Part shown: one piece after another, positions 1 to 64,000 of the stretch
Layout: the number at the start of each line of letters is the position of its first letter
How positions within the stretch are numbered: the stretch's first letter is position 1
DNA from: Betaproteobacteria bacterium
GTDB lineage: Bacteria; Pseudomonadota; Gammaproteobacteria; Burkholderiales; Thiobacteraceae
Assembly: GCA_024641855.1 (NCBI GenBank)
Contig: JAHECG010000002.1
Span: forward strand, 30,573-94,572
Direction of reading: 5' to 3'
Length of the DNA: 64,000 nt
Notes under the pieces: model-generated
What the model was told of the DNA's origin: nothing
The model's database searches: none
What the model saw: the letters and a program-made list of their open reading frames with translations, nothing else
Position numbers and translations under genes: made by a program

Positions 1-377
1 GTTGCTTCGACTGTCGCCCGATCTGGCTTGCTACGCACAGACATGTAGCCGGTTAATTGGCCGTTCTCAAAGATGGGCGTGGCATTCGCTTCCACCCAAT
101 AGAAATCGCCATTTTTGCAGCGGTTTTTTACTAGCCCAGTCCAAGGACGTCCAGCCTTAAGTGTTATCCACAGATCGGCAAAGGCTTCCTCTGGCATATC
201 CGGGTGGCGCACCAGGTTATGCGGCGCACCAATCAATTCATGTTCGGTAAATCCACTAATCCGAATGAAGTCCTGATTGACGTAGGTGATCTGGCCTTTA
301 AGATCCGTTTTTGAAACAATGGAGTCTCCCGCCTTGAGCTCATATTCAACATTGGTAACCGGCATATTGGTGCGCAT
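1..377 (-). CDS. PAS domain-containing (Aer-like) methyl-accepting receptor, N-terminal part; C-terminus lies outside window
   Basis: Reverse-strand translation MRTNMPVTNVEYELKAGDSIVSKTDLKGQITYVNQDFIRISGFTEHELIGAPHNLVRHPDMP... is a typical Aer PAS; open to window edge; not in ORF track because truncated. Confidence 0.85.
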   Translation of the reverse strand, partial: MRTNMPVTNVEYELKAGDSIVSKTDLKGQITYVNQDFIRISGFTEHELIGAPHNLVRHPDMPEEAFADLWITLKAGRPWTGLVKNRCKNGDFYWVEANATPIFENGQLTGYMSVRSKPDRATVEA

Positions 378-391
378 TTTCGTTTCCCTCC

Positions 392-901
392 TTAAGCAGC
401 GAGTACTTCGACTAGCGCCATGTCGCTGCTGCTCATGAGGCGCTCAATATCAGCCAGGATGATCATGCGATCATCCAAGGTGCCCAGTCCCAGGATGTAC
501 TGGGTATCGAGACCAGCACCAAATTCCGGTGCCGGCTTGATTTGTTCGGAGGTCAGTGAAATCACATCCGAGACGCCGTCCACGACCATGCCGACGACAC
601 GGTTGGCGACATTCAGAATAATCACCACCGTGAGTTCATCGTAAGTGACATTGCCTAAGTTGAATTTGATGCGCATATCGACGATCGGTACGATAATGCC
701 GCGCAAGTTGATTACCCCTTTGATAAATTCAGGGGTATTTGCCAAGACGGTAACCGCGTCATAGCCGCGAATCTCCTGTACCTTGAGAATATCGATACCG
801 TATTCTTCCTTACCCAGCGTGAAGGACAAGAATTCGTTATTTGTCATCACATCGGCACTTGCTGCTTCTTGCGTTGCTTGCATCTCTATACCCCTTTTCA
901 A
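392..901 (-). CDS. cheW: Chemotaxis coupling protein CheW
   Basis: [55 protein letters not shown] is the canonical CheW signature. Confidence 0.96.
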
Positions 902-952
902 GTCCTTGTCACTTCAAAATGTGGCGCATCATGACTGCTTCATGCGTAGTTA

Positions 953-3070
953 CTATTGGTTGATGCGCACCAGCGCCGCCACATCCAAAATCATCGCTAC
1001 GCGTCCATCACCCATAATCGTTGCGCCCGACACGTAAGGTACTTTGCGGTAGTTGGCTTCCAAACTCTTCAGTACAACTTGATGTTGCCCCACCAACTCA
1101 TCTACGAATAACGCTACTTTCTTGCCATCCGCTTCCAGCAATACCAAAATACCCCGCTCTGGTTCAATGATGTCGGTTGAAATTCTGAAAACTTTATGCA
1201 AAGCAACTAATGGTAGATAAGCCCCACGCACTTGCACCACCGTGCCCTGTCCGCTCACCGTTTTAATTTCGGTGGACGCCGGTTGTAAGGATTCAGAAAT
1301 AAAGGTCAGCGGAATGATAAATATTTGGTTACCGACAGAGATCGACATTCCATCCAAAATGGCTAGCGTTAACGGTAAACGAATCGAAATCGTGGAACCA
1401 AAACCCGTTTCGGAGCTAATCTCGACCTGTCCACCCATTTCGTGGATATTGCGTTTGACCACATCCATGCCGACACCACGACCAGAAACATCCGTGACAA
1501 CATCTGCGGTGGAAAATCCAGGGGCGAAAATAAGCTGCCAGACTTCTTGATCCGTCATGCTGTCATTGACCGGCAAACCACGTTCCTTAGCCTTACTCAA
1601 AATTTTGACGCGGTTTAGTCCTGCGCCATTATCTTTAACTTCTATAATGATGTTGCTGCCCTGATGGAAAGCCCGCAAGGTGATTGTTCCCTTTGGATCT
1701 TTGCCAGCAGCTTCGCGCACATCCGGCGCCTCGATACCATGGTCGATACTATTGCGGACTAAATGCGTCAAAGGATCGGATAGTTTTTCGATCAACCCTT
1801 TGTCCAGCTCAGTGCCCTCGCCGACCGTTTTGAGTTCAATCTTTTTATTCAATTTGCTGGCCAAGTCGCGCACGACGCGTGGGAAGCGACTAAATACAAA
1901 ACCAATCGGCATCATACGAATCGACATGATCGACTCTTGTAAATCACGGGTGTTACGTTCTAATTGCCCCATTCCGTTCAACAAATGTTCATGCAACACA
2001 GGGTCAAGGTCGCCTGCGGTTTGCGCTAACATTGCTTGCGTGATGACCAACTCACCGACCAAGTTGATCAATAGATCCACTTTATCGGTATTCACACGAA
2101 TCGTACTTGCATCGGCTTGGGAAGTGGCGCCAGCCTTATCTGTCTCGCGACGGCCTGTTTTCACTTCTGCCGCTGCAGATACCGGTGATTTACTTGGGCT
2201 AGGCTTACTGACAGGAGTCGTTTCGACTTGAGGTGTTTCTATCTCGGTAAAAAAACCATAACTAGAATCTTCTTCAGCGGGTGGCGCTGCGACATCGGTA
2301 AAAAATCCATAGCTAGAATCGTCTTCAACTTTAGGGCTATCCATATCACCAAAAAAACCATAACTCGCATCATCGCTGGTCGCGTCGGTGAATAATTGAA
2401 TGTGCAATTTTTCCGGCTGCACAAAAAATGCAAAGGTATCTTTTAATTCGGCTTCAGTAACAGCGGTCGTCAGCGTTAAATTCCACAAAGGCGGTACTTT
2501 TCCAGCACCATTTTCAATGATTTCAAGCTGCCCCATGTTGCCAAGCTCTGCCAACAGATTATCAAGTTCAATCCCCTCATCCGGGGTAAATTCGATTTTG
2601 TAACAAACACCTGGACTGGCGGGAACAATGTCTACCGGCGCCACGTCTTGCGCTGTTAGTTGCGGTTTGCCATGAGCCGGTTTTGATCCGCTCAATTCGT
2701 CCAGTTTTTGACAAACATCGGTCACAATGCTTTCGTCAACATCGCCACCGTTTTGGTGTGCTTCCATTTGGGTTCTTAAAACATCACCGGCTTGCAAGAA
2801 GACATCGATCATTTCATTGCGCAATTCCAATTCCTCTTTGCGCAACTTGTCCAGCAACGTTTCCAACACATGCGTGACCGACGTCATATCGTTGAAGCCA
2901 AATGTTCCTGCGCCACCTTTTATCGAATGCGCTGCACGGAAAATCGCGTTCAAGTCGTCTATGCTGGGCGAATTCACATCCATCCCGAGCAATAAGCTTT
3001 CCATGGCGCCCAAGTGTTCTGCGACTTCTTCAAAAAACACTTGATAAAATTGACTCATGTCAACGGTCAT
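953..3070 (-). CDS. cheA: Chemotaxis histidine kinase CheA
   Basis: N-terminal Hpt (FRAAHSIKGGAGTFGF), HATPase (LVRNSIDHGIE, DNGAGL, GRGVGMDVV), C-terminal CheW-like domain. Confidence 0.97.
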   Translation of the reverse strand: MTVDMSQFYQVFFEEVAEHLGAMESLLLGMDVNSPSIDDLNAIFRAAHSIKGGAGTFGFNDMTSVTHVLETLLDKLRKEELELRNEMIDVFLQAGDVLRTQMEAHQNGGDVDESIVTDVCQKLDELSGSKPAHGKPQLTAQDVAPVDIVPASPGVCYKIEFTPDEGIELDNLLAELGNMGQLEIIENGAGKVPPLWNLTLTTAVTEAELKDTFAFFVQPEKLHIQLFTDATSDDASYGFFGDMDSPKVEDDSSYGFFTDVAAPPAEEDSSYGFFTEIETPQVETTPVSKPSPSKSPVSAAAEVKTGRRETDKAGATSQADASTIRVNTDKVDLLINLVGELVITQAMLAQTAGDLDPVLHEHLLNGMGQLERNTRDLQESIMSIRMMPIGFVFSRFPRVVRDLASKLNKKIELKTVGEGTELDKGLIEKLSDPLTHLVRNSIDHGIEAPDVREAAGKDPKGTITLRAFHQGSNIIIEVKDNGAGLNRVKILSKAKERGLPVNDSMTDQEVWQLIFAPGFSTADVVTDVSGRGVGMDVVKRNIHEMGGQVEISSETGFGSTISIRLPLTLAILDGMSISVGNQIFIIPLTFISESLQPASTEIKTVSGQGTVVQVRGAYLPLVALHKVFRISTDIIEPERGILVLLEADGKKVALFVDELVGQHQVVLKSLEANYRKVPYVSGATIMGDGRVAMILDVAALVRINQ

Positions 3071-3121
3071 GGTGCGCCTTTAAAAAATTGGGAGTAATCG
3101 AGAAGAGAAACATTAAATGCG

Positions 3122-3520
3122 TTAACCGATGACTTTTTTAACAACATCCAACAATTTTTGCGGATCGAAAGGTTTGACTAACCAACCCGTAGCACCGGCG
3201 GCTTTGCCTTTCGCTTTCATGTCATCACCCGCTTCGGTGGTGAGCATCAATATCGGGGTGCTTTTATATTGGGGTAATCCACGCAAATTCTTAATCAGCG
3301 TCAGACCATCCATTTTTGGCATGTTCTGATCCGTGAGAATCAAATTAATGGATTTGGCCTTGGCTTTGTCCAGTCCATCTTGACCGTCTACCGCTTCCAC
3401 TACGTCATACCCGGCGCCTTTTAAAGTAAAAGCAACCATTTGGCGAATGGATGTCGAGTCGTCAACTGCGAGGATTGTTTTTGCCATTTCTTTGTCCTTA
3501 AATTCAGGGCCGTTATTCAC
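3122..3520 (-). CDS. cheY: CheY-like single-domain response regulator
   Basis: ILAVDDSTSIRQMV, LILTDQNMPKMDG, KPFD; adjacent to cheA. Confidence 0.93.
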   Translation of the reverse strand: MNNGPEFKDKEMAKTILAVDDSTSIRQMVAFTLKGAGYDVVEAVDGQDGLDKAKAKSINLILTDQNMPKMDGLTLIKNLRGLPQYKSTPILMLTTEAGDDMKAKGKAAGATGWLVKPFDPQKLLDVVKKVIG

Positions 3521-3756
3521 AATGAAGCTGCGCCCGGCGCTTCACTATCCAATACCAGAGCTAGTAGCTCAGGTTATCGGTACGGACTGGACTAGACTTT
3601 AGTTATTTTTTTCAAGCTTTTTGTAAATCAGGGCCGCTATAGGATTTAAAGCTGATCGGTAAAAGTATTTCTGATAAGCCATAAAAATCATGAAGCTAAT
3701 AGGGGTATTGCGGGACAAGAGAAAAACTGGAAAAAACGAAAGCGGTGGAATTGAGC

Positions 3757-3957
3757 TTAATTAGACTCGGATTTCAAGATATCCAAAAATGACAATAGCA
3801 ACGCATCGCAAGACTGTGCGCGGCTACTAAAACTTTCCGCCATGACACCAGCGCGTGCCGACTCAAACATCGTATTCATGGCGACAAGGCGCGCAAAAAA
3901 AGCACGCTCTTCATGAGACGTCGGGCTGGAAACTGATGAGGATTGCGGTGTTTGCAT
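3757..3957 (-). CDS. Hypothetical small protein (66 aa), possible
   Basis: Open frame between cheY and the MCP gene; no recognised domain. Confidence 0.3.
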   Translation of the reverse strand: MQTPQSSSVSSPTSHEERAFFARLVAMNTMFESARAGVMAESFSSRAQSCDALLLSFLDILKSESN

Positions 3958-4195
3958 CGATGGTGCAGTTGTACGAGGTTTATCAATTTATAGCTTATTA
4001 CGGACAAATCCTCAGAATATTTAGGCCTCCTGAATAAAATTTTTAATATAAATACATTATATGTATAACTTGCTGTATATATTGATATTTTTATATGTAT
4101 TAAATTTCCACATTTATCTAATGTTTTAGATAATCAAGCCGTAATTTGAATTGCCAACTAAATCTACTAGTCGGTGCAGATTAAGGAGAATTAAC

Positions 4196-5833
4196 GTGCT
4201 TAACAAACTCAGTATCAAGGCACAGCTATTTTTAGGTGCAGCGATCAGCCTCGGAATTATTATTGTTTTGGGCGCGACCAATATTTATTCGATTCGCCAA
4301 GGCTCCACTGCATTGGCAGATGTCTATGAAGACAATGTACAGCCCTTAATTCAGTTACAGGAGATGGGCGCAACACTCAAAGAAATACGGTTCAGAATGG
4401 CGGCTGTTCCACTCGATCAAATGTCCATTAAAGGATCCCACGATCAACTCACAGAGGCCCGTGTGCGCCTACCCAAAGTTTGGGGTGAGTTTAAAAAACA
4501 TATTGCAAGTGCGGGCATCAAGTTGGAACCCGTAGATCAAGAGGCATTTGATAAGATTGACAAGCATTTTCCAGATTTAGAAAGTTTAATGGCCAAACTC
4601 GATGGCTTGTATGCCCTCGAAAACAAGGATGCGTTACTCCCACCTTTGCAGGACGAATGGCCGCAGATTAATCGCAATTTGCTAAAACCCATTGATCAAT
4701 TGATTGCGGTACAAGATATTGGCGCCAAAAAAACTTATGAAAAAAACGTAGGGCTAGGTAAAAAACTAACGGTAGTGTCGCTTGCATTAATTGCCTTCAG
4801 TTTGTTTGTAACGCTGTTGTTTACGATCAGTCTAGTCAGAATGATGAATCGTAATATTGCAATTCTCCAGAAGACATTACTTGATGTTGAAAATGGCAAT
4901 CTCGGTGTGAGCGCGCAAATTACTCAGAACAACGAATTAGGTACGATGGCTAACTCGCTCAATAAAACAATCGCCCAGTTAAAGAACATTATTGGCGGCG
5001 TTATATCGGTTGCGGATAGTCTAGCCAAAACATCTTCCAACATTTCTAATGTCACGGCTCAAGTGACTAACCGTGTCGATGCGCAAACTGATCGGATTAT
5101 GCAAATCAGCGCCGCAATGGAAGAAATGAGCGTATCCGTCACGGAAATATCCACTGGCGCAGGCAATGTCGTTAATGCATCAAACGAGACGCAACTGATC
5201 GCACAAAATGCCAATGAGAATATGCTAAAAAACACGTCGGCCAATCGCCGTATCGTGGATTCTGTCGAAACTTCGAGCAGTCTCATTAATGAATTGAGTC
5301 AATCCATTGCAAAAATTAGCGAAATCACCAAAGTCATTAAAGATATCGCCGATCAAACGAATCTGTTGGCTTTAAATGCGGCAATTGAAGCGGCACGCGC
5401 TGGAGAGCAAGGTCGTGGATTTGCTGTCGTGGCGGATGAAGTACGAAAACTGGCAGAGCGCACGGCCTTAAGCACTGCGGACATCACCAGTATGGTCGAT
5501 ACGATTAGTAATAAAACTGGATTATCGGTACGCGCGATGGATATGGTTAAGCAAGAGGTCGAAAGTGGTGCCAGCTACAATGAAGCCACGAATCAAACCT
5601 TACTTAAAATTGCGGAAGCGGCAGTACAAGTCACCAGCCTAGCGCATCACATTGCATCGGCAACGCAGGAACAATCCAGTGCCAGTGAAGAAACTGCACG
5701 AAATATGGAAGAAATCTCGAGTATTACCGAAGAAAACGCATCGGGTATTCATGATGTACGCGCTGCAGCAGCTGACATGGCAAATACCGCCACTGAGTTA
5801 CAACGGATGGTAGGCCAATTCAAACTAGGGTAA
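4196..5833 (+). CDS. Methyl-accepting chemotaxis protein (4HB-type sensor, HAMP, MCP signalling domain)
   Basis: GTG start at 4196 after [29 protein letters not shown]1; hairpin tip [43 protein letters not shown]. Confidence 0.95.
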
Positions 5834-5855
5834 TGCGCTATTGCGCAAAAACGAA

Positions 5856-5881
5856 GGCAGGGAATCCTACGATTTCCTGCC
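5856..5881. terminator. Hairpin between convergent MCP and SRPBCC-like genes
   Basis: GGCAGGGAATC-CTAC-GATTTCCTGCC; no strong T tract. Confidence 0.5.
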
Positions 5882-5904
5882 TTGCGTCTAAAAAATAACA
5901 AGCG

Positions 5905-6528
5905 TTAATGACGGGCCAATTCGAGCCAATAAATAATAAAGACAAACAAGAATACGACAAACTCCAACGCCGTCACCCAAATGAGCATGCGCGCAATTCT
6001 ACGATGCGTCGGCCGCATTCCAAGCCAAAACTTCCCATGGTACCAACGATACGGCATAAACCACGCCCAACGTTTTATTCCTTGAATATAACTGCGAATG
6101 GAATTTCCCCAAGGAATCAGGCTATGGTCAATTTCTCTTAATTGTTGCTCCCCTTGCGTTGGATCAGGCTGATGGTAGTGCTCCCGCAAAGTGAGTATGG
6201 ATTTATTCTGATCGTCGGCCATTTGAATACTAATCTCCAACGCATTTTTCAATCCTTGACTATAACGCAACAAGAAACCACTACCGACCGGAAGAGTTTC
6301 AAGGCGCATGTCAAGATTATAAGTGACTCCATTCATCTCATTCAAAGCTTCAAAATGAATGACCTGCCCTTCTTCGAGCTCTTCCCATTTTTTTATATCC
6401 AAATAGGGATTGAGACGAAACAGCCGTTCTGAATTCTTCAAAAACTCCAGCAACGCGCTTGGCGATGCGGAAATCTCGAGTGTTACCCAGGTGCTATTCT
6501 CTTGTGGCGCTGCGACAGCATCACTCAT
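5905..6528 (-). CDS. SRPBCC/START-like protein with C-terminal TM helix
   Basis: WVTLEISASPSALLEFLKNSERLFRLNPYL... resembles SRPBCC ligand-binding fold; hydrophobic MLIWVTALEFVVFLFVFIIYW C-terminus; ATGA overlap with upstream usp gene. Confidence 0.6.
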   Translation of the reverse strand: MSDAVAAPQENSTWVTLEISASPSALLEFLKNSERLFRLNPYLDIKKWEELEEGQVIHFEALNEMNGVTYNLDMRLETLPVGSGFLLRYSQGLKNALEISIQMADDQNKSILTLREHYHQPDPTQGEQQLREIDHSLIPWGNSIRSYIQGIKRWAWFMPYRWYHGKFWLGMRPTHRRIARMLIWVTALEFVVFLFVFIIYWLELARH

Positions 6529-6992
6529 GAGGCAGTATTTGCGATTAACAGCGGAATTTTAAGTTGTCGAACCAAGGCATCCAGCTTAATGCCCGAACGA
6601 TAGCCCAATATTCCCTTTGGACGCGGCGAACCGATGAGCGCTAGCGTCGCTTGTTCTTGCAAAGCTGTTTTAACAAAACACTCGGTAGGATCACCGACAA
6701 GAACGATGGATTTGTAAGCTAGGTTACGCTCCGTACAACGCGCTTCCAATGCACTGAGTTGTGCCGCTGCATCCTTCTCCAACAAGCCTTCCACATAACG
6801 GCCAAAAGTATCACGCGTAGATGCGTTATTGAGCCAATCATCGCCTTGCATGCCTTCCCATAAATCGGGTACGACCAACAAGTGCACGATCAAAGTTTGC
6901 TGTGGAACGGCCACATCAAAAGCTAATTTTTCCGCCAACTTAGCACCTTCAGTGCCGTGATGTCCAAGTAATATGATTTGCGTATTTAACAT
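6525..6992 (-). CDS. Universal stress protein family (UspA-like)
   Basis: IILLGHHGTEGAKLAEKLA ... ALIGSPRPKGILGYRSGIKLDALVRQLKIPLLI. Confidence 0.75.
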   Translation of the reverse strand: MLNTQIILLGHHGTEGAKLAEKLAFDVAVPQQTLIVHLLVVPDLWEGMQGDDWLNNASTRDTFGRYVEGLLEKDAAAQLSALEARCTERNLAYKSIVLVGDPTECFVKTALQEQATLALIGSPRPKGILGYRSGIKLDALVRQLKIPLLIANTAS

Positions 6993-7002
6993 AGTGCTTC
7001 AC

Positions 7003-7042
7003 AAAAAAATACGCGGGAGCCCTGATAAACAAAGCTCCCGCG
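7003..7042 (-). terminator. Rho-independent terminator downstream of the YeiH/small-ORF pair
   Basis: Reverse strand CGCGGGAGC-loop-GCTCCCGCG followed by TATTTTTTT. Confidence 0.85.
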
Positions 7043-7059
7043 CATGGTGGGTTAAAACT

Positions 7060-7182
7060 TTAAGCGAGTAACATCACGCCAAAAGCAATGGCAAAAGCGA
7101 AAATCAAAGCGCTGAAATCCTCGCGTCGATCGCTCACAAAAATCGAAAGGCTGGTACCACGTTCAAATTTTGGTGCTTCCAT
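7060..7182 (-). CDS. 40-aa small membrane protein (MEAPKFERGTSLSIFVSDRREDFSALIFAFAIAFGVMLLA)
   Basis: AAGGAG 6 nt before ATG at 7182, 13 nt after the YeiH gene stop, followed by a strong terminator; single hydrophobic C-terminal segment. Track start (7242) lies inside the upstream gene. Confidence 0.75.
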   Translation of the reverse strand: MEAPKFERGTSLSIFVSDRREDFSALIFAFAIAFGVMLLA

Positions 7183-7195
7183 AGCCATCTCCTTT

Positions 7196-8950
7196 TTAGA
7201 TAAATTCTTTAACGAACAACAACACCACAACCAGAGAACCAACGGCTTTCAAGGTTCCTACAACACCGCCAATGATCAACGGCTTGCCGCCTGCCTGCTT
7301 GAGTGCTTTGCCAGTAATCTGCATACCAAGTCCGATCAGCCCGAAAGCGAACAACCATGCAATCCAGTTACGATACGATTTGATGTTCTTGGAAGTATGG
7401 TACGCGTTCTTGTGTGCCTTCTCTATGGAACCTTTGGCAAGCGCATCGAGCCCTTCAAGCTTGGCTACCGACTCCAGAATGCTATCCTGTTGCCGTGTTG
7501 ACAGTTTCTTGTTGGCAACTAGATCACTCATGGCTTTGTAGGCTTCATCAGCCGTTACCTTGTGCCCTTCGAGAACCACGTTCTTGTCAGCCAAATATTT
7601 GCTGAACGCTTGGGCTCCTTCGCCCTCACGTAGGCGGGTCAACTCGGCTTCAATAGCCTTTGTTTCTTTGCCTTTGAGCAGTTTCTCTTCTTTAATTTCC
7701 GTGCTGCTGAAATATTTGCCCTTGTAGTGGCCTGCCGGTGCAAACATACCCGCAGAACTTAGGGCAAACATGGCAATGAAACCCAGCACGAATACCGGAA
7801 ACTTGGCAACCACAACTTGCGCAAGGTTGACCTTTTCAGCACCTTCTTCATGTTTGACGTACCATGCAGCCAGCCAAAGCACGATGATTGGCAAGAAAAG
7901 AACACGGGTGATGTTGAAAATTTCCGCTACTTTGAGCGTTTCAATGCCTTTCGGATCAAACGCCAGAGCCGCACCCGCTACTTGTGCAGAATTCAAAATA
8001 CCGGTCCCAGCCCAAGCGCCGAATTGTACCGGTCCCATACCCAGGATATGGCCAACGGTTGGGAACAGGAACATACAACCAACACCCCAGATCAGGATGG
8101 TGCCGATGGTGTAGGCAATTTCCTCTGCTTTTGCCTGTACCACTGGAGAAGCTGCGACTGTAGCCGATACACCACACACGCCCATACCAGCGGAAAGAAC
8201 AGCAGTCATGGAATTATTCGATCCCATGCGCTTACCCATGAACAGCACCAGCCCAACAGAACCCAACACGAAGATGCCGATCATAACGACAGACAGTGCA
8301 CCGAGTTGCGCTAATTCCGCAGCGCTATACAAAGTACCGAGCAGAATTACACCAGTCTTGAGGAAGAAGCGCGCGGTACGCACGCCGTTTGCCGCCCAAG
8401 CAGGAATCTTGAACACGTTAACGATAACCATGCCAATCACAATACCGATCACCACATAGTTCAAGTTAAAGATCTTGGCGAAGTCCCATCCTAGCGTTGG
8501 CGCTGCTGCTTTACCCCAATTGCCAAAGATCGGATCCAAACCCCATCTGACAATAAAGGCAATGGCTAGAATAAAGGCAATCCCCGGCACAATCGAAATA
8601 AAATAGTCAAGACTGCCTTCAGTGGGTTTCCACATCAGCGTGATCAAGCCAATTAACACAAATGCACCACCGAAGTAATAAGACATATGTGTTTGCGTTG
8701 CTTTTGCACTGTCGAAGTGTGAAGCAGGCATTTTCATGTCTGGTGCGGGCTTACCTTCTGCTTTGGCAAGCTCGGTTGCAACGGCCAATTCCGCGTCAAA
8801 TTTTTCTTTGACTTTTAAGTGGTCTTTATAAGCGGAAGCTTGTAGAGAAGATTGTATGCCATCGATATTGCCTGATGCATTCAACCATCCCCAAGCCATC
8901 ATGAGTATGCCGATAATGAGCAAGGCTGGTGATTTGACTGTGTAAACCAT
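7196..8950 (-). CDS. YeiH-family (UPF0324) putative sulfate exporter, long form
   Basis: Multi-TM; conserved ARFFLKTGVILLGTLYSAAELAQLG, AGMGVCGVSATVAASPVVQAKAEEIAYTIGTILIWG, AWAGTGILNSAQVAGAAL; GGAGGAAATAAT RBS. Confidence 0.88.
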   Translation of the reverse strand: MVYTVKSPALLIIGILMMAWGWLNASGNIDGIQSSLQASAYKDHLKVKEKFDAELAVATELAKAEGKPAPDMKMPASHFDSAKATQTHMSYYFGGAFVLIGLITLMWKPTEGSLDYFISIVPGIAFILAIAFIVRWGLDPIFGNWGKAAAPTLGWDFAKIFNLNYVVIGIVIGMVIVNVFKIPAWAANGVRTARFFLKTGVILLGTLYSAAELAQLGALSVVMIGIFVLGSVGLVLFMGKRMGSNNSMTAVLSAGMGVCGVSATVAASPVVQAKAEEIAYTIGTILIWGVGCMFLFPTVGHILGMGPVQFGAWAGTGILNSAQVAGAALAFDPKGIETLKVAEIFNITRVLFLPIIVLWLAAWYVKHEEGAEKVNLAQVVVAKFPVFVLGFIAMFALSSAGMFAPAGHYKGKYFSSTEIKEEKLLKGKETKAIEAELTRLREGEGAQAFSKYLADKNVVLEGHKVTADEAYKAMSDLVANKKLSTRQQDSILESVAKLEGLDALAKGSIEKAHKNAYHTSKNIKSYRNWIAWLFAFGLIGLGMQITGKALKQAGGKPLIIGGVVGTLKAVGSLVVVLLFVKEFI

Positions 8951-8996
8951 ATTATTTCCTCCTCCATCTTGGGTTGTAAAACCCGTTTTAAAAGCC

Positions 8997-9024
8997 GGTG
9001 AATCCCGTGAATCACGGGTTCACC
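8997..9024 (-). terminator. Hairpin between rhodanese and YeiH genes
   Basis: GGTGAATCCCGTGA/TCACGGGTTCACC inverted repeat; minus-strand side followed by GGCTTTTAAAAC. Confidence 0.6.
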
Positions 9025-9056
9025 CTTTTTAGCTTTTCGTTCTTATTATGACGAAA

Positions 9057-9530
9057 TTATTCCGTCGGAAGCTTACGAGCCTTCCAATCGGGGTAACCCG
9101 AGCGATACCAGTGAACGTTTTTATAACCGTTTTTTGCTAGTACAACAGCGGCTTTATAGGATTTAAAGCAAGTGCCAGAGTTACAAAACACAACGATGTG
9201 AGCATTTTTATCTTTTAGTTTACCCATGTCGAACTTGTCTTGCGAAGCATCGAAGTCAGCTGCCTTCGCACTTTTTTCTGGATCGTAAGGTACGGAAATA
9301 GCACCTTTGATACTACCTTCACCAAACTCCGAGGCTTTGCGCGTATCGACCAACACAGCCCCCTTGGCCTGTAAATCTTGAACCTGTTTCGCATCTACTA
9401 GATTAACGCCGGCTGGTGCTGCTGCTGGCGTTTCGGCGGCTTGTACACTTGCGCTCGTAAAAGCCATAAAACCTACAGTCATGAATACCGATGTAAAACG
9501 TTTAAAACTGTTCATACTGCATTCCTCCAA
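9057..9530 (-). CDS. Periplasmic rhodanese-like protein
   Basis: Signal peptide; VDTRKASEFGEGSIKGAISVPYD; active-site loop CNSGTCFKSYKAA. Confidence 0.9.
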   Translation of the reverse strand: MEECSMNSFKRFTSVFMTVGFMAFTSASVQAAETPAAAPAGVNLVDAKQVQDLQAKGAVLVDTRKASEFGEGSIKGAISVPYDPEKSAKAADFDASQDKFDMGKLKDKNAHIVVFCNSGTCFKSYKAAVVLAKNGYKNVHWYRSGYPDWKARKLPTE

Positions 9531-9784
9531 GAGATAGGTTCAAAATTGATACAAGTCCAAATTGAATTCAAAAACACAATTAAAAACAAGTCCGATTTTT
9601 CGGATAATCACTAACTGCAACTATCGGCTCTTTTGCAGCCACTAAATGCAGCCATAAGTGCTAACGCAAATTGATAGCGTTGCAACTTTTTACGCGGACT
9701 GGAATTTGAAGTCAACAGCAAAATCATATTTATGACGCAATTCCTTTTTCTTTATGACGCGCAGTTTCACTATTGTCTAATACG

Positions 9785-11218
9785 CTAAATTTCTTGTGCT
9801 CGCGGTACACGGACAACAGTGACGTTGCAAGGTGCTGCTGCAGCCACTTTGGAAGACACACTACCGAGTAATCTACGCAACGCGGATGATCCACGGGCAC
9901 CGATAATGATTTGATCGACATGATTCGTTTTCGCAAAAGCCAGCACGGCATCTGCAATGTCATTCGATTCCAACACCTGAAAACGAATTTTCTCTGCGCT
10001 CAGCGCCAGCGGTTGTGCCCAATGCCGCATTTCAACCAAACGCTGAGTAAACAGGCTATGTGCCAACGCGTGATTTTCATCCTCCTCAGCCAATATCGAT
10101 GGTGCTTGAACCGTTACGCAAGTAATCCGGCAATGCGCGTCGGCAGCGAGCGCACGACGCACAAAATCTCGCAAAGCTTGTTGTAATTTTTCGTCTGCAT
10201 GCGGAATATCGAGTGCCACTAAAATATGCGGCGCGCTACTCAAATGAAACAAAGGATCGTGACAAGGCTTTACTGAAATCGTCAGGACGCTATACCAGCG
10301 ACGTAAGGCGGTTAAAAGGCTCGCCGATTTAAGACGCTGCGCCCGCTCCGTTAGCGTGACTTGATCGCGATGTGTGAGGTCGAAAGCGACCTGCGCTGCG
10401 CTTGCATATCGATCTTCTACATGCGCTTCCAGGCAGTGCAAAATAATTTCCTGAAGCCAAGGTGGAATATCCGGTTGAACTTTTCGAGGAGGACTGGGAT
10501 CAAGAAATAAACGCCTGCGAAAGCCACCCATTGTCGTGGGATTGCCAAAGGGTAAACGGCCCGTCGCGAATTGATACAAGATGACGCCAAGTGCGAAAAT
10601 ATCGCTACGCGGATCACATCGATTATGCAAAATTTGTTCAGGTGAAATATATGCCGCCGTCCCAACCGGTTGATGAAATGTTTCTTCGATCAAATCCGGT
10701 AAATGTGCATGGTGCGCTAGACCAAAATCAATAATGACCGCCGTGCCATCAGGGCGAAACAAAATGTTAGCGGGCTTAATATCGAGATGCACCACATTCT
10801 GCCGATGCAAATCGTGCAAGGCATCGGCCAACGCTGCAATCCAGCGGCACACTGCTTCGATCCGGCTAGTCCCCCACGCTTCTGTACGATTCCATATCTG
10901 ATCCAAGTAATCATGCAACGAAGCGCCATCGATATATTCCATCACTAAATAGGGTTGTACTGCCATATCGCCTTTAGCGACAAAAGTCGGTACATGCGGA
11001 CCGGAAAGTTTTTCTAAGATCATCTGCTCGACTTCAAAGCCGACAAAACAAGCCGGGTGACTGCCAAATTCCAGTTTAGGAATTTTCATGATCATGGGCA
11101 GATCAATCCCGACCTTGGATACCCGATAGATTGAGGCCATTCCACCTTCGTATATTTTTTCAAGGAGACTAAAACCATCGATCTCGCTTCCAACCTGGGG
11201 AAATTGTTTTGTCTCCAT
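9785..11218 (-). CDS. Ser/Thr protein kinase with C-terminal UspA domain
   Basis: Kinase motifs VHLDIKPANILF, IIDFGLAHH, GTAAYISPEQ, SDIFALGVILYQ; C-terminal IIIGARGSSALRRLLGSVSSKVAAAAPCNVTVVR. Confidence 0.95.
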   Translation of the reverse strand: METKQFPQVGSEIDGFSLLEKIYEGGMASIYRVSKVGIDLPMIMKIPKLEFGSHPACFVGFEVEQMILEKLSGPHVPTFVAKGDMAVQPYLVMEYIDGASLHDYLDQIWNRTEAWGTSRIEAVCRWIAALADALHDLHRQNVVHLDIKPANILFRPDGTAVIIDFGLAHHAHLPDLIEETFHQPVGTAAYISPEQILHNRCDPRSDIFALGVILYQFATGRLPFGNPTTMGGFRRRLFLDPSPPRKVQPDIPPWLQEIILHCLEAHVEDRYASAAQVAFDLTHRDQVTLTERAQRLKSASLLTALRRWYSVLTISVKPCHDPLFHLSSAPHILVALDIPHADEKLQQALRDFVRRALAADAHCRITCVTVQAPSILAEEDENHALAHSLFTQRLVEMRHWAQPLALSAEKIRFQVLESNDIADAVLAFAKTNHVDQIIIGARGSSALRRLLGSVSSKVAAAAPCNVTVVRVPRAQEI

Positions 11219-11220
11219 GT

Positions 11221-11964
11221 TCAATGCCCCTTCTCTAATCGCCTTGCCAAGCTGGCCGGCAAACCCACGGCCAGAACTTTTTGCGCAGCCTTCATGTAAT
11301 CGTAAGGCACCCTAAAATAAGTGAGGGTGTTTTGTTCACGATGAAAAAGTGCATAGCTGGCTGCGGGGTTGCTATCGCGCGGCTGACCAACCGATCCGAC
11401 AATCGCTAACCATTGACGATTAAACAGCATTGGAATGGACACTCCAGGCGCTGGATAAAATATTTGAGGCAGGCCATGCTGCGATTGGTAATACAAAGTG
11501 GGATGATGCACGTGCCCTGCGAACGTAAATTTTGCTTTCGTCGCGCGCATGCAACGACCCGCTTGCTTAGGGCCAGTAATATAAACCCACTTTTCCGGAT
11601 CTTCCGCACACGCATGCACAAAAAGCATATCGTCGAGTTGCACCTTTAGAGGTAAGGACTTTAGGAATTCCTGCTCGGCCGCACCCAATTGCTTGCGCGT
11701 CCAATAAATCGCTTCGCGGGCGGTAAACTCCATGGTTTCGCACAAACCACTAAGCGCCGCAGCATCATGATTACCTTGAACGGCGATTGCGCCTTGCGCT
11801 GCCAAACCGGCAATAATGTCGATACACGCCAACGGATCTGCGCCATAACCGACTAAGTCACCGACAAAAGCAAACTGCTCGGCACCGTGTGCCTTAGCAT
11901 GCGTCAAACAGGCTTGCAGCGCCTCCAAATTGCTATGAATATCCGAGAGAATGGCCAGTTTCAT
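11221..11964 (-). CDS. Calcineurin-like metallophosphoesterase
   Basis: MKLAILSDIHSNLEAL, FVGDLVGYG, VQGNHDAA, FAGHVHHP. Confidence 0.93.
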   Translation of the reverse strand: MKLAILSDIHSNLEALQACLTHAKAHGAEQFAFVGDLVGYGADPLACIDIIAGLAAQGAIAVQGNHDAAALSGLCETMEFTAREAIYWTRKQLGAAEQEFLKSLPLKVQLDDMLFVHACAEDPEKWVYITGPKQAGRCMRATKAKFTFAGHVHHPTLYYQSQHGLPQIFYPAPGVSIPMLFNRQWLAIVGSVGQPRDSNPAASYALFHREQNTLTYFRVPYDYMKAAQKVLAVGLPASLARRLEKGH

Positions 11965-12112
11965 TGATTAAGACACCGTGTTTTTAATCATCATAACCGA
12001 AGATCGAGATTCAAGTCCGACGCGGATCAACGGAAATAGTTGGCGCGTAGAACAGCCTTCTATAACATGACCGAAGACTGCTTATACCGATAAAAACGAT
12101 TAGGGGAGTTTC

Positions 12113-13636
12113 ATGAGTGTCGCGCGTAAATCCAAGCCAATACCGTCCACGCCATGGAGACCCAATCCGCACCTATTTCAAATTCACACTTGGGCATGGC
12201 TGGATAAACTCTCGAAACAGGCGGGGCAACGGCTACAACTCATTGATGTGGCTGATGAGGAGTGGGATCGAATCAAAGCGCTTGGTTTCGACTTTGTCTA
12301 TTTAATGGGTATTTGGCAACGCAGCCCAGCAGGCAGACATATTTTTCGGACAGATGCTGCCGCCTTTCGCGTTTTTGATCATGCTCTTCCGAATTGGAAC
12401 ATTGATGCGGTCATCGGATCGCCGTTTTCCATTCAAGACTATGTTCCTGATACGCGTATTGGCGACTGGGCACAATTGGATAGCGTACGTAAAAAATTAC
12501 ACGCACGCGGAATGCGCCTCATCTTGGATTTTGTACCCAATCATACCGGGCCGGATCATGTCTGGATCCAAAGCCATCCCGAGTATTTCCTGCAAGGTTC
12601 AGTAACTGACTTTCAAAAAAATCCTTCCGCCTTTCACTTGATCGACAACGATGATACTGAACCATGCTTTATTGCACGAGGACGAGATCCGTACTTTGCG
12701 CCATGGGCCGACACAGCCCAATTAGACTATGCCAACCCCGCAACGCGAACCGCTTTAATACAGACCTTAATTGACATCTCTAAACATTGTGATGGTTTGC
12801 GTTGCGATATGGCGATGCTGGTACTCAATGACATATTCAAAAAAACTTGGGCACCTCTTTTATCCGAGCGAACCTTGCCAAATAAGGAGTTTTGGCCAGA
12901 CGCGATTGCCGCCCTACCACCCGACTTTTTATGGATGGCAGAAGTTTATTGGGACATGGAATGGCAACTCCAACAACTGGGATTCAGCTACACCTATGAC
13001 AAACGCCTTTACGATCGCCTCGAAAACGCTGAAGCATCGGAAATTCACGCACATCTCAATGGCGAAAACACTTATCAAAGCCGCATGGCGCGATTTTTGG
13101 AAAACCATGATGAACCGCGTAGTGCAAAAACCTTTGGTCTAGCGCGTCTACCCAGTTTGACCGCTATGCTCGCCACTTTACCCGGCTTGCGTTTTTTCCA
13201 CCAAGGCCAATTTGAAGGAAACAAAATACACCTCCCCATGCCTTTGAATGCAGCGGCCGAGGAAACGCCCGATCTTGCGTTAGCGCAAATGTATGCAAAG
13301 ACGTTAAACATTGCCGCACAACCTGTTTTTCATGTGGGCGAATGGCGGTTGCTCACTGCCGAGCCGGACTCCGATAACAGCCACCAACAACTGATTGCTT
13401 ACCGCTGGCGCCTTGACGATGCGTATAAACTGGTGATTCTGAATATGAGCCATCAGACTGCACAAGGACGAATTCAGTTTGCGGCAGAATTAGCGCCTGC
13501 CGCACAGTACACCTTGCAGGATATATTGAACGATGAATGCTATTTACGCGAATTTAGCGACCTAATAAGCAATGGCTTATATGTTCGTCTCGATTCCTAT
13601 GGAGCGCATATTTTTTCTATTTCCCCAGCAGGATAA
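12113..13636 (+). CDS. Alpha-amylase family glycosidase (GH13)
   Basis: LILDFVPNHTGPDH, DGLRCDMAMLVL, LWMAEVYWD, FLENHDEPR (GH13 regions I-IV). Confidence 0.93.
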   Translation: MSVARKSKPIPSTPWRPNPHLFQIHTWAWLDKLSKQAGQRLQLIDVADEEWDRIKALGFDFVYLMGIWQRSPAGRHIFRTDAAAFRVFDHALPNWNIDAVIGSPFSIQDYVPDTRIGDWAQLDSVRKKLHARGMRLILDFVPNHTGPDHVWIQSHPEYFLQGSVTDFQKNPSAFHLIDNDDTEPCFIARGRDPYFAPWADTAQLDYANPATRTALIQTLIDISKHCDGLRCDMAMLVLNDIFKKTWAPLLSERTLPNKEFWPDAIAALPPDFLWMAEVYWDMEWQLQQLGFSYTYDKRLYDRLENAEASEIHAHLNGENTYQSRMARFLENHDEPRSAKTFGLARLPSLTAMLATLPGLRFFHQGQFEGNKIHLPMPLNAAAEETPDLALAQMYAKTLNIAAQPVFHVGEWRLLTAEPDSDNSHQQLIAYRWRLDDAYKLVILNMSHQTAQGRIQFAAELAPAAQYTLQDILNDECYLREFSDLISNGLYVRLDSYGAHIFSISPAG

Positions 13637-13701
13637 AGATTGCCCATAGGGCCTGAGGCCTTGCGCAGTGTTATAATTTTGCCTCTCAAAACTGGCGCTT
13701 G

Positions 13702-14529
13702 ATGGCAGACATTTTGCAAATTAAGGCTCGACAATTATTGCTACGCTTTGCGCCCGGCTTGCCGTTGCTCGCGCTCATGATCGTATTGGCTACGCAATTA
13801 GCACACTGGACCTGGACTTTCATCACCCCCAACCGGGACACACTTAGCCCAAGCGTAGTGCAAACCGATGCTGCGGCCGCCGCACGTATGATTATTTCAG
13901 AACACCTATTTGGTTACGCGGATCAAACTGCGAACCCGGCAAGCAGCGATGCATCACTGAATATTCGTCTTTCAGGCGTTTTTGCTACAAGGGGCAGAAG
14001 CGCCAGTTATGCGATCGTTAATACCGGCGCTAAAACGGATCAAACGGTGCGTGTTGGCGACGAAATCCAACCTGGTGTGACCCTACAAGCTGTACACCCT
14101 GCCTCGATTACCGTCAATCACGCGGGTTTAACAAAGCGAATTAGTCTGGTGCAAAAAGACCCGGAACAGTTACTGACCCAGGCTACGCCTGCCACCCTGG
14201 GCATCAGATCTCTCGGTTATAATGCCTACAGCGTTTCACGCAATAATTTGACCACTGTCTTGCAGAACGGAAACGCGAATATTCGGTTGGGGCAATTAAC
14301 CTCCGCTTCTGGTGGCGGCATGCTTGTAACCGATGCCCCCACGGGCAGCCTTACTAAAGAACTTGGGTTACAAACAGGCGATTTATTACGCAACATCAAC
14401 GGTCAAGCAGTATCTTCTACAGCTGATCTAGCAAGTATTTACCAGCGCTTTAAACAAGCATCACAAGTACAACTCGACATTACACGCGCCGGGAAACTGA
14501 TCCAGTTGCGCTATACCGTGCAACAATAA
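13702..14529 (+). CDS. gspC: Type II secretion protein GspC (with PDZ domain)
   Basis: N-terminal TM, HP region LSGVFATRGRSASYAIVNTGAKTDQTVRVGDEI, C-terminal PDZ; upstream of gspD. Confidence 0.88.
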   Translation: MADILQIKARQLLLRFAPGLPLLALMIVLATQLAHWTWTFITPNRDTLSPSVVQTDAAAAARMIISEHLFGYADQTANPASSDASLNIRLSGVFATRGRSASYAIVNTGAKTDQTVRVGDEIQPGVTLQAVHPASITVNHAGLTKRISLVQKDPEQLLTQATPATLGIRSLGYNAYSVSRNNLTTVLQNGNANIRLGQLTSASGGGMLVTDAPTGSLTKELGLQTGDLLRNINGQAVSSTADLASIYQRFKQASQVQLDITRAGKLIQLRYTVQQ

Positions 14530-14546
14530 TAATTGGGGATACAGGG

Positions 14547-16973
14547 ATGAAAGAAAAACAAAATTTGTCACAATGTTGTTCGTGGAAACTTTCCGGTTTC
14601 GGCCGCATTGCCGCAGTGCTTTTGCTAGCGCATGCGTCGACACCCATGGCAGCCCCAACGGATGTTGCAACAAAAGCATTTTCGGAAATTACAGAAGTCC
14701 TTAGCTCCGTGAATTTACGATCTGGCGCCGGAAAAAGCGCACGCTCCATGGCGGTACTCCCGAAAGGCGAGCAAGTACAGGTTTTAAGTCAAACCAATGG
14801 CTGGACAAAAATTCGTCGCACTGGCTCGCATCCGCAAGAAGGCTGGGTCAGCACCCCGCATTTACGTACCGCAAACGCGTCGCCAACTGCGGCCACGCCG
14901 CAACCGCAAGCACCCGTCGCTTTAGCGTCGCAGCCCAAGCTGCCACATCAAGACAAAGAAAACATTACGTTGAATTTTGTGAATGCCGATATTCAATCGG
15001 TGGTTAAAACCGTAGGCATGATCACGGGCAAAAATTTCATTCTCGATCCCCGCATCACGGGCAACTTCAATATTGTTTCCGAAAACCCCATATCGCGTGA
15101 CCTGGTCTATCCTATTCTGTTATCTGCCCTGCGTTTGCATGGTTACGCCGCGGTAGAAGAAAAAGGCTTCGTCAAAATCGTTCCGGAAGCCGATGCCAAA
15201 TTAAACTTCAGCATGACCGAAACGGTTGGCGAAAAGGGAACCAGTGATAAAAACATGCGCGCCTCGGGCGACAAAATTATCACCCAGGTATACCCTTTGC
15301 AACATGAGTCCGCTGCGCAATTAGTCCCTGTTTTACGACCCTTGATCACACCGAATAACGTGATTGCCGTCTATCCCGGCAGCAATACTTTAGTGATCAC
15401 TGATTACGCGGAAAATGTAAAGCGGATTAATAAAATTATTGCCTCGATTGACGTTCCCAGCCAATCCGAAATGCATGTCATGAAACTCGAGTACGCTTCT
15501 GCAATTGATACTTCGCAAATGCTGATGCATTTATTACCCGAAGCGGCACCCGTCGCTGGTGCCACACCGAAACTATCCATCGCAGTGGATACACATAGCA
15601 ATAGCCTGATCGTGCGTGCGGAAAATCCTTCCTACTTGACGCGCATTCGCAGCATGTTAAAAGGCTTAGACACACCAGCTGCTGCGGGTGGTGGTATTCA
15701 TGTGGTTTATTTACGGAATGCGGAAGCGGGAAAGATGGCGGAAATGCTACGCAGTTTATTGGCGGGCGATGCGGCCAAAAACACCCCTATGCCCGCGCCG
15801 ACACTGACTAACGCCGTCGCAACCACATCAACGACCGCCCTCACTGCGGCCGGTAATTCGCCACCAACAGCGGCCACAGTAAGTACCATTCAGGCTCATC
15901 CTTCCACCAATTCCTTGGTTATCGTCGCCCCTGACAATGTTTATAACTCTTTACGCACGGTAATCGATCAACTAGATGCCCGTCGTGCCCAAGTTTATAT
16001 CGAGGCACTCGTCGTGGAAGTCACCGGCAATACCTCTGGAGAATTCGGTATCCAATGGCAAGATTTAACCGGCGTCAACGCAACCGATGCGCAAGTGATT
16101 GGCGGCACTAATTTCCGTACGACGAAGGGTTCCAACATTATTGATGCGGCGACCAACATCACCGGCATTGGTGCGGGACTCAACATTGGCGTGGTGCGCG
16201 GACGCCTTACCTTGCCAGGTGTTAATGGCACCATTGTCAACCTCGGCTTCCTGGCACGCGCGTTGGAATCGAATGGCAATACCAATATTCTTTCTACGCC
16301 CAGCTTGCTCACCCTAGACAATGAAGAAGCGAAAATAGTAGTCGGACAAAACGTACCATTGATTACCGGCAGTTTTGCGCAAGCCGCCGGCGTTGGTGGC
16401 GCCGCGGTGAACCCTTTTCAAACTTTTGAGCGTAAAGACGTGGGTCTAACACTTCGGATACGACCACAAGTGGCCGAAGGTGGCAGCATCAAATTGGGTA
16501 TTTATCAAGAAGTCTCCAGTGTTGATCAAACGACATTAGCCAGCGCCTCTGGTGTAACAACCAATAAACGCTCACTGGAATCCACCGTACTGGTGGATGA
16601 TGGGCAGATCGTCGTGTTAGGTGGCTTGGTACAGGACAACGTCTCATCCACGCAAGACAAAGTTCCGCTATTGGGCGATATTCCGCTGCTCGGAAATTTA
16701 TTTCGTTATGAGTCACGCGCCCGTACCAAAACTAATTTAATGGTGTTTCTGCGACCAGTCGTCTTGCGCGATGCACAGGCTTCCGCCAGCCTGACCGGGG
16801 ATCGCTACGACTACATTCGCAACGAACAGTTACAAACGCAATCGGGATCAAACCTGCTTTTACCCGATTTGAAAGCGCCTAAATTACCCCCTCTCCAGTT
16901 GGACTTGAGAACAAATTCTGGAACTGCGCCTGCGCCGACCGAGACTAAGGCAAAGCCCTCTACCGCCCCATGA
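14547..16973 (+). CDS. gspD: Type II secretion secretin GspD with N-terminal bacterial SH3 domain
   Basis: SH3-like [43 protein letters not shown]; secretin [34 protein letters not shown]. Confidence 0.96.
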
Positions 16974-16980
16974 GCGGGTT

Positions 16981-18501
16981 ATGAAATCACATTCGCGTAC
17001 CGCTACCCCTCAGGAGACGCCACCAAACGTTGATGCAGCATGGCGTCTTCCTTATCACTTTGCCAAATCAAAAGGCATTATCGCTACCGGTATGATTGGC
17101 GACAAAATCGAGGTTTTGGTTCGCCCAGGCGTTCAAGCCTCGACCTTGGCAGAAGTACGACGTATGCTCGGAGTACCACTACTGCCCAGCATGCTTAGTG
17201 CAGATCAATTTGAACAACAGTTAACTCACAATTACACGCGCCAGGGAAATGACGCCGAACGTTTAATGGATGACTTGGGGCAAGATGTCGATTTACAACA
17301 GCTTGCGCAAGCGCTCCCCGAGGTGACCGACCTACTGGAATCCGAGGACGATGCACCGATTATCCGCCTCATCAACGCCCTTCTCACACAAGCCTTGCGC
17401 GATGGCGCGTCTGATGTTCACTTCCAAATTTTTGAACATCGCTCCTTAGTCCGTTTCCGTGTCGATGGGGTTCTGCGCGATATTCTCGAACCACAACGTA
17501 ATTTGCATGCGGCGATTGTGTCACGTATTAAAGTGATGGCGCAGTTGGACATAGCGGAGAAACGCTTACCGCAAGATGGCCGCATCACACTCAAGATCGC
17601 GGGTCGCCCGGTTGATGTCCGCGTTTCGACGTTACCGACTGGACATGGTGAGCGCGTAGTGCTGCGCCTGTTGGATAAACAAACAGGCCGACTCGATTTA
17701 GATCGACTCGGCATGCACCCAGAAACCCTCGCACGTTTGGATGCTTTGATCCAACAACCCCATGGCATCGTGCTGGTGACGGGCCCTACCGGATCCGGAA
17801 AAACCACTACGCTTTATGCTGCGTTGTCGCGCTTACCGACTGACATGCTGAACATGATGACCGTCGAAGATCCGATTGAATTTGATTTGGATGGTATCGG
17901 TCAAACTCAAGTCAACGCACGCATCGACATGACATTTGCCCGCGCGCTAAGAGCAATTCTGCGTCAAGATCCAGATGTCGTCATGATCGGTGAAATCCGC
18001 GATTTAGAAACGGCCCAGATCGCAGTACAAGCCAGCTTGACGGGCCATCTAGTATTGGCCACCCTGCATACCAACGATGCCACAGGCGCTATTTCACGCT
18101 TAGTAGACATGGGTATAGAACCCTTTCTACTCTCCTCTAGCCTTCTTGGGGTCTTAGCACAACGCTTATTACGCAAACTTTGCCCAAGCTGCCGTCGCAG
18201 TTATGCCCCTGATACAACGGAACGGCTCGCCTTTGATGGGATAACCGTACCCGCCCAACTGTATGCGGCAGTCGGTTGTGCCGAATGCAACTGGACCGGC
18301 TATAAGGGGCGCACCGGCATCTACGAATTACTTGAGGTCGATACCGTGATGCAACGTATGATCCATGATCATGCGCCTGAACAAGAATTGCGGCACCACG
18401 TGACCGTCAATGGCATGACGAGTTTGCGCGCTGATGGTCTACGCTGGGTCGCTGCCGGCGAAACCACCCTTGAAGAAGTTTTGCGCGTAACACGCCAATA
18501 A
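16981..18501 (+). CDS. gspE: Type II secretion ATPase GspE
   Basis: [15 protein letters not shown] Walker [60 protein letters not shown]. Confidence 0.97.
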
Positions 18502-18513
18502 CACACAGCAAAA

Positions 18514-19731
18514 ATGGCGGGATTTAAATATCAAGCAATTGCCAACGATGGGCGTATCCATAAAGGCGTTCTCGAAGTCGATAATGCACGCCAAGCACGT
18601 TTGCACTTACGCGAACAAGGGCTGATCCCAATTGAAGTTGATTCACTAGCACCCGAATTAATCCACGCACAATCGAATACGCTACGCTGGCGTATCGGCT
18701 TATCCGGCGCCGAATTAAATTTAATCACGCGCCAACTCGCCACACTTTTTGATGCAGGTCTAACCGTTGAACAAGCCTTTACTGCCTTAATCGAACAAGC
18801 CGATACACCCAATCAACAACGCATCTTAGCCGGCGTTCGCGGTGAAGTACTGGCGGGAAAATCTTTAGCGCGTGCAATGGAACAATATCCGACGATTTTT
18901 TCGGAACTATATCGTTCCTTAGTCAATGCAGGTGAACAATCGGGGCAATTGAGTCGTGTATTGTTACGCTTAGCCGACTACCTCGAAGCTAGACAATTAC
19001 TGCGTCAAAAGATATTGCTGGCACTCATTTACCCAGCCGTTGTCACGCTAACGGCCTTATTGATCATCATTGGTTTGATGACTTATGTCGTTCCACAAGT
19101 TGTCCAAGTATTTCAAAATTCTCAGCAGGTTTTGCCTTGGCTGACGCGAGCGCTCATTGCAATTTCCGACTTTGTACGTTTGACAGGCGTGTATTGGATA
19201 TTGATCTTCGTGGCAGTCAGCGCGTGGTCGCAACGCCTCTTACGTAACCCTTCACGACTATTTTCACTACATACCTTCCTGTTGCGTCTACCGATTCTGG
19301 GACGTTTAATGCGCGCAGTGAATGCTGCACGATTCGCCAGCACACTGGCAATACTCGTCGGCAGTCGCGTACCTTTGCTGACTGCTTTACAAGCCGGAAC
19401 AGGCGTCGTTAACAATTTACCGATGAAGCAAGCCTTAGAGGATACGCAACGCATGGTGAGTGAAGGTGCCTCCTTATCGCTAGCCCTGGGTAAAAGCAAA
19501 CTATTCCCGCCGCTTTTGGTACATATGATTGCAAGTGGGGAAGCCAGCGGACGTTTAGATGACATGCTAGAACGTGCGGCCAAACAACAAAGTAGTGAAG
19601 TCGAGAATCGCCTTGCGGCACTAACAAGCCTGTTTGAGCCGGCGTTAATCTTATTGATGGGCATCCTTGTTTTGCTAATTGTGTTGGCGATGTTATTACC
19701 CATTTTTGAAATGAATCAATTGATAAAATAG
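18514..19731 (+). CDS. gspF: Type II secretion inner-membrane protein GspF
   Basis: LITRQLATLFDAGLTVEQAF, MIASGEASGRLDDMLERAA. Confidence 0.96.
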   Translation: MAGFKYQAIANDGRIHKGVLEVDNARQARLHLREQGLIPIEVDSLAPELIHAQSNTLRWRIGLSGAELNLITRQLATLFDAGLTVEQAFTALIEQADTPNQQRILAGVRGEVLAGKSLARAMEQYPTIFSELYRSLVNAGEQSGQLSRVLLRLADYLEARQLLRQKILLALIYPAVVTLTALLIIIGLMTYVVPQVVQVFQNSQQVLPWLTRALIAISDFVRLTGVYWILIFVAVSAWSQRLLRNPSRLFSLHTFLLRLPILGRLMRAVNAARFASTLAILVGSRVPLLTALQAGTGVVNNLPMKQALEDTQRMVSEGASLSLALGKSKLFPPLLVHMIASGEASGRLDDMLERAAKQQSSEVENRLAALTSLFEPALILLMGILVLLIVLAMLLPIFEMNQLIK

Positions 19732-19768
19732 ATTCCTTTTGCCATTTTTTTATTCGCATGGATGATTT

Positions 19769-20206
19769 ATGAAACGCACGCTAACCAATCGCAATCAAGG
19801 TTTTACATTAATTGAAATCATGGTTGTCGTCGTGATCCTCGGCATTCTTGCCGCGTTGGTTGTGCCTAAGGTGATGAGCCGTCCAGACGATGCCAAAGTG
19901 GTTGCCGCCACACACGACATCAGTGCATTGATGCAAGCCTTAAACCTTTATCGCTTGGACAACAATGTCTACCCGGCCACCGATCAAGGCTTGATCGCTT
20001 TGGTGCGGCGTCCGACTTCGCCACCCATCCCCAGTAACTGGAAGACCGGTGGATATCTCGAACGATTACCGAAAGATCCCTGGGGTCAGGAATATCAATT
20101 TCTAAATCCTGGCCTACACGGGGAAATCGATGTGTTTAGTTTAGGTGCAGATGGTGCGGTTGGCGGCGAAGGTCGAAATGCCGATATTGGATCTTGGGAT
20201 CTTTAA
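19769..20206 (+). CDS. gspG: Major pseudopilin GspG
   Basis: GFTLIEIMVVVVILGILAALVVPKVMSRPDDAK prepilin motif; GspG C-terminal DPWGQEYQFLNPGLHGEIDVFSLGADG. Confidence 0.97.
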   Translation: MKRTLTNRNQGFTLIEIMVVVVILGILAALVVPKVMSRPDDAKVVAATHDISALMQALNLYRLDNNVYPATDQGLIALVRRPTSPPIPSNWKTGGYLERLPKDPWGQEYQFLNPGLHGEIDVFSLGADGAVGGEGRNADIGSWDL

Positions 20207-20235
20207 TCCATCCCATGCTTCGCATGGAATGGATT
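20205..20235. terminator. Hairpin in the convergent gap after gspG
   Basis: AATCCATCCCATGC-TTC-GCATGGAATGGATT inverted repeat at gspG stop; no long T tract. Confidence 0.5.
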
Positions 20236-20260
20236 TGGGGGGGCTGCTTGCCATCCACCC

Positions 20261-22666
20261 TTAGGAAGTTGTGTAGTTCATAAACTTTTCCGGGCTCACC
20301 CGAATTGCCGCACCAGTCGGGCATGCGCGAACGCAGGATGCGCCACCCGGAATATCTTTACACATATCACACTTTACGGCTTTCTTACTGAGCGCGTCAT
20401 TGTGGTAAGCCTCTTCCCGTCCAGGTTCAGTCGTAAAGCCTGTCAGCAGCCAAGCGAGCAGGCTGGGCGGACGACGGTTCGGATTTATTTGCGCCATCTG
20501 GATTACACCATAAGGGCAATTACGTTGACAGTTGCCACAGCCAATACACGTATTCTCAATGTACACCTCGCCATTGGGATTGCGATGGATTGCGTCCGGC
20601 GGGCAATCCTTCATGCAATAGGGATTTTCACAATGGCGGCAAGAAGTGGGGACGTGAATATTTTCAAACGTTGGGCCCGCTTCACGGTTTAATCGCGATG
20701 TTCCATCATGCACATCTGCACATGCTTTTTCACAATTATCACAGCGCACGCAGAGGCTTTCGTCGATCAGCAAAACATCGGTACCCTCTCCCAACCCTTG
20801 ACTGACTAAGAAACTAATCATGCTCCCAGTGTTTGGCGACGTCTCACTTTGTACATTTTTGGATAAACGTTTCAACACTTGCGATTCAATATCACTACGT
20901 AGCTTGGGATTGCGATTAATCACCGCATTGAAAGCTGCCGACGTCAACAGCACTGTTTCGGAATTGACCGCAGCGCGCACTGTAGCGGAACGCTTGGCAT
21001 CGGATAGTAAAGCCATCTCACCGACATAGTGGCCCGCGGAAACATACGATCGCACCACTTCTTTACCACCGACCATATTCGAAATCGTCACGGATCCCCG
21101 ACGAATTAGGTGCAATCCGTCAGGATCGTCACCTTCTTTGAATAAGGGTTTGCCAGCAGGAAAATTTTGAATAGAAGCGCCTTGCACCATATCGGCCAAC
21201 TCCTCTTCCGAGATAGTCGGCGCAATATGTGTACGCACGGCACGGCGTAAAGCAACTTCATCCATTTTTTGACGTACGGATTCGACGCTGGCGATTAATT
21301 TAAGCATCGCGCGTCGCGGAGATTCAATCAGCACGCAATTTGCGCCAGCTTTGACGGTGCTACTCCGTCGACGACCAGAGAGCAAGCCCATCTCGCCAAA
21401 GAACTGCCCCTGCTTCAAAGGGATGCTTTTAATCTTGCCATCGGCGCCGATGACTTCTACCAACACTTCGCCTTCCAAAATAGAGAACAAAGAGTTCGTG
21501 TAATCATCTTTACGGAAAATGATCTCGCCACTCACAGGTGCATGAACTTCACTATCCAACATGAATTCACGAAGTTGTAGCGTTGCCATATTCGCAAACA
21601 ATGGGATATTGCTTTGCACCAAACCCAGCGCTTCCGAGACATTCCGAGCCCGGGTGTAATTTTTAAATTTAGCCTTTAGTAAGGGTTCATCGGCAGGCTC
21701 CACTGGATTGCCCAGGATGTACTCGACTACCTCGTAACCTTGATTCATCGCCTGCTTAATCAGCGGATAACCGGCTAAGGCACCGACGATGTAAAGACCA
21801 GGAACATTCGACTCATAGGTGGCAGAAACTTGCGGTACGGCATCCATATTGGCATTGGGGAACTCGATGCCAAAACTTTCTACCAACTTTCTCGGGGGAA
21901 TTGCACCCAAACGGGCAATGATGCGATTGCAGGCGATATTCTCTACGCCCTGCGGCGTTTGTGCGACGAAACAAATGGGCTTGCCATCGGTTTCTAGGGC
22001 TTCGACTTTAATCGCTGTAGTGCTGTATCGGCACTCCAATTTACCTTCACCTATTGCCTTGTTGATTAAGTCAATATTCCCTTGTTTAACCCGCGCAAAT
22101 TCCTGTGAGCGATTTATCAGAATAACGCGATTGTTTGCAGTCAAGGCGATTGCATTTTCAATCCCTGCATCCCCCGCACCAACCACAATGATAGTCTCTC
22201 CAGAATATTCATCTGGGTCATCGAGTTGATACTGGACTAACTCAATATCTTCACCGGGCACACCCAATTTACGGATATTTCCTTGCAAGCCGATACCGAG
22301 AACAACATTCTCTGCTGCATAAGTTTCACCGCTTGCTGTCTTAATCTGAAAGGCCCCTTTAGTGCCCGTAATCGATGTTACGGCCGCACGATACTGAACA
22401 TTGACCTTATATTTATCTAATTCATTGTTCCATTTATCTAGAATCGTTTCACGCTTACCCGCTTCAAACGACATAGGGCTGCGCAAAGGCAAGATGGTTG
22501 GTTCATCCATCACATGTTTGCCTTTTTGATAACGATATATCGTATGCGAAGCGTGATCTTCGGCTTCTAGCAAAACATGTGGGACGCTCAACTCAGCGGC
22601 ATGCGCGGCACAAGAGAGCCCACCAGGACCAGAACCAATGATGGCGATTTTTACACTGTTCGTCAC
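20261..22666 (-). CDS. Multidomain oxidoreductase: FAD/NAD(P) pyridine nucleotide oxidoreductase + two cyclic-nucleotide-binding domains + four [4Fe-4S] motifs
   Basis: GSGPGGLSCAAHA and VGAGDAGIENAIAL dinucleotide folds; two cNMP folds (GEMGLLSGRRRSSTVKA, GEMALLSDAKRSATVRA); CVRCDNCEKAC, CRHCENPYCMKDCP, CIGCGNCQRNCP, CDMCKDIPGGASCVRACP. Confidence 0.93.
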   Translation of the reverse strand: MTNSVKIAIIGSGPGGLSCAAHAAELSVPHVLLEAEDHASHTIYRYQKGKHVMDEPTILPLRSPMSFEAGKRETILDKWNNELDKYKVNVQYRAAVTSITGTKGAFQIKTASGETYAAENVVLGIGLQGNIRKLGVPGEDIELVQYQLDDPDEYSGETIIVVGAGDAGIENAIALTANNRVILINRSQEFARVKQGNIDLINKAIGEGKLECRYSTTAIKVEALETDGKPICFVAQTPQGVENIACNRIIARLGAIPPRKLVESFGIEFPNANMDAVPQVSATYESNVPGLYIVGALAGYPLIKQAMNQGYEVVEYILGNPVEPADEPLLKAKFKNYTRARNVSEALGLVQSNIPLFANMATLQLREFMLDSEVHAPVSGEIIFRKDDYTNSLFSILEGEVLVEVIGADGKIKSIPLKQGQFFGEMGLLSGRRRSSTVKAGANCVLIESPRRAMLKLIASVESVRQKMDEVALRRAVRTHIAPTISEEELADMVQGASIQNFPAGKPLFKEGDDPDGLHLIRRGSVTISNMVGGKEVVRSYVSAGHYVGEMALLSDAKRSATVRAAVNSETVLLTSAAFNAVINRNPKLRSDIESQVLKRLSKNVQSETSPNTGSMISFLVSQGLGEGTDVLLIDESLCVRCDNCEKACADVHDGTSRLNREAGPTFENIHVPTSCRHCENPYCMKDCPPDAIHRNPNGEVYIENTCIGCGNCQRNCPYGVIQMAQINPNRRPPSLLAWLLTGFTTEPGREEAYHNDALSKKAVKCDMCKDIPGGASCVRACPTGAAIRVSPEKFMNYTTS

Positions 22667-23985
22667 TTTACCGATCCTTTTGCGATACTGGATTTAAGTG
22701 CGCGCAAGGCTTGCTCAAAGCTCGCAGAGCGATATTTCTCATCGTTGGCAACCAGCGCAAGCAAACGTGTCAAATCAGCGCGTAGCGTGACCGTACGCAG
22801 CATGCCACTTCGGCCCATGAAATCAGCAACACTTTGCACCGCCATGACAGCCTGTTCAGCCCCTTGATAATCTCCATATTGACCATCAAGTCCTTCGTCG
22901 ATCAGTCCGATCATGATGTTGCGTAAATCATCGGCAGAGAATCGGTGTGCACTGATCTTGGGAATTAGTTTGGTAATGGAATCTTGCACAATGCGTGCCT
23001 TTTGCAAACCATCATTACCATCAGCGATCGCATGATGCATGGCTGAAACGGCAGCGGCCAGTTCCGCAGCCTCTTTGACATCGATGCGTTTCGCGATTTG
23101 GCGCAACATCAGGAAAGTCGCGTCGTTAATGCGCACAATACCCGGGCCCGCACCGACACGCGCGGCTGTATTACGCTTATCACTCATGTTGTGGTGGCAA
23201 GAGTGGCAATCGAATAATACCAACTCCGGAAATAATCCATCACGCCCACGAGGACCCAGCAACAATCCTAGTAACTCTTGAGAGTACACCGCTTGCCCTA
23301 TGGCCCAGGCACGTACGCCATCCCATGAGCCTTTTCGCTTGTGCCAATCCTCATCAATCCGGAAATGGGCAGGACCGATTTGCGTGAAGGTATCTAATTC
23401 GAAGCTCATACGTGGGTGGCCAGCCGCCATAATACGGTGCGTCACGAATTTCTTTTGCGTTCCTAAGTGACAGGACAAGCACAACTGCACACGAGCAACA
23501 TCATTCTCTGTCGGATAAAGTCCTTTTTCCAAATTACCCGCGTGCGTTGCTTTCAACTCTACGTGACTTTTTATCCATCGCTCACCTGCACCATGGCAAG
23601 CCTCACAGGAGACACCATCGCTGATGGTGAATTTTTCACCGTGCTGCGCCGGCGCCGGATTGTGCGCATGGCAATCCAGGCATAGCGCCGATTTATGGGC
23701 CGGTTCTTTTAAGCCAAGTTTCTTTGCAATATCTTTTGAGCGATCGTTGAGGAGTACCGCATAGGCACGCGAATGTTTGTCTGTGCGGATCCATGTGACA
23801 TACTCATTTTGCAATACATTTGAGTCTTTCCAGGTCTCGATCGAACCATGACAGAGACTGCTCGAGCAACTTGCCACGCCTAACGACTTGTCATGTGCGT
23901 ATTGGGGTAGCACGTTTTCGGCCATGGCAATGCTTGAAACAAGCAGGGACAACACAATGGCAACTAAAGTGGTGGGTTTCATCAT
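22663..23985 (-). CDS. Periplasmic multiheme cytochrome c (4 CXXCH plus one CX4CH)
   Basis: Signal peptide; CSSSLCH, CLDCH, CEACH, CLSCH, CHSCH; ATGA overlap with downstream gene. Confidence 0.9.
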   Translation of the reverse strand: MMKPTTLVAIVLSLLVSSIAMAENVLPQYAHDKSLGVASCSSSLCHGSIETWKDSNVLQNEYVTWIRTDKHSRAYAVLLNDRSKDIAKKLGLKEPAHKSALCLDCHAHNPAPAQHGEKFTISDGVSCEACHGAGERWIKSHVELKATHAGNLEKGLYPTENDVARVQLCLSCHLGTQKKFVTHRIMAAGHPRMSFELDTFTQIGPAHFRIDEDWHKRKGSWDGVRAWAIGQAVYSQELLGLLLGPRGRDGLFPELVLFDCHSCHHNMSDKRNTAARVGAGPGIVRINDATFLMLRQIAKRIDVKEAAELAAAVSAMHHAIADGNDGLQKARIVQDSITKLIPKISAHRFSADDLRNIMIGLIDEGLDGQYGDYQGAEQAVMAVQSVADFMGRSGMLRTVTLRADLTRLLALVANDEKYRSASFEQALRALKSSIAKGSVK

Positions 23986-26900
23986 GGTTTCACCGTCGCT
24001 GTAGGTGGCATTTTAACCGTCCAGGGCGTGCCATCTGGTTTGAGGTAAAGCTTTCGCTGTTCCTCCAGATTGAAGGGGCGCGAACCAACACGCCCGAAGA
24101 TCGCAACTTGGCCGCCTGTTTCATCAACTCCCCGATCACGCTCCAAACCGCGCGAAAGTGCCAACGCAGGACTTTGTGTTTTCTTTTGTGCGATTAAGTG
24201 TGGCTTTGGATCCGGTGTGAAGCCATAAAATTTTGGCTGTATTTCCGGTGAAGTCAATTGCAGCACTTTCAACCCATTGCGACCGTCAGCTACATAACCG
24301 ATTAAAGAGGCATTGGTGGTTGCCACGACTACGTCACGCGCATCGTTTAAGCTACCGTCGGCTGTAAATTTCTGATACAGCTTAGGCTTCTCTGGGTTTT
24401 CAATATCCACAATCACCAAACCTTCTGGCCCAGCCGCCACATAAGCAAAGCTACGCGCAATGTACACGCGATGTGCGTCTTTCAGTGGAATGAAAGCCCC
24501 CTCAACCACTTTCGCACGCTCCGGTAAAGTGATATCGACAATCCGCAGTCCGGTATCATCAAGCACGGTCAAATAGCGGAATTGCAGTGCGCTAGAACGA
24601 ATACCTTTCATCGGAATGACTTTGGTCACAACCGGTTTCAATGGGTCATTCAGGTTAAGGATGACCAGACCTGCATCGGCCGCAATATACGCATAGTAGC
24701 CACCCATGGTGATATGCCGCGCACCATTCAAGATGCCATTTTCATTCCATGTCAGGGCGCGTGTCAGGTAATTGTTCTGTGGATTACCGTCTTGCAAGGT
24801 ATTCACATCCGACAGGATCAGACCTTCCTTGGCATCTGTAATAAAGACGTAGTTATAAATCGGATGCATGGGTTGCTCTAGATTGTCATGCCGAATTATT
24901 TCTGTATTTTTAAGCGGTGCGACGGGTTGATTGGTCGGCAATGCCATACAAGTCGCGTTCGTCGAAGCAATGTGCGTATCGTGCCCCAATGGCGAAAATG
25001 GGGCTGTCAGTATGCGCTGCGAAATGCCTTTATTGGCAATGGATGCGACATCGTAGACCCGCATCCCTCCAGCGCCTTCTGCAACATACAGATATTCGCC
25101 CCGTAGCTGAATGCAGGAAGCATTACCTTCCGTAGTATGGTTGTGCGCTTCCGGCAATTCCAGACCGCGCTTTTGGTGCTCAGCATAAAAATCCGGGTAC
25201 GCGTAGCGATGCAGGTAACTGCCAATGACGGCTTGTGGCTCTTCCCACTCGGTGACTTGAATACCTTCTACGTGCTTCTCTTCGCCCAAGAAAGCATCGT
25301 AGCCGACAAATCCTACAAAACCGGTTCCGTGCAACAACAACTGCGCCATGATGGCGTTGTTGTCGTTCTTTGGCGATAAATGACAATCATCACAAGTCTT
25401 GGTTTCAGTTTTCCGCTCGGTATGCGCATAGTGTGGCGCGAACGCTTGGCTCGAATAGCCGCTGGCGGCCGTCGGCGGCTGTTGCACATAAATATGTTCT
25501 CGATTGATATTGGTAGATGACAATACCAACGCAGAAGACGAACGCACCGGCGCAATTTTTCCACCCTTCGATGGACCGTGTATCCCTAACTGGAACATTT
25601 GATCACGTGCGACTTGGGGGTTATAAGTTGCAAAATTTCGCGTCTCGCCACCTTCGTAATGCTGACGCTCGGTTTTATCATTAGCCTCGATCGGCAGATG
25701 ACACCCTGCACAACTGGTAGTCCAAGACGTATGGCAAGTCTGGCATAACATCCGACTATCTTTATGCGCACGTTTATTGGCCGGCACTGACGCGTCCCAG
25801 CGTTGCTGATAATCATCAAAGCTGCCTTCGGCTACGAGTTTAGCGTGCGCGGCTTTTTCATTGTATTTAGCATGTTTCGGATTAACCGAATCTTTGACCA
25901 GCGACATCTCCCATTCCTTATCGGGATAGAGCGAGGAACGTTGGAACAATTTACCCTCGCGCCATTCAAAGCGCTTGCGACCGTCCGGGGTGCGCAACAG
26001 ACTCATATCCATACCGCCCGGCTTTGCCGCAGGACCCGTGGTAAATAGGGTCGGATAATTATCCACAGTACCATGGCAGTCTTCGCAGGTGATTTCGATA
26101 GCATCTGCCACTTGTGTATAGATAAATCCGTTGCCGTGGGCATCTTGTGAAAAATGGCAATCGACGCAATGCATTCCCAGATCGACATGAATGGACTGAA
26201 GATGTACGGCCTTCTTAAATTTTTCAGGATCCGTATCAGATACCTTGCCGCCATCCTTGTCCAAAAGCGTACCTTTACGATCACGTTTGTATATGGCGCG
26301 GAAATTCCAGCCGTGCCCGTGGTAATCGGCGAACTGGGTATCTTGGAGTTTCGGATTTAGGTCAAACACATTTTTTAGAAACTCCGGATCGCTCCAATTT
26401 CCGCGTACAGCAGCCCCCTCAGGATTACGCTTATAAATCTCGTGGCGCTCTTTATCTGTTGGATAACGTTGTTTCTTCGGCCACATAAAAGGCGCATCCG
26501 ATTCGTAATCCCACATGGTGTAGCCGTAGAACGTGTTCACAAATACATTCGGTTGATGCATGTGACAAATCATGCATTGTGAAGATGGAATAGCCCGCGT
26601 GAACTCGTGTTTTAAGGGATGGCCTGACTTATCTTTGGGGATCGTCGGGTCTGCCGTAATCGTTTTTCCTTCATGACCAAATTTTGCATAGGGGCCTGAA
26701 TGAAATTCTTGACGGTCATTGGCATACACGACATGGCATCCAGCGCATCCGGATGAACGATAGTCGCCGGGTTGCTCATTGGTACCCAGAAACCACATAA
26801 ACGGGTCGTTTAAGCGCGTCTTCGTAATATTGAGTACCGGAATCGCGATGCGCGAACCTGTCCCCGGGCCGCGATTGGACTGCTTGATATCCGGCCTACC

Positions 26901-27740
26901 GGGCTCATCCAATAATTGTAAACGCCCGGTACTATTCGGAATGGCAATTTCCGGAAATTGACTACTAATAACGCGACCACCGCGTTCAAACACACGGAAA
27001 ATATCAGCCGGCGGAACAGTCTCCCAAGCGGGAAGCGGATAATACTGCGCAACGATCCCCTTTTCGATCAGTCTTTGTTTCTCAGACTCCGACAAATTCG
27101 GTGGTAAAGGACTTTTAATCGAAGCTGCTTGCCCATCTTCGGTATAAGCCTCACCCAACACGCCACGCTTAAACGGAAGAATTCCATTGTTATAGGCGCC
27201 GCCATTCCACAACATAGCGCCGGTCGACATCAGGCTACGTTCTGCCGCTTGAATGACGGTGAGGTGGCAGGCACCACAGGCATGCCGCACCACACGGTAA
27301 TCAGACGGATTCATGAAACGAATGAATGCTGGGCTCTCTTGGTTAATTAACGTGAATGAACCTTGTGGATTCGCAGAATCTGGCGTGCGCCATTTCTCAG
27401 GAAAGCGCGGCAAAATATGCGCTTCATTCATCGCATCCGCATAAGCACTATGATTTTTACCTTTATAAATTGCATTTTTTGGTTTTTCAATTTTGACATT
27501 ACCACCATGGCAATCGACACAACCCAGAATGACTGCTGGATTACTATGCATGGTGTGACGGTCGGTAGCCGTGTGGCAAGTAACACATCCCGCAGATTTC
27601 GCATCTGCTTCGCGCTGCGTCTGTTTTTCTGGCGCAGGTGGCGCTGTTACCTTAATTTTTTCAGCTACATGGCCCGAAGTGCTGGCCTGAATGCCTACCG
27701 AAACCAGGATTAACAGTAGTGTTACAGTGAGTTTCTTCAT
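23982..27740 (-). CDS. Decaheme cytochrome c with C-terminal LVIVD-type beta-propeller
   Basis: Signal peptide MKKLTVTLLLILVSVGIQAS; ten CXXCH; C-terminal repeats GMRVYDV, GLILSDV, GLVILNL, GLRIVDI, GLVIVDI, GLKVLQL. Confidence 0.93.
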   Translation of the reverse strand: MKKLTVTLLLILVSVGIQASTSGHVAEKIKVTAPPAPEKQTQREADAKSAGCVTCHTATDRHTMHSNPAVILGCVDCHGGNVKIEKPKNAIYKGKNHSAYADAMNEAHILPRFPEKWRTPDSANPQGSFTLINQESPAFIRFMNPSDYRVVRHACGACHLTVIQAAERSLMSTGAMLWNGGAYNNGILPFKRGVLGEAYTEDGQAASIKSPLPPNLSESEKQRLIEKGIVAQYYPLPAWETVPPADIFRVFERGGRVISSQFPEIAIPNSTGRLQLLDEPGRPDIKQSNRGPGTGSRIAIPVLNITKTRLNDPFMWFLGTNEQPGDYRSSGCAGCHVVYANDRQEFHSGPYAKFGHEGKTITADPTIPKDKSGHPLKHEFTRAIPSSQCMICHMHQPNVFVNTFYGYTMWDYESDAPFMWPKKQRYPTDKERHEIYKRNPEGAAVRGNWSDPEFLKNVFDLNPKLQDTQFADYHGHGWNFRAIYKRDRKGTLLDKDGGKVSDTDPEKFKKAVHLQSIHVDLGMHCVDCHFSQDAHGNGFIYTQVADAIEITCEDCHGTVDNYPTLFTTGPAAKPGGMDMSLLRTPDGRKRFEWREGKLFQRSSLYPDKEWEMSLVKDSVNPKHAKYNEKAAHAKLVAEGSFDDYQQRWDASVPANKRAHKDSRMLCQTCHTSWTTSCAGCHLPIEANDKTERQHYEGGETRNFATYNPQVARDQMFQLGIHGPSKGGKIAPVRSSSALVLSSTNINREHIYVQQPPTAASGYSSQAFAPHYAHTERKTETKTCDDCHLSPKNDNNAIMAQLLLHGTGFVGFVGYDAFLGEEKHVEGIQVTEWEEPQAVIGSYLHRYAYPDFYAEHQKRGLELPEAHNHTTEGNASCIQLRGEYLYVAEGAGGMRVYDVASIANKGISQRILTAPFSPLGHDTHIASTNATCMALPTNQPVAPLKNTEIIRHDNLEQPMHPIYNYVFITDAKEGLILSDVNTLQDGNPQNNYLTRALTWNENGILNGARHITMGGYYAYIAADAGLVILNLNDPLKPVVTKVIPMKGIRSSALQFRYLTVLDDTGLRIVDITLPERAKVVEGAFIPLKDAHRVYIARSFAYVAAGPEGLVIVDIENPEKPKLYQKFTADGSLNDARDVVVATTNASLIGYVADGRNGLKVLQLTSPEIQPKFYGFTPDPKPHLIAQKKTQSPALALSRGLERDRGVDETGGQVAIFGRVGSRPFNLEEQRKLYLKPDGTPWTVKMPPTATVKP

Positions 27741-30100
27741 TAGAAAGTGAGCAGTAGATTAAAGAGTGCTGAATATTGGCGCGCATCAACTGCGTTACCA
27801 TAGATTTCCTTTAAGCCCTCCAGCGGCTCCAAGGTGGCGAACGACGCATTCAACACTACGTTTTGTGAGAAGTAAGGCCGATATTGAATCCCGACTGAAA
27901 GGTCGTATCCAAGCCTAGTGCTATGGAGTCGTTGGTTACGCAGCACCGCCAGCGAAGATAAATTATCGAATTCTAAATAATTCGCATTGGTAATCACGCG
28001 CAACCGCGGTGTAATATCGAAATCCGCACCAACGCCAAACAAATGGATGCCTGGATTGGTGAAGTTCGACTGACCATGTTCACGTGAGGTTCGTAGATTT
28101 GCCAGGATGCCATTACGCGTTGATAACGCAGTACCGCCACCACCAATCAACGGTACTGATTGACGAATAAAGTAGCTGGTATCAGCGCCTGCAAATTGTG
28201 GATTTTCTAAAACGGAGTCAAAGCCACCCGCTTTATTATCATAAGGATCCTTATCACCAGAAGCCCAAAGTGCACTGGCACGTACGCGATACCAATCGAA
28301 GTCTCGAGATAATTCCATCGCCCCAAAATAAGCGCTAATATCTTCTTTGACACCGGACAGTTGTCCTTTGCTTACGTTACCCGTTGCGTAATAGCCAGAT
28401 AAATTAAGATTCCAACGTCCAAAGTGGCCATCTCCATTCAAGCCGAGATAGGTAACATCATAATTATAGGGTCGCCCGGATCCGAAAATTGCAGGACGTT
28501 CCAAGAACCCATTATCGTTAAAATAAAGGGGGCGGCTGCCTTCGCGATTACGACTGTGCAGAACTGTACCTTGTGTGGTAAAGCCAAGCACTGGCGTATC
28601 TTGGCTATAAACGTTAAACAGGAACAAGTCTTCTTTACGCAAGCTTTGGCTAATATCATTCAAGCCACTATTGGTATCTTTTTCCAAACGACGAAACCAG
28701 CCAAGATTGTATTGCAACGTGTTATTAGCACGCGTACCAAACAAACGCACACCCAAAGGTTGGTCAAGAAATAGAAAGCCACGAAAATCGGCGGTGATGG
28801 GCTGAATGCCGACGCGCAAGCTATCAAAGTCGTAACGATCAGAAACGTTGCGCAAGTGCTTATCAACGAACAACTCTTGTACGGCTGCAAAGCTATCGGT
28901 ACGCGTAGGACCATTAGCAGGATTAACATTTACTGCGCGCACTTCTTGAGTATGCGTGTAGTTAACATTGAAAACCGGAACAAAACGGAATTCGTAATCC
29001 GGTGGTTTAAACGTTGTATTACCCTTGATCAACGCAAAGTTGAAAATTGCAGTTTCCGCCAACGTGTATTGCTTGCCGCGTCCAAAAGTGCCATTGGAGC
29101 CAGCATTCAGCGTGGATTGCGCGCCCACAGGCGTTGGCAACCGTCGCGCTTCAATTAAGGTGTCAGAAATCGCGCCAAAGTTAAAAAACCATTCATCGCC
29201 CAGCACATCCTGTAACACGGGTAGATCACCCTTAATCACATTTGGGTTATACGGGTCGAGGATATTGTAGGGCAGTAAATTCAGCGCCTTCACCAGACGC
29301 CAGCGATCCCGTATCGGAATTTCCTCGCGCACCAGATAAGGCGCTGGTGGTTCAACTTGTGACGGATCAATGATAGGAAGTCGAGGCTCAATAGGCGCAC
29401 CTTGTGGACGGCTGCGTACGACGGCCGTTTCTTTTTCCTTTTCTTGCGCAGCGACAACTTCTGCGGCTTGCGCTTTCGTTAAGGATTCTGTCCGACGCGG
29501 ATCCAATTGGCCTGCCGCATAATCGATGCGCCGATCTTTCGGAAATGGCTTAATAACTAACGTCGAACCCGTCCCGGTAGGTGCATTGAATATCCAAGCT
29601 TCACCACCACCAAAGCGTTTTACGCGATACCAATCGCCTTGTTTTAGATCTGCATCGAGTTCGACGCTTTGCTCTATGCGTGCAATCACTGGCAAGGATT
29701 GATCAGGGTGCTCATAGACAGCAACACTCGGCGCCAGCACTTGAACCAAGTAATGTTGGGTTGTTATCTCCGCCGCTGACTCAGCCACGGATGTAGACGC
29801 GCTTGCCATGTGGATCAAATCCGACCGAACCCAACCTTCCCGATCTAATACCGCAGGTTTAGTTCGCCGAATTTTGCTCCATCCATTCTCCTGTTGCAGT
29901 ACCTGCACTATTTCGCCCCGGTACATCACAGCCAAGATGCGTTCATCTTCTCCCGGACCTGCACGCATGCGCGATGCGGTTGCAACTTCCGCTTGCGTCT
30001 CGACGGCTGCAGCCAATACAGGTTGCACCCAAATCATTGGCGCTGTCAGCGCAAATAGGGACGCTACCATTAAACGAAGTTGTCTATTTTTATTTGCCAT
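27740..30100 (-). CDS. Outer-membrane beta-barrel (porin-like) protein with two N-terminal SH3-like modules
   Basis: Signal peptide; SRMRAGPGEDERILAVMYRGEIVQVLQQENGWSKIRRTK..EGWV; long amphipathic-strand C-terminal region ending in YSALFNLLLTF (terminal Phe); start chosen at MANKNRQ, track start 30139. Confidence 0.8.
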   Translation of the reverse strand: MANKNRQLRLMVASLFALTAPMIWVQPVLAAAVETQAEVATASRMRAGPGEDERILAVMYRGEIVQVLQQENGWSKIRRTKPAVLDREGWVRSDLIHMASASTSVAESAAEITTQHYLVQVLAPSVAVYEHPDQSLPVIARIEQSVELDADLKQGDWYRVKRFGGGEAWIFNAPTGTGSTLVIKPFPKDRRIDYAAGQLDPRRTESLTKAQAAEVVAAQEKEKETAVVRSRPQGAPIEPRLPIIDPSQVEPPAPYLVREEIPIRDRWRLVKALNLLPYNILDPYNPNVIKGDLPVLQDVLGDEWFFNFGAISDTLIEARRLPTPVGAQSTLNAGSNGTFGRGKQYTLAETAIFNFALIKGNTTFKPPDYEFRFVPVFNVNYTHTQEVRAVNVNPANGPTRTDSFAAVQELFVDKHLRNVSDRYDFDSLRVGIQPITADFRGFLFLDQPLGVRLFGTRANNTLQYNLGWFRRLEKDTNSGLNDISQSLRKEDLFLFNVYSQDTPVLGFTTQGTVLHSRNREGSRPLYFNDNGFLERPAIFGSGRPYNYDVTYLGLNGDGHFGRWNLNLSGYYATGNVSKGQLSGVKEDISAYFGAMELSRDFDWYRVRASALWASGDKDPYDNKAGGFDSVLENPQFAGADTSYFIRQSVPLIGGGGTALSTRNGILANLRTSREHGQSNFTNPGIHLFGVGADFDITPRLRVITNANYLEFDNLSSLAVLRNQRLHSTRLGYDLSVGIQYRPYFSQNVVLNASFATLEPLEGLKEIYGNAVDARQYSALFNLLLTF

Positions 30101-31973
30101 CGCACACATTGGTTTCATTTGAGTCAAGATAAGGCGCAACCGGACAGTTCACGTAGCGCAACTGCCCACCCGGTAAGCCCATAATCGTGTCGGCACGAAT
30201 AGCGACTTTTGCATTATGAATATCGCTCCCAGCACCTAACGCTACACCCGCATTATAAAGCCCGATAAAAGAGATGAAGTTATCCTGGTCGATACCGTCA
30301 CCGGAAATGCCAATACCACCGACCAACGTATCACCACGATAAATTGGGAAACCACCGGAGAATATCTGGATACCATTGGCCGATACTGCACTGCAGGTGG
30401 CCGCAGGCGTTGCAGTCAAAATATTGTTCACAACTTTAGTTCCTACCAAATCCAACTGTAAACCCACATTAAACGGGCTCCACTTGGTACTGTAATCCAG
30501 AGACAGCGGCCCCGCCGCGTTCGCATTTATACCATCCGGGAAAAACGGACGCGCGATCAAACCAATCGTTCTGTTACTGTAGGCAATGCCATCGGCAAAT
30601 GCCGTCGTGCTGATCTGCGCTCTTGCGTTCGTTGTGTATTGGCTAATAGCGCCATTATTAATCCCCGCCGCACCCACCACAAAACCCGGTTGCGCATTTA
30701 ACGTTGCATAGGCATCTGTGCGCGAAAAAAACATGGAGGTGCGCGCTTTTTGCACCGCTACATCGGTGCCAAATACCGGTGCATCCGGCGTGCGGATCAA
30801 CCCAACAATCGCACCATTGGTATCCACCACGGCGATATTCACTTGCGCTTGAGAACCTAGTGGCAAACGAATTTGACCCCGCGTGCGGTTAGTAACGCGG
30901 ATGTTCTCGGCTAGAATTTGAATCACTTCCGCCTGCGTCATTAAGCCATCCGTACCAGCGATAGCTGGGTAGCGGTTAACTCCCGCACCATTCACCAGCA
31001 CAAATGCATTTAACCCAGTGAAATTGCCGCTACTATCAGCTAAATAACCTGATGCAGCCGTATTAAATGCGGTGCCATCTATCACGCCACCAGCCGCGGT
31101 GAAGTAGCCTGGAACATCGACCAAAGCGCCACCGGACGGCATCGCCGGTGCTACTGCAGGATTCGTAGAAATTGCCTCGGAATCGGTAAACCGCAGGGTG
31201 CGTCCATCAACGGTAATGCGATCAGCACGACGATTCGTCGGGGCGCTAAACCCACTGCTACCTGCCACAGCAATGAGTTCATCGACGCTCATATCGGTGT
31301 CAAGTATGTTCAAGTCTAGACTATATAAACCATCGGATATTACGCCGATGCCGCCAACCACCGTCCCATTTTTGTAAAGCGGCAATCCACCGGGGTCAGC
31401 CGAAAGTCCCAGGGGTGCACCGTGTGGGCCACGGCTACCGCCTGCTGCTTTATTCCAGGCGACATCAGAACAGGACAGTGAAGAAAACTGCACACCGAAC
31501 AAAGGACCGCCTGGTTGATTTGTTTCATGCGGATTGAAATTCTGCTGCACAATTTGGCTCGCCGTACGACTGGTAAACGCATTGCCTTCAGAAGAAAGAA
31601 ATGCACCGGTAATCGCTTTGCTGATGGCCGTGTATTCTGCACCGACCGCTACGCCTTGCAACCCACCGGTTACTGCACGACCAGCGGTAATCGTCGCGTT
31701 GGATGCACCACCGATTTGATAGACTCCCAAAACATTACCAACCCGATCCACGACAGCAATCGTGGTATTTGCGGCAAGATGCGCTTGGGCCTCTTTGACC
31801 GCTTGACTGATGATGCGATTGACTTCAGCCGCAGACAAGAAACTGGGCGTTGTCAAGGCGCAACTACCTGTACAGCCTGCGTCGCTGTTGATTGTCGCTC
31901 CGCCACCACCACCGGCACTACCGCCACACCCGGTGAGTATGCTCAACAGCAACAAGACAACGATCAATCTCAT
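30090..31973 (-). CDS. Lipoprotein with tandem GlcG/HbpS-like (haem-degrading/heme-binding type) domains
   Basis: MRLIVVLLLLSILTGCGGSAGGGG lipobox; repeated AEVNRIISQAVKEAQAHLAANTTIAVVDRVGNVLGVYQ and AEVIQILAENIRVTNRTRGQIRLPLGSQAQVNIAVVDTNGAIVGLIRTP; start moved from track 32063. Confidence 0.82.
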   Translation of the reverse strand: MRLIVVLLLLSILTGCGGSAGGGGGATINSDAGCTGSCALTTPSFLSAAEVNRIISQAVKEAQAHLAANTTIAVVDRVGNVLGVYQIGGASNATITAGRAVTGGLQGVAVGAEYTAISKAITGAFLSSEGNAFTSRTASQIVQQNFNPHETNQPGGPLFGVQFSSLSCSDVAWNKAAGGSRGPHGAPLGLSADPGGLPLYKNGTVVGGIGVISDGLYSLDLNILDTDMSVDELIAVAGSSGFSAPTNRRADRITVDGRTLRFTDSEAISTNPAVAPAMPSGGALVDVPGYFTAAGGVIDGTAFNTAASGYLADSSGNFTGLNAFVLVNGAGVNRYPAIAGTDGLMTQAEVIQILAENIRVTNRTRGQIRLPLGSQAQVNIAVVDTNGAIVGLIRTPDAPVFGTDVAVQKARTSMFFSRTDAYATLNAQPGFVVGAAGINNGAISQYTTNARAQISTTAFADGIAYSNRTIGLIARPFFPDGINANAAGPLSLDYSTKWSPFNVGLQLDLVGTKVVNNILTATPAATCSAVSANGIQIFSGGFPIYRGDTLVGGIGISGDGIDQDNFISFIGLYNAGVALGAGSDIHNAKVAIRADTIMGLPGGQLRYVNCPVAPYLDSNETNVCDGK

Positions 31974-33754
31974 TTCTTTCCTTTCGGCTTCGATAATAAT
32001 TGCGCTTGCATCTCGGCGTGCCAATAATTTCGACCGGCATGGAATTGATGGCAAGTAGCGCAATCCGACGTCACTTTTCCGGATACTGGCTTAGCACCGA
32101 CATGGCACTCTCGACACTTCTCGATATTCGGCATCGCAATATCTTTGGATTCTTTCGAATTTTTGACAGCATGACAGCTCGCACATTCCTCGGTCGTATG
32201 TTTGGCGTGCGAAAATATCGCTTGCGGCATCCACACTTGCGCGATGCGTACCGGCGCGACTTCCCAACCGTTTTCATCGCCAGTCCGTTTGACGATATGG
32301 CAGGTGCTGCACACCTTGCGTTTCTCAAACATGTCGTACAACACTTGCTTCGCCTTTTGATTGGCGATTAGCAGCGCCTCTTGGCGTTGCGGATAGCTCA
32401 ACACTGCACCAGGTCGCATCCGCCGCAGATCAGGAGGAGGGCTAACTCCGGGCGGAACATCACCAAGCACTAAACGCGCATAGAATTCACGCAACATCGT
32501 AGCCATTTCCGTTTCCGAGCCATGCGGCGCCTGACGGTTTGTCACTTGCGGCTCAAACGCCAGTGAGTGGCACTTCTGACAGTGTTGCTCCATCACAATC
32601 GGCTTGATCAACCGACCGCCTTCGTCAGGTTCGTGGCAATCGGCGCACTTCATTACCGTACGACGTCCTTGTGCATCGCGCACACCAGCGGCATCCCGCT
32701 TACCATCAGGATCGCGCACACCATCTGGATCCAGATGCAATTTATGGTTGAACTTGAGGTTGGAATGTTCAACCAGCAGTTCCGCGTTCTTCTTATCTTG
32801 ACGCACACGTCGAATCAACTTGGGTTTATCTGCATCCAGCAACGATAGACGGAAAGCCGGATGTTCAGTCCGGAAATCTGTCACCTTGCCAGACTGCGCG
32901 TCGGCGGCGACTTTCTCCACATCCGTATGACAATCCGCGCATTGCTCTTGCGCACGCGGCGCCAATTGCTTTCCTTTATGATCGCGATGACATTCAGCGC
33001 AACGCATGTCGCGAAATGCAGCGCCTTGAGGCCCCGTCAATTCCTTAGCAGGAACATGTTCTTTGATTCGCTTATGACAAGTGACACACTCCTGATCGCG
33101 CGTATGTTTGAAAGGAATCTGGTGGCATGCTCTGCAATCCGAAGCAAAAGGTTGATGGCCTTGGGACAGCGGCCCGGGATTCCAGGATTGCGTGAATTTG
33201 GCGCTAACCGCCTGCGTCATTTGCCCCACCGAACCCGCGTTCATCTTAGCCGCAGCTGGCGAACTCAATCGACCCAACAAATCCGCTGAGATTGGAACCA
33301 GCAAAGTCAGTATTAATAAGCCAAGAAAAGCTAAATAGGACAAACGACGTTTTGAAATACGATTTTCAGTCGGTGCAACTCGAGTCAGAATATCCCCTGC
33401 GTCTCCACCTTCCAAGGGGTTCACCAACGTGATGGACAACGCCAGCGGTATTCCCTCCGACGCAGCCTCGACTTGCAGTAAATAGGGGCCGACTTCAATA
33501 CGGTCGCCGATCGCTAATCGGCTATTTTGAGCGGCTTGTCCATTGACCTGAATACGCCCAGGATCGGCCTCAATGACAGTACCGTCATCGGTAACGGTAA
33601 TGCGCGCATGAGATAAGGCTACACGCGGATCGGCCAAATGAATTTGACATTGCGTGCCGCGGCCAATAATGAACACTGAACCCGGAATACGTCTTTGATC
33701 GCGCTGGGTCTGACCCCGTTGATTGACCGTAACATTGGTAACTTGGATTTCCAT
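31970..33754 (-). CDS. FHA domain - TM helix - decaheme cytochrome c
   Basis: N-terminal FHA (SVFIIGRGTQCQIHLADPRVALSHARI...IQVNGQAAQNSRLAIGDRIEVGPYLLQV), TM YLAFLGLLILTLLVPISADLLG, then ten CXXCH. Confidence 0.92.
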   Translation of the reverse strand: MEIQVTNVTVNQRGQTQRDQRRIPGSVFIIGRGTQCQIHLADPRVALSHARITVTDDGTVIEADPGRIQVNGQAAQNSRLAIGDRIEVGPYLLQVEAASEGIPLALSITLVNPLEGGDAGDILTRVAPTENRISKRRLSYLAFLGLLILTLLVPISADLLGRLSSPAAAKMNAGSVGQMTQAVSAKFTQSWNPGPLSQGHQPFASDCRACHQIPFKHTRDQECVTCHKRIKEHVPAKELTGPQGAAFRDMRCAECHRDHKGKQLAPRAQEQCADCHTDVEKVAADAQSGKVTDFRTEHPAFRLSLLDADKPKLIRRVRQDKKNAELLVEHSNLKFNHKLHLDPDGVRDPDGKRDAAGVRDAQGRRTVMKCADCHEPDEGGRLIKPIVMEQHCQKCHSLAFEPQVTNRQAPHGSETEMATMLREFYARLVLGDVPPGVSPPPDLRRMRPGAVLSYPQRQEALLIANQKAKQVLYDMFEKRKVCSTCHIVKRTGDENGWEVAPVRIAQVWMPQAIFSHAKHTTEECASCHAVKNSKESKDIAMPNIEKCRECHVGAKPVSGKVTSDCATCHQFHAGRNYWHAEMQAQLLSKPKGKK

Positions 33755-33772
33755 TGCGAGCCGGTCCTTGGG

Positions 33773-34657
33773 TTACCAGTAATAAAAGACGGAAAGAATA
33801 TGCGCGATTAAGGTTGCGAGCAGCGCAAAAGATAAAGGCACATGCAGATACAACCAAATTCGCATGAGCGCCCGATAGCGCAAATCGCGACGAACGCGAT
33901 CTGTTAATGCACTCTTACGTGTCATTTCCGACAACAATTGCCCGTTAATGCGTGCTTGCTCCGGTGTTAATTTAGTGCCCACACGCATCAACGCATCACA
34001 AGCGGCACGCGTAGGACAAAACTCATTCATCGCGGTAATTTGTCGACGCATGCTACTTCCCACCGCCAAGGCACGAGGATGGGCTCGGGTCGCTTTCAAA
34101 ACAATGGTGTTGGCCTCATCCGGTAGATCTAATGCCAACTTTCGACATTTACGATCCAAGTCGGCAATCTTTAACAGCAAACTCTCCAACGTCTCTCCTG
34201 CAAGATTGCCCGTCATGAGTTCGGGATATCGCAAATAGGCATAGACGCCAAAAAAACCACTCAGAATAACAATGACCATTAGGACATAGGCCAGGGTATG
34301 GATATTCCATCCAAATTCGAAAGCACTATGCAATGTTGCAATAATGATTAAGCTTGTACCCAGGTAAACGTGCGCCGAAGTCCATCCTTGTACGCTGCCC
34401 ATATTGGATCGATAGCGGCGCTTACGCACACCCAGCAACATCAACCATACAATCAAAACCGCAGCAATCGTACCTAAGGTATAGCCGAGCCAAGTGCCGC
34501 CATAAGGTTTAATGTACACAACCGGGGGTTCATGCCATATATAAACGACCAGAGACAACACGCAGAACCATAACGCGAGTTTTAAGTAGCGCGCGCGCTT
34601 GAAGGCAAGAATAGACTGATTTTGGTGCATGGCTGATGTTAGGCGAGAGCCCATCAC
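33773..34657 (-). CDS. Integral membrane diheme b-type cytochrome-like protein
   Basis: About five TM segments; HVYLGTSLIIIATLH and HVPLSFALLATLIAH (two H-x13-H pairs in TM helices). Confidence 0.75.
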   Translation of the reverse strand: MMGSRLTSAMHQNQSILAFKRARYLKLALWFCVLSLVVYIWHEPPVVYIKPYGGTWLGYTLGTIAAVLIVWLMLLGVRKRRYRSNMGSVQGWTSAHVYLGTSLIIIATLHSAFEFGWNIHTLAYVLMVIVILSGFFGVYAYLRYPELMTGNLAGETLESLLLKIADLDRKCRKLALDLPDEANTIVLKATRAHPRALAVGSSMRRQITAMNEFCPTRAACDALMRVGTKLTPEQARINGQLLSEMTRKSALTDRVRRDLRYRALMRIWLYLHVPLSFALLATLIAHILSVFYYW

Positions 34658-35051
34658 CTCTTATTTTATTGGCGCGATTAATTAGCGCCTGCCGCACTAA
34701 ATGAACAAATTATGATTTAAGCCAGCGGGCTGTCTCGCAATTTAAACCTTGTTTAAATTTGAAGCCTTGAATAACCCAAGATTAAATCAAAAATCTTCTA
34801 ATTAGATACAGAGCTAGGCATTTTTATAGCACTAAAGTATATAGGAATGAATAAACAGCGTGTAATATTTTTCCCTTTCCAGGGGATCGCTAGTTACCAC
34901 CACTGACCCCTGACCAAATAGCAATACCCTAAAACCATAATTACTTTAAGGTTATTTCATGGGGACCTTTTTTGCAAGCGAACATTTTGCGGTAAAGTGA
35001 ACTAGGTGCACGAATTCTTGAGCACGACAACCAACCCCGACAACCCAACCG

Positions 35052-35549
35052 ATGCAGAAGCATAAACACAAAAGAATAATACGAACGCCTGGATTTACCT
35101 TGATCGAAATCCTAGTTGTCGTAATCATCATCGGCGTCATGGCAAGCAGTATTGCGATTAAGGCATTTCCGGATGATCGCAGCCGCCTACGACAAGAAGC
35201 TGAACGACTCGGATTATTGCTAGCACAAGCGCGCGACGAGGCATTTCTCAGCGGCCACAGCATTACATGGTCAATACAAAATCAGACCTATAGCTTCTGG
35301 AAACTGAATAACGAACGCCAATGGGTGCCGCTGACCAATAATCTAGCGCTAAGATCGCGCACCTTACCAACAACAATCTCATTAATTGATTTAACCATAA
35401 ACGCAACGAAAGTTCCTTTGAGCCAAAGTGTAATATTCTCCCCATCCGGACTAAATATCCCATTTTCAGCCACTCTGGCTACGCAGGAGTATCGGGTACT
35501 CTTGTCAGGCGATAGTGCCGGTCGCATACAAATCAAAGATGAAAATTAA
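35052..35549 (+). CDS. gspH: Minor pseudopilin GspH
   Basis: TPGFTLIEILVVVIIIGVMASSIAI prepilin motif, position before gspI. Confidence 0.88.
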   Translation: MQKHKHKRIIRTPGFTLIEILVVVIIIGVMASSIAIKAFPDDRSRLRQEAERLGLLLAQARDEAFLSGHSITWSIQNQTYSFWKLNNERQWVPLTNNLALRSRTLPTTISLIDLTINATKVPLSQSVIFSPSGLNIPFSATLATQEYRVLLSGDSAGRIQIKDEN

Positions 35550-35922
35550 AATACGCACAACTGGTTTTACGCTAATCGAAGTTTTAGTGGCACTCGCCAT
35601 TCTAGGCATCGCTTTATCCGCAGTTTTACGCGCCAGCGTCGTCACCACAGATCAAGCCCAAGCAATAAAACTGAAACTGCTGGCCCAGTGGAGCGCAGAA
35701 AATTTACTAGCAGAACAAATAGCGCGTAAACATTGGCCAGATCCGGGGATACAAACAGGCAATAGCGAACAAGCCGGTATCACGCTGCAGTGGGAACAAA
35801 CCACGACCACTACGCCAAATCCAGATTTTCGACGCATCGAAATTAAAATTTATGCGCAACCAGACCACACCTATGCTTTAACCCAATTAGTAGGGTTTGC
35901 AACAAATCCGTCAGCGTTATGA
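35539..35922 (+). CDS. gspI: Minor pseudopilin GspI
   Basis: TTGFTLIEVLVALAILGIALSAVLRA; start MKIKIRTTG inside the track ORF. Confidence 0.92.
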   Translation: MKIKIRTTGFTLIEVLVALAILGIALSAVLRASVVTTDQAQAIKLKLLAQWSAENLLAEQIARKHWPDPGIQTGNSEQAGITLQWEQTTTTTPNPDFRRIEIKIYAQPDHTYALTQLVGFATNPSAL

Positions 35923-36539
35923 ACCTACACAGCAAACAAAAGGTATCAGGGTTCACGCTGCTCGAAATGCTCGTTGCGCTTGCCATCTTTGCAATAATAT
36001 CCGTGATGACCTATCGCGGTCTGACGACTGTTCTGCAAACCCGTTCGCATCTTGCGCAAGAAAACCGCAAGTGGCAGGACGTGGCGCTACTCTTTACCCG
36101 CATTGAACAAGATTTGTCGATGCTGGCCAAGCGTTCCGTGCGTGATACCGACAACCGCTCTACTGCGCCATTCCTAGCCATGCCCATTGCACAGGGAGCA
36201 CAAGACGCAATCCTCATGTTTACCCGCATGGGATTCCCGGAACAAGCGAACACCTTAGCTGGACCATTGCGCTGCGGTTATCGCTTACGCCGCGATACCG
36301 TCGAACAACTTTTGTGGGCAGCCCCAGATGCAGCACCGCGCGCGACACCCATCGTCAATCATCTCCTAGACAATGTTGCCGCCATGGAATTCCAATATTT
36401 AGATCAGATAGGAACCTGGCACACGCATTGGCCACAACCGGGAAATACCCGTATTTTTCCCGCTGCCGTACGCATAGTCATCGAATTAAAATCCAAAGAA
36501 CGCATTACACGGATTTTCGCCCTACCGGCATTACAATGA
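35919..36539 (+). CDS. gspJ: Minor pseudopilin GspJ
   Basis: SGFTLLEMLVALAIFAIISVMTYRGL. Confidence 0.93.
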   Translation: MNLHSKQKVSGFTLLEMLVALAIFAIISVMTYRGLTTVLQTRSHLAQENRKWQDVALLFTRIEQDLSMLAKRSVRDTDNRSTAPFLAMPIAQGAQDAILMFTRMGFPEQANTLAGPLRCGYRLRRDTVEQLLWAAPDAAPRATPIVNHLLDNVAAMEFQYLDQIGTWHTHWPQPGNTRIFPAAVRIVIELKSKERITRIFALPALQ

Positions 36540-37465
36540 CCCGAGGCAAACAACAAGGCGCAGCCCTAATCTTGGCCATCCTCGTCGTAGCGTTAGCATC
36601 GACCATCGCTATCTTCATGGCTAGCCAGCAGTCCTTGTGGACACAACAAATGCTTAATCTAAAGGGGCGTGCGCAAGCCGAGGCATTGGCGCATGCCGCA
36701 ATCGATTGGTCACGCGGGGTATTGGCAGAAGATGCGCGCAACAGCAAAGCCGACCATTTTGGAGAATCCTGGGCGCGTGGCTTAATTTCGTTACCCGTCG
36801 AATCCACTAATATCAGCGGCACCCTTACCGATCAGCAAGCTTTGTTTAACTTAAATAACTTGGTGCGTGATGGCCATGACAGCGAAAATGATATCGCGTT
36901 GTTCAAGCGCTTACTGGCCCACTTGCAACTACCGACAGAGCTTGTGAATCCATTGTTGGATTGGATTGATGAAGATAGTATGGTACATATTCCCGGTGGC
37001 GCAGAAGATGTCGAATATTTGCAGAGTCCTCAACCATATCGATGCGCAAATCAAGCTTTATTGAGTGTCGATGAGCTTTACCGCGTGCGTGGTTTCAATA
37101 AATCGAATATAGACCGACTTAAACCCTTCGTCACAGCGCTACCCGAACGCACGACGATTAATATCAATACCGCACCGCGTGAGATTTTGAGCGCCTTATT
37201 ACCCGATTACGCAGAAACTGATATCAGCACCCTACTCGATAATCGAAAGACTGCTTTTTTTAAAAGCAAACAAGATTTCCGCGCACGCCTGCCGATAGCC
37301 ACATCGGGTTTGCGCGATGAATCTTTTGATGTTGCCAGTAACTATTTTTTAGTCCAGATCATCGTACGTGCCCAACACGCCGACAGCGCTTACAAGGCGC
37401 TTCTGGCCAGGACGCTTACGGGGAACTGGCCAGTGATCGTTTGGCAATCAAAATTAGTCGAATAA
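36536..37465 (+). CDS. gspK: Minor pseudopilin GspK
   Basis: MTRGKQQGAALILAILVVALASTIAIFMASQQ; ATGA overlap with gspJ stop; TININTAPREILSALLP; track start 36314 is upstream in gspJ. Confidence 0.94.
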   Translation: MTRGKQQGAALILAILVVALASTIAIFMASQQSLWTQQMLNLKGRAQAEALAHAAIDWSRGVLAEDARNSKADHFGESWARGLISLPVESTNISGTLTDQQALFNLNNLVRDGHDSENDIALFKRLLAHLQLPTELVNPLLDWIDEDSMVHIPGGAEDVEYLQSPQPYRCANQALLSVDELYRVRGFNKSNIDRLKPFVTALPERTTININTAPREILSALLPDYAETDISTLLDNRKTAFFKSKQDFRARLPIATSGLRDESFDVASNYFLVQIIVRAQHADSAYKALLARTLTGNWPVIVWQSKLVE

Positions 37466-37490
37466 ACATAACGCGTTTTTAGGATTAGGC

Positions 37491-38711
37491 ATGTCGATCT
37501 TGCAAATTTATGTTCCCGAGTCAGGTATTGCGGAAAACTGCGCCTGGGTCTTGCGCGATGCTGGCACCGTTAAGACCGGTAGCAGCGCCTGTTCAGCTGT
37601 TCCGCAGGCCGATCAAATCCTACTCATCGTTGCCGCAAGCCGCGTATTGCTCACTCAAATCCATCTGCCCGCAGTTAGACAAGGTAAATTGCGTGAACTT
37701 TTGGCCTTTGCGGTAGAAGACAAATTACTCACCGAGCCGGACAAAATTCATGTCGTTGCTTCCTCACGCATACAGAGTGGTGAGACGCCGGTTGCCATTA
37801 TCGATAGAGCCTGGTTTCGACAACAATTAACCTATTTGCAACAACAGGGCATCCACCCCACCCAAGCGTTGCCCGAAACGCTACTACCTCGCTTAGCAAG
37901 TACTGCCTGGAGCCTAGTCTGGAATGGTCAAGGTGGTTTTGTGCGCATCGGCCCTAGCGCCGGAATTGTTGTCGATGGCGGAGACCTGCATACCCCGCCA
38001 ATCGCTTTAACGCTGGCACTGGAGGAGGCGCGCCTCTTAAAAACAGCGCCATCGCGCCTCTTGGTCTACCCCATCAATGGCGCCAGTACGCCTGAGTGGT
38101 CAAACAGTTTGAACCTCGACATCGAACAATGTGGCACGTGGGCATGGCAAAATGCCGAAACCCATGACGCTTCCACGTTAAATTTATTACAGGGTGAGTT
38201 CGCCCCTCCAAAGAAAAATAAAACCTGGCTGCCCCAATTGCGCCCAGTATTCGTTCTCATCGGTTTAATTGTTACCGTACAACTGGTTGCACTATTTGCA
38301 GATTGGCTGCTTCTGCGCCAAGAGCATCAACGATTGCAAAACGAAATGGTTGCTACGTTTAAACAAGCATTTCCTGAAGCTACTGCCATTGTCGATCCAG
38401 CATTACAAATGCGCCGCAATCTCTCCGATATACAACGTGCGCACGGTACTTTAGCCAGTACCGACTTCTTACCGCTTCTGGCCGCTGCCGCACCCGTCAT
38501 CCATCAAGCAAAACTTCTAGGCATGCACTATGAGCAAGACCAACTACAAATTGAAATCTTGATCCGCGATACCATCCAAATGGAGACTTTACGCGAACAG
38601 CTCAGCTCATTACCCTACCCTGCAATCATTAACACATCAGAGACAACACCGACCGGAATCAAAGCCCAGCTAAAGCTCGGCTCGAATTTCTTGTCCCACG
38701 AGAAAAAATAA
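37491..38711 (+). CDS. gspL: Type II secretion GspL
   Basis: GspL cytoplasmic actin-like part (LPAVRQGKLRELLAFAVEDKLLTEPDKIHVV), single TM; locus position. Confidence 0.9.
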   Translation: MSILQIYVPESGIAENCAWVLRDAGTVKTGSSACSAVPQADQILLIVAASRVLLTQIHLPAVRQGKLRELLAFAVEDKLLTEPDKIHVVASSRIQSGETPVAIIDRAWFRQQLTYLQQQGIHPTQALPETLLPRLASTAWSLVWNGQGGFVRIGPSAGIVVDGGDLHTPPIALTLALEEARLLKTAPSRLLVYPINGASTPEWSNSLNLDIEQCGTWAWQNAETHDASTLNLLQGEFAPPKKNKTWLPQLRPVFVLIGLIVTVQLVALFADWLLLRQEHQRLQNEMVATFKQAFPEATAIVDPALQMRRNLSDIQRAHGTLASTDFLPLLAAAAPVIHQAKLLGMHYEQDQLQIEILIRDTIQMETLREQLSSLPYPAIINTSETTPTGIKAQLKLGSNFLSHEKK

Positions 38712-39202
38712 TGAAAGACAAAATACTAGCCTTTTGGCAGCAACGAAATTACGCCGAGCGCCGCACCATCATGATCGCGGGCACGCTACTGATGACCGCA
38801 CTACTGTATGTCTTTATATGGCATCCGTTAACACAAGAACAACAGCGCTTACGAACCGTACTTCCGCAGATACGTGCTACAACGGCGCAAATGCATCATC
38901 AAGCTACAGCGATAAACCATCTACGCAATGTGCCGCAAAAAAACTTTAACGCTAATATCCGTGAGGCCCTTGAAAAGGCGGCAGTAATTAGCGCACTTGG
39001 CTCACCATTTCAACAGACGCTCCTAGACAATAGACACGCAAAAATCACAATCAATGCCATCGCCTTCGATCGCTGGATCGAATGGATCAATATTCTGCAA
39101 TCAGAACAAGGTGTCCGTATTGAATCGGCGGAAATCGTTACGCTTACCGAACCCGGCATAGTGAAAATTCAAGCCACGCTTTCTTCGCCCGCCAGCCGCT
39201 AA
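38711..39202 (+). CDS. gspM: Type II secretion GspM
   Basis: Short N-terminal cytoplasmic part + TM (RRTIMIAGTLLMTALLYVFIWHPLTQEQQRL); between gspL and gspN. Confidence 0.87.
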   Translation: MKDKILAFWQQRNYAERRTIMIAGTLLMTALLYVFIWHPLTQEQQRLRTVLPQIRATTAQMHHQATAINHLRNVPQKNFNANIREALEKAAVISALGSPFQQTLLDNRHAKITINAIAFDRWIEWINILQSEQGVRIESAEIVTLTEPGIVKIQATLSSPASR

Positions 39203-39954
39203 TGCGTTTTACCCCGACCGGACAAAAACCTTATATCGCCATACTGTGCGCGGCCTATTTACTGATTTTAGCTGCCACCACCCCAGCAATACTCCTTGAA
39301 AAAATTTTTGCTACGCAGTCCGGCATCCAATTGGAACACCTTTCGGGGACACTTTGGCATGGCACTGTAGGCAAGGTAAGCTTTCCCAGGAGGATCGGCG
39401 TAGCACCCATTCAAAACCTGCAATGGAACTTTCAATGGCATTATTTATTCCGTGGAGAACTCGCCGTTAACCTTGAAAGCGCCGACATCGTTGGTAGCCT
39501 AACTTTGGCGCGTGGCTTCGGTGGACTGCGTATAGCGCAAGCTGATCTTGCCCTGCCGACAGAAGACCTAACGCAATTCTTCCCGCAGCTTGGCCTTTGG
39601 CAGCCCGGTGGCGAGGTGCAACTCCAAACGCAAGGTTTCGCACCGAATACGAGAACGGCCGACGAGATAAATATTGTATGGCGCAACGCAACGCTTAATT
39701 TAACCTCATTGCAACCCTTGGGAGATTATCAGCTACAACTGCTAAACGAAGATGGGCAAATTAAGACTCGACTGAAAACACTAACCGGAAAACTGCAATT
39801 AGAAGGTGTTGGCACATTCACGAAGGATGGATTCCAATTCACCGGCAGCGCTCGTGCGTTTCCCGCCTACGCTACACAACTTAAACCGCTACTAGATTCG
39901 TTTGGGCAAGACCGCGGAGATGGCTCACATATTTTTCAGCTAGCGTTTCATTAA
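39202..39954 (+). CDS. gspN: Type II secretion GspN
   Basis: LEHLSGTLWHGTVGKVSF..PIQNLQWNFQWHYLFRGELAVNLE; last gene of gsp set. Confidence 0.87.
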   Translation: MRFTPTGQKPYIAILCAAYLLILAATTPAILLEKIFATQSGIQLEHLSGTLWHGTVGKVSFPRRIGVAPIQNLQWNFQWHYLFRGELAVNLESADIVGSLTLARGFGGLRIAQADLALPTEDLTQFFPQLGLWQPGGEVQLQTQGFAPNTRTADEINIVWRNATLNLTSLQPLGDYQLQLLNEDGQIKTRLKTLTGKLQLEGVGTFTKDGFQFTGSARAFPAYATQLKPLLDSFGQDRGDGSHIFQLAFH

Positions 39955-42038
39955 CCTGGGTTTTGACTTAGGAAAGTGGACAGCGGCTGCGGTTCAATTA
40001 ACCAATTCCCTTGGACATAATCAACCCCAATTCGCTTTAAATGATCGTGAATCATTTCAGATTCCACATACTCCGCAATCGTCTTCAATCCCAAGATATG
40101 GCCGATATGATTAATCGATTCGACCATGGCACAATCCATGGGATCCGTTGCCATGTCTTGTACGAAGGCGCCATCAATCTTCAAGTAATCAACAGGCAAA
40201 TTCTTCAAATACGTAAAAGAAGACAACCCGCTCCCGAAATCATCAAGCGAAAACTTACACCCTTTTAATTTGAGTGCGTGAATAAAACGAATCGCATCCG
40301 TTAAATTGGTGATGGCCGCCGTTTCTGTAATTTCAAAGCAAATTGCCGCATAAGGCACGTGGTTAATGTTGAATTGACGTTCAATAAAATCCAAAAACTT
40401 TTCATCGCAAAGTGAATGCCCCGAAAGATTTATAGTACAAACCGATTGGCCATCATAGGCCTTGGGAAATAACAAAGGAAACGCTGACAAGGTCGCCCCG
40501 ACGACCCAACGGTCGATCGATGGCATTAAGTTATAACGCTCTGCGGCAGGGATGAATGCCATCGGCAACACCACCTCCCCGTCATCATCCAGCATCCGCA
40601 ACAAAATCTCAAAATGCGTATCGGCCCCCGAGTGCGGATACAACGGCAAGATCGGCTGCACATAGAGGCGCATGCGATTTTCTTCCAAGGCCCGTGTAAT
40701 GAGCGTTACCCACTGCATCTCGCCTTGCCGTTTAACCAACTCCGCATCTTCGGCTTTGTAAACGTGTACGCGATTCCGTCCGCGATCTTTTGCCTCATAG
40801 CATGCTGCATCAGCGTAGCTAAGCAGCCCGGACAACCCCTCGCTTTCCGCCGTGATGGCGACTAAGCCGATACTGACGCCGATCGAAAAAGAATTATCGT
40901 GCCAAACAAAGCGAAAATCCTTTACCTGCTGACGTAATACATCAGCAATGGGATGAGCTTGCTCTAAATTACAGTTCAGCAGCAACACGCCAAACTCATC
41001 CCCGCCCAAACGGGCTAACGTATCTCGGTCTCGCAATCGCGCTTGCAACAAGGTCGCCAGCTGACGTAACAATTCATCTCCGGCTATGTGGCCTGATGTG
41101 TCGTTCACGATTTTGAACTGGTCTAAATCCAGATAACACAGGGTATGCGCCTCATTCTGTTCGCGTGCACTAATCAAGGCCCGCTCCAAACGTATTTCAA
41201 ATTCCCGTCGATTCGGCAAGCCCGTCAACGCATCATGTGATGCTTGATAGGAAAGTCGAGAAGTTGCTTCGTCGATACGCTCCTGTAAATTTTCATGAGA
41301 CATTTTGAGTGCAGCCGTCATCCTGTTGACACCATGCTCCAATACTTGCAACTCTCCTGTTGAAATTTCATCGACGCAAACATTCAATTCGCCGTTAGCG
41401 ATCTTCTGCACAGCATCTGATAAATATTGGATTGGACGCGTCACTTGTCGACTCATGCGAAATGCCAGTATGCCGCTCACCGACAACCCTAAAAAAGTAA
41501 TCATGAGCCCATTACGAACCAACTCGTTCTGGCGTTGGACGGTGTGCGCACGGCTCATTTCCACATACACACGCCCAACGTTTTGCATTTTCATTGATTG
41601 TTTTTTGTCTGCATTGGCAATATCTTCAATCTCAATTTGACTTAACATCACCGGCGCACTAAAAATTAGCGTCGTGTCATTTTCAGAGGTAGCAAGATCA
41701 AGACCGGTGTGTGTATTTAGTAATTGCTGTGCCTGTGCCACTGTACCGTTTTGGGCCAAAACACGATTGTTAATATCTGCAATCATGACCCAATTAACAT
41801 CCGCTTCTCTTTTTGCTTCACGCGTCAAATGCTGAAGAATCTCGTGGTTCGCAGAAAAAACACCATATTCGCTGGCCGGCGCCAATTGACGCGCAATCGC
41901 CAAGCCGCGTTCACGTAGCGATCGTTCAATATCCATGATTTGGCTATTGATAAAATAGAGCGCTAAAACCACTGCGATTAAAGCGGTCGGTGCCAGCGCG
42001 AGAAACAACACCTTGCCTTGGATACCCCATTTATTCAT
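39951..42038 (-). CDS. Membrane GGDEF/EAL domain protein with HAMP
   Basis: RLGGDEFGVLL; EIL variant of EAL (HFEILLRM), DDFGSGLSSFTYLKNLPVDYLKIDG; two TMs and HAMP. Confidence 0.94.
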   Translation of the reverse strand: MNKWGIQGKVLFLALAPTALIAVVLALYFINSQIMDIERSLRERGLAIARQLAPASEYGVFSANHEILQHLTREAKREADVNWVMIADINNRVLAQNGTVAQAQQLLNTHTGLDLATSENDTTLIFSAPVMLSQIEIEDIANADKKQSMKMQNVGRVYVEMSRAHTVQRQNELVRNGLMITFLGLSVSGILAFRMSRQVTRPIQYLSDAVQKIANGELNVCVDEISTGELQVLEHGVNRMTAALKMSHENLQERIDEATSRLSYQASHDALTGLPNRREFEIRLERALISAREQNEAHTLCYLDLDQFKIVNDTSGHIAGDELLRQLATLLQARLRDRDTLARLGGDEFGVLLLNCNLEQAHPIADVLRQQVKDFRFVWHDNSFSIGVSIGLVAITAESEGLSGLLSYADAACYEAKDRGRNRVHVYKAEDAELVKRQGEMQWVTLITRALEENRMRLYVQPILPLYPHSGADTHFEILLRMLDDDGEVVLPMAFIPAAERYNLMPSIDRWVVGATLSAFPLLFPKAYDGQSVCTINLSGHSLCDEKFLDFIERQFNINHVPYAAICFEITETAAITNLTDAIRFIHALKLKGCKFSLDDFGSGLSSFTYLKNLPVDYLKIDGAFVQDMATDPMDCAMVESINHIGHILGLKTIAEYVESEMIHDHLKRIGVDYVQGNWLIEPQPLSTFLSQNPG

Positions 42039-42976
42039 TCGCGCTCCGCTCCCGCTTTAATGTGTTCCAATATCGTCGCTTCTTCCTGTAGACCAACACC
42101 CAATGACTGTCCGACTGAATAATTCACACTGACAGAAAAATATTTTGGGTGCTGCGGCGGCGGTAGCTGAACATTCCTTGTTTGAAATATGTGTATAAGG
42201 GTTTCGGCCGTTTGCTGCCCGATTTGCGCCGGTGTCGAATACACTGCCGCAAGTGCACCCGCTTTAACATAGGCGTTGGAATACGCGATTAACGGTGTTT
42301 GCACACGATAGGATGTCAGTAAAATACTTTGCGCGGTATTTGAATTAAAAATCAACGGGTCTGGCAACGCCAACAACACTTTGCTTTTGGCTAACAAACG
42401 CTTCAATGCAGGAATAATTTCATCCTGATTTGCCACCTGTTGAATATCCAGGACTAGTTTCTGCTCACGTGCTGTTTGCTGCAAAGGTTTAATACGCTCA
42501 ACTGAGCCCGACCCCAGCAAAATACCGACACTATTACGCCCAGGCAGCAACTGCTTGATCAGTCGAAATTGACGTGCCCAGGGTTGATCCAAATAGATCG
42601 CCGAAAATCCACTAGCGTCTCGACGGGTACGGCTCCGCGCAAACTCATAATTCTGACGTGGCACCAAAATATTGAGCGTTGGCTTATTGATATTAAGTGT
42701 GGTGTCCATGGCGCGTGTACCGACCGCCACCAACATGTCCGCTTCTGCCAAATCCGGCGAATTCTCCGCCAGGGCTTCCAACATCAGCGTGCGCAGCACA
42801 ATCGAGGAGCCTTGCTCCCGTAGATGGCTACGCATGGTTTCTACTGCTTCGCGATATGACGTACCATTTCCGCTTAAAACCACCAGTACTTGCGGGGCGG
42901 CGAATGCGAATCTCGATACAAAACACAAAGTACATACAAGTAGTATGCGTCTGTAAACACGCCACCTAAGTCGCAT
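42035..42976 (-). CDS. ABC_sub_bind-type periplasmic substrate-binding-like protein
   Basis: Signal peptide; VAVGTRAMDTTLNINKPTLNILVPRQNY..LPGRNSVGILLGSG; ATGA overlap with GGDEF gene. Confidence 0.78.
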   Translation of the reverse strand: MRLRWRVYRRILLVCTLCFVSRFAFAAPQVLVVLSGNGTSYREAVETMRSHLREQGSSIVLRTLMLEALAENSPDLAEADMLVAVGTRAMDTTLNINKPTLNILVPRQNYEFARSRTRRDASGFSAIYLDQPWARQFRLIKQLLPGRNSVGILLGSGSVERIKPLQQTAREQKLVLDIQQVANQDEIIPALKRLLAKSKVLLALPDPLIFNSNTAQSILLTSYRVQTPLIAYSNAYVKAGALAAVYSTPAQIGQQTAETLIHIFQTRNVQLPPPQHPKYFSVSVNYSVGQSLGVGLQEEATILEHIKAGAERE

Positions 42977-42998
42977 TCTGATCGTGTCTTTAAACAGA

Positions 42999-44981
42999 CT
43001 AAAACTCCATACTCAACGTTGCGAGCACACGCAATTTAAATTCATTATCGTTGCGATATTCGGTATATGGTTTGAACAAATTTTGAAATACGACTGCCGC
43101 TTGGCCACGCTGGCCCGCCAAATGAAAATCATGCGCCAAGCGTGCATCCAAACGCCGATGAATTTTCAAGCGATCGCCATCGCCGATCGGTTCGAGCAAA
43201 CTCACATAGTAATATCCCAAACTAGCCTCAATAGTGCTGCCAAAGCGATGTGACAGTAACGCGCTCGCCGTATGGCTAGGGGTCGCGTATTGCAAATCCT
43301 CTGCCACAGCATTGTTAAAGGATCGATCAATAATGGTTTTGGTATAGGCGTGTGAAAAATTAAGTTGCGAGCCACCTACGTGCCAACGAACTTGTGTTTG
43401 CACGCCCTTTGTCGTCACATCTGCAGCATTTTGAAATACAAAATACTCGAAGGGGGCGATCACCTTAACCGGCGCAATCACATTACGAACACGATCTACA
43501 TAGAATCGAACATCCGCCGAAAATCCCTGAATAGGCGCATCGAACAGATAAGCCAATTCATGACTCGTAATCTTCTCCGGAGGTAAGCTGGCGTTACCGA
43601 AAAAACGAGGCACCGATATCGGGCCAATGGCCGTATTAATCCTGACACTGTAGCTGCCAATATCTTCAAGTACGGTAGGGGTTCGTAGGGCACGCGATAT
43701 ACCAGCGCGAATCGTGTGCCCCGGGGCTAAGTGATAGCTCAGCGCCAAACGCGGCGATAGGTCGGTACCGGTAATATCGTTACGCTCCAAAGCCGCACCG
43801 GTATTCACAACCCAATCCGTGGCTGGGCGCCATTCGGCATTAAAAAAAGCACGGTGTAATTGCGTCTTTTGGGTTTGTTCATTTCCCAAATACAGCGGGG
43901 CATGCACCTGATCCAATCGGCTGCTTAGACCCCAAGCCAAACGCAATGTGGGCGTTAAGCGCTGATTGCGTTGAAACTCAAGATCAAAACGCTCCGCATC
44001 GAGATCATTGCGGATCACCGTCGCCAGAATCGGTAATGCGCCATTCAAAAACGGGATGGTGGTGAACACTTCATGATTTACGTTATAGGTGTGGTAAAAC
44101 TGTAAGGACATCTCATCATCAGGCCCCACGGCTTGACGCCACACCAATTGCTGAAAACTGCTTTGCACTTGCTGGTTACGCGGCCCATCGGTTTTACTAC
44201 CAAAATAACCGATCCCGAATGCCGCGCCGGTATAGCCTAATTGCACTTGTAAGCTATTGTGATTATCAATACGGAAGTCTCCACGCGCAGAAACTGAATC
44301 TGTGTGTTGGCTATCGTTGCGCAACTCAAAGCCGCTATCTTGTTTATGACTTAACGTAACGCGATAGTCCCAACCACCTACGGCCCCTCCCATGCGCACC
44401 AGTCCATCGGCAACATCGGGCGCGCCGATTCGACTTGTGACCAATACACCCTGATCCTGAACCGGATGCCGAGTAATGATATTGATCACGCCGAGAAATG
44501 CGTTGGCACCATAGGTGGCGGCATTGGGTCCGCGCGTAACTTCAATCCGCTCGATATCTTCCAAGGCAAGCGGCAAAGCAGTCCAAGGCACCTGCCCGAA
44601 CATCGGGGTATAAACCGACTTCCCATCAAGCAATACTTGCACACGACCAAAAAAACGATTATTGAGCCCCCCGCTGACCAAGTGTTCATTGCCAGAAAAA
44701 AGCCCAACGTAAAAACCAGGAACCAAGCGAAACACATCAGACAGATCACGAAAACCCGATGTCCGGATCATTTCGCGATCAATCACAGTGACCGCCGCCG
44801 GCGCTTCTGCAATCGGCTGCACCAAACGTGAAACCGTCAGCACCATCGGCATGTCGCTATAAAAATCCTGCTCAGATAACGGGGTATTCACAGATTCAAC
44901 AGCAACAGCCCCTGCTGTAAATAACATTCCAAATATACTGAACAATATTCCGCAGAACGGATGATCGATTAATGCTTTCAT
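42999..44981 (-). CDS. TonB-dependent outer-membrane receptor
   Basis: Plug APAAVTVIDREMIRTSGFRDLSDVFRLVPGFYVG..IERIEVTRGPNAATYGANAFLGVINIITR; C-terminal LRVLATLSMEF. Confidence 0.93.
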   Translation of the reverse strand: MKALIDHPFCGILFSIFGMLFTAGAVAVESVNTPLSEQDFYSDMPMVLTVSRLVQPIAEAPAAVTVIDREMIRTSGFRDLSDVFRLVPGFYVGLFSGNEHLVSGGLNNRFFGRVQVLLDGKSVYTPMFGQVPWTALPLALEDIERIEVTRGPNAATYGANAFLGVINIITRHPVQDQGVLVTSRIGAPDVADGLVRMGGAVGGWDYRVTLSHKQDSGFELRNDSQHTDSVSARGDFRIDNHNSLQVQLGYTGAAFGIGYFGSKTDGPRNQQVQSSFQQLVWRQAVGPDDEMSLQFYHTYNVNHEVFTTIPFLNGALPILATVIRNDLDAERFDLEFQRNQRLTPTLRLAWGLSSRLDQVHAPLYLGNEQTQKTQLHRAFFNAEWRPATDWVVNTGAALERNDITGTDLSPRLALSYHLAPGHTIRAGISRALRTPTVLEDIGSYSVRINTAIGPISVPRFFGNASLPPEKITSHELAYLFDAPIQGFSADVRFYVDRVRNVIAPVKVIAPFEYFVFQNAADVTTKGVQTQVRWHVGGSQLNFSHAYTKTIIDRSFNNAVAEDLQYATPSHTASALLSHRFGSTIEASLGYYYVSLLEPIGDGDRLKIHRRLDARLAHDFHLAGQRGQAAVVFQNLFKPYTEYRNDNEFKLRVLATLSMEF

Positions 44982-45060
44982 GTTCTTGTTCCCCATACGC
45001 CAACAGCGATACTCAACGGGAATGTTGGCAACGCATCATTCGTAGCATTGAAATGTTTTT

Positions 45061-45759
45061 TTAATCCAACTTATTCCAAATACACGACCCTTTGCTTGCT
45101 TTCTCGATGTCTCCCAACAAGGCTTCATGTGCCGCTAATTCCTCTGTGGATGCGAACAAGACTTGCAATGGCAAAGAAGACGTAAGCGCCGCATCAGCAG
45201 TGATTTCTTGTGTCGTCGGTGCCATCTCAATCATCAAGCTTTCCTGACCGCGTGTCATAGCGAGATACACTTCCGACAAAAGCTCCGCATCCAGTAAGGC
45301 GCCATGCAAGGTACGGTTGGAGTTGTCGACTGCATAGCGTTTACATAATGCATCCAAATTATTTTTCTGGCCGGGATGCAGATCTTTGGCCAGTTTTAAA
45401 GTATCAATCACACCGGCACAATAAGTTTCGACAGGCGCCAAATTCAGCAGTGACAATTCATGATTCAGAAATCCCACATCAAACGGCGCATTATGAATGA
45501 CCAATTCGCCACCACTGACAAAACGGATGAACTCTTGCGATACCTCTGCGAACTTGGGCTTATCTTGCAGAAATTCTAGACTGATACCGTGAACCTGCTG
45601 CGCGCCGCTGTCGATTTCGCGTTCCGGATTGAGATAGCAGTGGTAGTGATTCCCGGTGAGGCGGCGATTGACCATCTCCACCGCAGCGACTTCGATAATG
45701 CGATGGCCGAGCGCTGGACTCAGACCCGTCGTTTCAGTATCCAAAATAATTTGTCGCAT
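45061..45759 (-). CDS. dnaQ: DNA polymerase III epsilon subunit
   Basis: MRQIILDTETTGLSPALGHRIIEVAAVEMVNRRLTGNHYHCYLNPER exonuclease motifs. Confidence 0.97.
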   Translation of the reverse strand: MRQIILDTETTGLSPALGHRIIEVAAVEMVNRRLTGNHYHCYLNPEREIDSGAQQVHGISLEFLQDKPKFAEVSQEFIRFVSGGELVIHNAPFDVGFLNHELSLLNLAPVETYCAGVIDTLKLAKDLHPGQKNNLDALCKRYAVDNSNRTLHGALLDAELLSEVYLAMTRGQESLMIEMAPTTQEITADAALTSSLPLQVLFASTEELAAHEALLGDIEKASKGSCIWNKLD

Positions 45760-45798
45760 TACATTCCAATAAAATTGTGATTTTCGTTCTAACTGATA

Positions 45799-46242
45799 TC
45801 AAGCTTGTTTCTCGCAGCCTTGATTCGCCAACACATCGGCACGTTCATTCCCCTCATGTCCCGCATGCCCCTTCACCCACAACCACTCTATATCGTGTTG
45901 GGTGGAAAGTTGATCCAATTCCAACCAAAGATCGACATTCTTCACGGGCTTTTTATCTGCTGTTTTCCACCCGCGTTTTTTCCAGCCGGTGATCCATTCA
46001 CTGATGCCCTTTTGCACATATTGCGAATCGGTATGCAACTTGACTTTACTGCGCCGTTTAAGCGCTTCCAGCGCACGAATCACCGCAGTCAGTTCCATGC
46101 GATTATTCGTGGTGAGCGGCTCACCGCCGCACAATTCTTTTTCCTTGGCGCCCAAGCGCAGTAACGCGCCCCATCCGCCGGGGCCAGGGTTGCCTTTACA
46201 AGCACCATCGGTAAAAATTTCTACGACATCAGACAAGCTCAT
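45799..46242 (-). CDS. rnhA: Ribonuclease HI
   Basis: [52 protein letters not shown]. Confidence 0.98.
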
Positions 46243-46996
46243 TCTCCTGGGATGCGTGGTTTTGTTTAGCCCCCTTTTGCGTCACGGGCGCAATCCCGCG
46301 CTGTGCGGCCATGCGCTCACTCCACGAGGGCAAAATAACACGCATGCTGTGCACTCGTTTCTTGGCGAGCAAAAAATATACGCCACCGGCCAATGGCCAC
46401 CAACGATCTCCAGCGGACTCCATAAATTGAAAACGCATCAGCCACTTTTCACTTTGCATTGGTGGCGCATAACAAGCCAGTTTTCCGGCAACCACTTCAA
46501 AGCCGAGCAACGCCAGCCAATCTTTTAGGCGCGGCAAGCTGATAAACTTTCCGCGCCACGGATACTCGTCACTGCGACGCTTGATCACATGGCATGCCCC
46601 CCAAAGGCTCAACGGGTTAAATCCCGTGATCAATATATGCCCTTCCGGAATCAACACGCGCTCCACCTCACGCAAAATTTGATGCGGTGATGAAGAAAAT
46701 TCGAGCACGTGCGGCATTAGCGCCAAATCGACACTCTGACTTTCGATGGCCAATGCATCAAAATCAGTGCGTAAGCGTGAAGGTGCATACGGGCCGAGCG
46801 TGATATGCGTAGCGATACGGCTAGCCCGCAACAATTCATATTGTGACAAACCAAATTGCAACGCATTAAAGCCGAAAATATCGCTGACCGTCTTATCGAT
46901 GTAGGCTTGCTCGCGATCCAGCACATAACGACCGAGTGTTGTGTCGTACCATGGACGCGCATCATGCCGACGCTCGACAGTCTGTGTATCATTCAT
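46229..46996 (-). CDS. SAM-dependent methyltransferase (class I)
   Basis: [46 protein letters not shown]; divergent from gloB. Confidence 0.85.
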
Positions 46997-47033
46997 ATTT
47001 GACAAGTCGCCGCTCTCCACCAACTATAGACAT

Positions 47034-47801
47034 ATGATTCAAATCATCCCCATTTCGGCATTTGAAGACAATTACCTGTGGCTGCTCGTCCACGGCACCT
47101 ACGCCGCCGTGGTCGACCCGGGCGATGCGCAACCGGTATTGGATTATTTGAAACAACATCATCTTACGCTTTGTGCCATCCTCTGCACCCATCATCATGG
47201 CGACCATGTCGGTGGCAATCGCGAATTGCTTAGGCACTACCAAGTCCCAGTCTATGGCCCAGCACATGAAAATATTCCTGGGCGGACGCATGCGCTTGTC
47301 GATGGCGATATCGTGCGACTACCTGAATTAGCACTGGATTTAACCGTTTTCGACGTGCCCGGCCACACCGCAGGACATGTGGCCTATTATGGCGCAGAAA
47401 GCCTATTTTGTGGCGACACCTTGTTTGCCTGTGGTTGCGGTAGGTTGTTTGAAGGCACACCACAAACCATGTACCAATCGCTCAGCAAAATTGCCAGCCT
47501 ACCCGATGCAACACAAATCTACTGTGCACACGAATACACCTTGGATAACATCCGATTCGCCAAGGTCGTCGAGCCCACGAATCCCGATTTATTGGAACGA
47601 GAACGACATGACCAGGAAAGCCGCGCCAACAACCAACCCACCGTCCCTTCTCGATTAGATTTGGAAAAGCGCACCAATCCCTTTCTACGCAGCCAGGTAC
47701 CATCCGTGATCCAAGCTGCGCAAGAATATGCCGGACACCCGTTCACCGAACCCTGGCAAGTGTTCGCAACTGTACGCGCTTGGAAGGACAGTCTGGATTG
47801 A
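47034..47801 (+). CDS. gloB: Hydroxyacylglutathione hydrolase (glyoxalase II)
   Basis: AILCTHHHGDHVGGN; FCGDTLFACGCGRLFEGT; start ATG at 47034. Confidence 0.96.
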   Translation: MIQIIPISAFEDNYLWLLVHGTYAAVVDPGDAQPVLDYLKQHHLTLCAILCTHHHGDHVGGNRELLRHYQVPVYGPAHENIPGRTHALVDGDIVRLPELALDLTVFDVPGHTAGHVAYYGAESLFCGDTLFACGCGRLFEGTPQTMYQSLSKIASLPDATQIYCAHEYTLDNIRFAKVVEPTNPDLLERERHDQESRANNQPTVPSRLDLEKRTNPFLRSQVPSVIQAAQEYAGHPFTEPWQVFATVRAWKDSLD

Positions 47802-47820
47802 GTTCTCACAGAATAAACCC

Positions 47821-47850
47821 TTGACTTGAAAGGCCTTAAGCCCGTACTAT
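47821..47850 (+). promoter_or_regulatory. Putative sigma70-type promoter for mltD
   Basis: TTGACT - 18 bp - TACTAT, 35 bp upstream of the ATG. Confidence 0.5.
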
Positions 47851-47884
47851 CGCACTGGATCGCCAACAAAAAAGATTAAATTTG

Positions 47885-49642
47885 ATGCTGTTGAATTGCA
47901 CCAAACTGACGATTGCAGTTTTGATCGCAAGTATTTATAGCTGTGGCGCCTTGGCCCAGGATACTTTGGTCTCCGCCGCAGATGCGATTAGTGACACTGC
48001 CGACGACGCTTCGAATACGAATCCCAGCCCAACTTTAAACCTTGCCGTTGAATTAACGCCGCCGTTGCTTTCCACGGTTACCCCCGATTTGTTGACGGTA
48101 TTAACACCGCAAAACACAGACGCTAACGACATCGATAACGCTTCACCCGAGCAAACCTCGATCATCAGCATCGAGTCTGCACCCAACGACTCTACCCCAT
48201 TACTTAAAGCCGCAGATAACCTCGGAAACCCACAGCAAGACTTGTGGGCACGCATTCGAGTCGGCTTCTCTCTCGCCGACCTCGATACGCATTTAGTGCA
48301 GGAAAATATCGATTGGTATGTTCATCGACCTGACTATGTTTCGCGGATGTTGGAGCGCAGCAAGCGCTATCTGTTTTATATCGTCGAAGCGGCTGAAAAG
48401 CGCGGCATGCCAACCGAGGTTGCTCTGTTGCCGATGATTGAAAGCGCTTTCAATCCGAAGGCCTACTCTAGCGCGCATGCATCAGGTCTGTGGCAATTCA
48501 TCCCCTCTACGGGTCGTACCTATGGCTTGCAGCAAAACTGGTGGGTGGACAATCGCCGTGACGTGATTAGCGCGACGAATGCTGCCCTCGATTACTTGCA
48601 AAAACTGCATGACATGTTTAATAGTTGGGAATTAGCCCTTGCCGCTTATAACTGGGGTGAAGGCTCAGTACAGCGCGCCATTGCAAAAAATAGGGCCAAG
48701 GGCTTGCCCACGGATTATCTGAGCTTGCGTATGCCCAGAGAGACGCAGCAATATGTGCCGCGCCTGCTGGCTATCAAGAGCATGATTCAACATCCGGAAA
48801 ATTACGCCATGGATTTAGGCGTGGTACCGAATACCCCCTACTTTGCACAGATCACCTTGACGCAACATATGGATGTTGCGCTGGCGGCTAAACTGGCGGA
48901 AACCACGCTCGAAGAATTTACCGCACTCAATCCGAACTACACGCGCCCAGTGATTCAAGCACGCCAGCCGGCCTCGCTGTTGTTGCCGGTGGATAAAGCA
49001 GAAGTCTTTGCGGCGAATCTGGAGAATTACAGCAAGCCTTTAGTTTCCTGGCAGCCTTACCATGCCAAGCGCGGTGAGAAACTCGTTGCGATTGCCAGCC
49101 GTCACGGCATCAGTGCGGCGCGCTTGCAAGAAGCCAATGGCCTCAAACTCAAGCGCGGTCGCCTCGTGGGAAATCAAATGCTGCTAGTCCCTGGCTCGAG
49201 TGAGGCAAAACTAGAAAATGTCTCCTTTAGCGAAATCAAAGCGGCACCAGAATCCAACGGTGGAATCTATTCCGTGCGCAATGGCGATACGCTACTCTCC
49301 ATTGCAAAACGACATGGCGTTAAAGCGACTCAAATTAAAGCCTGGAATAATCTCAAATCGAACCGTCTTGCGTTGAATCAGAAACTACGTCTCTTTGCAG
49401 ACGAACCAACTGAATCCAAACCAACGCGTGTTGCGAGCAGCACTGCACCGGCGAAAGAATCGCGTCAAAAATCCACCTCAAAGCAAAAGCAATACACCGT
49501 GCGCCGTGGCGATACGCTGTACTCTATCGCTCAACGCTTTGATGTCGATCTCGATGATTTGCGGCGGTGGAACAAGTTCTCGCACAAGTCCCGCATTCAC
49601 CCAGGTGACAAGCTCACTGTCGCCCTGGCTAAAAACAGCTAA
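47885..49642 (+). CDS. mltD: Membrane-bound lytic murein transglycosylase D with three LysM repeats
   Basis: SLT motifs EVALLPMIESAFNPKAYSSAHASGLWQFIPSTGRTYGL; LysM YSVRNGDTLLSIAKRHGV, YTVRRGDTLYSIAQRFDV. Confidence 0.95.
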   Translation: MLLNCTKLTIAVLIASIYSCGALAQDTLVSAADAISDTADDASNTNPSPTLNLAVELTPPLLSTVTPDLLTVLTPQNTDANDIDNASPEQTSIISIESAPNDSTPLLKAADNLGNPQQDLWARIRVGFSLADLDTHLVQENIDWYVHRPDYVSRMLERSKRYLFYIVEAAEKRGMPTEVALLPMIESAFNPKAYSSAHASGLWQFIPSTGRTYGLQQNWWVDNRRDVISATNAALDYLQKLHDMFNSWELALAAYNWGEGSVQRAIAKNRAKGLPTDYLSLRMPRETQQYVPRLLAIKSMIQHPENYAMDLGVVPNTPYFAQITLTQHMDVALAAKLAETTLEEFTALNPNYTRPVIQARQPASLLLPVDKAEVFAANLENYSKPLVSWQPYHAKRGEKLVAIASRHGISAARLQEANGLKLKRGRLVGNQMLLVPGSSEAKLENVSFSEIKAAPESNGGIYSVRNGDTLLSIAKRHGVKATQIKAWNNLKSNRLALNQKLRLFADEPTESKPTRVASSTAPAKESRQKSTSKQKQYTVRRGDTLYSIAQRFDVDLDDLRRWNKFSHKSRIHPGDKLTVALAKNS

Positions 49643-49674
49643 TCTCGCCTTTTTCTCGCTACGCCCCTAGCGGA

Positions 49675-51690
49675 CTAATGATTGCATGGATATAAATGAC
49701 AGTGCACGGTGTGCCCTGCATCGAAGACACTTTGATCGGGATATTGTTGCGGACATTGCGGCAGCGCCTGTGGACAGCGCGGATGAAAATGACAACCGCT
49801 GGGAGGATTGGCCGGCGATGGCATCTCACCTTGCAAGCGGATAATTTCACGGCCAGAAACTTTTTCGACCAGCGGTACTGCCGACAATAAAGCCTGCGTG
49901 TAGGGATGTTTGGGCGAACCCAAGACCGACTCCACCGGACCACGTTCCACGATGCGGCCGAGATACATCACCGCCACTTCATGCGCGAGATATTCCACCA
50001 CCGAAATATTGTGCGTAATGAACAAATAAGACAATTGATGTGCGGCTTGCAGGCTATGCAATAGATTCAAGATTTGCGCCTGTACCGACACATCCAGGGC
50101 ACTGGTTGGCTCGTCGCAAACGATGAGCTGCGGCTTGACCGCCAAGGCACGCGCGATGGCAATGCGTTGCCGTTGTCCGCCGGAAAATTCGTGTGGATAG
50201 CGAAATTGACTCTCTGGGCTTAGACCGACTTCCGTCAACAAACGGTCGATGTGGTCTTGGCGTTGTGCGTTATTGATGCCGAGGACGTGCATCCCTTCTT
50301 CCAGAATTTCCATCACCGTCATGCGCGGGTCAAGTGACGAGAAAGGATCTTGGAAGATAATCTGAAATTTCCCGCGTCGCGTGCGCAAAGCTTGCGGGGG
50401 CATTTGTGTAAGCTCTTCACCGGAAAATTGCACGCTTCCTGCACTGACTGGCAGCAGTTGCAGCAAGCCTTTTCCGACAGTGGTTTTACCGCAACCCGAC
50501 TCGCCCACCAAGGCTAATGTGCGGCCAGGAGCGATGCTTAGGCTGACGCCATCCACCGCTTTGACATGACCCACGACGCGCTGCCAAAATCCTTTGCGAA
50601 TCGGAAAATGCACTTTTAAGTCGCTGACTTTCAACAATGGCCCAACCTCTGCACCGCCTTGGCTGGTAGTTTGTGCTGTCGATAACGGCACAAGTATGGC
50701 GCCCAATTTTCCTTGGCCTGCCATCTCTGCTGCGTACAAATGACAACGTACACCGCTACCACCGTCACCATTGATCCAGCGCGGCGCTTGTTCATGGCAC
50801 ACAGCCATTACCTGATCGCAACGCGCAGCAAAGCGGCAACCGACAAATTCCTGATCCAGGCGCGGCACACTGCCACTGATAACCGCCAAGGCTTCACCAC
50901 GCTTGGAACTACGCGGCAAAGAATCGAAGAGCTTTTGCGAATAGGGGTGACGTGGGCGCTGGAAAAACTCGTCACGCGTCGCCAGCTCCACAATTTCACC
51001 GGCATACATCACCGCAACACGCTGCGCGACTTCGGCCACAACGCCCAGATCATGCGTGATAAACAACATCCCCATGCCGGTCTTGGTTTGCAAGTTGCGC
51101 AACAAACGCAGCACTTGGGCTTGAATGGTGACATCGAGCGCGGTGGTTGGCTCATCTGCGATCAGCAAATCCGGCTCGCAAGCCAGGGCGATGGCGATCA
51201 TGATGCGTTGCTTCATGCCGCCGGAAAGTTGGTGCGGATAGCTGGCGAGTACACGCGCCGGATCGGGAATGCCGACTGACTCCAGCAAGCTTAACTGGCG
51301 TTGTTTTAACTCTGCATTCGCTAACTGTTGGTGTGTCACCAGCACCTCGCTGATCTGCTGTGACACCGTTAAGACCGGATTTAAGCTGGTCATCGGTTCT
51401 TGAAAAATCATGGCAATGCGCGCACCACGCACGCTACGCATCGTGACTTCGGGCAGACTGACGAGATCTTGGCCATCTAAACGAACGCTACCCGAAACAA
51501 CATGCCCACCCGTTGGCAGCAGACGCAGCACAGATAACGCGGTCATGGATTTGCCACAGCCGGATTCTCCCAGCAAGGCGAAGGTCTCGCCGCGCTCGAT
51601 GTGAAAACTGACGTCATCCAAGGCGCGCACCTTGCGAGTTCCTGATTGAATCAGGGTGCTGAGATTTGAAACTTCGAGTAAATGCGCCAT
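49675..51690 (-). CDS. Peptide/microcin-C type ABC transporter ATP-binding protein (two fused ABC domains, YejF-like)
   Basis: Two Walker A ([24 protein letters not shown]) and signature ([16 protein letters not shown]). Confidence 0.95.
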
Positions 51691-51693
51691 GGT

Positions 51694-53100
51694 CTATTGA
51701 ACCCTAGGGTCGAAGGCATCGCGCACGGCGTCGGCAAACAAATTCGCCGCCAGCACCAATACGAACATGAATACGAATGCCGCCGCCAACGGCCACCACA
51801 CCATCGGCTCACGCGCCAACTCTAAACGTGCGCTGTTGATCATATTGCCCCAGCTATGCATGGAAGGATCAACACCCACGCCGACATAAGCCAGCACTGC
51901 CTCTGCCAGCACCAGCGAGCTGAATTCGAGCGTGATGGTAATCAACACGATGTGCATGACATTCGGCACAATATGCCGTGTCATGATTTTCCAATGGCTA
52001 GCGCCCAAGGCATGAGCCGCTTGCACATAATCGAATTCACGCAGTTTCAAGGTTTCTGCGCGCAATAGACGGCACAGCCCAGTCCAACTGGTGACGCCCA
52101 AAATCAGGCATAAAAACAGCAAGCGCACATCAGCACGCTCAACCACTGAGTTGAAGGCATCCTTGTTCAAATCCATATACACCTGCAACATCAGCACCGC
52201 AGCTGCGATGAGTAATACGCTGGGAATAGAATTAAGCACGGTGTAAATGTACTGAATGACATCATCGATCCAGCCTTTGAAATAGCCGGCCATGATGCCA
52301 AACAACAGTGCGAACGGTAGCATCACCAGCGTGGTCAAGATGCCGATCACCAAGCCGGTGCGTATGCTTTTTAAGGTTAAATAGAGGACATCCAGGCCAA
52401 CCTTATCCGTGCCGAACAAGTGATAATTCGGCGCGAGTTGCCAAACAATCGAGCCGAACCACAACACGATGCCAATGGTGAATAGCAGTGTGCGCCAAGG
52501 CAACTCGGTTTGGCCACGCCAGAGGCGTTGCGCCATCTGCGAAAACCGCACTTTTGCATGTGTCGCTAAGGCTGCGTTCAACATGAAACCAAGCAACACC
52601 CAAAGCAAGGCGCCAGATATTGCGCCTTTGGTGAAGAGCCGCCATTGGTCTTGCGTGCTTTGATCGATATCTTTACCCAAATGACCACCGGCATATTTTA
52701 AACGCGGGAAGAGTCGGGCCACGCGACCATCAGCTTGCTCCACACTTTCCATTGCAAATAAATTGACTGCCAATGGTGCGGAATAGGTTTTCTCGACATG
52801 ATCGCGTAGCGGCTTTGCCAGGCGGTCAAATGCGCTGATGATCTCGGCGCTATAGACGGTCTTACCGCTGTTGTCTGCTTGCGGCAGCGCCTCACGGAAA
52901 TGGATCGAATCGAGCAAGCCTATCGTGGCAAACACCAGCAAGATGACACTGGAAGCCACAGCAGTTGGGTTGCGCACGACTTTGCGCCAAGGCGCGAGAA
53001 GATGCGGCTTGCTGCGCGTGTAGCCAATATAAACGGCAATAATTACGCACAAGGCGTAGATCAGCCAGTCAGTCCACAAAGGCGTCAGTTGCACCATCAT
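51694..53100 (-). CDS. ABC transporter permease (YejE-like)
   Basis: DppC-type permease ALGASHWKIMTRHIVPNVMHIVLITITLEFSSLVLAEAVLAYVGVGVDP. Confidence 0.92.
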   Translation of the reverse strand: MMVQLTPLWTDWLIYALCVIIAVYIGYTRSKPHLLAPWRKVVRNPTAVASSVILLVFATIGLLDSIHFREALPQADNSGKTVYSAEIISAFDRLAKPLRDHVEKTYSAPLAVNLFAMESVEQADGRVARLFPRLKYAGGHLGKDIDQSTQDQWRLFTKGAISGALLWVLLGFMLNAALATHAKVRFSQMAQRLWRGQTELPWRTLLFTIGIVLWFGSIVWQLAPNYHLFGTDKVGLDVLYLTLKSIRTGLVIGILTTLVMLPFALLFGIMAGYFKGWIDDVIQYIYTVLNSIPSVLLIAAAVLMLQVYMDLNKDAFNSVVERADVRLLFLCLILGVTSWTGLCRLLRAETLKLREFDYVQAAHALGASHWKIMTRHIVPNVMHIVLITITLEFSSLVLAEAVLAYVGVGVDPSMHSWGNMINSARLELAREPMVWWPLAAAFVFMFVLVLAANLFADAVRDAFDPRVQ

Positions 53101-54074
53101 GATAAGCGTACTCGCGGATCAACCCAGGTGTAGGAAATGTCCGTTAACAAGAGACCGAGGATATACAGCACCGATCCCAAGAACACCATGGCATGTACGA
53201 TGGCAAAATCTTGGCTGCGGATAGCGTCGATGGTGTAACTACCGAGACCTGGAATCCCGAAAAAGGATTCTGATACCAAGCTACCCATGAACAGGGTTGG
53301 AATCACGACCACCACACCAGTGAGAATTGGGATCATGGCATTTTTAAGCACATGACGAAACAACACGATCCGCTCCGGCAAACCTTTGGCACGTGCTGTG
53401 CGCACATAGTCACGATTCATTTCTTCCAAGAAAATCGTGCGGTACCAGCGACTGCTCCCCCCCATACCGCCAATCACGCCGATCGCCACCGGCAGCACTA
53501 AGAATTTGAAAGCATCGGTACCGTACTGATAGCCGGAAATTGGCACTAGGTGCAACAGCTTGCTGATGAGAAATTGCCCACCGATGATGTAGAACAAACC
53601 AGAGATCGACATCATGGCTACGCATAACACCACGCCGGCATAGTCGACATAAGTGGCGCGGAAAAATGCCAAAGTGAGTGCAAAAGTAATATAGAGCAAC
53701 AAACCGACTAGAAATACCGGTGCGGCCAGTGCGAGACTCGGCATCATGCGCGTTTTAATATCGTGACCAATATCTCGACCATCATCTGCGGCGCCAAATT
53801 GAAACGCGAACATCGGCACGGATTTCCCGAAGAAAATCGTTTCAGTTATTTTGCCTGCACCTTTTGCTTGCGCATTAAACAACAGGGGCTTGTCGTAGCC
53901 ATGCTCATGCTTCCATTTGGCAATCGCATCGGGTGTCACGCGTTTCAAACCAAGATGGATACGCGCCATATTGTCTGGTGTGTTGACCGCAAAGAATAAG
54001 GTGAAGATCAGAATATTGACCCCAATCAAAATCGGGATCGCATACAGTAAGCGACGCAGCACATAACCGATCAT
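53097..54074 (-). CDS. ABC transporter permease (YejB-like)
   Basis: MIGYVLRRLLYAIPILIGVNILIF; RTARAKGLPERIVLFRHVLKNAMIPILTGV. Confidence 0.93.
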   Translation of the reverse strand: MIGYVLRRLLYAIPILIGVNILIFTLFFAVNTPDNMARIHLGLKRVTPDAIAKWKHEHGYDKPLLFNAQAKGAGKITETIFFGKSVPMFAFQFGAADDGRDIGHDIKTRMMPSLALAAPVFLVGLLLYITFALTLAFFRATYVDYAGVVLCVAMMSISGLFYIIGGQFLISKLLHLVPISGYQYGTDAFKFLVLPVAIGVIGGMGGSSRWYRTIFLEEMNRDYVRTARAKGLPERIVLFRHVLKNAMIPILTGVVVVIPTLFMGSLVSESFFGIPGLGSYTIDAIRSQDFAIVHAMVFLGSVLYILGLLLTDISYTWVDPRVRLS

Positions 54075-56257
54075 TTGTCTTTCCTTACCCGTGGTGCGGC
54101 ATGGACTTTACGCCGATAGGCCAATGCTGCGGGCAGCAACACCATGGCGATTAGCATGACCAGGATGCCGATCGGCCACAGCAGCGGCTGATTCCACTGG
54201 CTGCGTTTGCGCTCCCTGGCTTGTGCATCGATGCGCAAATACTTTAAGCCATTATTTGCCATCAAATTTGGTTTCGCATTGAAATACCAGGCATGGTACA
54301 AGGCATAGTTTTTTGGATAAAATCCCCAAACCCAAGGAGAATCACGACGTACGATTTCCAGCATCTGCGTGATGATCTGTTGGCGTGCGGGGTTGTTCTC
54401 CATATTCTTCATTTGCTCGAACAGTCGGTCGAACTCTGGATTCTCATAATTCGAAGCATTCTCGCCACCCGAACCGACTTTTTTATTCGGCCCATACAGC
54501 AAAAATAAAAAATTTTCCGGGTCTGGATAGTCGGCATTCCAACCCCATTCGAAAATTTGCGCATCACCCTTGAGCATTTTGTCTTGGAAACGATTGTAGT
54601 CGGTGGAACGAATCACCAGTTGTACATCGATTTTTTTGAGTTGTTTTACCAGCCATTCGAGATGCGCCTTTGCATCAGGGCCAACCGCAGACGTATCGAA
54701 ATTTAACAGCAAGGGTTTCCCGCTGTTCGCATCGCGGCCTCCAGGATAGCCAGCCTCTGCCAATAGCCGTTTGGCTTCGGCAATGGCTTTGCGTGCCGGC
54801 TTGCCCTTGGACCAGTCATATACATAGTGATTGATACCGACTTCACCTTCCTCATAGCCGAAGATGCCGGGTGGGATTGGGCCTTGCGCCGCAATGCCAC
54901 GTCCATTGCGGAAAATCGAAATCATTTCTTCGCTATCGATGGCAATTGAAATGGCTTGACGTAATTTTCGTGTGCGATCGGATAAACCGCCAACCACGGT
55001 GTCTTGCATATTGAAGCCAATATAACTGATGCTGGTGGCCACAGTCGTCTTGAGTTGGATGCCCTTTTCTTCCATATCCGGGGTCAGCGCAGCATCCCCG
55101 GTACCGCCAATTTTGACGGCTTGATCGAAGGTATCGGAGCTGATGCCTGAGGCATCGTAATAACCTTGCTGAAATTTATTCCAGTAGGGAATGTCTTCTT
55201 TCTCCAAGGTATAGACCGCACGATCGATAAAGGGGATGGGTTTACCGGCATCAGCCAATAAGCCGCTCTCCCGATCGCCAGGCGCACCTTCACTGGGATA
55301 ACGTTCTCCATGAAAATTAGGATTTTTCAGTAACACCATTTGTTTGTTCGGATTGTTCTCAGCCAGCAGGTAGGGGCCGGATCCGACAGGAAACCAATCG
55401 AGCACAAAATTTTTCGCCTTCATGCCGGGTTGTGCGTAAAACCGCTCAACCTCCCATGGCACTGGAGAAAAAAACGGCATAGCTAGCCAGTATTTGAATT
55501 GCGCGTACTTACCTTTGACGCGGATACGATAGGTATATCGATCCAGCGCTTGGGCGCCTGACAAAGGGTAGCGATTAAGGTCGAGATAGGCCTCAACGCC
55601 GCTTTGTGCTTTGAGTTTTTTATCTTCCCGACTGAGTTGCTCACCGTATTCTTTCAAGCCCATGATGTAATCGGACATCAAACCAAAAATCGGCGAATTC
55701 AGGCGCGGATGAGCGAGACGTTTAATCTCAAACACATAGTCTTCTGCCGTTAATTCGCGTTTGGCTTGTTGCGGTAAATCGGTCGGCGCTTGCAAAGAGG
55801 CAATCTGCTCCGGGCGCAACGCGTGGTACACATATTGACCCTGTGCGTCTTGCACAAATGCAGGGTGCGGCTGATAGTAAATCCCCGGCCGAATATGGAT
55901 TAGGTAGTCGCTATAAGCGATGTGCTCAGGAGCGGTATCCGTTGCCAGTGCCTGCCCTTGCGCATTGAAATATTGCACCTCGGGCATGGCTTGGGCGGTC
56001 AGCGGCTCTAAAGTATAAGGCCGCGTTAAATATTGATATTGCAGCGGCGGTTCATAGATTTGGCCAATAAAGACAATCTCATTGGATGAGTAAGAGCGCG
56101 CTGGATCCAAATGCTTGGGGCGCTCGTTGAAGACACTGTATAGGGTATTTTTTCCGCGCTCGGATACTGGGTAAGGATCGTTCCAGGGTGCCTTACCGCA
56201 TGCTGCGACCAACGAAAGCAGTAATACACAGACAGATACGCGTAAATAGCTAAACAT
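54071..56257 (-). CDS. Peptide ABC transporter substrate-binding lipoprotein
   Basis: Lipobox LLLSLVAACGK; SBP_bac_5 features (NERPKHLDPARSYSSNE..., RKLRQAISIAIDSEEMI). Confidence 0.92.
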   Translation of the reverse strand: MFSYLRVSVCVLLLSLVAACGKAPWNDPYPVSERGKNTLYSVFNERPKHLDPARSYSSNEIVFIGQIYEPPLQYQYLTRPYTLEPLTAQAMPEVQYFNAQGQALATDTAPEHIAYSDYLIHIRPGIYYQPHPAFVQDAQGQYVYHALRPEQIASLQAPTDLPQQAKRELTAEDYVFEIKRLAHPRLNSPIFGLMSDYIMGLKEYGEQLSREDKKLKAQSGVEAYLDLNRYPLSGAQALDRYTYRIRVKGKYAQFKYWLAMPFFSPVPWEVERFYAQPGMKAKNFVLDWFPVGSGPYLLAENNPNKQMVLLKNPNFHGERYPSEGAPGDRESGLLADAGKPIPFIDRAVYTLEKEDIPYWNKFQQGYYDASGISSDTFDQAVKIGGTGDAALTPDMEEKGIQLKTTVATSISYIGFNMQDTVVGGLSDRTRKLRQAISIAIDSEEMISIFRNGRGIAAQGPIPPGIFGYEEGEVGINHYVYDWSKGKPARKAIAEAKRLLAEAGYPGGRDANSGKPLLLNFDTSAVGPDAKAHLEWLVKQLKKIDVQLVIRSTDYNRFQDKMLKGDAQIFEWGWNADYPDPENFLFLLYGPNKKVGSGGENASNYENPEFDRLFEQMKNMENNPARQQIITQMLEIVRRDSPWVWGFYPKNYALYHAWYFNAKPNLMANNGLKYLRIDAQARERKRSQWNQPLLWPIGILVMLIAMVLLPAALAYRRKVHAAPRVRKDK

Positions 56258-56349
56258 GGGGGATGAGTTTAGCGCAAAACCGCCCCTGCGAGGTGCCGCC
56301 AGCTTGATTTATAATGGCGAATTCGATTCATCCAAAGAAGGAATAAGCC

Positions 56350-57135
56350 ATGGGTTTTCTCGCAGGCAAAAAAATCTTAATCACCGGATTATTAAGCAAC
56401 CGTTCTATTGCTTACGGTATTGCTCAAGCAGCGAAACGTGAAGGCGCTGAACTGGCTTTTACCTACCAAGGCGAGCGCACCCGGGAGCGCGTGCTAGATT
56501 TAGCCAAGGATTTCGACTCTCAGTTGGCGTTCAATTGCGATGTCGGCAGCGATGAGCAAATCGATCAATTGTTTATTGATCTTAAATCCCACTGGGACGG
56601 CCTCGACAGCCTCGTGCACTCGGTGGCCTTCGTGCCGCGCGATGCGCTTTCGGGGGATTACCTCAGCACCGTGAATCGCGAAAATTTCCGCATTGCGCAC
56701 GATATCAGCAGCTATAGTTTTTCGGCCCTAGCCAAAGCGGCATTGCCGATGATGGAAGGACGCAACGGCGCGCTCCTCACCCTATCCTACCTGGGTGCGG
56801 TACGCTCGATCATCAATTACAACGTAATGGGTCTGGCCAAGGCTAGCCTGGAATCAAGCGTGTATTACTTGGCGCAAAGCCTCGGCCCAAAAGGTATTCG
56901 GGTAAATGGCATTTCTGCTGGCCCGATTAAAACCTTGGCCGCCACCGGCATTGCCGGATTCGGCAAGATTTTGGATTTCGTGGAAAACAGCGCGCCGCTA
57001 CGACGCAATGTCACAATCGAAGAAGTCGGTAATGTCGCTGCTTTTTTGATGAGCGATTTGGCCTCCGGTATGACCGGCGAAATTACTTATGTCGATAGCG
57101 GCTTTAATACCACCGTGGGAGGACTTTGGAGCTAG
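56350..57135 (+). CDS. fabI: Enoyl-[acyl-carrier-protein] reductase (NADH)
   Basis: [59 protein letters not shown]. Confidence 0.98.
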
Positions 57136-57426
57136 TTGCTCAGGCCGAGACGCATACCAAGTGAATCTCAAATGCCAACGCAAGTAGCAGGCATTCGTCA
57201 TTTGTACTCTCGGAGCGACTGTCAGCAGATGGAAGGCCATTGGGCTAATCTAACCGGAAGGAGTAAAAATAGACCACGCGACCTACTCGAAATGCGATAA
57301 GCGGGGCTTATGCCTTTGCGCATAATAAAACCAGTTGCGTGCTTTATGGCATGCCCAAAGACGCCGTTGCCATAGGTAGCACTCGTAAAATTGTATTGCT
57401 AAAGAAATGGCTGTATCGGCTCTAAA

Positions 57427-57450
57427 TCACTGACGTCACATCAGTGACGT
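57427..57450. terminator. Overlapping hairpins downstream of ppiD / small + strand frame
   Basis: TCACTGA-cgtcaca-TCAGTGA and ACGTCAC-atca-GTGACGT alternative stems. Confidence 0.4.
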
Positions 57451-57471
57451 CGCTTCAGACTGAAATCAAAA

Positions 57472-59388
57472 TTACTGTTCGGCGCCAACTTTATCGAACA
57501 CATCTTGTTTGATTTTAACCTTGCCTTGATTCCGCAAGCTTCCTACATATGCGCGAAGAATTTGCTCTGACTGCGTTTGCGCAATAGAGAACGGTAGGAT
57601 CTGAAGTGTTTGCTGACGCAGTTGATCATTTACACTCACCGCGCTAATTTTATACAACGCAAAATCGCCATTGGCTAGCGTGACGCCTGTAAACGCGGGC
57701 AATTGCTTAACATTGGTACGGTAAATTTCTTGCATTGAAGCGATATCCAAACCGGATTTAGCCAAATCTTCACGCCCGACTTTAATTGATTGATCAAATT
57801 GAAGCCCAGAAATGGATTTCCCTTGCTGTAACTCCGCAAGATAGGTTTTACCTTGTTGACTTGCCAATACACTGGATTGTTCTTTGCGCAACTGTGATTC
57901 AATATCGTCTTTAACCAAGGCTAACGGTTTTTGTCCAGCCGACTTGTATTCCAAAATGCGCGCCGCAACGAGGGTATTAGAAGCCACTTCAATTGACTCG
58001 GTATTACGTTTATTTTTTACTGCATCGTTCGAAAAAATGGCGTTAAGTAAACGCTCATTTTTAAGTAAGCCCTGTGCTGGACCATTGCGTCCAAACCAGT
58101 CACTGGTTTGAATGGAGAGCTTATATTTTTCTGCTGCAGGCTTAAGGCTATCCGCTTTGGAGTAAACCGCATCACCAAACTGCTCGACTTCTTCATTAAA
58201 TTTGCGCACAGCCATTTCACGTTTTGCAGCTTCCAGAACCTGTGTTTTCACCTCTTCAAAACTGCGCTGCTTACCGCCGACAATGGCTTTCAGCATGACA
58301 ATATGAAATCCAGCAGGCGATTGTATCGGCCCACGAATCTCGCCCGGCGTCATCCCAAACGCAGCATCTTCAACTTGCTTGAAAATCATTCCGCGTTGAA
58401 TCAAACCCATTGAGCCGCCTTTGGCGGCCGTTAATGGATCTTGTGAACTTTGTTTTGCCAACGCATCAAACGCTTGCGGAGTTTTCTGAGCTTGTGCGAA
58501 CAATTCCTGAACTTTTTGCTGTGCGGCTTTACGTTGTTCTGGTTTCGCATCGGCCGGAGCGCGAATTAAAATATGTGAGACATCTCGACTTTCAGGTTCT
58601 GTAAATTGGGCAATATGAGAGTTGTAATAGGCTTGCGCATCCGCTTCACTCACTTGCAACTGTGCGAGCACCACCTCCGGCGAGAATACAATATATTCGA
58701 TACGCGCTTGCTCCGGTACTTGCGACAATTCAGGATGCGCATCGTAATAAGTTTTAATTTGCGCCGCGTCAATCTTCGCTTGTGCCGAAAAAGTCGATGC
58801 TTTTAAAATGGATTTAGCAACTTCACGTTGTTCAGCCAAAATCCCCGCCATATGCACTGCCAAACTTTTGGGAACAATTGTGGCCTGTGCTTGAGATGCC
58901 AGCATGTCCTGAATCATTTGGTCTTGTATCACACTCGCCAAATACTGCTTTCGTGTAAGCCGCCGACTCTCCAGAAAGCGCTGAAATAAGGCCTCCGAAA
59001 ATTTCCCATTTTCCTGTAGCGCCGGACTATTTTGAATCGCGGAGAGAAGGGCCGCTTCATTTCCGCTATAACCAAGCTTTATGGCTTGAGTTAGCAACAA
59101 TCTTTCATTGATAAAATTGTCCAGAACCGCGGTTTTTAGCTCTTTGCTGTTTAAGACTTTTGAGTTACGTTCACCGGCTTCGCGTAACTGATTCTGCTCA
59201 CTTTTAAATTTCTCTTCAAAGGGCTGCAACAGGATTTTAGTATCCCCCACCTCAGCTACGACGGTAGCGGAACCGCCTGCTGATCGATAGGTTTCCACAC
59301 CAAATAAGGCAAATGAAAGAATAACAATGCCTAAAATAATTCTGGCAAATAAACCTTTCGTTTTCTCGTGCATGGTGTCGGATAACAT
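57472..59388 (-). CDS. ppiD: SurA N-terminal / PpiD-type periplasmic peptidyl-prolyl isomerase
   Basis: N-terminal TM anchor; rotamase SRDVSHILIRAPADAKPEQRKAAQQKVQELF..QDPLTAAKGGSMGLIQRGMI; locus next to hupB-lon. Confidence 0.92.
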   Translation of the reverse strand: MLSDTMHEKTKGLFARIILGIVILSFALFGVETYRSAGGSATVVAEVGDTKILLQPFEEKFKSEQNQLREAGERNSKVLNSKELKTAVLDNFINERLLLTQAIKLGYSGNEAALLSAIQNSPALQENGKFSEALFQRFLESRRLTRKQYLASVIQDQMIQDMLASQAQATIVPKSLAVHMAGILAEQREVAKSILKASTFSAQAKIDAAQIKTYYDAHPELSQVPEQARIEYIVFSPEVVLAQLQVSEADAQAYYNSHIAQFTEPESRDVSHILIRAPADAKPEQRKAAQQKVQELFAQAQKTPQAFDALAKQSSQDPLTAAKGGSMGLIQRGMIFKQVEDAAFGMTPGEIRGPIQSPAGFHIVMLKAIVGGKQRSFEEVKTQVLEAAKREMAVRKFNEEVEQFGDAVYSKADSLKPAAEKYKLSIQTSDWFGRNGPAQGLLKNERLLNAIFSNDAVKNKRNTESIEVASNTLVAARILEYKSAGQKPLALVKDDIESQLRKEQSSVLASQQGKTYLAELQQGKSISGLQFDQSIKVGREDLAKSGLDIASMQEIYRTNVKQLPAFTGVTLANGDFALYKISAVSVNDQLRQQTLQILPFSIAQTQSEQILRAYVGSLRNQGKVKIKQDVFDKVGAEQ

Positions 59389-59420
59389 TGTGCAATCCTA
59401 TCGTCGTTGGCTTACAAATG

Positions 59421-59457
59421 AAAAAGGCGAACCCCTAACATAACTTAAGGGCTCGCC
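59421..59457 (-). terminator. Rho-independent terminator for the tRNA genes
   Basis: Reverse strand GGCGAGCCCTTAAG..TTAGGGGTTCGCC followed by TTTTT. Confidence 0.75.
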
Positions 59458-59463
59458 CGGTAT

Positions 59464-59540
59464 TGGCGGAGTGGACGGGACTCGAACCCGCGACCCCCGG
59501 CGTGACAGGCCGGTATTCTAACCAACTGAACTACCACTCC
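59464..59540 (-). tRNA. tRNA-Asp (GTC)
   Basis: GGAGTGGTAGTTCAGTTGGTTAGAATACCGGCCTGTCACGCCGGGGGTCGCGGGTTCGAGTCCCGTCCACTCCGCCA; anticodon GTC, encoded CCA. Confidence 0.97.
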
Positions 59541-59550
59541 TTATTTTCTT

Positions 59551-59626
59551 TGGTGGGTGCTGAGGGGTTCGAACCCCCGACATTCGCCTTGTAAGGGCGA
59601 CGCTCTACCAGCTGAGCTAAGCACCC
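59551..59626 (-). tRNA. tRNA-Val (TAC)
   Basis: GGGTGCTTAGCTCAGCTGGTAGAGCGTCGCCCTTACAAGGCGAATGTCGGGGGTTCGAACCCCTCAGCACCCACCA; anticodon TAC, encoded CCA. Confidence 0.97.
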
Positions 59627-59740
59627 AAAACGGAGCCTTTCTCGCGACATCTTGTAAGCTAAGGGCTAAATCCAGATATTGCTACTAAAGACACTAGGAT
59701 CGAACGCGTCGTAAAGCAACGCGACCTCACCAAAAGGCCG

Positions 59741-60013
59741 CTAGTTTAATGCATCTTTCAGAGATTTTCCAGCACGGAATTTAGGAACTTTAGCGGCTTT
59801 GATTTTAAGCGTAGCGCCGGTCTGCGGATTACGTCCATTGCGCGCAGCGCGTTTGCCAACATAAAAGGTTCCGAAACCTACTAACGTGACCATATGGCCC
59901 TTTTTAAGGGCTTGCTGCACAGCGCCAACGGTAGCGTCTAATGCACGACCGGCTGCCGCTTTAGAAATATCCGCCTCTTTGGCAATGGCTTCGATCAATT
60001 CTGTCTTATTCAT
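59741..60013 (-). CDS. hupB: DNA-binding protein HU
   Basis: [72 protein letters not shown]. Confidence 0.97.
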
Positions 60014-60139
60014 GTATCGCCCTTTTGGTTGTGTTTCGTTATTAATCTTGCATCCTGCTTTATATCAGTCGAAAAAACTTCGTGCAAGACGTATGCTGCT
60101 TGTAATGATTAAACCATGTTAAGTAAAAATTAATTTCTA

Positions 60140-60179
60140 TAAAAAAAACCGGATGGGAATTCCCCATCCGGTTTTTTTA
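60140..60179 (-). terminator. Rho-independent terminator of lon
   Basis: AAAAAAACCGGATGGG-aattc-CCCATCCGGTTTTTTT, long perfect stem with flanking A/T tracts. Confidence 0.9.
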
Positions 60180-60190
60180 GACTGTCGCTA

Positions 60191-62599
60191 TCAATGTTTG
60201 ACGACTGTAGTCGGCTTTTCCTCGATCTTCGTTGGTGGTGTCGCAGGCGCTTCATCCGGCAACGATTGCGGCTTGCGCTCCAACGCATACTCCAAGACTT
60301 GATCAATCCAACGTACTGGATGCAACTCAAGTTTGTTTTTAATATTGTCCGGTATGTCAGCCAAGTCCTTCGTATTTTCTTGGGGGATCAAAACGGTTTT
60401 AATTCCACCACGATGTGCTGCAAGCAACTTTTCCTTTAATCCACCAATCGGCAATACTTCGCCACGCAGCGTGATTTCCCCGGTCATGGCTACATCGGCA
60501 CGAACGGGGATGCCGGTAAGTACCGATACCATTGCAGTACAAATTGCGATGCCCGCACTGGGGCCATCTTTAGGCGTCGCGCCTTCTGGCAAATGGATAT
60601 GGATATCATTGTTTTGGTAAAAGTCCTCCGGAATGCCTAGCTTCTTAGATCTGCTACGCACCACTGACAATGCCGCTTGTATCGATTCTTGCATCACATC
60701 ACCTAGTTTTCCCGTGGTGATTGTTTTGCCTCTACCAGGTATTTTGACGGATTCAATCGTTAGCAACTCACCGCCCACTTCGGTCCAAGCCAAACCAGTG
60801 ACCTGCCCCACTTGATTCGCTTTTTCAGCCATACCATAACTGAAACGCCGAACACCCAAAAACTTATCCAAATTGCGCGCGCTGACGGTAATTTTGTTGG
60901 CCTTTTTATCGACCAACAAAGATTTCACCACCTTGCGACAAATTTTGGCGATTTCACGTTCCAGACTACGCACACCCGCTTCACGCGTGTAATAGCGAAC
61001 AATGTCACGAATCGCGCTCTGTGTAACGCTAATCTCACCCTGCTTCAAACCATGCGTCTTAATCTGCTTTTGTAATAGATAATTGATCGCGATATTTATC
61101 TTTTCGTCTTCCGTATAGCCGGCCAGACGAATCACTTCCATTCGATCGAGTAGTGGCGCCGGAATATTTAAGGAATTGGCGGTTGCCACGAACATTACCT
61201 CAGACAAATCAAATTCGACTTCAACATAATGATCTACAAATGTGTGGTTTTGCTCAGGATCCAGCACTTCCAATAATGCGGAAGAAGGATCACCACGAAA
61301 ATCTGACCCCATTTTGTCCACTTCATCAAGCAAGAACAGTGGATTGCGAACACCGACTTTCGTCATGCTTTGCAAAATCTTGCCAGGCATGGATCCAATA
61401 TAAGTACGGCGATGACCGCGTATTTCAGCTTCGTCGCGCACCCCACCTAAAGCCATCCGCACATATTTACGGTTAGTTGCTTTGGCAATGGACTGCCCGA
61501 GTGACGTTTTACCAACACCAGGCGGGCCCACCAAACAAAGAATCGGCGCCTTGAGTTTATCCACCCGCTGTTGCACTGCAAGATACTCAATAATGCGTTC
61601 TTTGACCCGATCAAGGCCAAAATGATCCTCATTCAACACGTCTTCAGCACGGCTCAAATCTTTGCTGATTTTGCTCTTTTTACGCCACGGTAAATTGACG
61701 ATAGTCTCGACAAAATTACGTACTACAGTCGCTTCGGCAGCCATCGGCGACATCATTTTGAGTTTTTTCAGTTCTGACATGGCTTTGGCTTGCGCCTCTT
61801 TCGACATCTTCGACTCAACGACACGTTTCTCTAGATCGTCAAGATCGGCGCCTTCTTCCATGTCGCCCAATTCCTTCTGAATCGCCTTAACTTGTTCATT
61901 CAGATAGTACTCACGCTGGCTCTTCTCCATTTGCCGCTTCACCCGGCCACGAATGCGTTTTTCAACTTGCAAAATATCGATTTCAGCATTGAGTAAACCA
62001 AACAGATGCTCCAGGCGCTCATGCACCGAGAACATTTCAAGAATTTCCTGTTTCTGTTCCAACTTAATAGGTAAATGCGCAGCAATCGTATCCGCAAGAC
62101 GGCCCGCATCATCAATGCTGGCGAGCGAAGTCAGAATTTCGGGTGGTATTTTTTTGTTGAGTTTTACGTACTGATCAAACTCCGTAAAAACACTACGCAT
62201 CAAGGCCAGGGTTTCGTTGTCGGTTGGGGGTTCAATCAATGTGATTTCAGCATCCGCCGCAAAATGCGTTTTCGCATCGATAAAATCACTGATTTGCGCG
62301 CGTTGATTCCCTTCGACCAGCACTTTTACTGTGCCATCCGGTAATTTCAACATTTGCAAAATGCTCGCGACACTACCCACGTGGTAAAGATCATCGGTGG
62401 TGGGCTCGTCTTTCGAAGCAGATTTTTGCGCCACAAGCAAAATATGCTTACCGGCTTCCATCGCAACTTCTAGCGCTTTAATGGATTTCGGACGCCCCAC
62501 GAATAGGGGAATCACGATATGGGGATAGACCACCACATCACGGAGTGGTAACAGGGGTAACGTTACGCGGTCGCCCAGAGTCTCTTGAGGTAAGCTCAT
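60191..62599 (-). CDS. lon: ATP-dependent protease Lon
   Basis: [51 protein letters not shown]; catalytic [11 protein letters not shown]. Confidence 0.99.
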
Positions 62600-62682
62600 A
62601 ATTTATCTGCCTAAGTTAGAAGCGAGTTTAAGTGAGATTGGGGCCTAATCGACTATATCAAGAGCCGATTTGGATTCATTTG

Positions 62683-62710
62683 CAAAACGCCACCGAATGG
62701 TGACGTTTTG
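62683..62710 (-). terminator. Hairpin downstream of clpX
   Basis: CAAAACGCCACC-gaat-GGTGACGTTTTG inverted repeat. Confidence 0.6.
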
Positions 62711-62768
62711 CTCTTGGAAAGAATAGCGGCGCGCTGACGGAAATACTTGAATGGCAAAAATCGTTGAT

Positions 62769-64000
62769 TCACGCGACGCGCGGTTGATCCGCATAAATAA
62801 GCATAGGCTTGGTGTTGTCTTTAATCACATCTTCGTCTAACACCACCTTGGCAACATCTTTAAGCGATGGGAGTTCATACATAATGTCCAGCAGCACATG
62901 TTCCATAATCGATCGTAGGCCGCGTGCGCCAGTCTTACGCGCAAGGGCCTTGCGTGCAATCTCTTCAATCGCACTATCGCGAAACTCCAGTTCAACCCCT
63001 TCCATATTGAAGAGCTTTTGATACTGGCGAACCAAGGCATTCTTCGGTTCAGTTAAGATTTGTACCAGCGCTTTTTCATCCAACTCTTCTAAAGTTGCCA
63101 CGACAGGTAAACGACCCACAAATTCAGGAATCAAACCAAATTTGATCAAATCTTCGGGTTCAACACCGCGCAAAACTTCACCAATAGCTTTTCGATCTTC
63201 TTTACTTTTCACTTGTGCGCCGAAACCGATTCCACCCTTTTCAGAGCGGTTACGAATAACCTTGACCAAACCGTCAAAAGCACCGCCACAAATAAACAAA
63301 ATATTGGACGTATCGACCTGAACAAACTCCTGATTCGGATGTTTGCGTCCCCCTTGTGGTGGCACAGAAGCAACCGTCCCTTCAATCAGTTTCAGCAGGG
63401 CTTGCTGTACACCCTCGCCCGAAACATCGCGCGTAATAGAGGGATTATCCGATTTTCGTGAAATCTTATCAATTTCATCAATATAAACAATTCCTTGCTG
63501 CGCTTTTTCGACGTTGTAATCACACTTTTGCAGCAACTTTTGAATGATATTTTCGACATCTTCACCCACATAGCCAGCTTCAGTAAGCGTAGTGGCATCG
63601 GCGATCACAAAAGGCACATTGAGTAGCCGCGCCAAGGTTTGCGCCAGTAAAGTCTTACCGGATCCCGTTGGGCCAATTAGCAAAATATTGCTTTTGGAAA
63701 GCTCAACTTCGTCGGTTTTAGACGTATTCTTCAACCGTTTGTAATGGTTATAAACGGCAACAGACAGAATTTTCTTTGCTACGTCTTGGCCTATTACATA
63801 TTGACCGAGAATTTGACAGATCTCAGCAGGCGTCGGCAATTCTGTACCGCCTGCCTTCGCACCTGCGTCACCCTGAATTTCTTCTCGGATGATGTCGTTG
63901 CACAAATCAACGCACTCGTCACAAATAAAGACCGATGGGCCCGCGATGAGCTTGCGCACTTCATGCTGGCTTTTACCGCAGAAGGAACAGTAAAGTAATT
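62769..64000 (-). CDS. clpX: ATP-dependent Clp protease ATP-binding subunit ClpX (N-terminus continues beyond window)
   Basis: [51 protein letters not shown]; reading frame continues upstream with zinc-finger [17 protein letters not shown] to position 64000. Confidence 0.99.

Follow-up and report, generated by a model that had tools for sequence, protein, structure and literature searches.

The window, that is, the whole stretch of 64,000 nucleotides analysed here, carries a cluster of seven co-directed genes on the minus strand (20261-34657). An earlier note on this DNA had described seven consecutive minus-strand genes with overlapping or near-touching ends, and an ORF check of the window, together with a check of the junctions, bears this out, all seven genes lying at the coordinates assigned to them. 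Read along the minus strand, the first gene (33773-34657) encodes a b-type cytochrome of 294 aa that resembles Ni_hydr_CYTB (Pfam PF01292), with two WX3HX13H motifs and SGXXG. After a gap of 18 nt comes a gene (31970-33754) whose product, according to domain matches and heme motifs, joins an FHA/YscD-like cytoplasmic domain to a transmembrane segment and a periplasmic decaheme region. This gene overlaps by 4 nt that of a lipoprotein (MRLIVVLLLLSILTGC|GG) with a duplicated HbpS-like domain (30090-31973; domain matches), which in turn overlaps by 11 nt the gene of a predicted outer-membrane barrel (27740-30100). The barrel protein has a signal peptide, two SH3_3 domains and a predicted 18-strand barrel of the AlgE/OprD type, as indicated by SH3_3 matches, AlphaFold and Foldseek. 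These junctions were computed with the likely starts, an ATG at 31973 for the lipoprotein and an ATG at 30100 for the barrel; the overlap of about 10 nt reported earlier between both genes is thus real, but 11 nt long. The barrel gene shares 1 nt with the gene of a decaheme protein with a C-terminal LVIVD beta-propeller, a Sec-type signal peptide and no lipobox (23982-27740; domain and motif matches). A 4-nt overlap leads from there to a cytochrome c554-like protein with a signal peptide, four CXXCH motifs and one CX4CH (22663-23985; motifs and domain matches), and another 4-nt overlap to a cytoplasmic oxidoreductase (20261-22666). Domain matches and cysteines of the latter point to an FAD/NAD(P)H part of the YpdA/TrxR type, two cNMP-binding domains and four [4Fe-4S] sites. 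Promoter and terminator scans gave scores at or below shuffle level and were uninformative.

Counting the heme motifs again in the window yielded 4, 10 and 10 CXXCH, hence 24, plus one CX4CH (CSSSLCH), exactly as had been claimed. Ten CXXCH are found in 74 of 74 homologous propeller proteins and in 56 of 56 FHA proteins, and four CXXCH plus one CX4CH in 49 of 52 c554-like proteins. These counts are not due to chance, since they are kept in homologs, the odd CX4CH included. The earlier domain calls hold too, and to them we add the two cNMP domains, the YpdA/TrxR-like FAD domain and the four [4Fe-4S] sites of the oxidoreductase, the LVIVD propeller, the HbpS-like duplication and the two SH3_3 domains.

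The inner module and its relation to PCC4

The cytochrome b carries the exact two-heme motif published for the inner-membrane proteins of PCC3 and PCC4, namely SGXXG together with two WX3HX13H (PMC5566968). In the window protein the latter start at W92 and W268, and SGFFG lies at 133. Among 43 homologs, 42 have both WX3HX13H motifs and 42 have SGXXG.

In an alignment of oxidoreductase homologs, 16 Fe-S cysteines are conserved, corresponding to four [4Fe-4S] sites. The FAD and NAD(P)H motifs are also conserved, with a second dinucleotide motif, GaGDA, and NR..EF.r.K. The same alignment shows no CXXC in the reductase part. This rules out a thioredoxin reductase and identifies the protein as a reductase feeding Fe-S clusters.

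The periplasmic region of the FHA protein has about 39 aa per heme, a wire-like density. Its cytoplasmic fold is degenerate at the phosphothreonine site: whereas canonical FHA domains, which read phosphothreonine, have the conserved Ser and Arg of SRxH, this motif is found in none of the aligned homologs, and the window protein reads VALSHA at the site. Phospho-gating via this domain was rejected as the default explanation, as the pThr-binding residues are absent throughout the family. The fold also scores as a YscD-type cytoplasmic domain and, taken together with the loss of SRxH, this makes a structural role more likely. As for the c554-like protein, it is likely a periplasmic shuttle.

These genes behave as a module. 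The propeller protein occurs in 14 of 300 genomes of the order, and all 14 also have the FHA-decaheme protein, while 7 more have the FHA protein but no propeller protein. In several lineages the set is split into sub-operons, one with the FAD, cytochrome b and FHA genes and the other with the lipoprotein, barrel and propeller genes. Furthermore, two of these 7 genomes (G185 and G276) have homologs of the FAD protein, cytochrome b, FHA-decaheme and c554, and both encode a pentaheme protein, next to which G185 has an unrelated barrel-like protein of 528 aa. The pentaheme and propeller proteins never co-occur (5 vs 14 of the 300 order genomes). Hence these loci have the inner module in common and differ in an exchangeable outer one.

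PCC4 was described by He et al. (2017) as comprising a porin, cytochromes with 4, 5 and 10 hemes, an inner-membrane protein and redox proteins (PMC5566968), and as lacking an extracellular multiheme cytochrome. Loci of the G185/G276 type fit PCC4 by this published description. Besides its source, the one open-licence PMC paper found to mention PCC4 is a 2026 cave paper, with a single mention. The window cluster shares with PCC4 the SGXXG and the two WX3HX13H motifs of the inner-membrane cytochrome, tetraheme and decaheme cytochromes (here 4, plus one CX4CH, and 10), a barrel gene and an Fe-S redox protein. It differs in that a second, propeller-fused decaheme takes the place of the pentaheme, so that the decaheme-propeller, SH3-barrel and HbpS-like lipoprotein stand where PCC4-like loci have the pentaheme and their own barrel. 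We found no convincing homology of the barrel and propeller proteins to these PCC4-like counterparts: a profile of the window barrel did not match the barrel-like protein of a PCC4-like locus (E 0.35), the 589-aa pentaheme of such a locus has no match in the host genome, and the sole match between the outer modules is limited to a short segment surrounding two CXXCH motifs. PCC3 also has the cytochrome b motif in common with the window, but its low-complexity multiheme cytochromes carry a median of 34 and 21 hemes and its porins are large (PMC5566968), whereas the window has 10 and 10 hemes, which speaks against membership. On the best reading, the cluster would be a variant related to PCC4 whose outer module is new, PCC4 being known here by description. 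The earlier suggestion of a distinct conduit type is supported but needs refining, since part of the cluster, the inner module with its published signature, is of a kind already noticed.

The outer module and other known conduits

The AlphaFold model of the barrel protein has 18 strands, with pLDDT mostly 80-96 in the barrel. Its best structural matches in Foldseek are AlgE structures (TMt 0.59-0.69), and OprD porins are similar too. The MtrB barrel has 26 strands (PMC8415449), and by our own barrel-geometry calculation the radius is about 16 Å for 18 strands vs 24 Å for 26. Because of this predicted strand number and narrower geometry, the barrel is unlikely to hold a decaheme and probably lacks the width to enclose a decaheme wire in the manner of MtrB, which disfavours an MtrAB-type arrangement. 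It also makes the crossing of the outer membrane the least certain step of any electron path through the cluster and favours a secretion-assisted placement of the propeller protein.

The view that this is not MtrCAB/MtoAB was confirmed. The cluster has no member of the DmsE/MtrA family (TIGR03508), its best score, that of the FHA protein, being 31 bits against a cut-off of 192.2, and the barrel has 18 rather than 26 strands. There is likeness in the combination of a barrel with decaheme cytochromes, and the type II secretion system (T2SS) has been implicated in the export of the surface decahemes MtrC and OmcA in Shewanella (PMC1974784); on the other hand, an NAD(P)H module stands in the window instead of CymA. 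The Ext system of Geobacter sulfurreducens (ExtHIJKLMNOPQS) likewise has a small porin, multiheme cytochromes, a b-type cytochrome and an Fe-S protein (PMC5877670), but differs in its Rieske protein ExtO, a rhodanese and the 12-heme ExtM. Membership in Ext was rejected on the ExtM model (NF040943), against which the propeller protein, a distant relative of ExtM, scores 80.7 bits with a cut-off of 800. Uet also has propeller (NHL) proteins, but its UetJ is an undecaheme, and the motif count shows no 11-heme protein in the cluster, which speaks against membership. AlphaFold models the heme region of the propeller protein only weakly (mean pLDDT 65.5); a structure search with the propeller model matched only unrelated beta-propellers, and no PDB sequence matched the propeller, barrel or c554 protein.

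A barrel of this kind resembles substrate porins, and the decaheme-propeller might accordingly work in the periplasm, reducing a small soluble acceptor (an oxyanion, a chelated metal or a quinone-like compound) that enters through the 18 strands. ExtI, proposed as a selective channel for selenite in Geobacter (PMC5877670), offers a precedent, the HbpS-like lipoprotein suggests ligand binding, and the similarity to ExtM points the same way, weak as it is. Yet that score lies far below the cut-off, and the SH3 domains N-terminal to the barrel, as well as the linkage to T2SS and two-partner secretion genes described below, would be unexpected for a simple porin. We regard such a periplasmic reductase as possible, though doubtful.

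Secretion genes around the cluster

The earlier account had overlooked a T2SS operon, on the plus strand, which the cluster splits between gspG and gspH. Upstream lie gspC (13699-14529; PF11356), gspD (14547-16973; TIGR02517, 625 bits), gspE (16981-18501; PF00437), gspF (18514-19731; PF00482) and gspG (19769-20206; PF08334). On the other side are gspH (35052-35549; TIGR01708, above cut-off), gspI (35515-35922), assigned by position and by synteny with the nearest relative of the locus (75% identity), gspJ (35919-36539; PF11612), gspK (36314-37465; PF21687 and PF03934) and gspL (37491-38711; TIGR01709). A possible gspN (39202-39954) has no NCBIfam match and was placed by position only, a weak relative lying next to gspL in locus L024. 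The secretin GspD has an extra N-terminal SH3_3 domain that resembles the SH3 of the barrel protein, being 40% identical to it over 88 aa; the two genes lie about 11 kb apart. Upstream of the T2SS genes, on the minus strand, a gene that fuses a Ser/Thr kinase with a Usp domain (9785-11224) overlaps that of a calcineurin-like phosphoesterase (11221-11964).

The nearest relative (L025), with a propeller protein 84% identical to ours, shows the same T2SS arrangement. Other loci in Beta- and Alphaproteobacteria have adjacent T2SS genes in differing arrangements, for instance the alphaproteobacterium Oceanibacterium hippocampi. In an Alphaproteobacterial genome from Lake Baikal (L058), the sole T2SSF protein in 1.9 Mb adjoins the cluster, as matched by contig coordinates. 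Among the best 80 of at least 586 matching stretches, gspE/F stand beside the cluster in 8 loci vs 0.5 expected (0.84 T2SSF proteins per Mb times about 0.6 Mb of flank in the 80 loci), about 16 times chance (Poisson P about 6e-8, or about 0.014 if only three events are independent). T2SS genes were seen in only about 10 of these 80 loci, with flanks limited to 10 kb. Elsewhere the neighbours change: PP2C and FHA-domain genes stand directly behind c554 in Halieaceae, Steroidobacter and relatives, and two-partner secretion genes with a metallophosphoesterase adjoin the cluster in Sphingobium and other genomes. By analogy with Shewanella, dedicated secretion machines probably assemble the chain that the cluster encodes.

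The named hosts of the cluster are aerobes. Together with the T2SS or two-partner secretion genes that flank the cluster in various lineages, this would fit a chain that powers exported oxidative enzymes, or one that deliberately forms superoxide from O2 at the surface. In addition, NAD(P)H oxidases have the same heme motif as inner-membrane proteins of the PCC3/PCC4 type (PMC5566968). However, no exported oxidase is consistently linked to the cluster, a 2092-aa exoprotein encoded beside it in Sphingobium has no Pfam match, and the support is purely circumstantial; we consider this role for the chain improbable.

Distribution and direction of electron flow

In 84,980 species genomes, a profile scan found relatives of the propeller protein in at least 586 stretches, a count in which one gene may appear twice because the scan used two peptide patterns. 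Alpha-, Beta- and Gammaproteobacteria account for most of the best 80 of these matches. All seven genes occur together in 41 of the 80 loci, and the gene-neighbourhood search shows the set to be conserved: of the 35 loci flanked by 9 kb or more on either side, 25 are complete. Nine of the ten incomplete ones miss a single match, either c554 (8) or the lipoprotein (1). The propeller protein was found in 11 of 399 genomes of the phylum, our own included; considering the order and phylum samples, its overall prevalence is about 3-5% of sampled genomes. In Sphingobium and Sphingopyxis its gene is on plasmids, and plasmid pMSHV of S. herbicidovorans, predicted to be conjugative, holds the rest of the cluster as well. 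The named isolates among the best 80 loci include members of Duganella, Limnobacter, Parahaliea, Haliea, Oceanibacterium and Steroidobacter, genera known as aerobic organotrophs. We found no description or name for the cluster in open-licence PMC papers, including for the combination of LVIVD and multiheme.

We propose, with a probability of about 0.5, that the cluster encodes a PCC4-related chain exporting electrons from NAD(P)H across the cell envelope to the surface. Cytoplasmic NAD(P)H would reduce the FAD domain of the oxidoreductase, which a cyclic nucleotide may gate, and electrons would pass through its four [4Fe-4S] clusters to both cytochrome b hemes. From there they would reach the membrane-anchored periplasmic decaheme of the FHA protein and the c554-like shuttle, and then an outer-membrane module formed by the decaheme-propeller, the 18-strand barrel and the HbpS-like lipoprotein. 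The neighbouring secretion machine, here the T2SS, would probably move the decaheme-propeller to or through the outer membrane, where barrel and lipoprotein could serve as its docking partners and where it would hand electrons to an acceptor outside the cell or at its surface. Against this proposal stand the narrowness predicted for the barrel, the lack of a lipobox in the propeller protein and the weak model of its heme region, the small share of loci in which T2SS genes were seen, and the different neighbours in other lineages.

An outward flow is favoured because it would run downhill from NAD(P)H, while the reverse would cost energy and the cluster has no visible coupling site. The earlier idea of a link between NAD(P)H or quinone and the surface thus survives as an envelope-wide redox system, but with NAD(P)H as the donor it is unlikely to work in both directions. 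The opposite direction was nonetheless proposed by He et al. for PCC3/PCC4, and PCC4 was found in FeOB and in Fe/Mn-rich habitats (PMC5566968). Here the chain would oxidise an external donor such as Fe(II) or Mn(II) and feed the quinone pool or NAD(P)+. The PCC4-like inner module is consistent with such uptake, as are two RuBisCO large subunits and one full-scoring decaheme of the MtrA/MtoA (DmsE) family (G000:C138:16282-17094) in the host genome, which make a metal-linked role possible in the host organism. Against it stand the FAD/NAD(P)H protein at the cytoplasmic end, for which inward flow would be uphill, and the wide occurrence of the set among aerobic organotrophs (Haliea, Parahaliea, Steroidobacter, Duganella, Sphingobium plasmids). 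This distribution argues against a specific role in Fe(II) oxidation, and iron oxidation is not supported as the general role of the set. Overall, we consider uptake unlikely. Elsewhere in the host genome, three further open frames in a row (517, 361 and 315 aa; G000:C56:11450-13893) have weak decaheme-family matches.

Discussions of extracellular electron transfer usually centre on specialists that respire iron or electrodes, and this set is found in culturable aerobic organotrophs. If electrons are exported, it would make NAD(P)H-driven redox chemistry at the surface of common aerobes a testable proposition, would link that chemistry to secretion machines, and would mean that porin-cytochrome systems are split into exchangeable inner and outer modules. 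A more tentative extension of the export reading, which we would not bet on, is that the cluster represents an unnamed NAD(P)H-driven export system of aerobic Proteobacteria, gated by cNMP and relying on a dedicated secretion machine instead of an MtrB-like sheath to bring the terminal decaheme-propeller outside; envelope electron export would then be a routine function of aerobic organotrophs.

Several loci have further genes of their own. On pMSHV the cluster lies beside two-partner secretion genes and the gene of the 2092-aa exoprotein, with a CHASE2-domain gene nearby. In Parahaliea maris the seven-gene set is followed (L048:14958-23636) by genes for a PP2C and a tandem-FHA protein with intact SRxH, beyond which lie those of an autotransporter, a Ser/Thr kinase and a caspase-domain protein. 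A protein of about 160 aa encoded between the FHA and lipoprotein genes in the Lake Baikal locus (L058:5795-6274) has relatives in 11 other loci, Alphaproteobacterial; none of them has a Pfam match. Finally, a further genome from the order has, on a single contig (G280:C116), two copies of the propeller gene in opposite orientation (14986-18720, plus strand, and 32574-36281, minus strand), and likewise two copies of the FHA gene.

Follow-up and report, generated by a model that had tools for sequence, protein, structure and literature searches.

Does an FHA domain joined to a decaheme cytochrome c tie electron transfer through the cell envelope to Ser/Thr phosphorylation in the cytoplasm, or does it serve the wire in another way? 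The question is raised by one gene (here called FHA-decaheme) in a stretch of 64,000 nucleotides (the window), for which a preliminary description had proposed a phosphothreonine-recognising input module.

Gene structure and topology

The open reading frame lies on the minus strand (33754→31970), in exactly the interval described earlier, runs from ATG to TGA over 594 aa without an internal stop, and has a Shine-Dalgarno-like AAGGA about 10 nt 5' of the ATG. The following parts were computed by profile, model and motif analysis:

31970..33754, minus strand: FHA-TM-decaheme cytochrome c, 594 aa
33425..33754, minus strand: FHA domain, predicted cytoplasmic, residues 1-110, with a degenerate phosphothreonine (pThr) pocket (Ala46 for Ser; no NGT)
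33275..33340, minus strand: single transmembrane (TM) helix, residues 139-160, with SKRR just before it and R136 invariant
32048..33136, minus strand: decaheme region, predicted periplasmic, residues 207-569, ten CXXCH

The ten CXXCH motifs of the preliminary description were counted at residues 207, 223, 252, 272, 370, 392, 482, 524, 547 and 565, and 2000 shuffles of the protein gave at most one motif each. Ten further His residues (200, 233, 259, 298, 337, 340, 411, 516, 519 and 572) are invariant among 53 homologues, so bis-His ligation of each heme is probable. The heme part does not belong to the DmsE family of decahemes that includes MtrA/MtoA (TIGR03508, 31.3 bits against a cut-off of 192.2).

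The single TM segment claimed earlier was recovered as one helix at about residues 139-160, and a second hydrophobic segment was not found in the heme part. Since basic residues lie on the N side of this helix in 73 of 74 homologues, and heme attachment to CXXCH is periplasmic, we infer an N-in/C-out topology with the FHA domain in the cytoplasm and the hemes in the periplasm, in agreement with the earlier proposal. By the same positive-inside pattern, a periplasmic FHA domain would be ruled out.

A seven-gene operon

FHA-decaheme is the second of seven genes in a coupled operon, with overlaps at 31970-31973 (ATGA), 27740, 23982-23985 and 22663-22666. The first gene and the five that follow FHA-decaheme are, in operon order:

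33773..34657, minus strand: diheme b-type inner-membrane cytochrome, 294 aa, putative quinone-side partner (PF01292, E 6.7e-8)
30090..31973, minus strand: HbpS-like lipoprotein (lipobox LTGC) with HbpS-like repeats (PF03928, E 3.4e-18), in ATGA overlap with the FHA-decaheme stop
27740..30100, minus strand: SH3-barrel, a predicted outer-membrane beta-barrel with N-terminal SH3 domains and a C-terminal Phe (PF08239; AlphaFold; Foldseek)
23982..27740, minus strand: LVIVD decaheme, 1252 aa, with a signal peptide, ten CXXCH and C-terminal LVIVD repeats (PF08309, E 1.2e-14)
22663..23985, minus strand: C554-like tetraheme, predicted periplasmic, with four CXXCH and an invariant CX4CH (C40-C45-H46; PF13435, E 1.2e-9)
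20261..22666, minus strand: flavoprotein, predicted cytoplasmic, with a TrxR/YpdA-like FAD-NAD(P) module, two cNMP domains and a C-terminal 4Fe-4S part (PF13738; PF00027 in two stretches; Fer4 families)

The cytochrome b carries two WX3HX13H motifs (His 96/110 and 272/286) and SGFFG, and aligns with PCC3 inner-membrane proteins (L025, the PCC3-type protein of the same genome, and L027-L029), with Trp and His invariant. AlphaFold models the barrel with some 18 long strands, and among PDB structures Foldseek ranks the outer-membrane exporter AlgE (E 4e-16) first. The LVIVD repeats would form a propeller, and the LVIVD decaheme is a candidate for the outer-surface terminal. With a predicted outer-membrane barrel and a periplasmic multiheme cytochrome in one operon, the locus has the composition of a porin-cytochrome conduit, and the role in an envelope electron conduit that the preliminary description assigned to the protein is probable on sequence and model grounds.

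The FHA fold and its pocket

The N-terminal domain is an FHA domain by fold, as had been recognised for residues of about 1-100. PF16697 matches residues 14-97 (E 8.6e-10, 39.2 bits, curated cut-off 33.2) and PF00498 matches residues 29-89 (E 4.9e-7, 30.5 bits, curated cut-off 20.7), both above their cut-offs, and the AlphaFold model of residues 1-110, a check that had been suggested, is an all-beta FHA sandwich with pLDDT of about 89-97 (about 95). Foldseek against the PDB returned the FHA structures GarA, FhaA/Rv0020c, Ki67, OdhI and DgcB, with TM-scores by target mostly of 0.6-0.77. The domain is under purifying selection: in four pairs with unsaturated dS, dN/dS of the FHA part is about 0.10-0.19, near the values for the heme part; the linker (residues 111-135) has low pLDDT and mostly relaxed selection. 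Together with the homologues and the model, this selection rules out that the FHA part arose by chance or through a frameshift.

Within this fold, the canonical GR...VSxxH...NGT is replaced by GR...VALSH...PGRI, so that Arg32 and His49 are kept and the pThr-contacting Ser is Ala46; over the longer signature, GR...V-S-R-x-H-A...S-x-N-G-T becomes GR...V-A-L-S-H-A...D-P-G-R-I. In a first survey of 42 homologues the Ser position was Ala in 26 and Ser in three, the next Arg was Leu in 39, and the Arg of DPR (Arg44), two positions ahead of the lost Ser, was kept in 36, within a DPR[VI]AL motif conserved family-wide. Across 61 FHA-bearing homologues, a set that takes in more distant Alpha- and Gammaproteobacteria, the GR Arg is kept in 55, His49 in 49 and Ser in 6, and a motif search found NGT at its position in 0/61 (two regex hits are a later VNG turn). 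Of the four residues whose loss the preliminary description had named as telling against pThr binding (Arg, Ser, His and Asn), two, Ser and Asn, are thus lost. Five other FHA proteins are encoded in the same genome, which makes the comparison with canonical FHA proteins an internal one, and all four with an extractable FHA motif have VSxxH together with NG[TV] or ENGT.

The domain therefore probably does not read pThr, to judge from its residues. The earlier view, in which FHA recognises a pThr carried by a partner or kinase substrate and Ser/Thr phosphorylation is thereby coupled to electron flow, draws on a real fold with GR Arg and His retained, on seven Ser/Thr kinases and the five further FHA proteins in the genome, and on a kinase-Usp gene at 9785-11224, the nearest recognised kinase in the window. 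That gene lies outside the operon, however, and neither the operon nor, in BLAST searches, the regions flanking homologous loci yielded a protein kinase gene, so that linkage of the operon to kinases was rejected for these loci; the pocket has lost Ser and NGT, which the same-genome controls keep, and a whole clade has lost the domain. The link to phosphorylation is thus not supported, and we regard it as improbable; the degenerate pocket is a warning that, on sequence evidence, "FHA" should not be read as "phosphothreonine switch".

The retained Arg, His and DPR Arg may instead mark an anion-binding pocket of altered specificity. An altered pocket built from Arg32 and Arg44 of DPRVAL could recognise a different ligand, such as a tail of acidic residues or a phospho-residue of an uncommon kind carried by the flavoprotein or the cytochrome b loop, as the conservation of both Arg residues and of DPR[VI]AL would allow; but Arg44 is possibly structural, and this reading is unlikely, if somewhat less so than pThr recognition.

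Distribution and evolution

The operon was found in Alpha-, Beta- and Gammaproteobacteria; it is somewhat rearranged in the alphaproteobacterial genomes (whose class follows from the designation "same phylum, other class"). Across 75 named loci, the majority keep most of its genes together. Among the sampled genomes, a search with FHA-decaheme found 16 carriers in 369 from the class, and one with the LVIVD decaheme 12 in 399 from the phylum, which places the conduit family in roughly 3-4% of the Gammaproteobacteria and Pseudomonadota genomes sampled. The organism labels on some of the homologous MAG records (for instance "Bordetella", "Klebsiella" and "Chitinophaga") clearly cannot be trusted and were left unused. 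Type II secretion genes adjoin the operon only in this genus and in L042, and a general linkage was rejected.

Gain and loss of FHA were traced on an unrooted tree of the heme region alone, on which FHA presence changes twice, compared with 24 times in shuffles. One change concerns L064 (Vicinamibacteria-labelled), whose contig ends at the gene start, and was set aside as probable truncation. The other sets apart a clade of 31 sequences from Limnobacter, Duganella, Janthinobacterium and relatives, next to a sister group that has FHA; because FHA-bearing members occupy every other branch, one real change, a loss in the Limnobacter/Duganella clade, is the simpler reading of the tree. Proteins of this clade have a TM helix that begins at about residue 25, and the other operon genes are retained. 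The cytoplasmic loop of cytochrome b has 130-151 residues there, against mostly 125-128 elsewhere; as compensation for the loss, this small difference at a single event was considered uninformative.

If FHA were a decaying vestige with no function of its own, such a loss would be expected, as would the further loss of the pocket pattern in L054, L056 and L060, the sister group of the FHA-less clade. We consider this very unlikely, since the constraint on FHA (dN/dS of about 0.1-0.2) resembles that on the heme part, relaxation being mostly a matter of the linker, and FHA is retained in all three proteobacterial groups.

Proposed function

That the fold is kept while the residues for reading pThr are lost is what a module binding its partners independently of phosphorylation would show, YscD-type proteins being an example. 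The reading we favour, with a probability of roughly two in three, is that FHA-decaheme is the anchored wire of a PCC3/PCC4-like conduit and that its FHA domain is a phospho-independent docking or assembly module. FHA-decaheme would be an inner-membrane-anchored periplasmic decaheme wire of a porin-cytochrome conduit, in which electrons would move among the quinone pool (or the FAD/cNMP/4Fe-4S protein), the diheme cytochrome b, the ten periplasmic hemes and the LVIVD decaheme, the last held at or across the outer-membrane barrel. FHA, no longer a pThr reader, would be kept on the cytoplasmic face, where its most likely task is to keep one of two partners, the flavoprotein or the cytochrome b loop, at the wire's inner end. 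The route and direction of the electrons, like the docking role and its partner, are what we infer from the computed architecture, conserved operon, pocket degeneracy, selection and single tree change, and from a PCC4 Cys-rich module in the same place (see below). As the FHA-less clade keeps the flavoprotein and cytochrome b, docking would there be dispensable or replaced.

Some observations count against docking: the GR Arg (55/61), the His (49/61) and the DPR Arg (36/42) are kept, six homologues have Ser, and the genome has seven kinases.

For control from the cytoplasm, the cyclic-nucleotide domains of the flavoprotein were compared by motif. All 16 relatives, PCC4 included, keep the phosphate-binding cassette (GE...R) of the first, and 10 of 12 members of the FHA-decaheme operon family keep the cassette of the second; with these cassettes intact, the cNMP domains are a better candidate for signal input than pThr reading by FHA. 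In a more tentative extension, which we would rate as doubtful though less so than an altered anion pocket, the cytoplasmic end would be an exchangeable port for control or docking, which is FHA here, an eight-Cys domain in PCC4 and absent from Limnobacter/Duganella, the conduit being gated from the cytoplasm with the cNMP domains as input and FHA as the coupling element. If true, such a port would make a respiratory wire subject to allosteric second-messenger control.

Iron-oxidiser lineages among the carriers suggest electron uptake from outside; Duganella and Limnobacter are ordinary aerobes, and for that reason we do not commit to Fe(II) as the substrate. Porin-cytochrome conduits are usually regarded as passive wires. 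A conserved cytoplasmic module on the wire and cNMP domains on a redox partner make regulation or ordered assembly of extracellular electron transfer testable, and within this widespread but unstudied conduit FHA more probably serves docking than switching by phosphorylation.

Relation to known systems

YscD/SctD proteins carry a cytoplasmic N-terminal FHA fold on a single-pass inner-membrane protein and act in assembly. PF16697 is the best-scoring FHA-type Pfam model for FHA-decaheme, but the periplasmic part here has ten hemes in place of the ring-building domains of YscD/SctD after the TM helix, and the SctD equivalog TIGR02500 scores 15 bits against 86.

The Geobacter ExtHIJKLMNOPQS cluster likewise pairs a porin-like protein with cytochrome b and multiheme cytochromes (PMC5877670), and the LVIVD decaheme has a weak match to ExtM (E 7e-23, a tenth of the curated cut-off in score); Ext differs in having a Rieske protein and a rhodanese, and FHA is not noted there (PMC5877670). 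A combination of LVIVD with multiheme cytochromes was not found in the literature searched.

The preliminary description went too far in knowing of no characterised conduit with such a module, since a "Forkhead-associated protein" with 10 CXXCH, MMseqs cluster 403, is already listed, uncommented, under "Other" in Table 1 of a survey in which it occurs in 27 of 87 Gallionellaceae iron-oxidiser genomes (PMC10734462). Name and heme number are the same as for FHA-decaheme, and in the Gallionella homologue L059 the flavoprotein, cytochrome b and FHA-cytochrome genes adjoin, so cluster 403 and FHA-decaheme are almost certainly one family; the survey tabulates it without operon, topology or FHA-residue analysis (PMC10734462). 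It was the only source for FHA with a multiheme cytochrome in the literature searched, and discussion of the fusion was found nowhere in it.

The hypothetical PCC3 and PCC4 systems have inner-membrane proteins with two WX3HX13H and SGxxG (He et al. 2017, PMC5566968). PCC3 resembles the present operon in its homologous diheme b protein, its porin with outer and periplasmic multiheme cytochromes, and a FAD/4Fe-4S gene nearby (PMC5566968, PMC10734462), but its periplasmic cytochrome has about 21-27 hemes and its extracellular one few residues per heme, whereas the decahemes here have 594 and 1252 aa per ten CXXCH; FHA or an anchored cytoplasmic domain was not seen in PCC3.

For PCC4, a search with the tetraheme retrieved loci matching the published description (L210, L213 and, in part, L212 and L215), with a 5-heme cytochrome, a tetraheme, a cNMP/4Fe-4S gene, the inner-membrane protein and a decaheme. 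The likeness extends to the inner-membrane signature (two WX3HX13H and SGxxG, about 5 TM), which the operon's cytochrome b has by its motifs, to a related tetraheme, to the adjoining cytoplasmic cNMP/4Fe-4S redox gene, and to an anchored decaheme homologous to FHA-decaheme from the TM helix onward, through the hemes (hhalign probability 99.7, E 1.5e-26). Where FHA-decaheme has FHA, the PCC4 decaheme has a cytoplasmic N-terminal domain with eight conserved Cys (L210, L212, L213 and L215) and no Pfam match, so that, with the FHA-less clade, this position holds FHA, a Cys-rich domain or nothing. PCC4 further differs in a third cytochrome with five hemes and in a separate FNR-like NAD/2Fe-2S reductase in place of the fused TrxR-like FAD module, and its loci yielded neither an HbpS-like lipoprotein nor an LVIVD decaheme. 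Because the third cytochrome and the heme counts differ (4, 5 and 10 without an extracellular multiheme cytochrome in PCC4; 10, 10 and 4 CXXCH plus one CX4CH here), the operon is, by sequence comparison, a sister variant of the published PCC3/PCC4 conduits and not a member of PCC4. The architecture was thus on record, and the pocket degeneracy, operon, distribution and PCC4 relation appear new within the literature searched; they clarify how an uncharacterised FHA-decaheme operon stands to the hypothetical PCC3/PCC4 systems.

Cysteine-rich decahemes

In the PCC4-type decahemes, which are homologous to the FHA-decaheme from the transmembrane segment onward, a cytoplasmic N-terminus of ~90 residues contains eight conserved Cys, with the pattern CG..G..C..GP..G.C..C.P..C.RP..GGPC..GP.P.G.C..P.C.P.R, and gave no Pfam match. 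This domain may hold a metal or an Fe-S cluster on the wire's cytoplasmic end. The genes, each named by its locus, are:

L210:14220-16379, PCC4-type decaheme
L212:6369-8495, PCC4-type decaheme
L213:12821-15211, PCC4-type decaheme
L215:11890-14145, PCC4-type decaheme

Other operon and multiheme genes

In the operon flavoprotein (window 20261-22666), a TrxR/YpdA-like module for FAD is fused to 4Fe-4S clusters and to two cyclic-nucleotide-binding domains, both with intact cassettes; the protein could feed a second-messenger signal into respiration. The 'tetraheme' (window 22663-23985) has four CXXCH plus an invariant CX4CH (C40-C45-H46), and may bind five hemes.

Elsewhere in the window, a universal stress protein domain is fused to a Ser/Thr kinase (9785-11964), adjoined by a calcineurin-like phosphoesterase. 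A PCC3-type cluster in the same genome (L025, G000:C56) encodes a periplasmic cytochrome with 24 hemes, with additional ORFs of 17, 8 and 9 hemes, and in an order-level relative a 1687-residue cytochrome with 62 CXXCH (L027:3176-8236) adjoins a PCC3-type 24-heme gene.

Type II secretion genes

The conduit operon splits a type II secretion (T2SS) operon on the opposite strand (window 13699-20203 and 35052-39954), with gspC-D-E-F-G on one side and gspH-I-J-K-L-M-N on the other. It is likewise nested in a congener (L031), and T2SS genes lie in the vicinity of the L042 conduit locus. This pairing may be functional, since in Shewanella surface cytochromes are exported by the T2SS.
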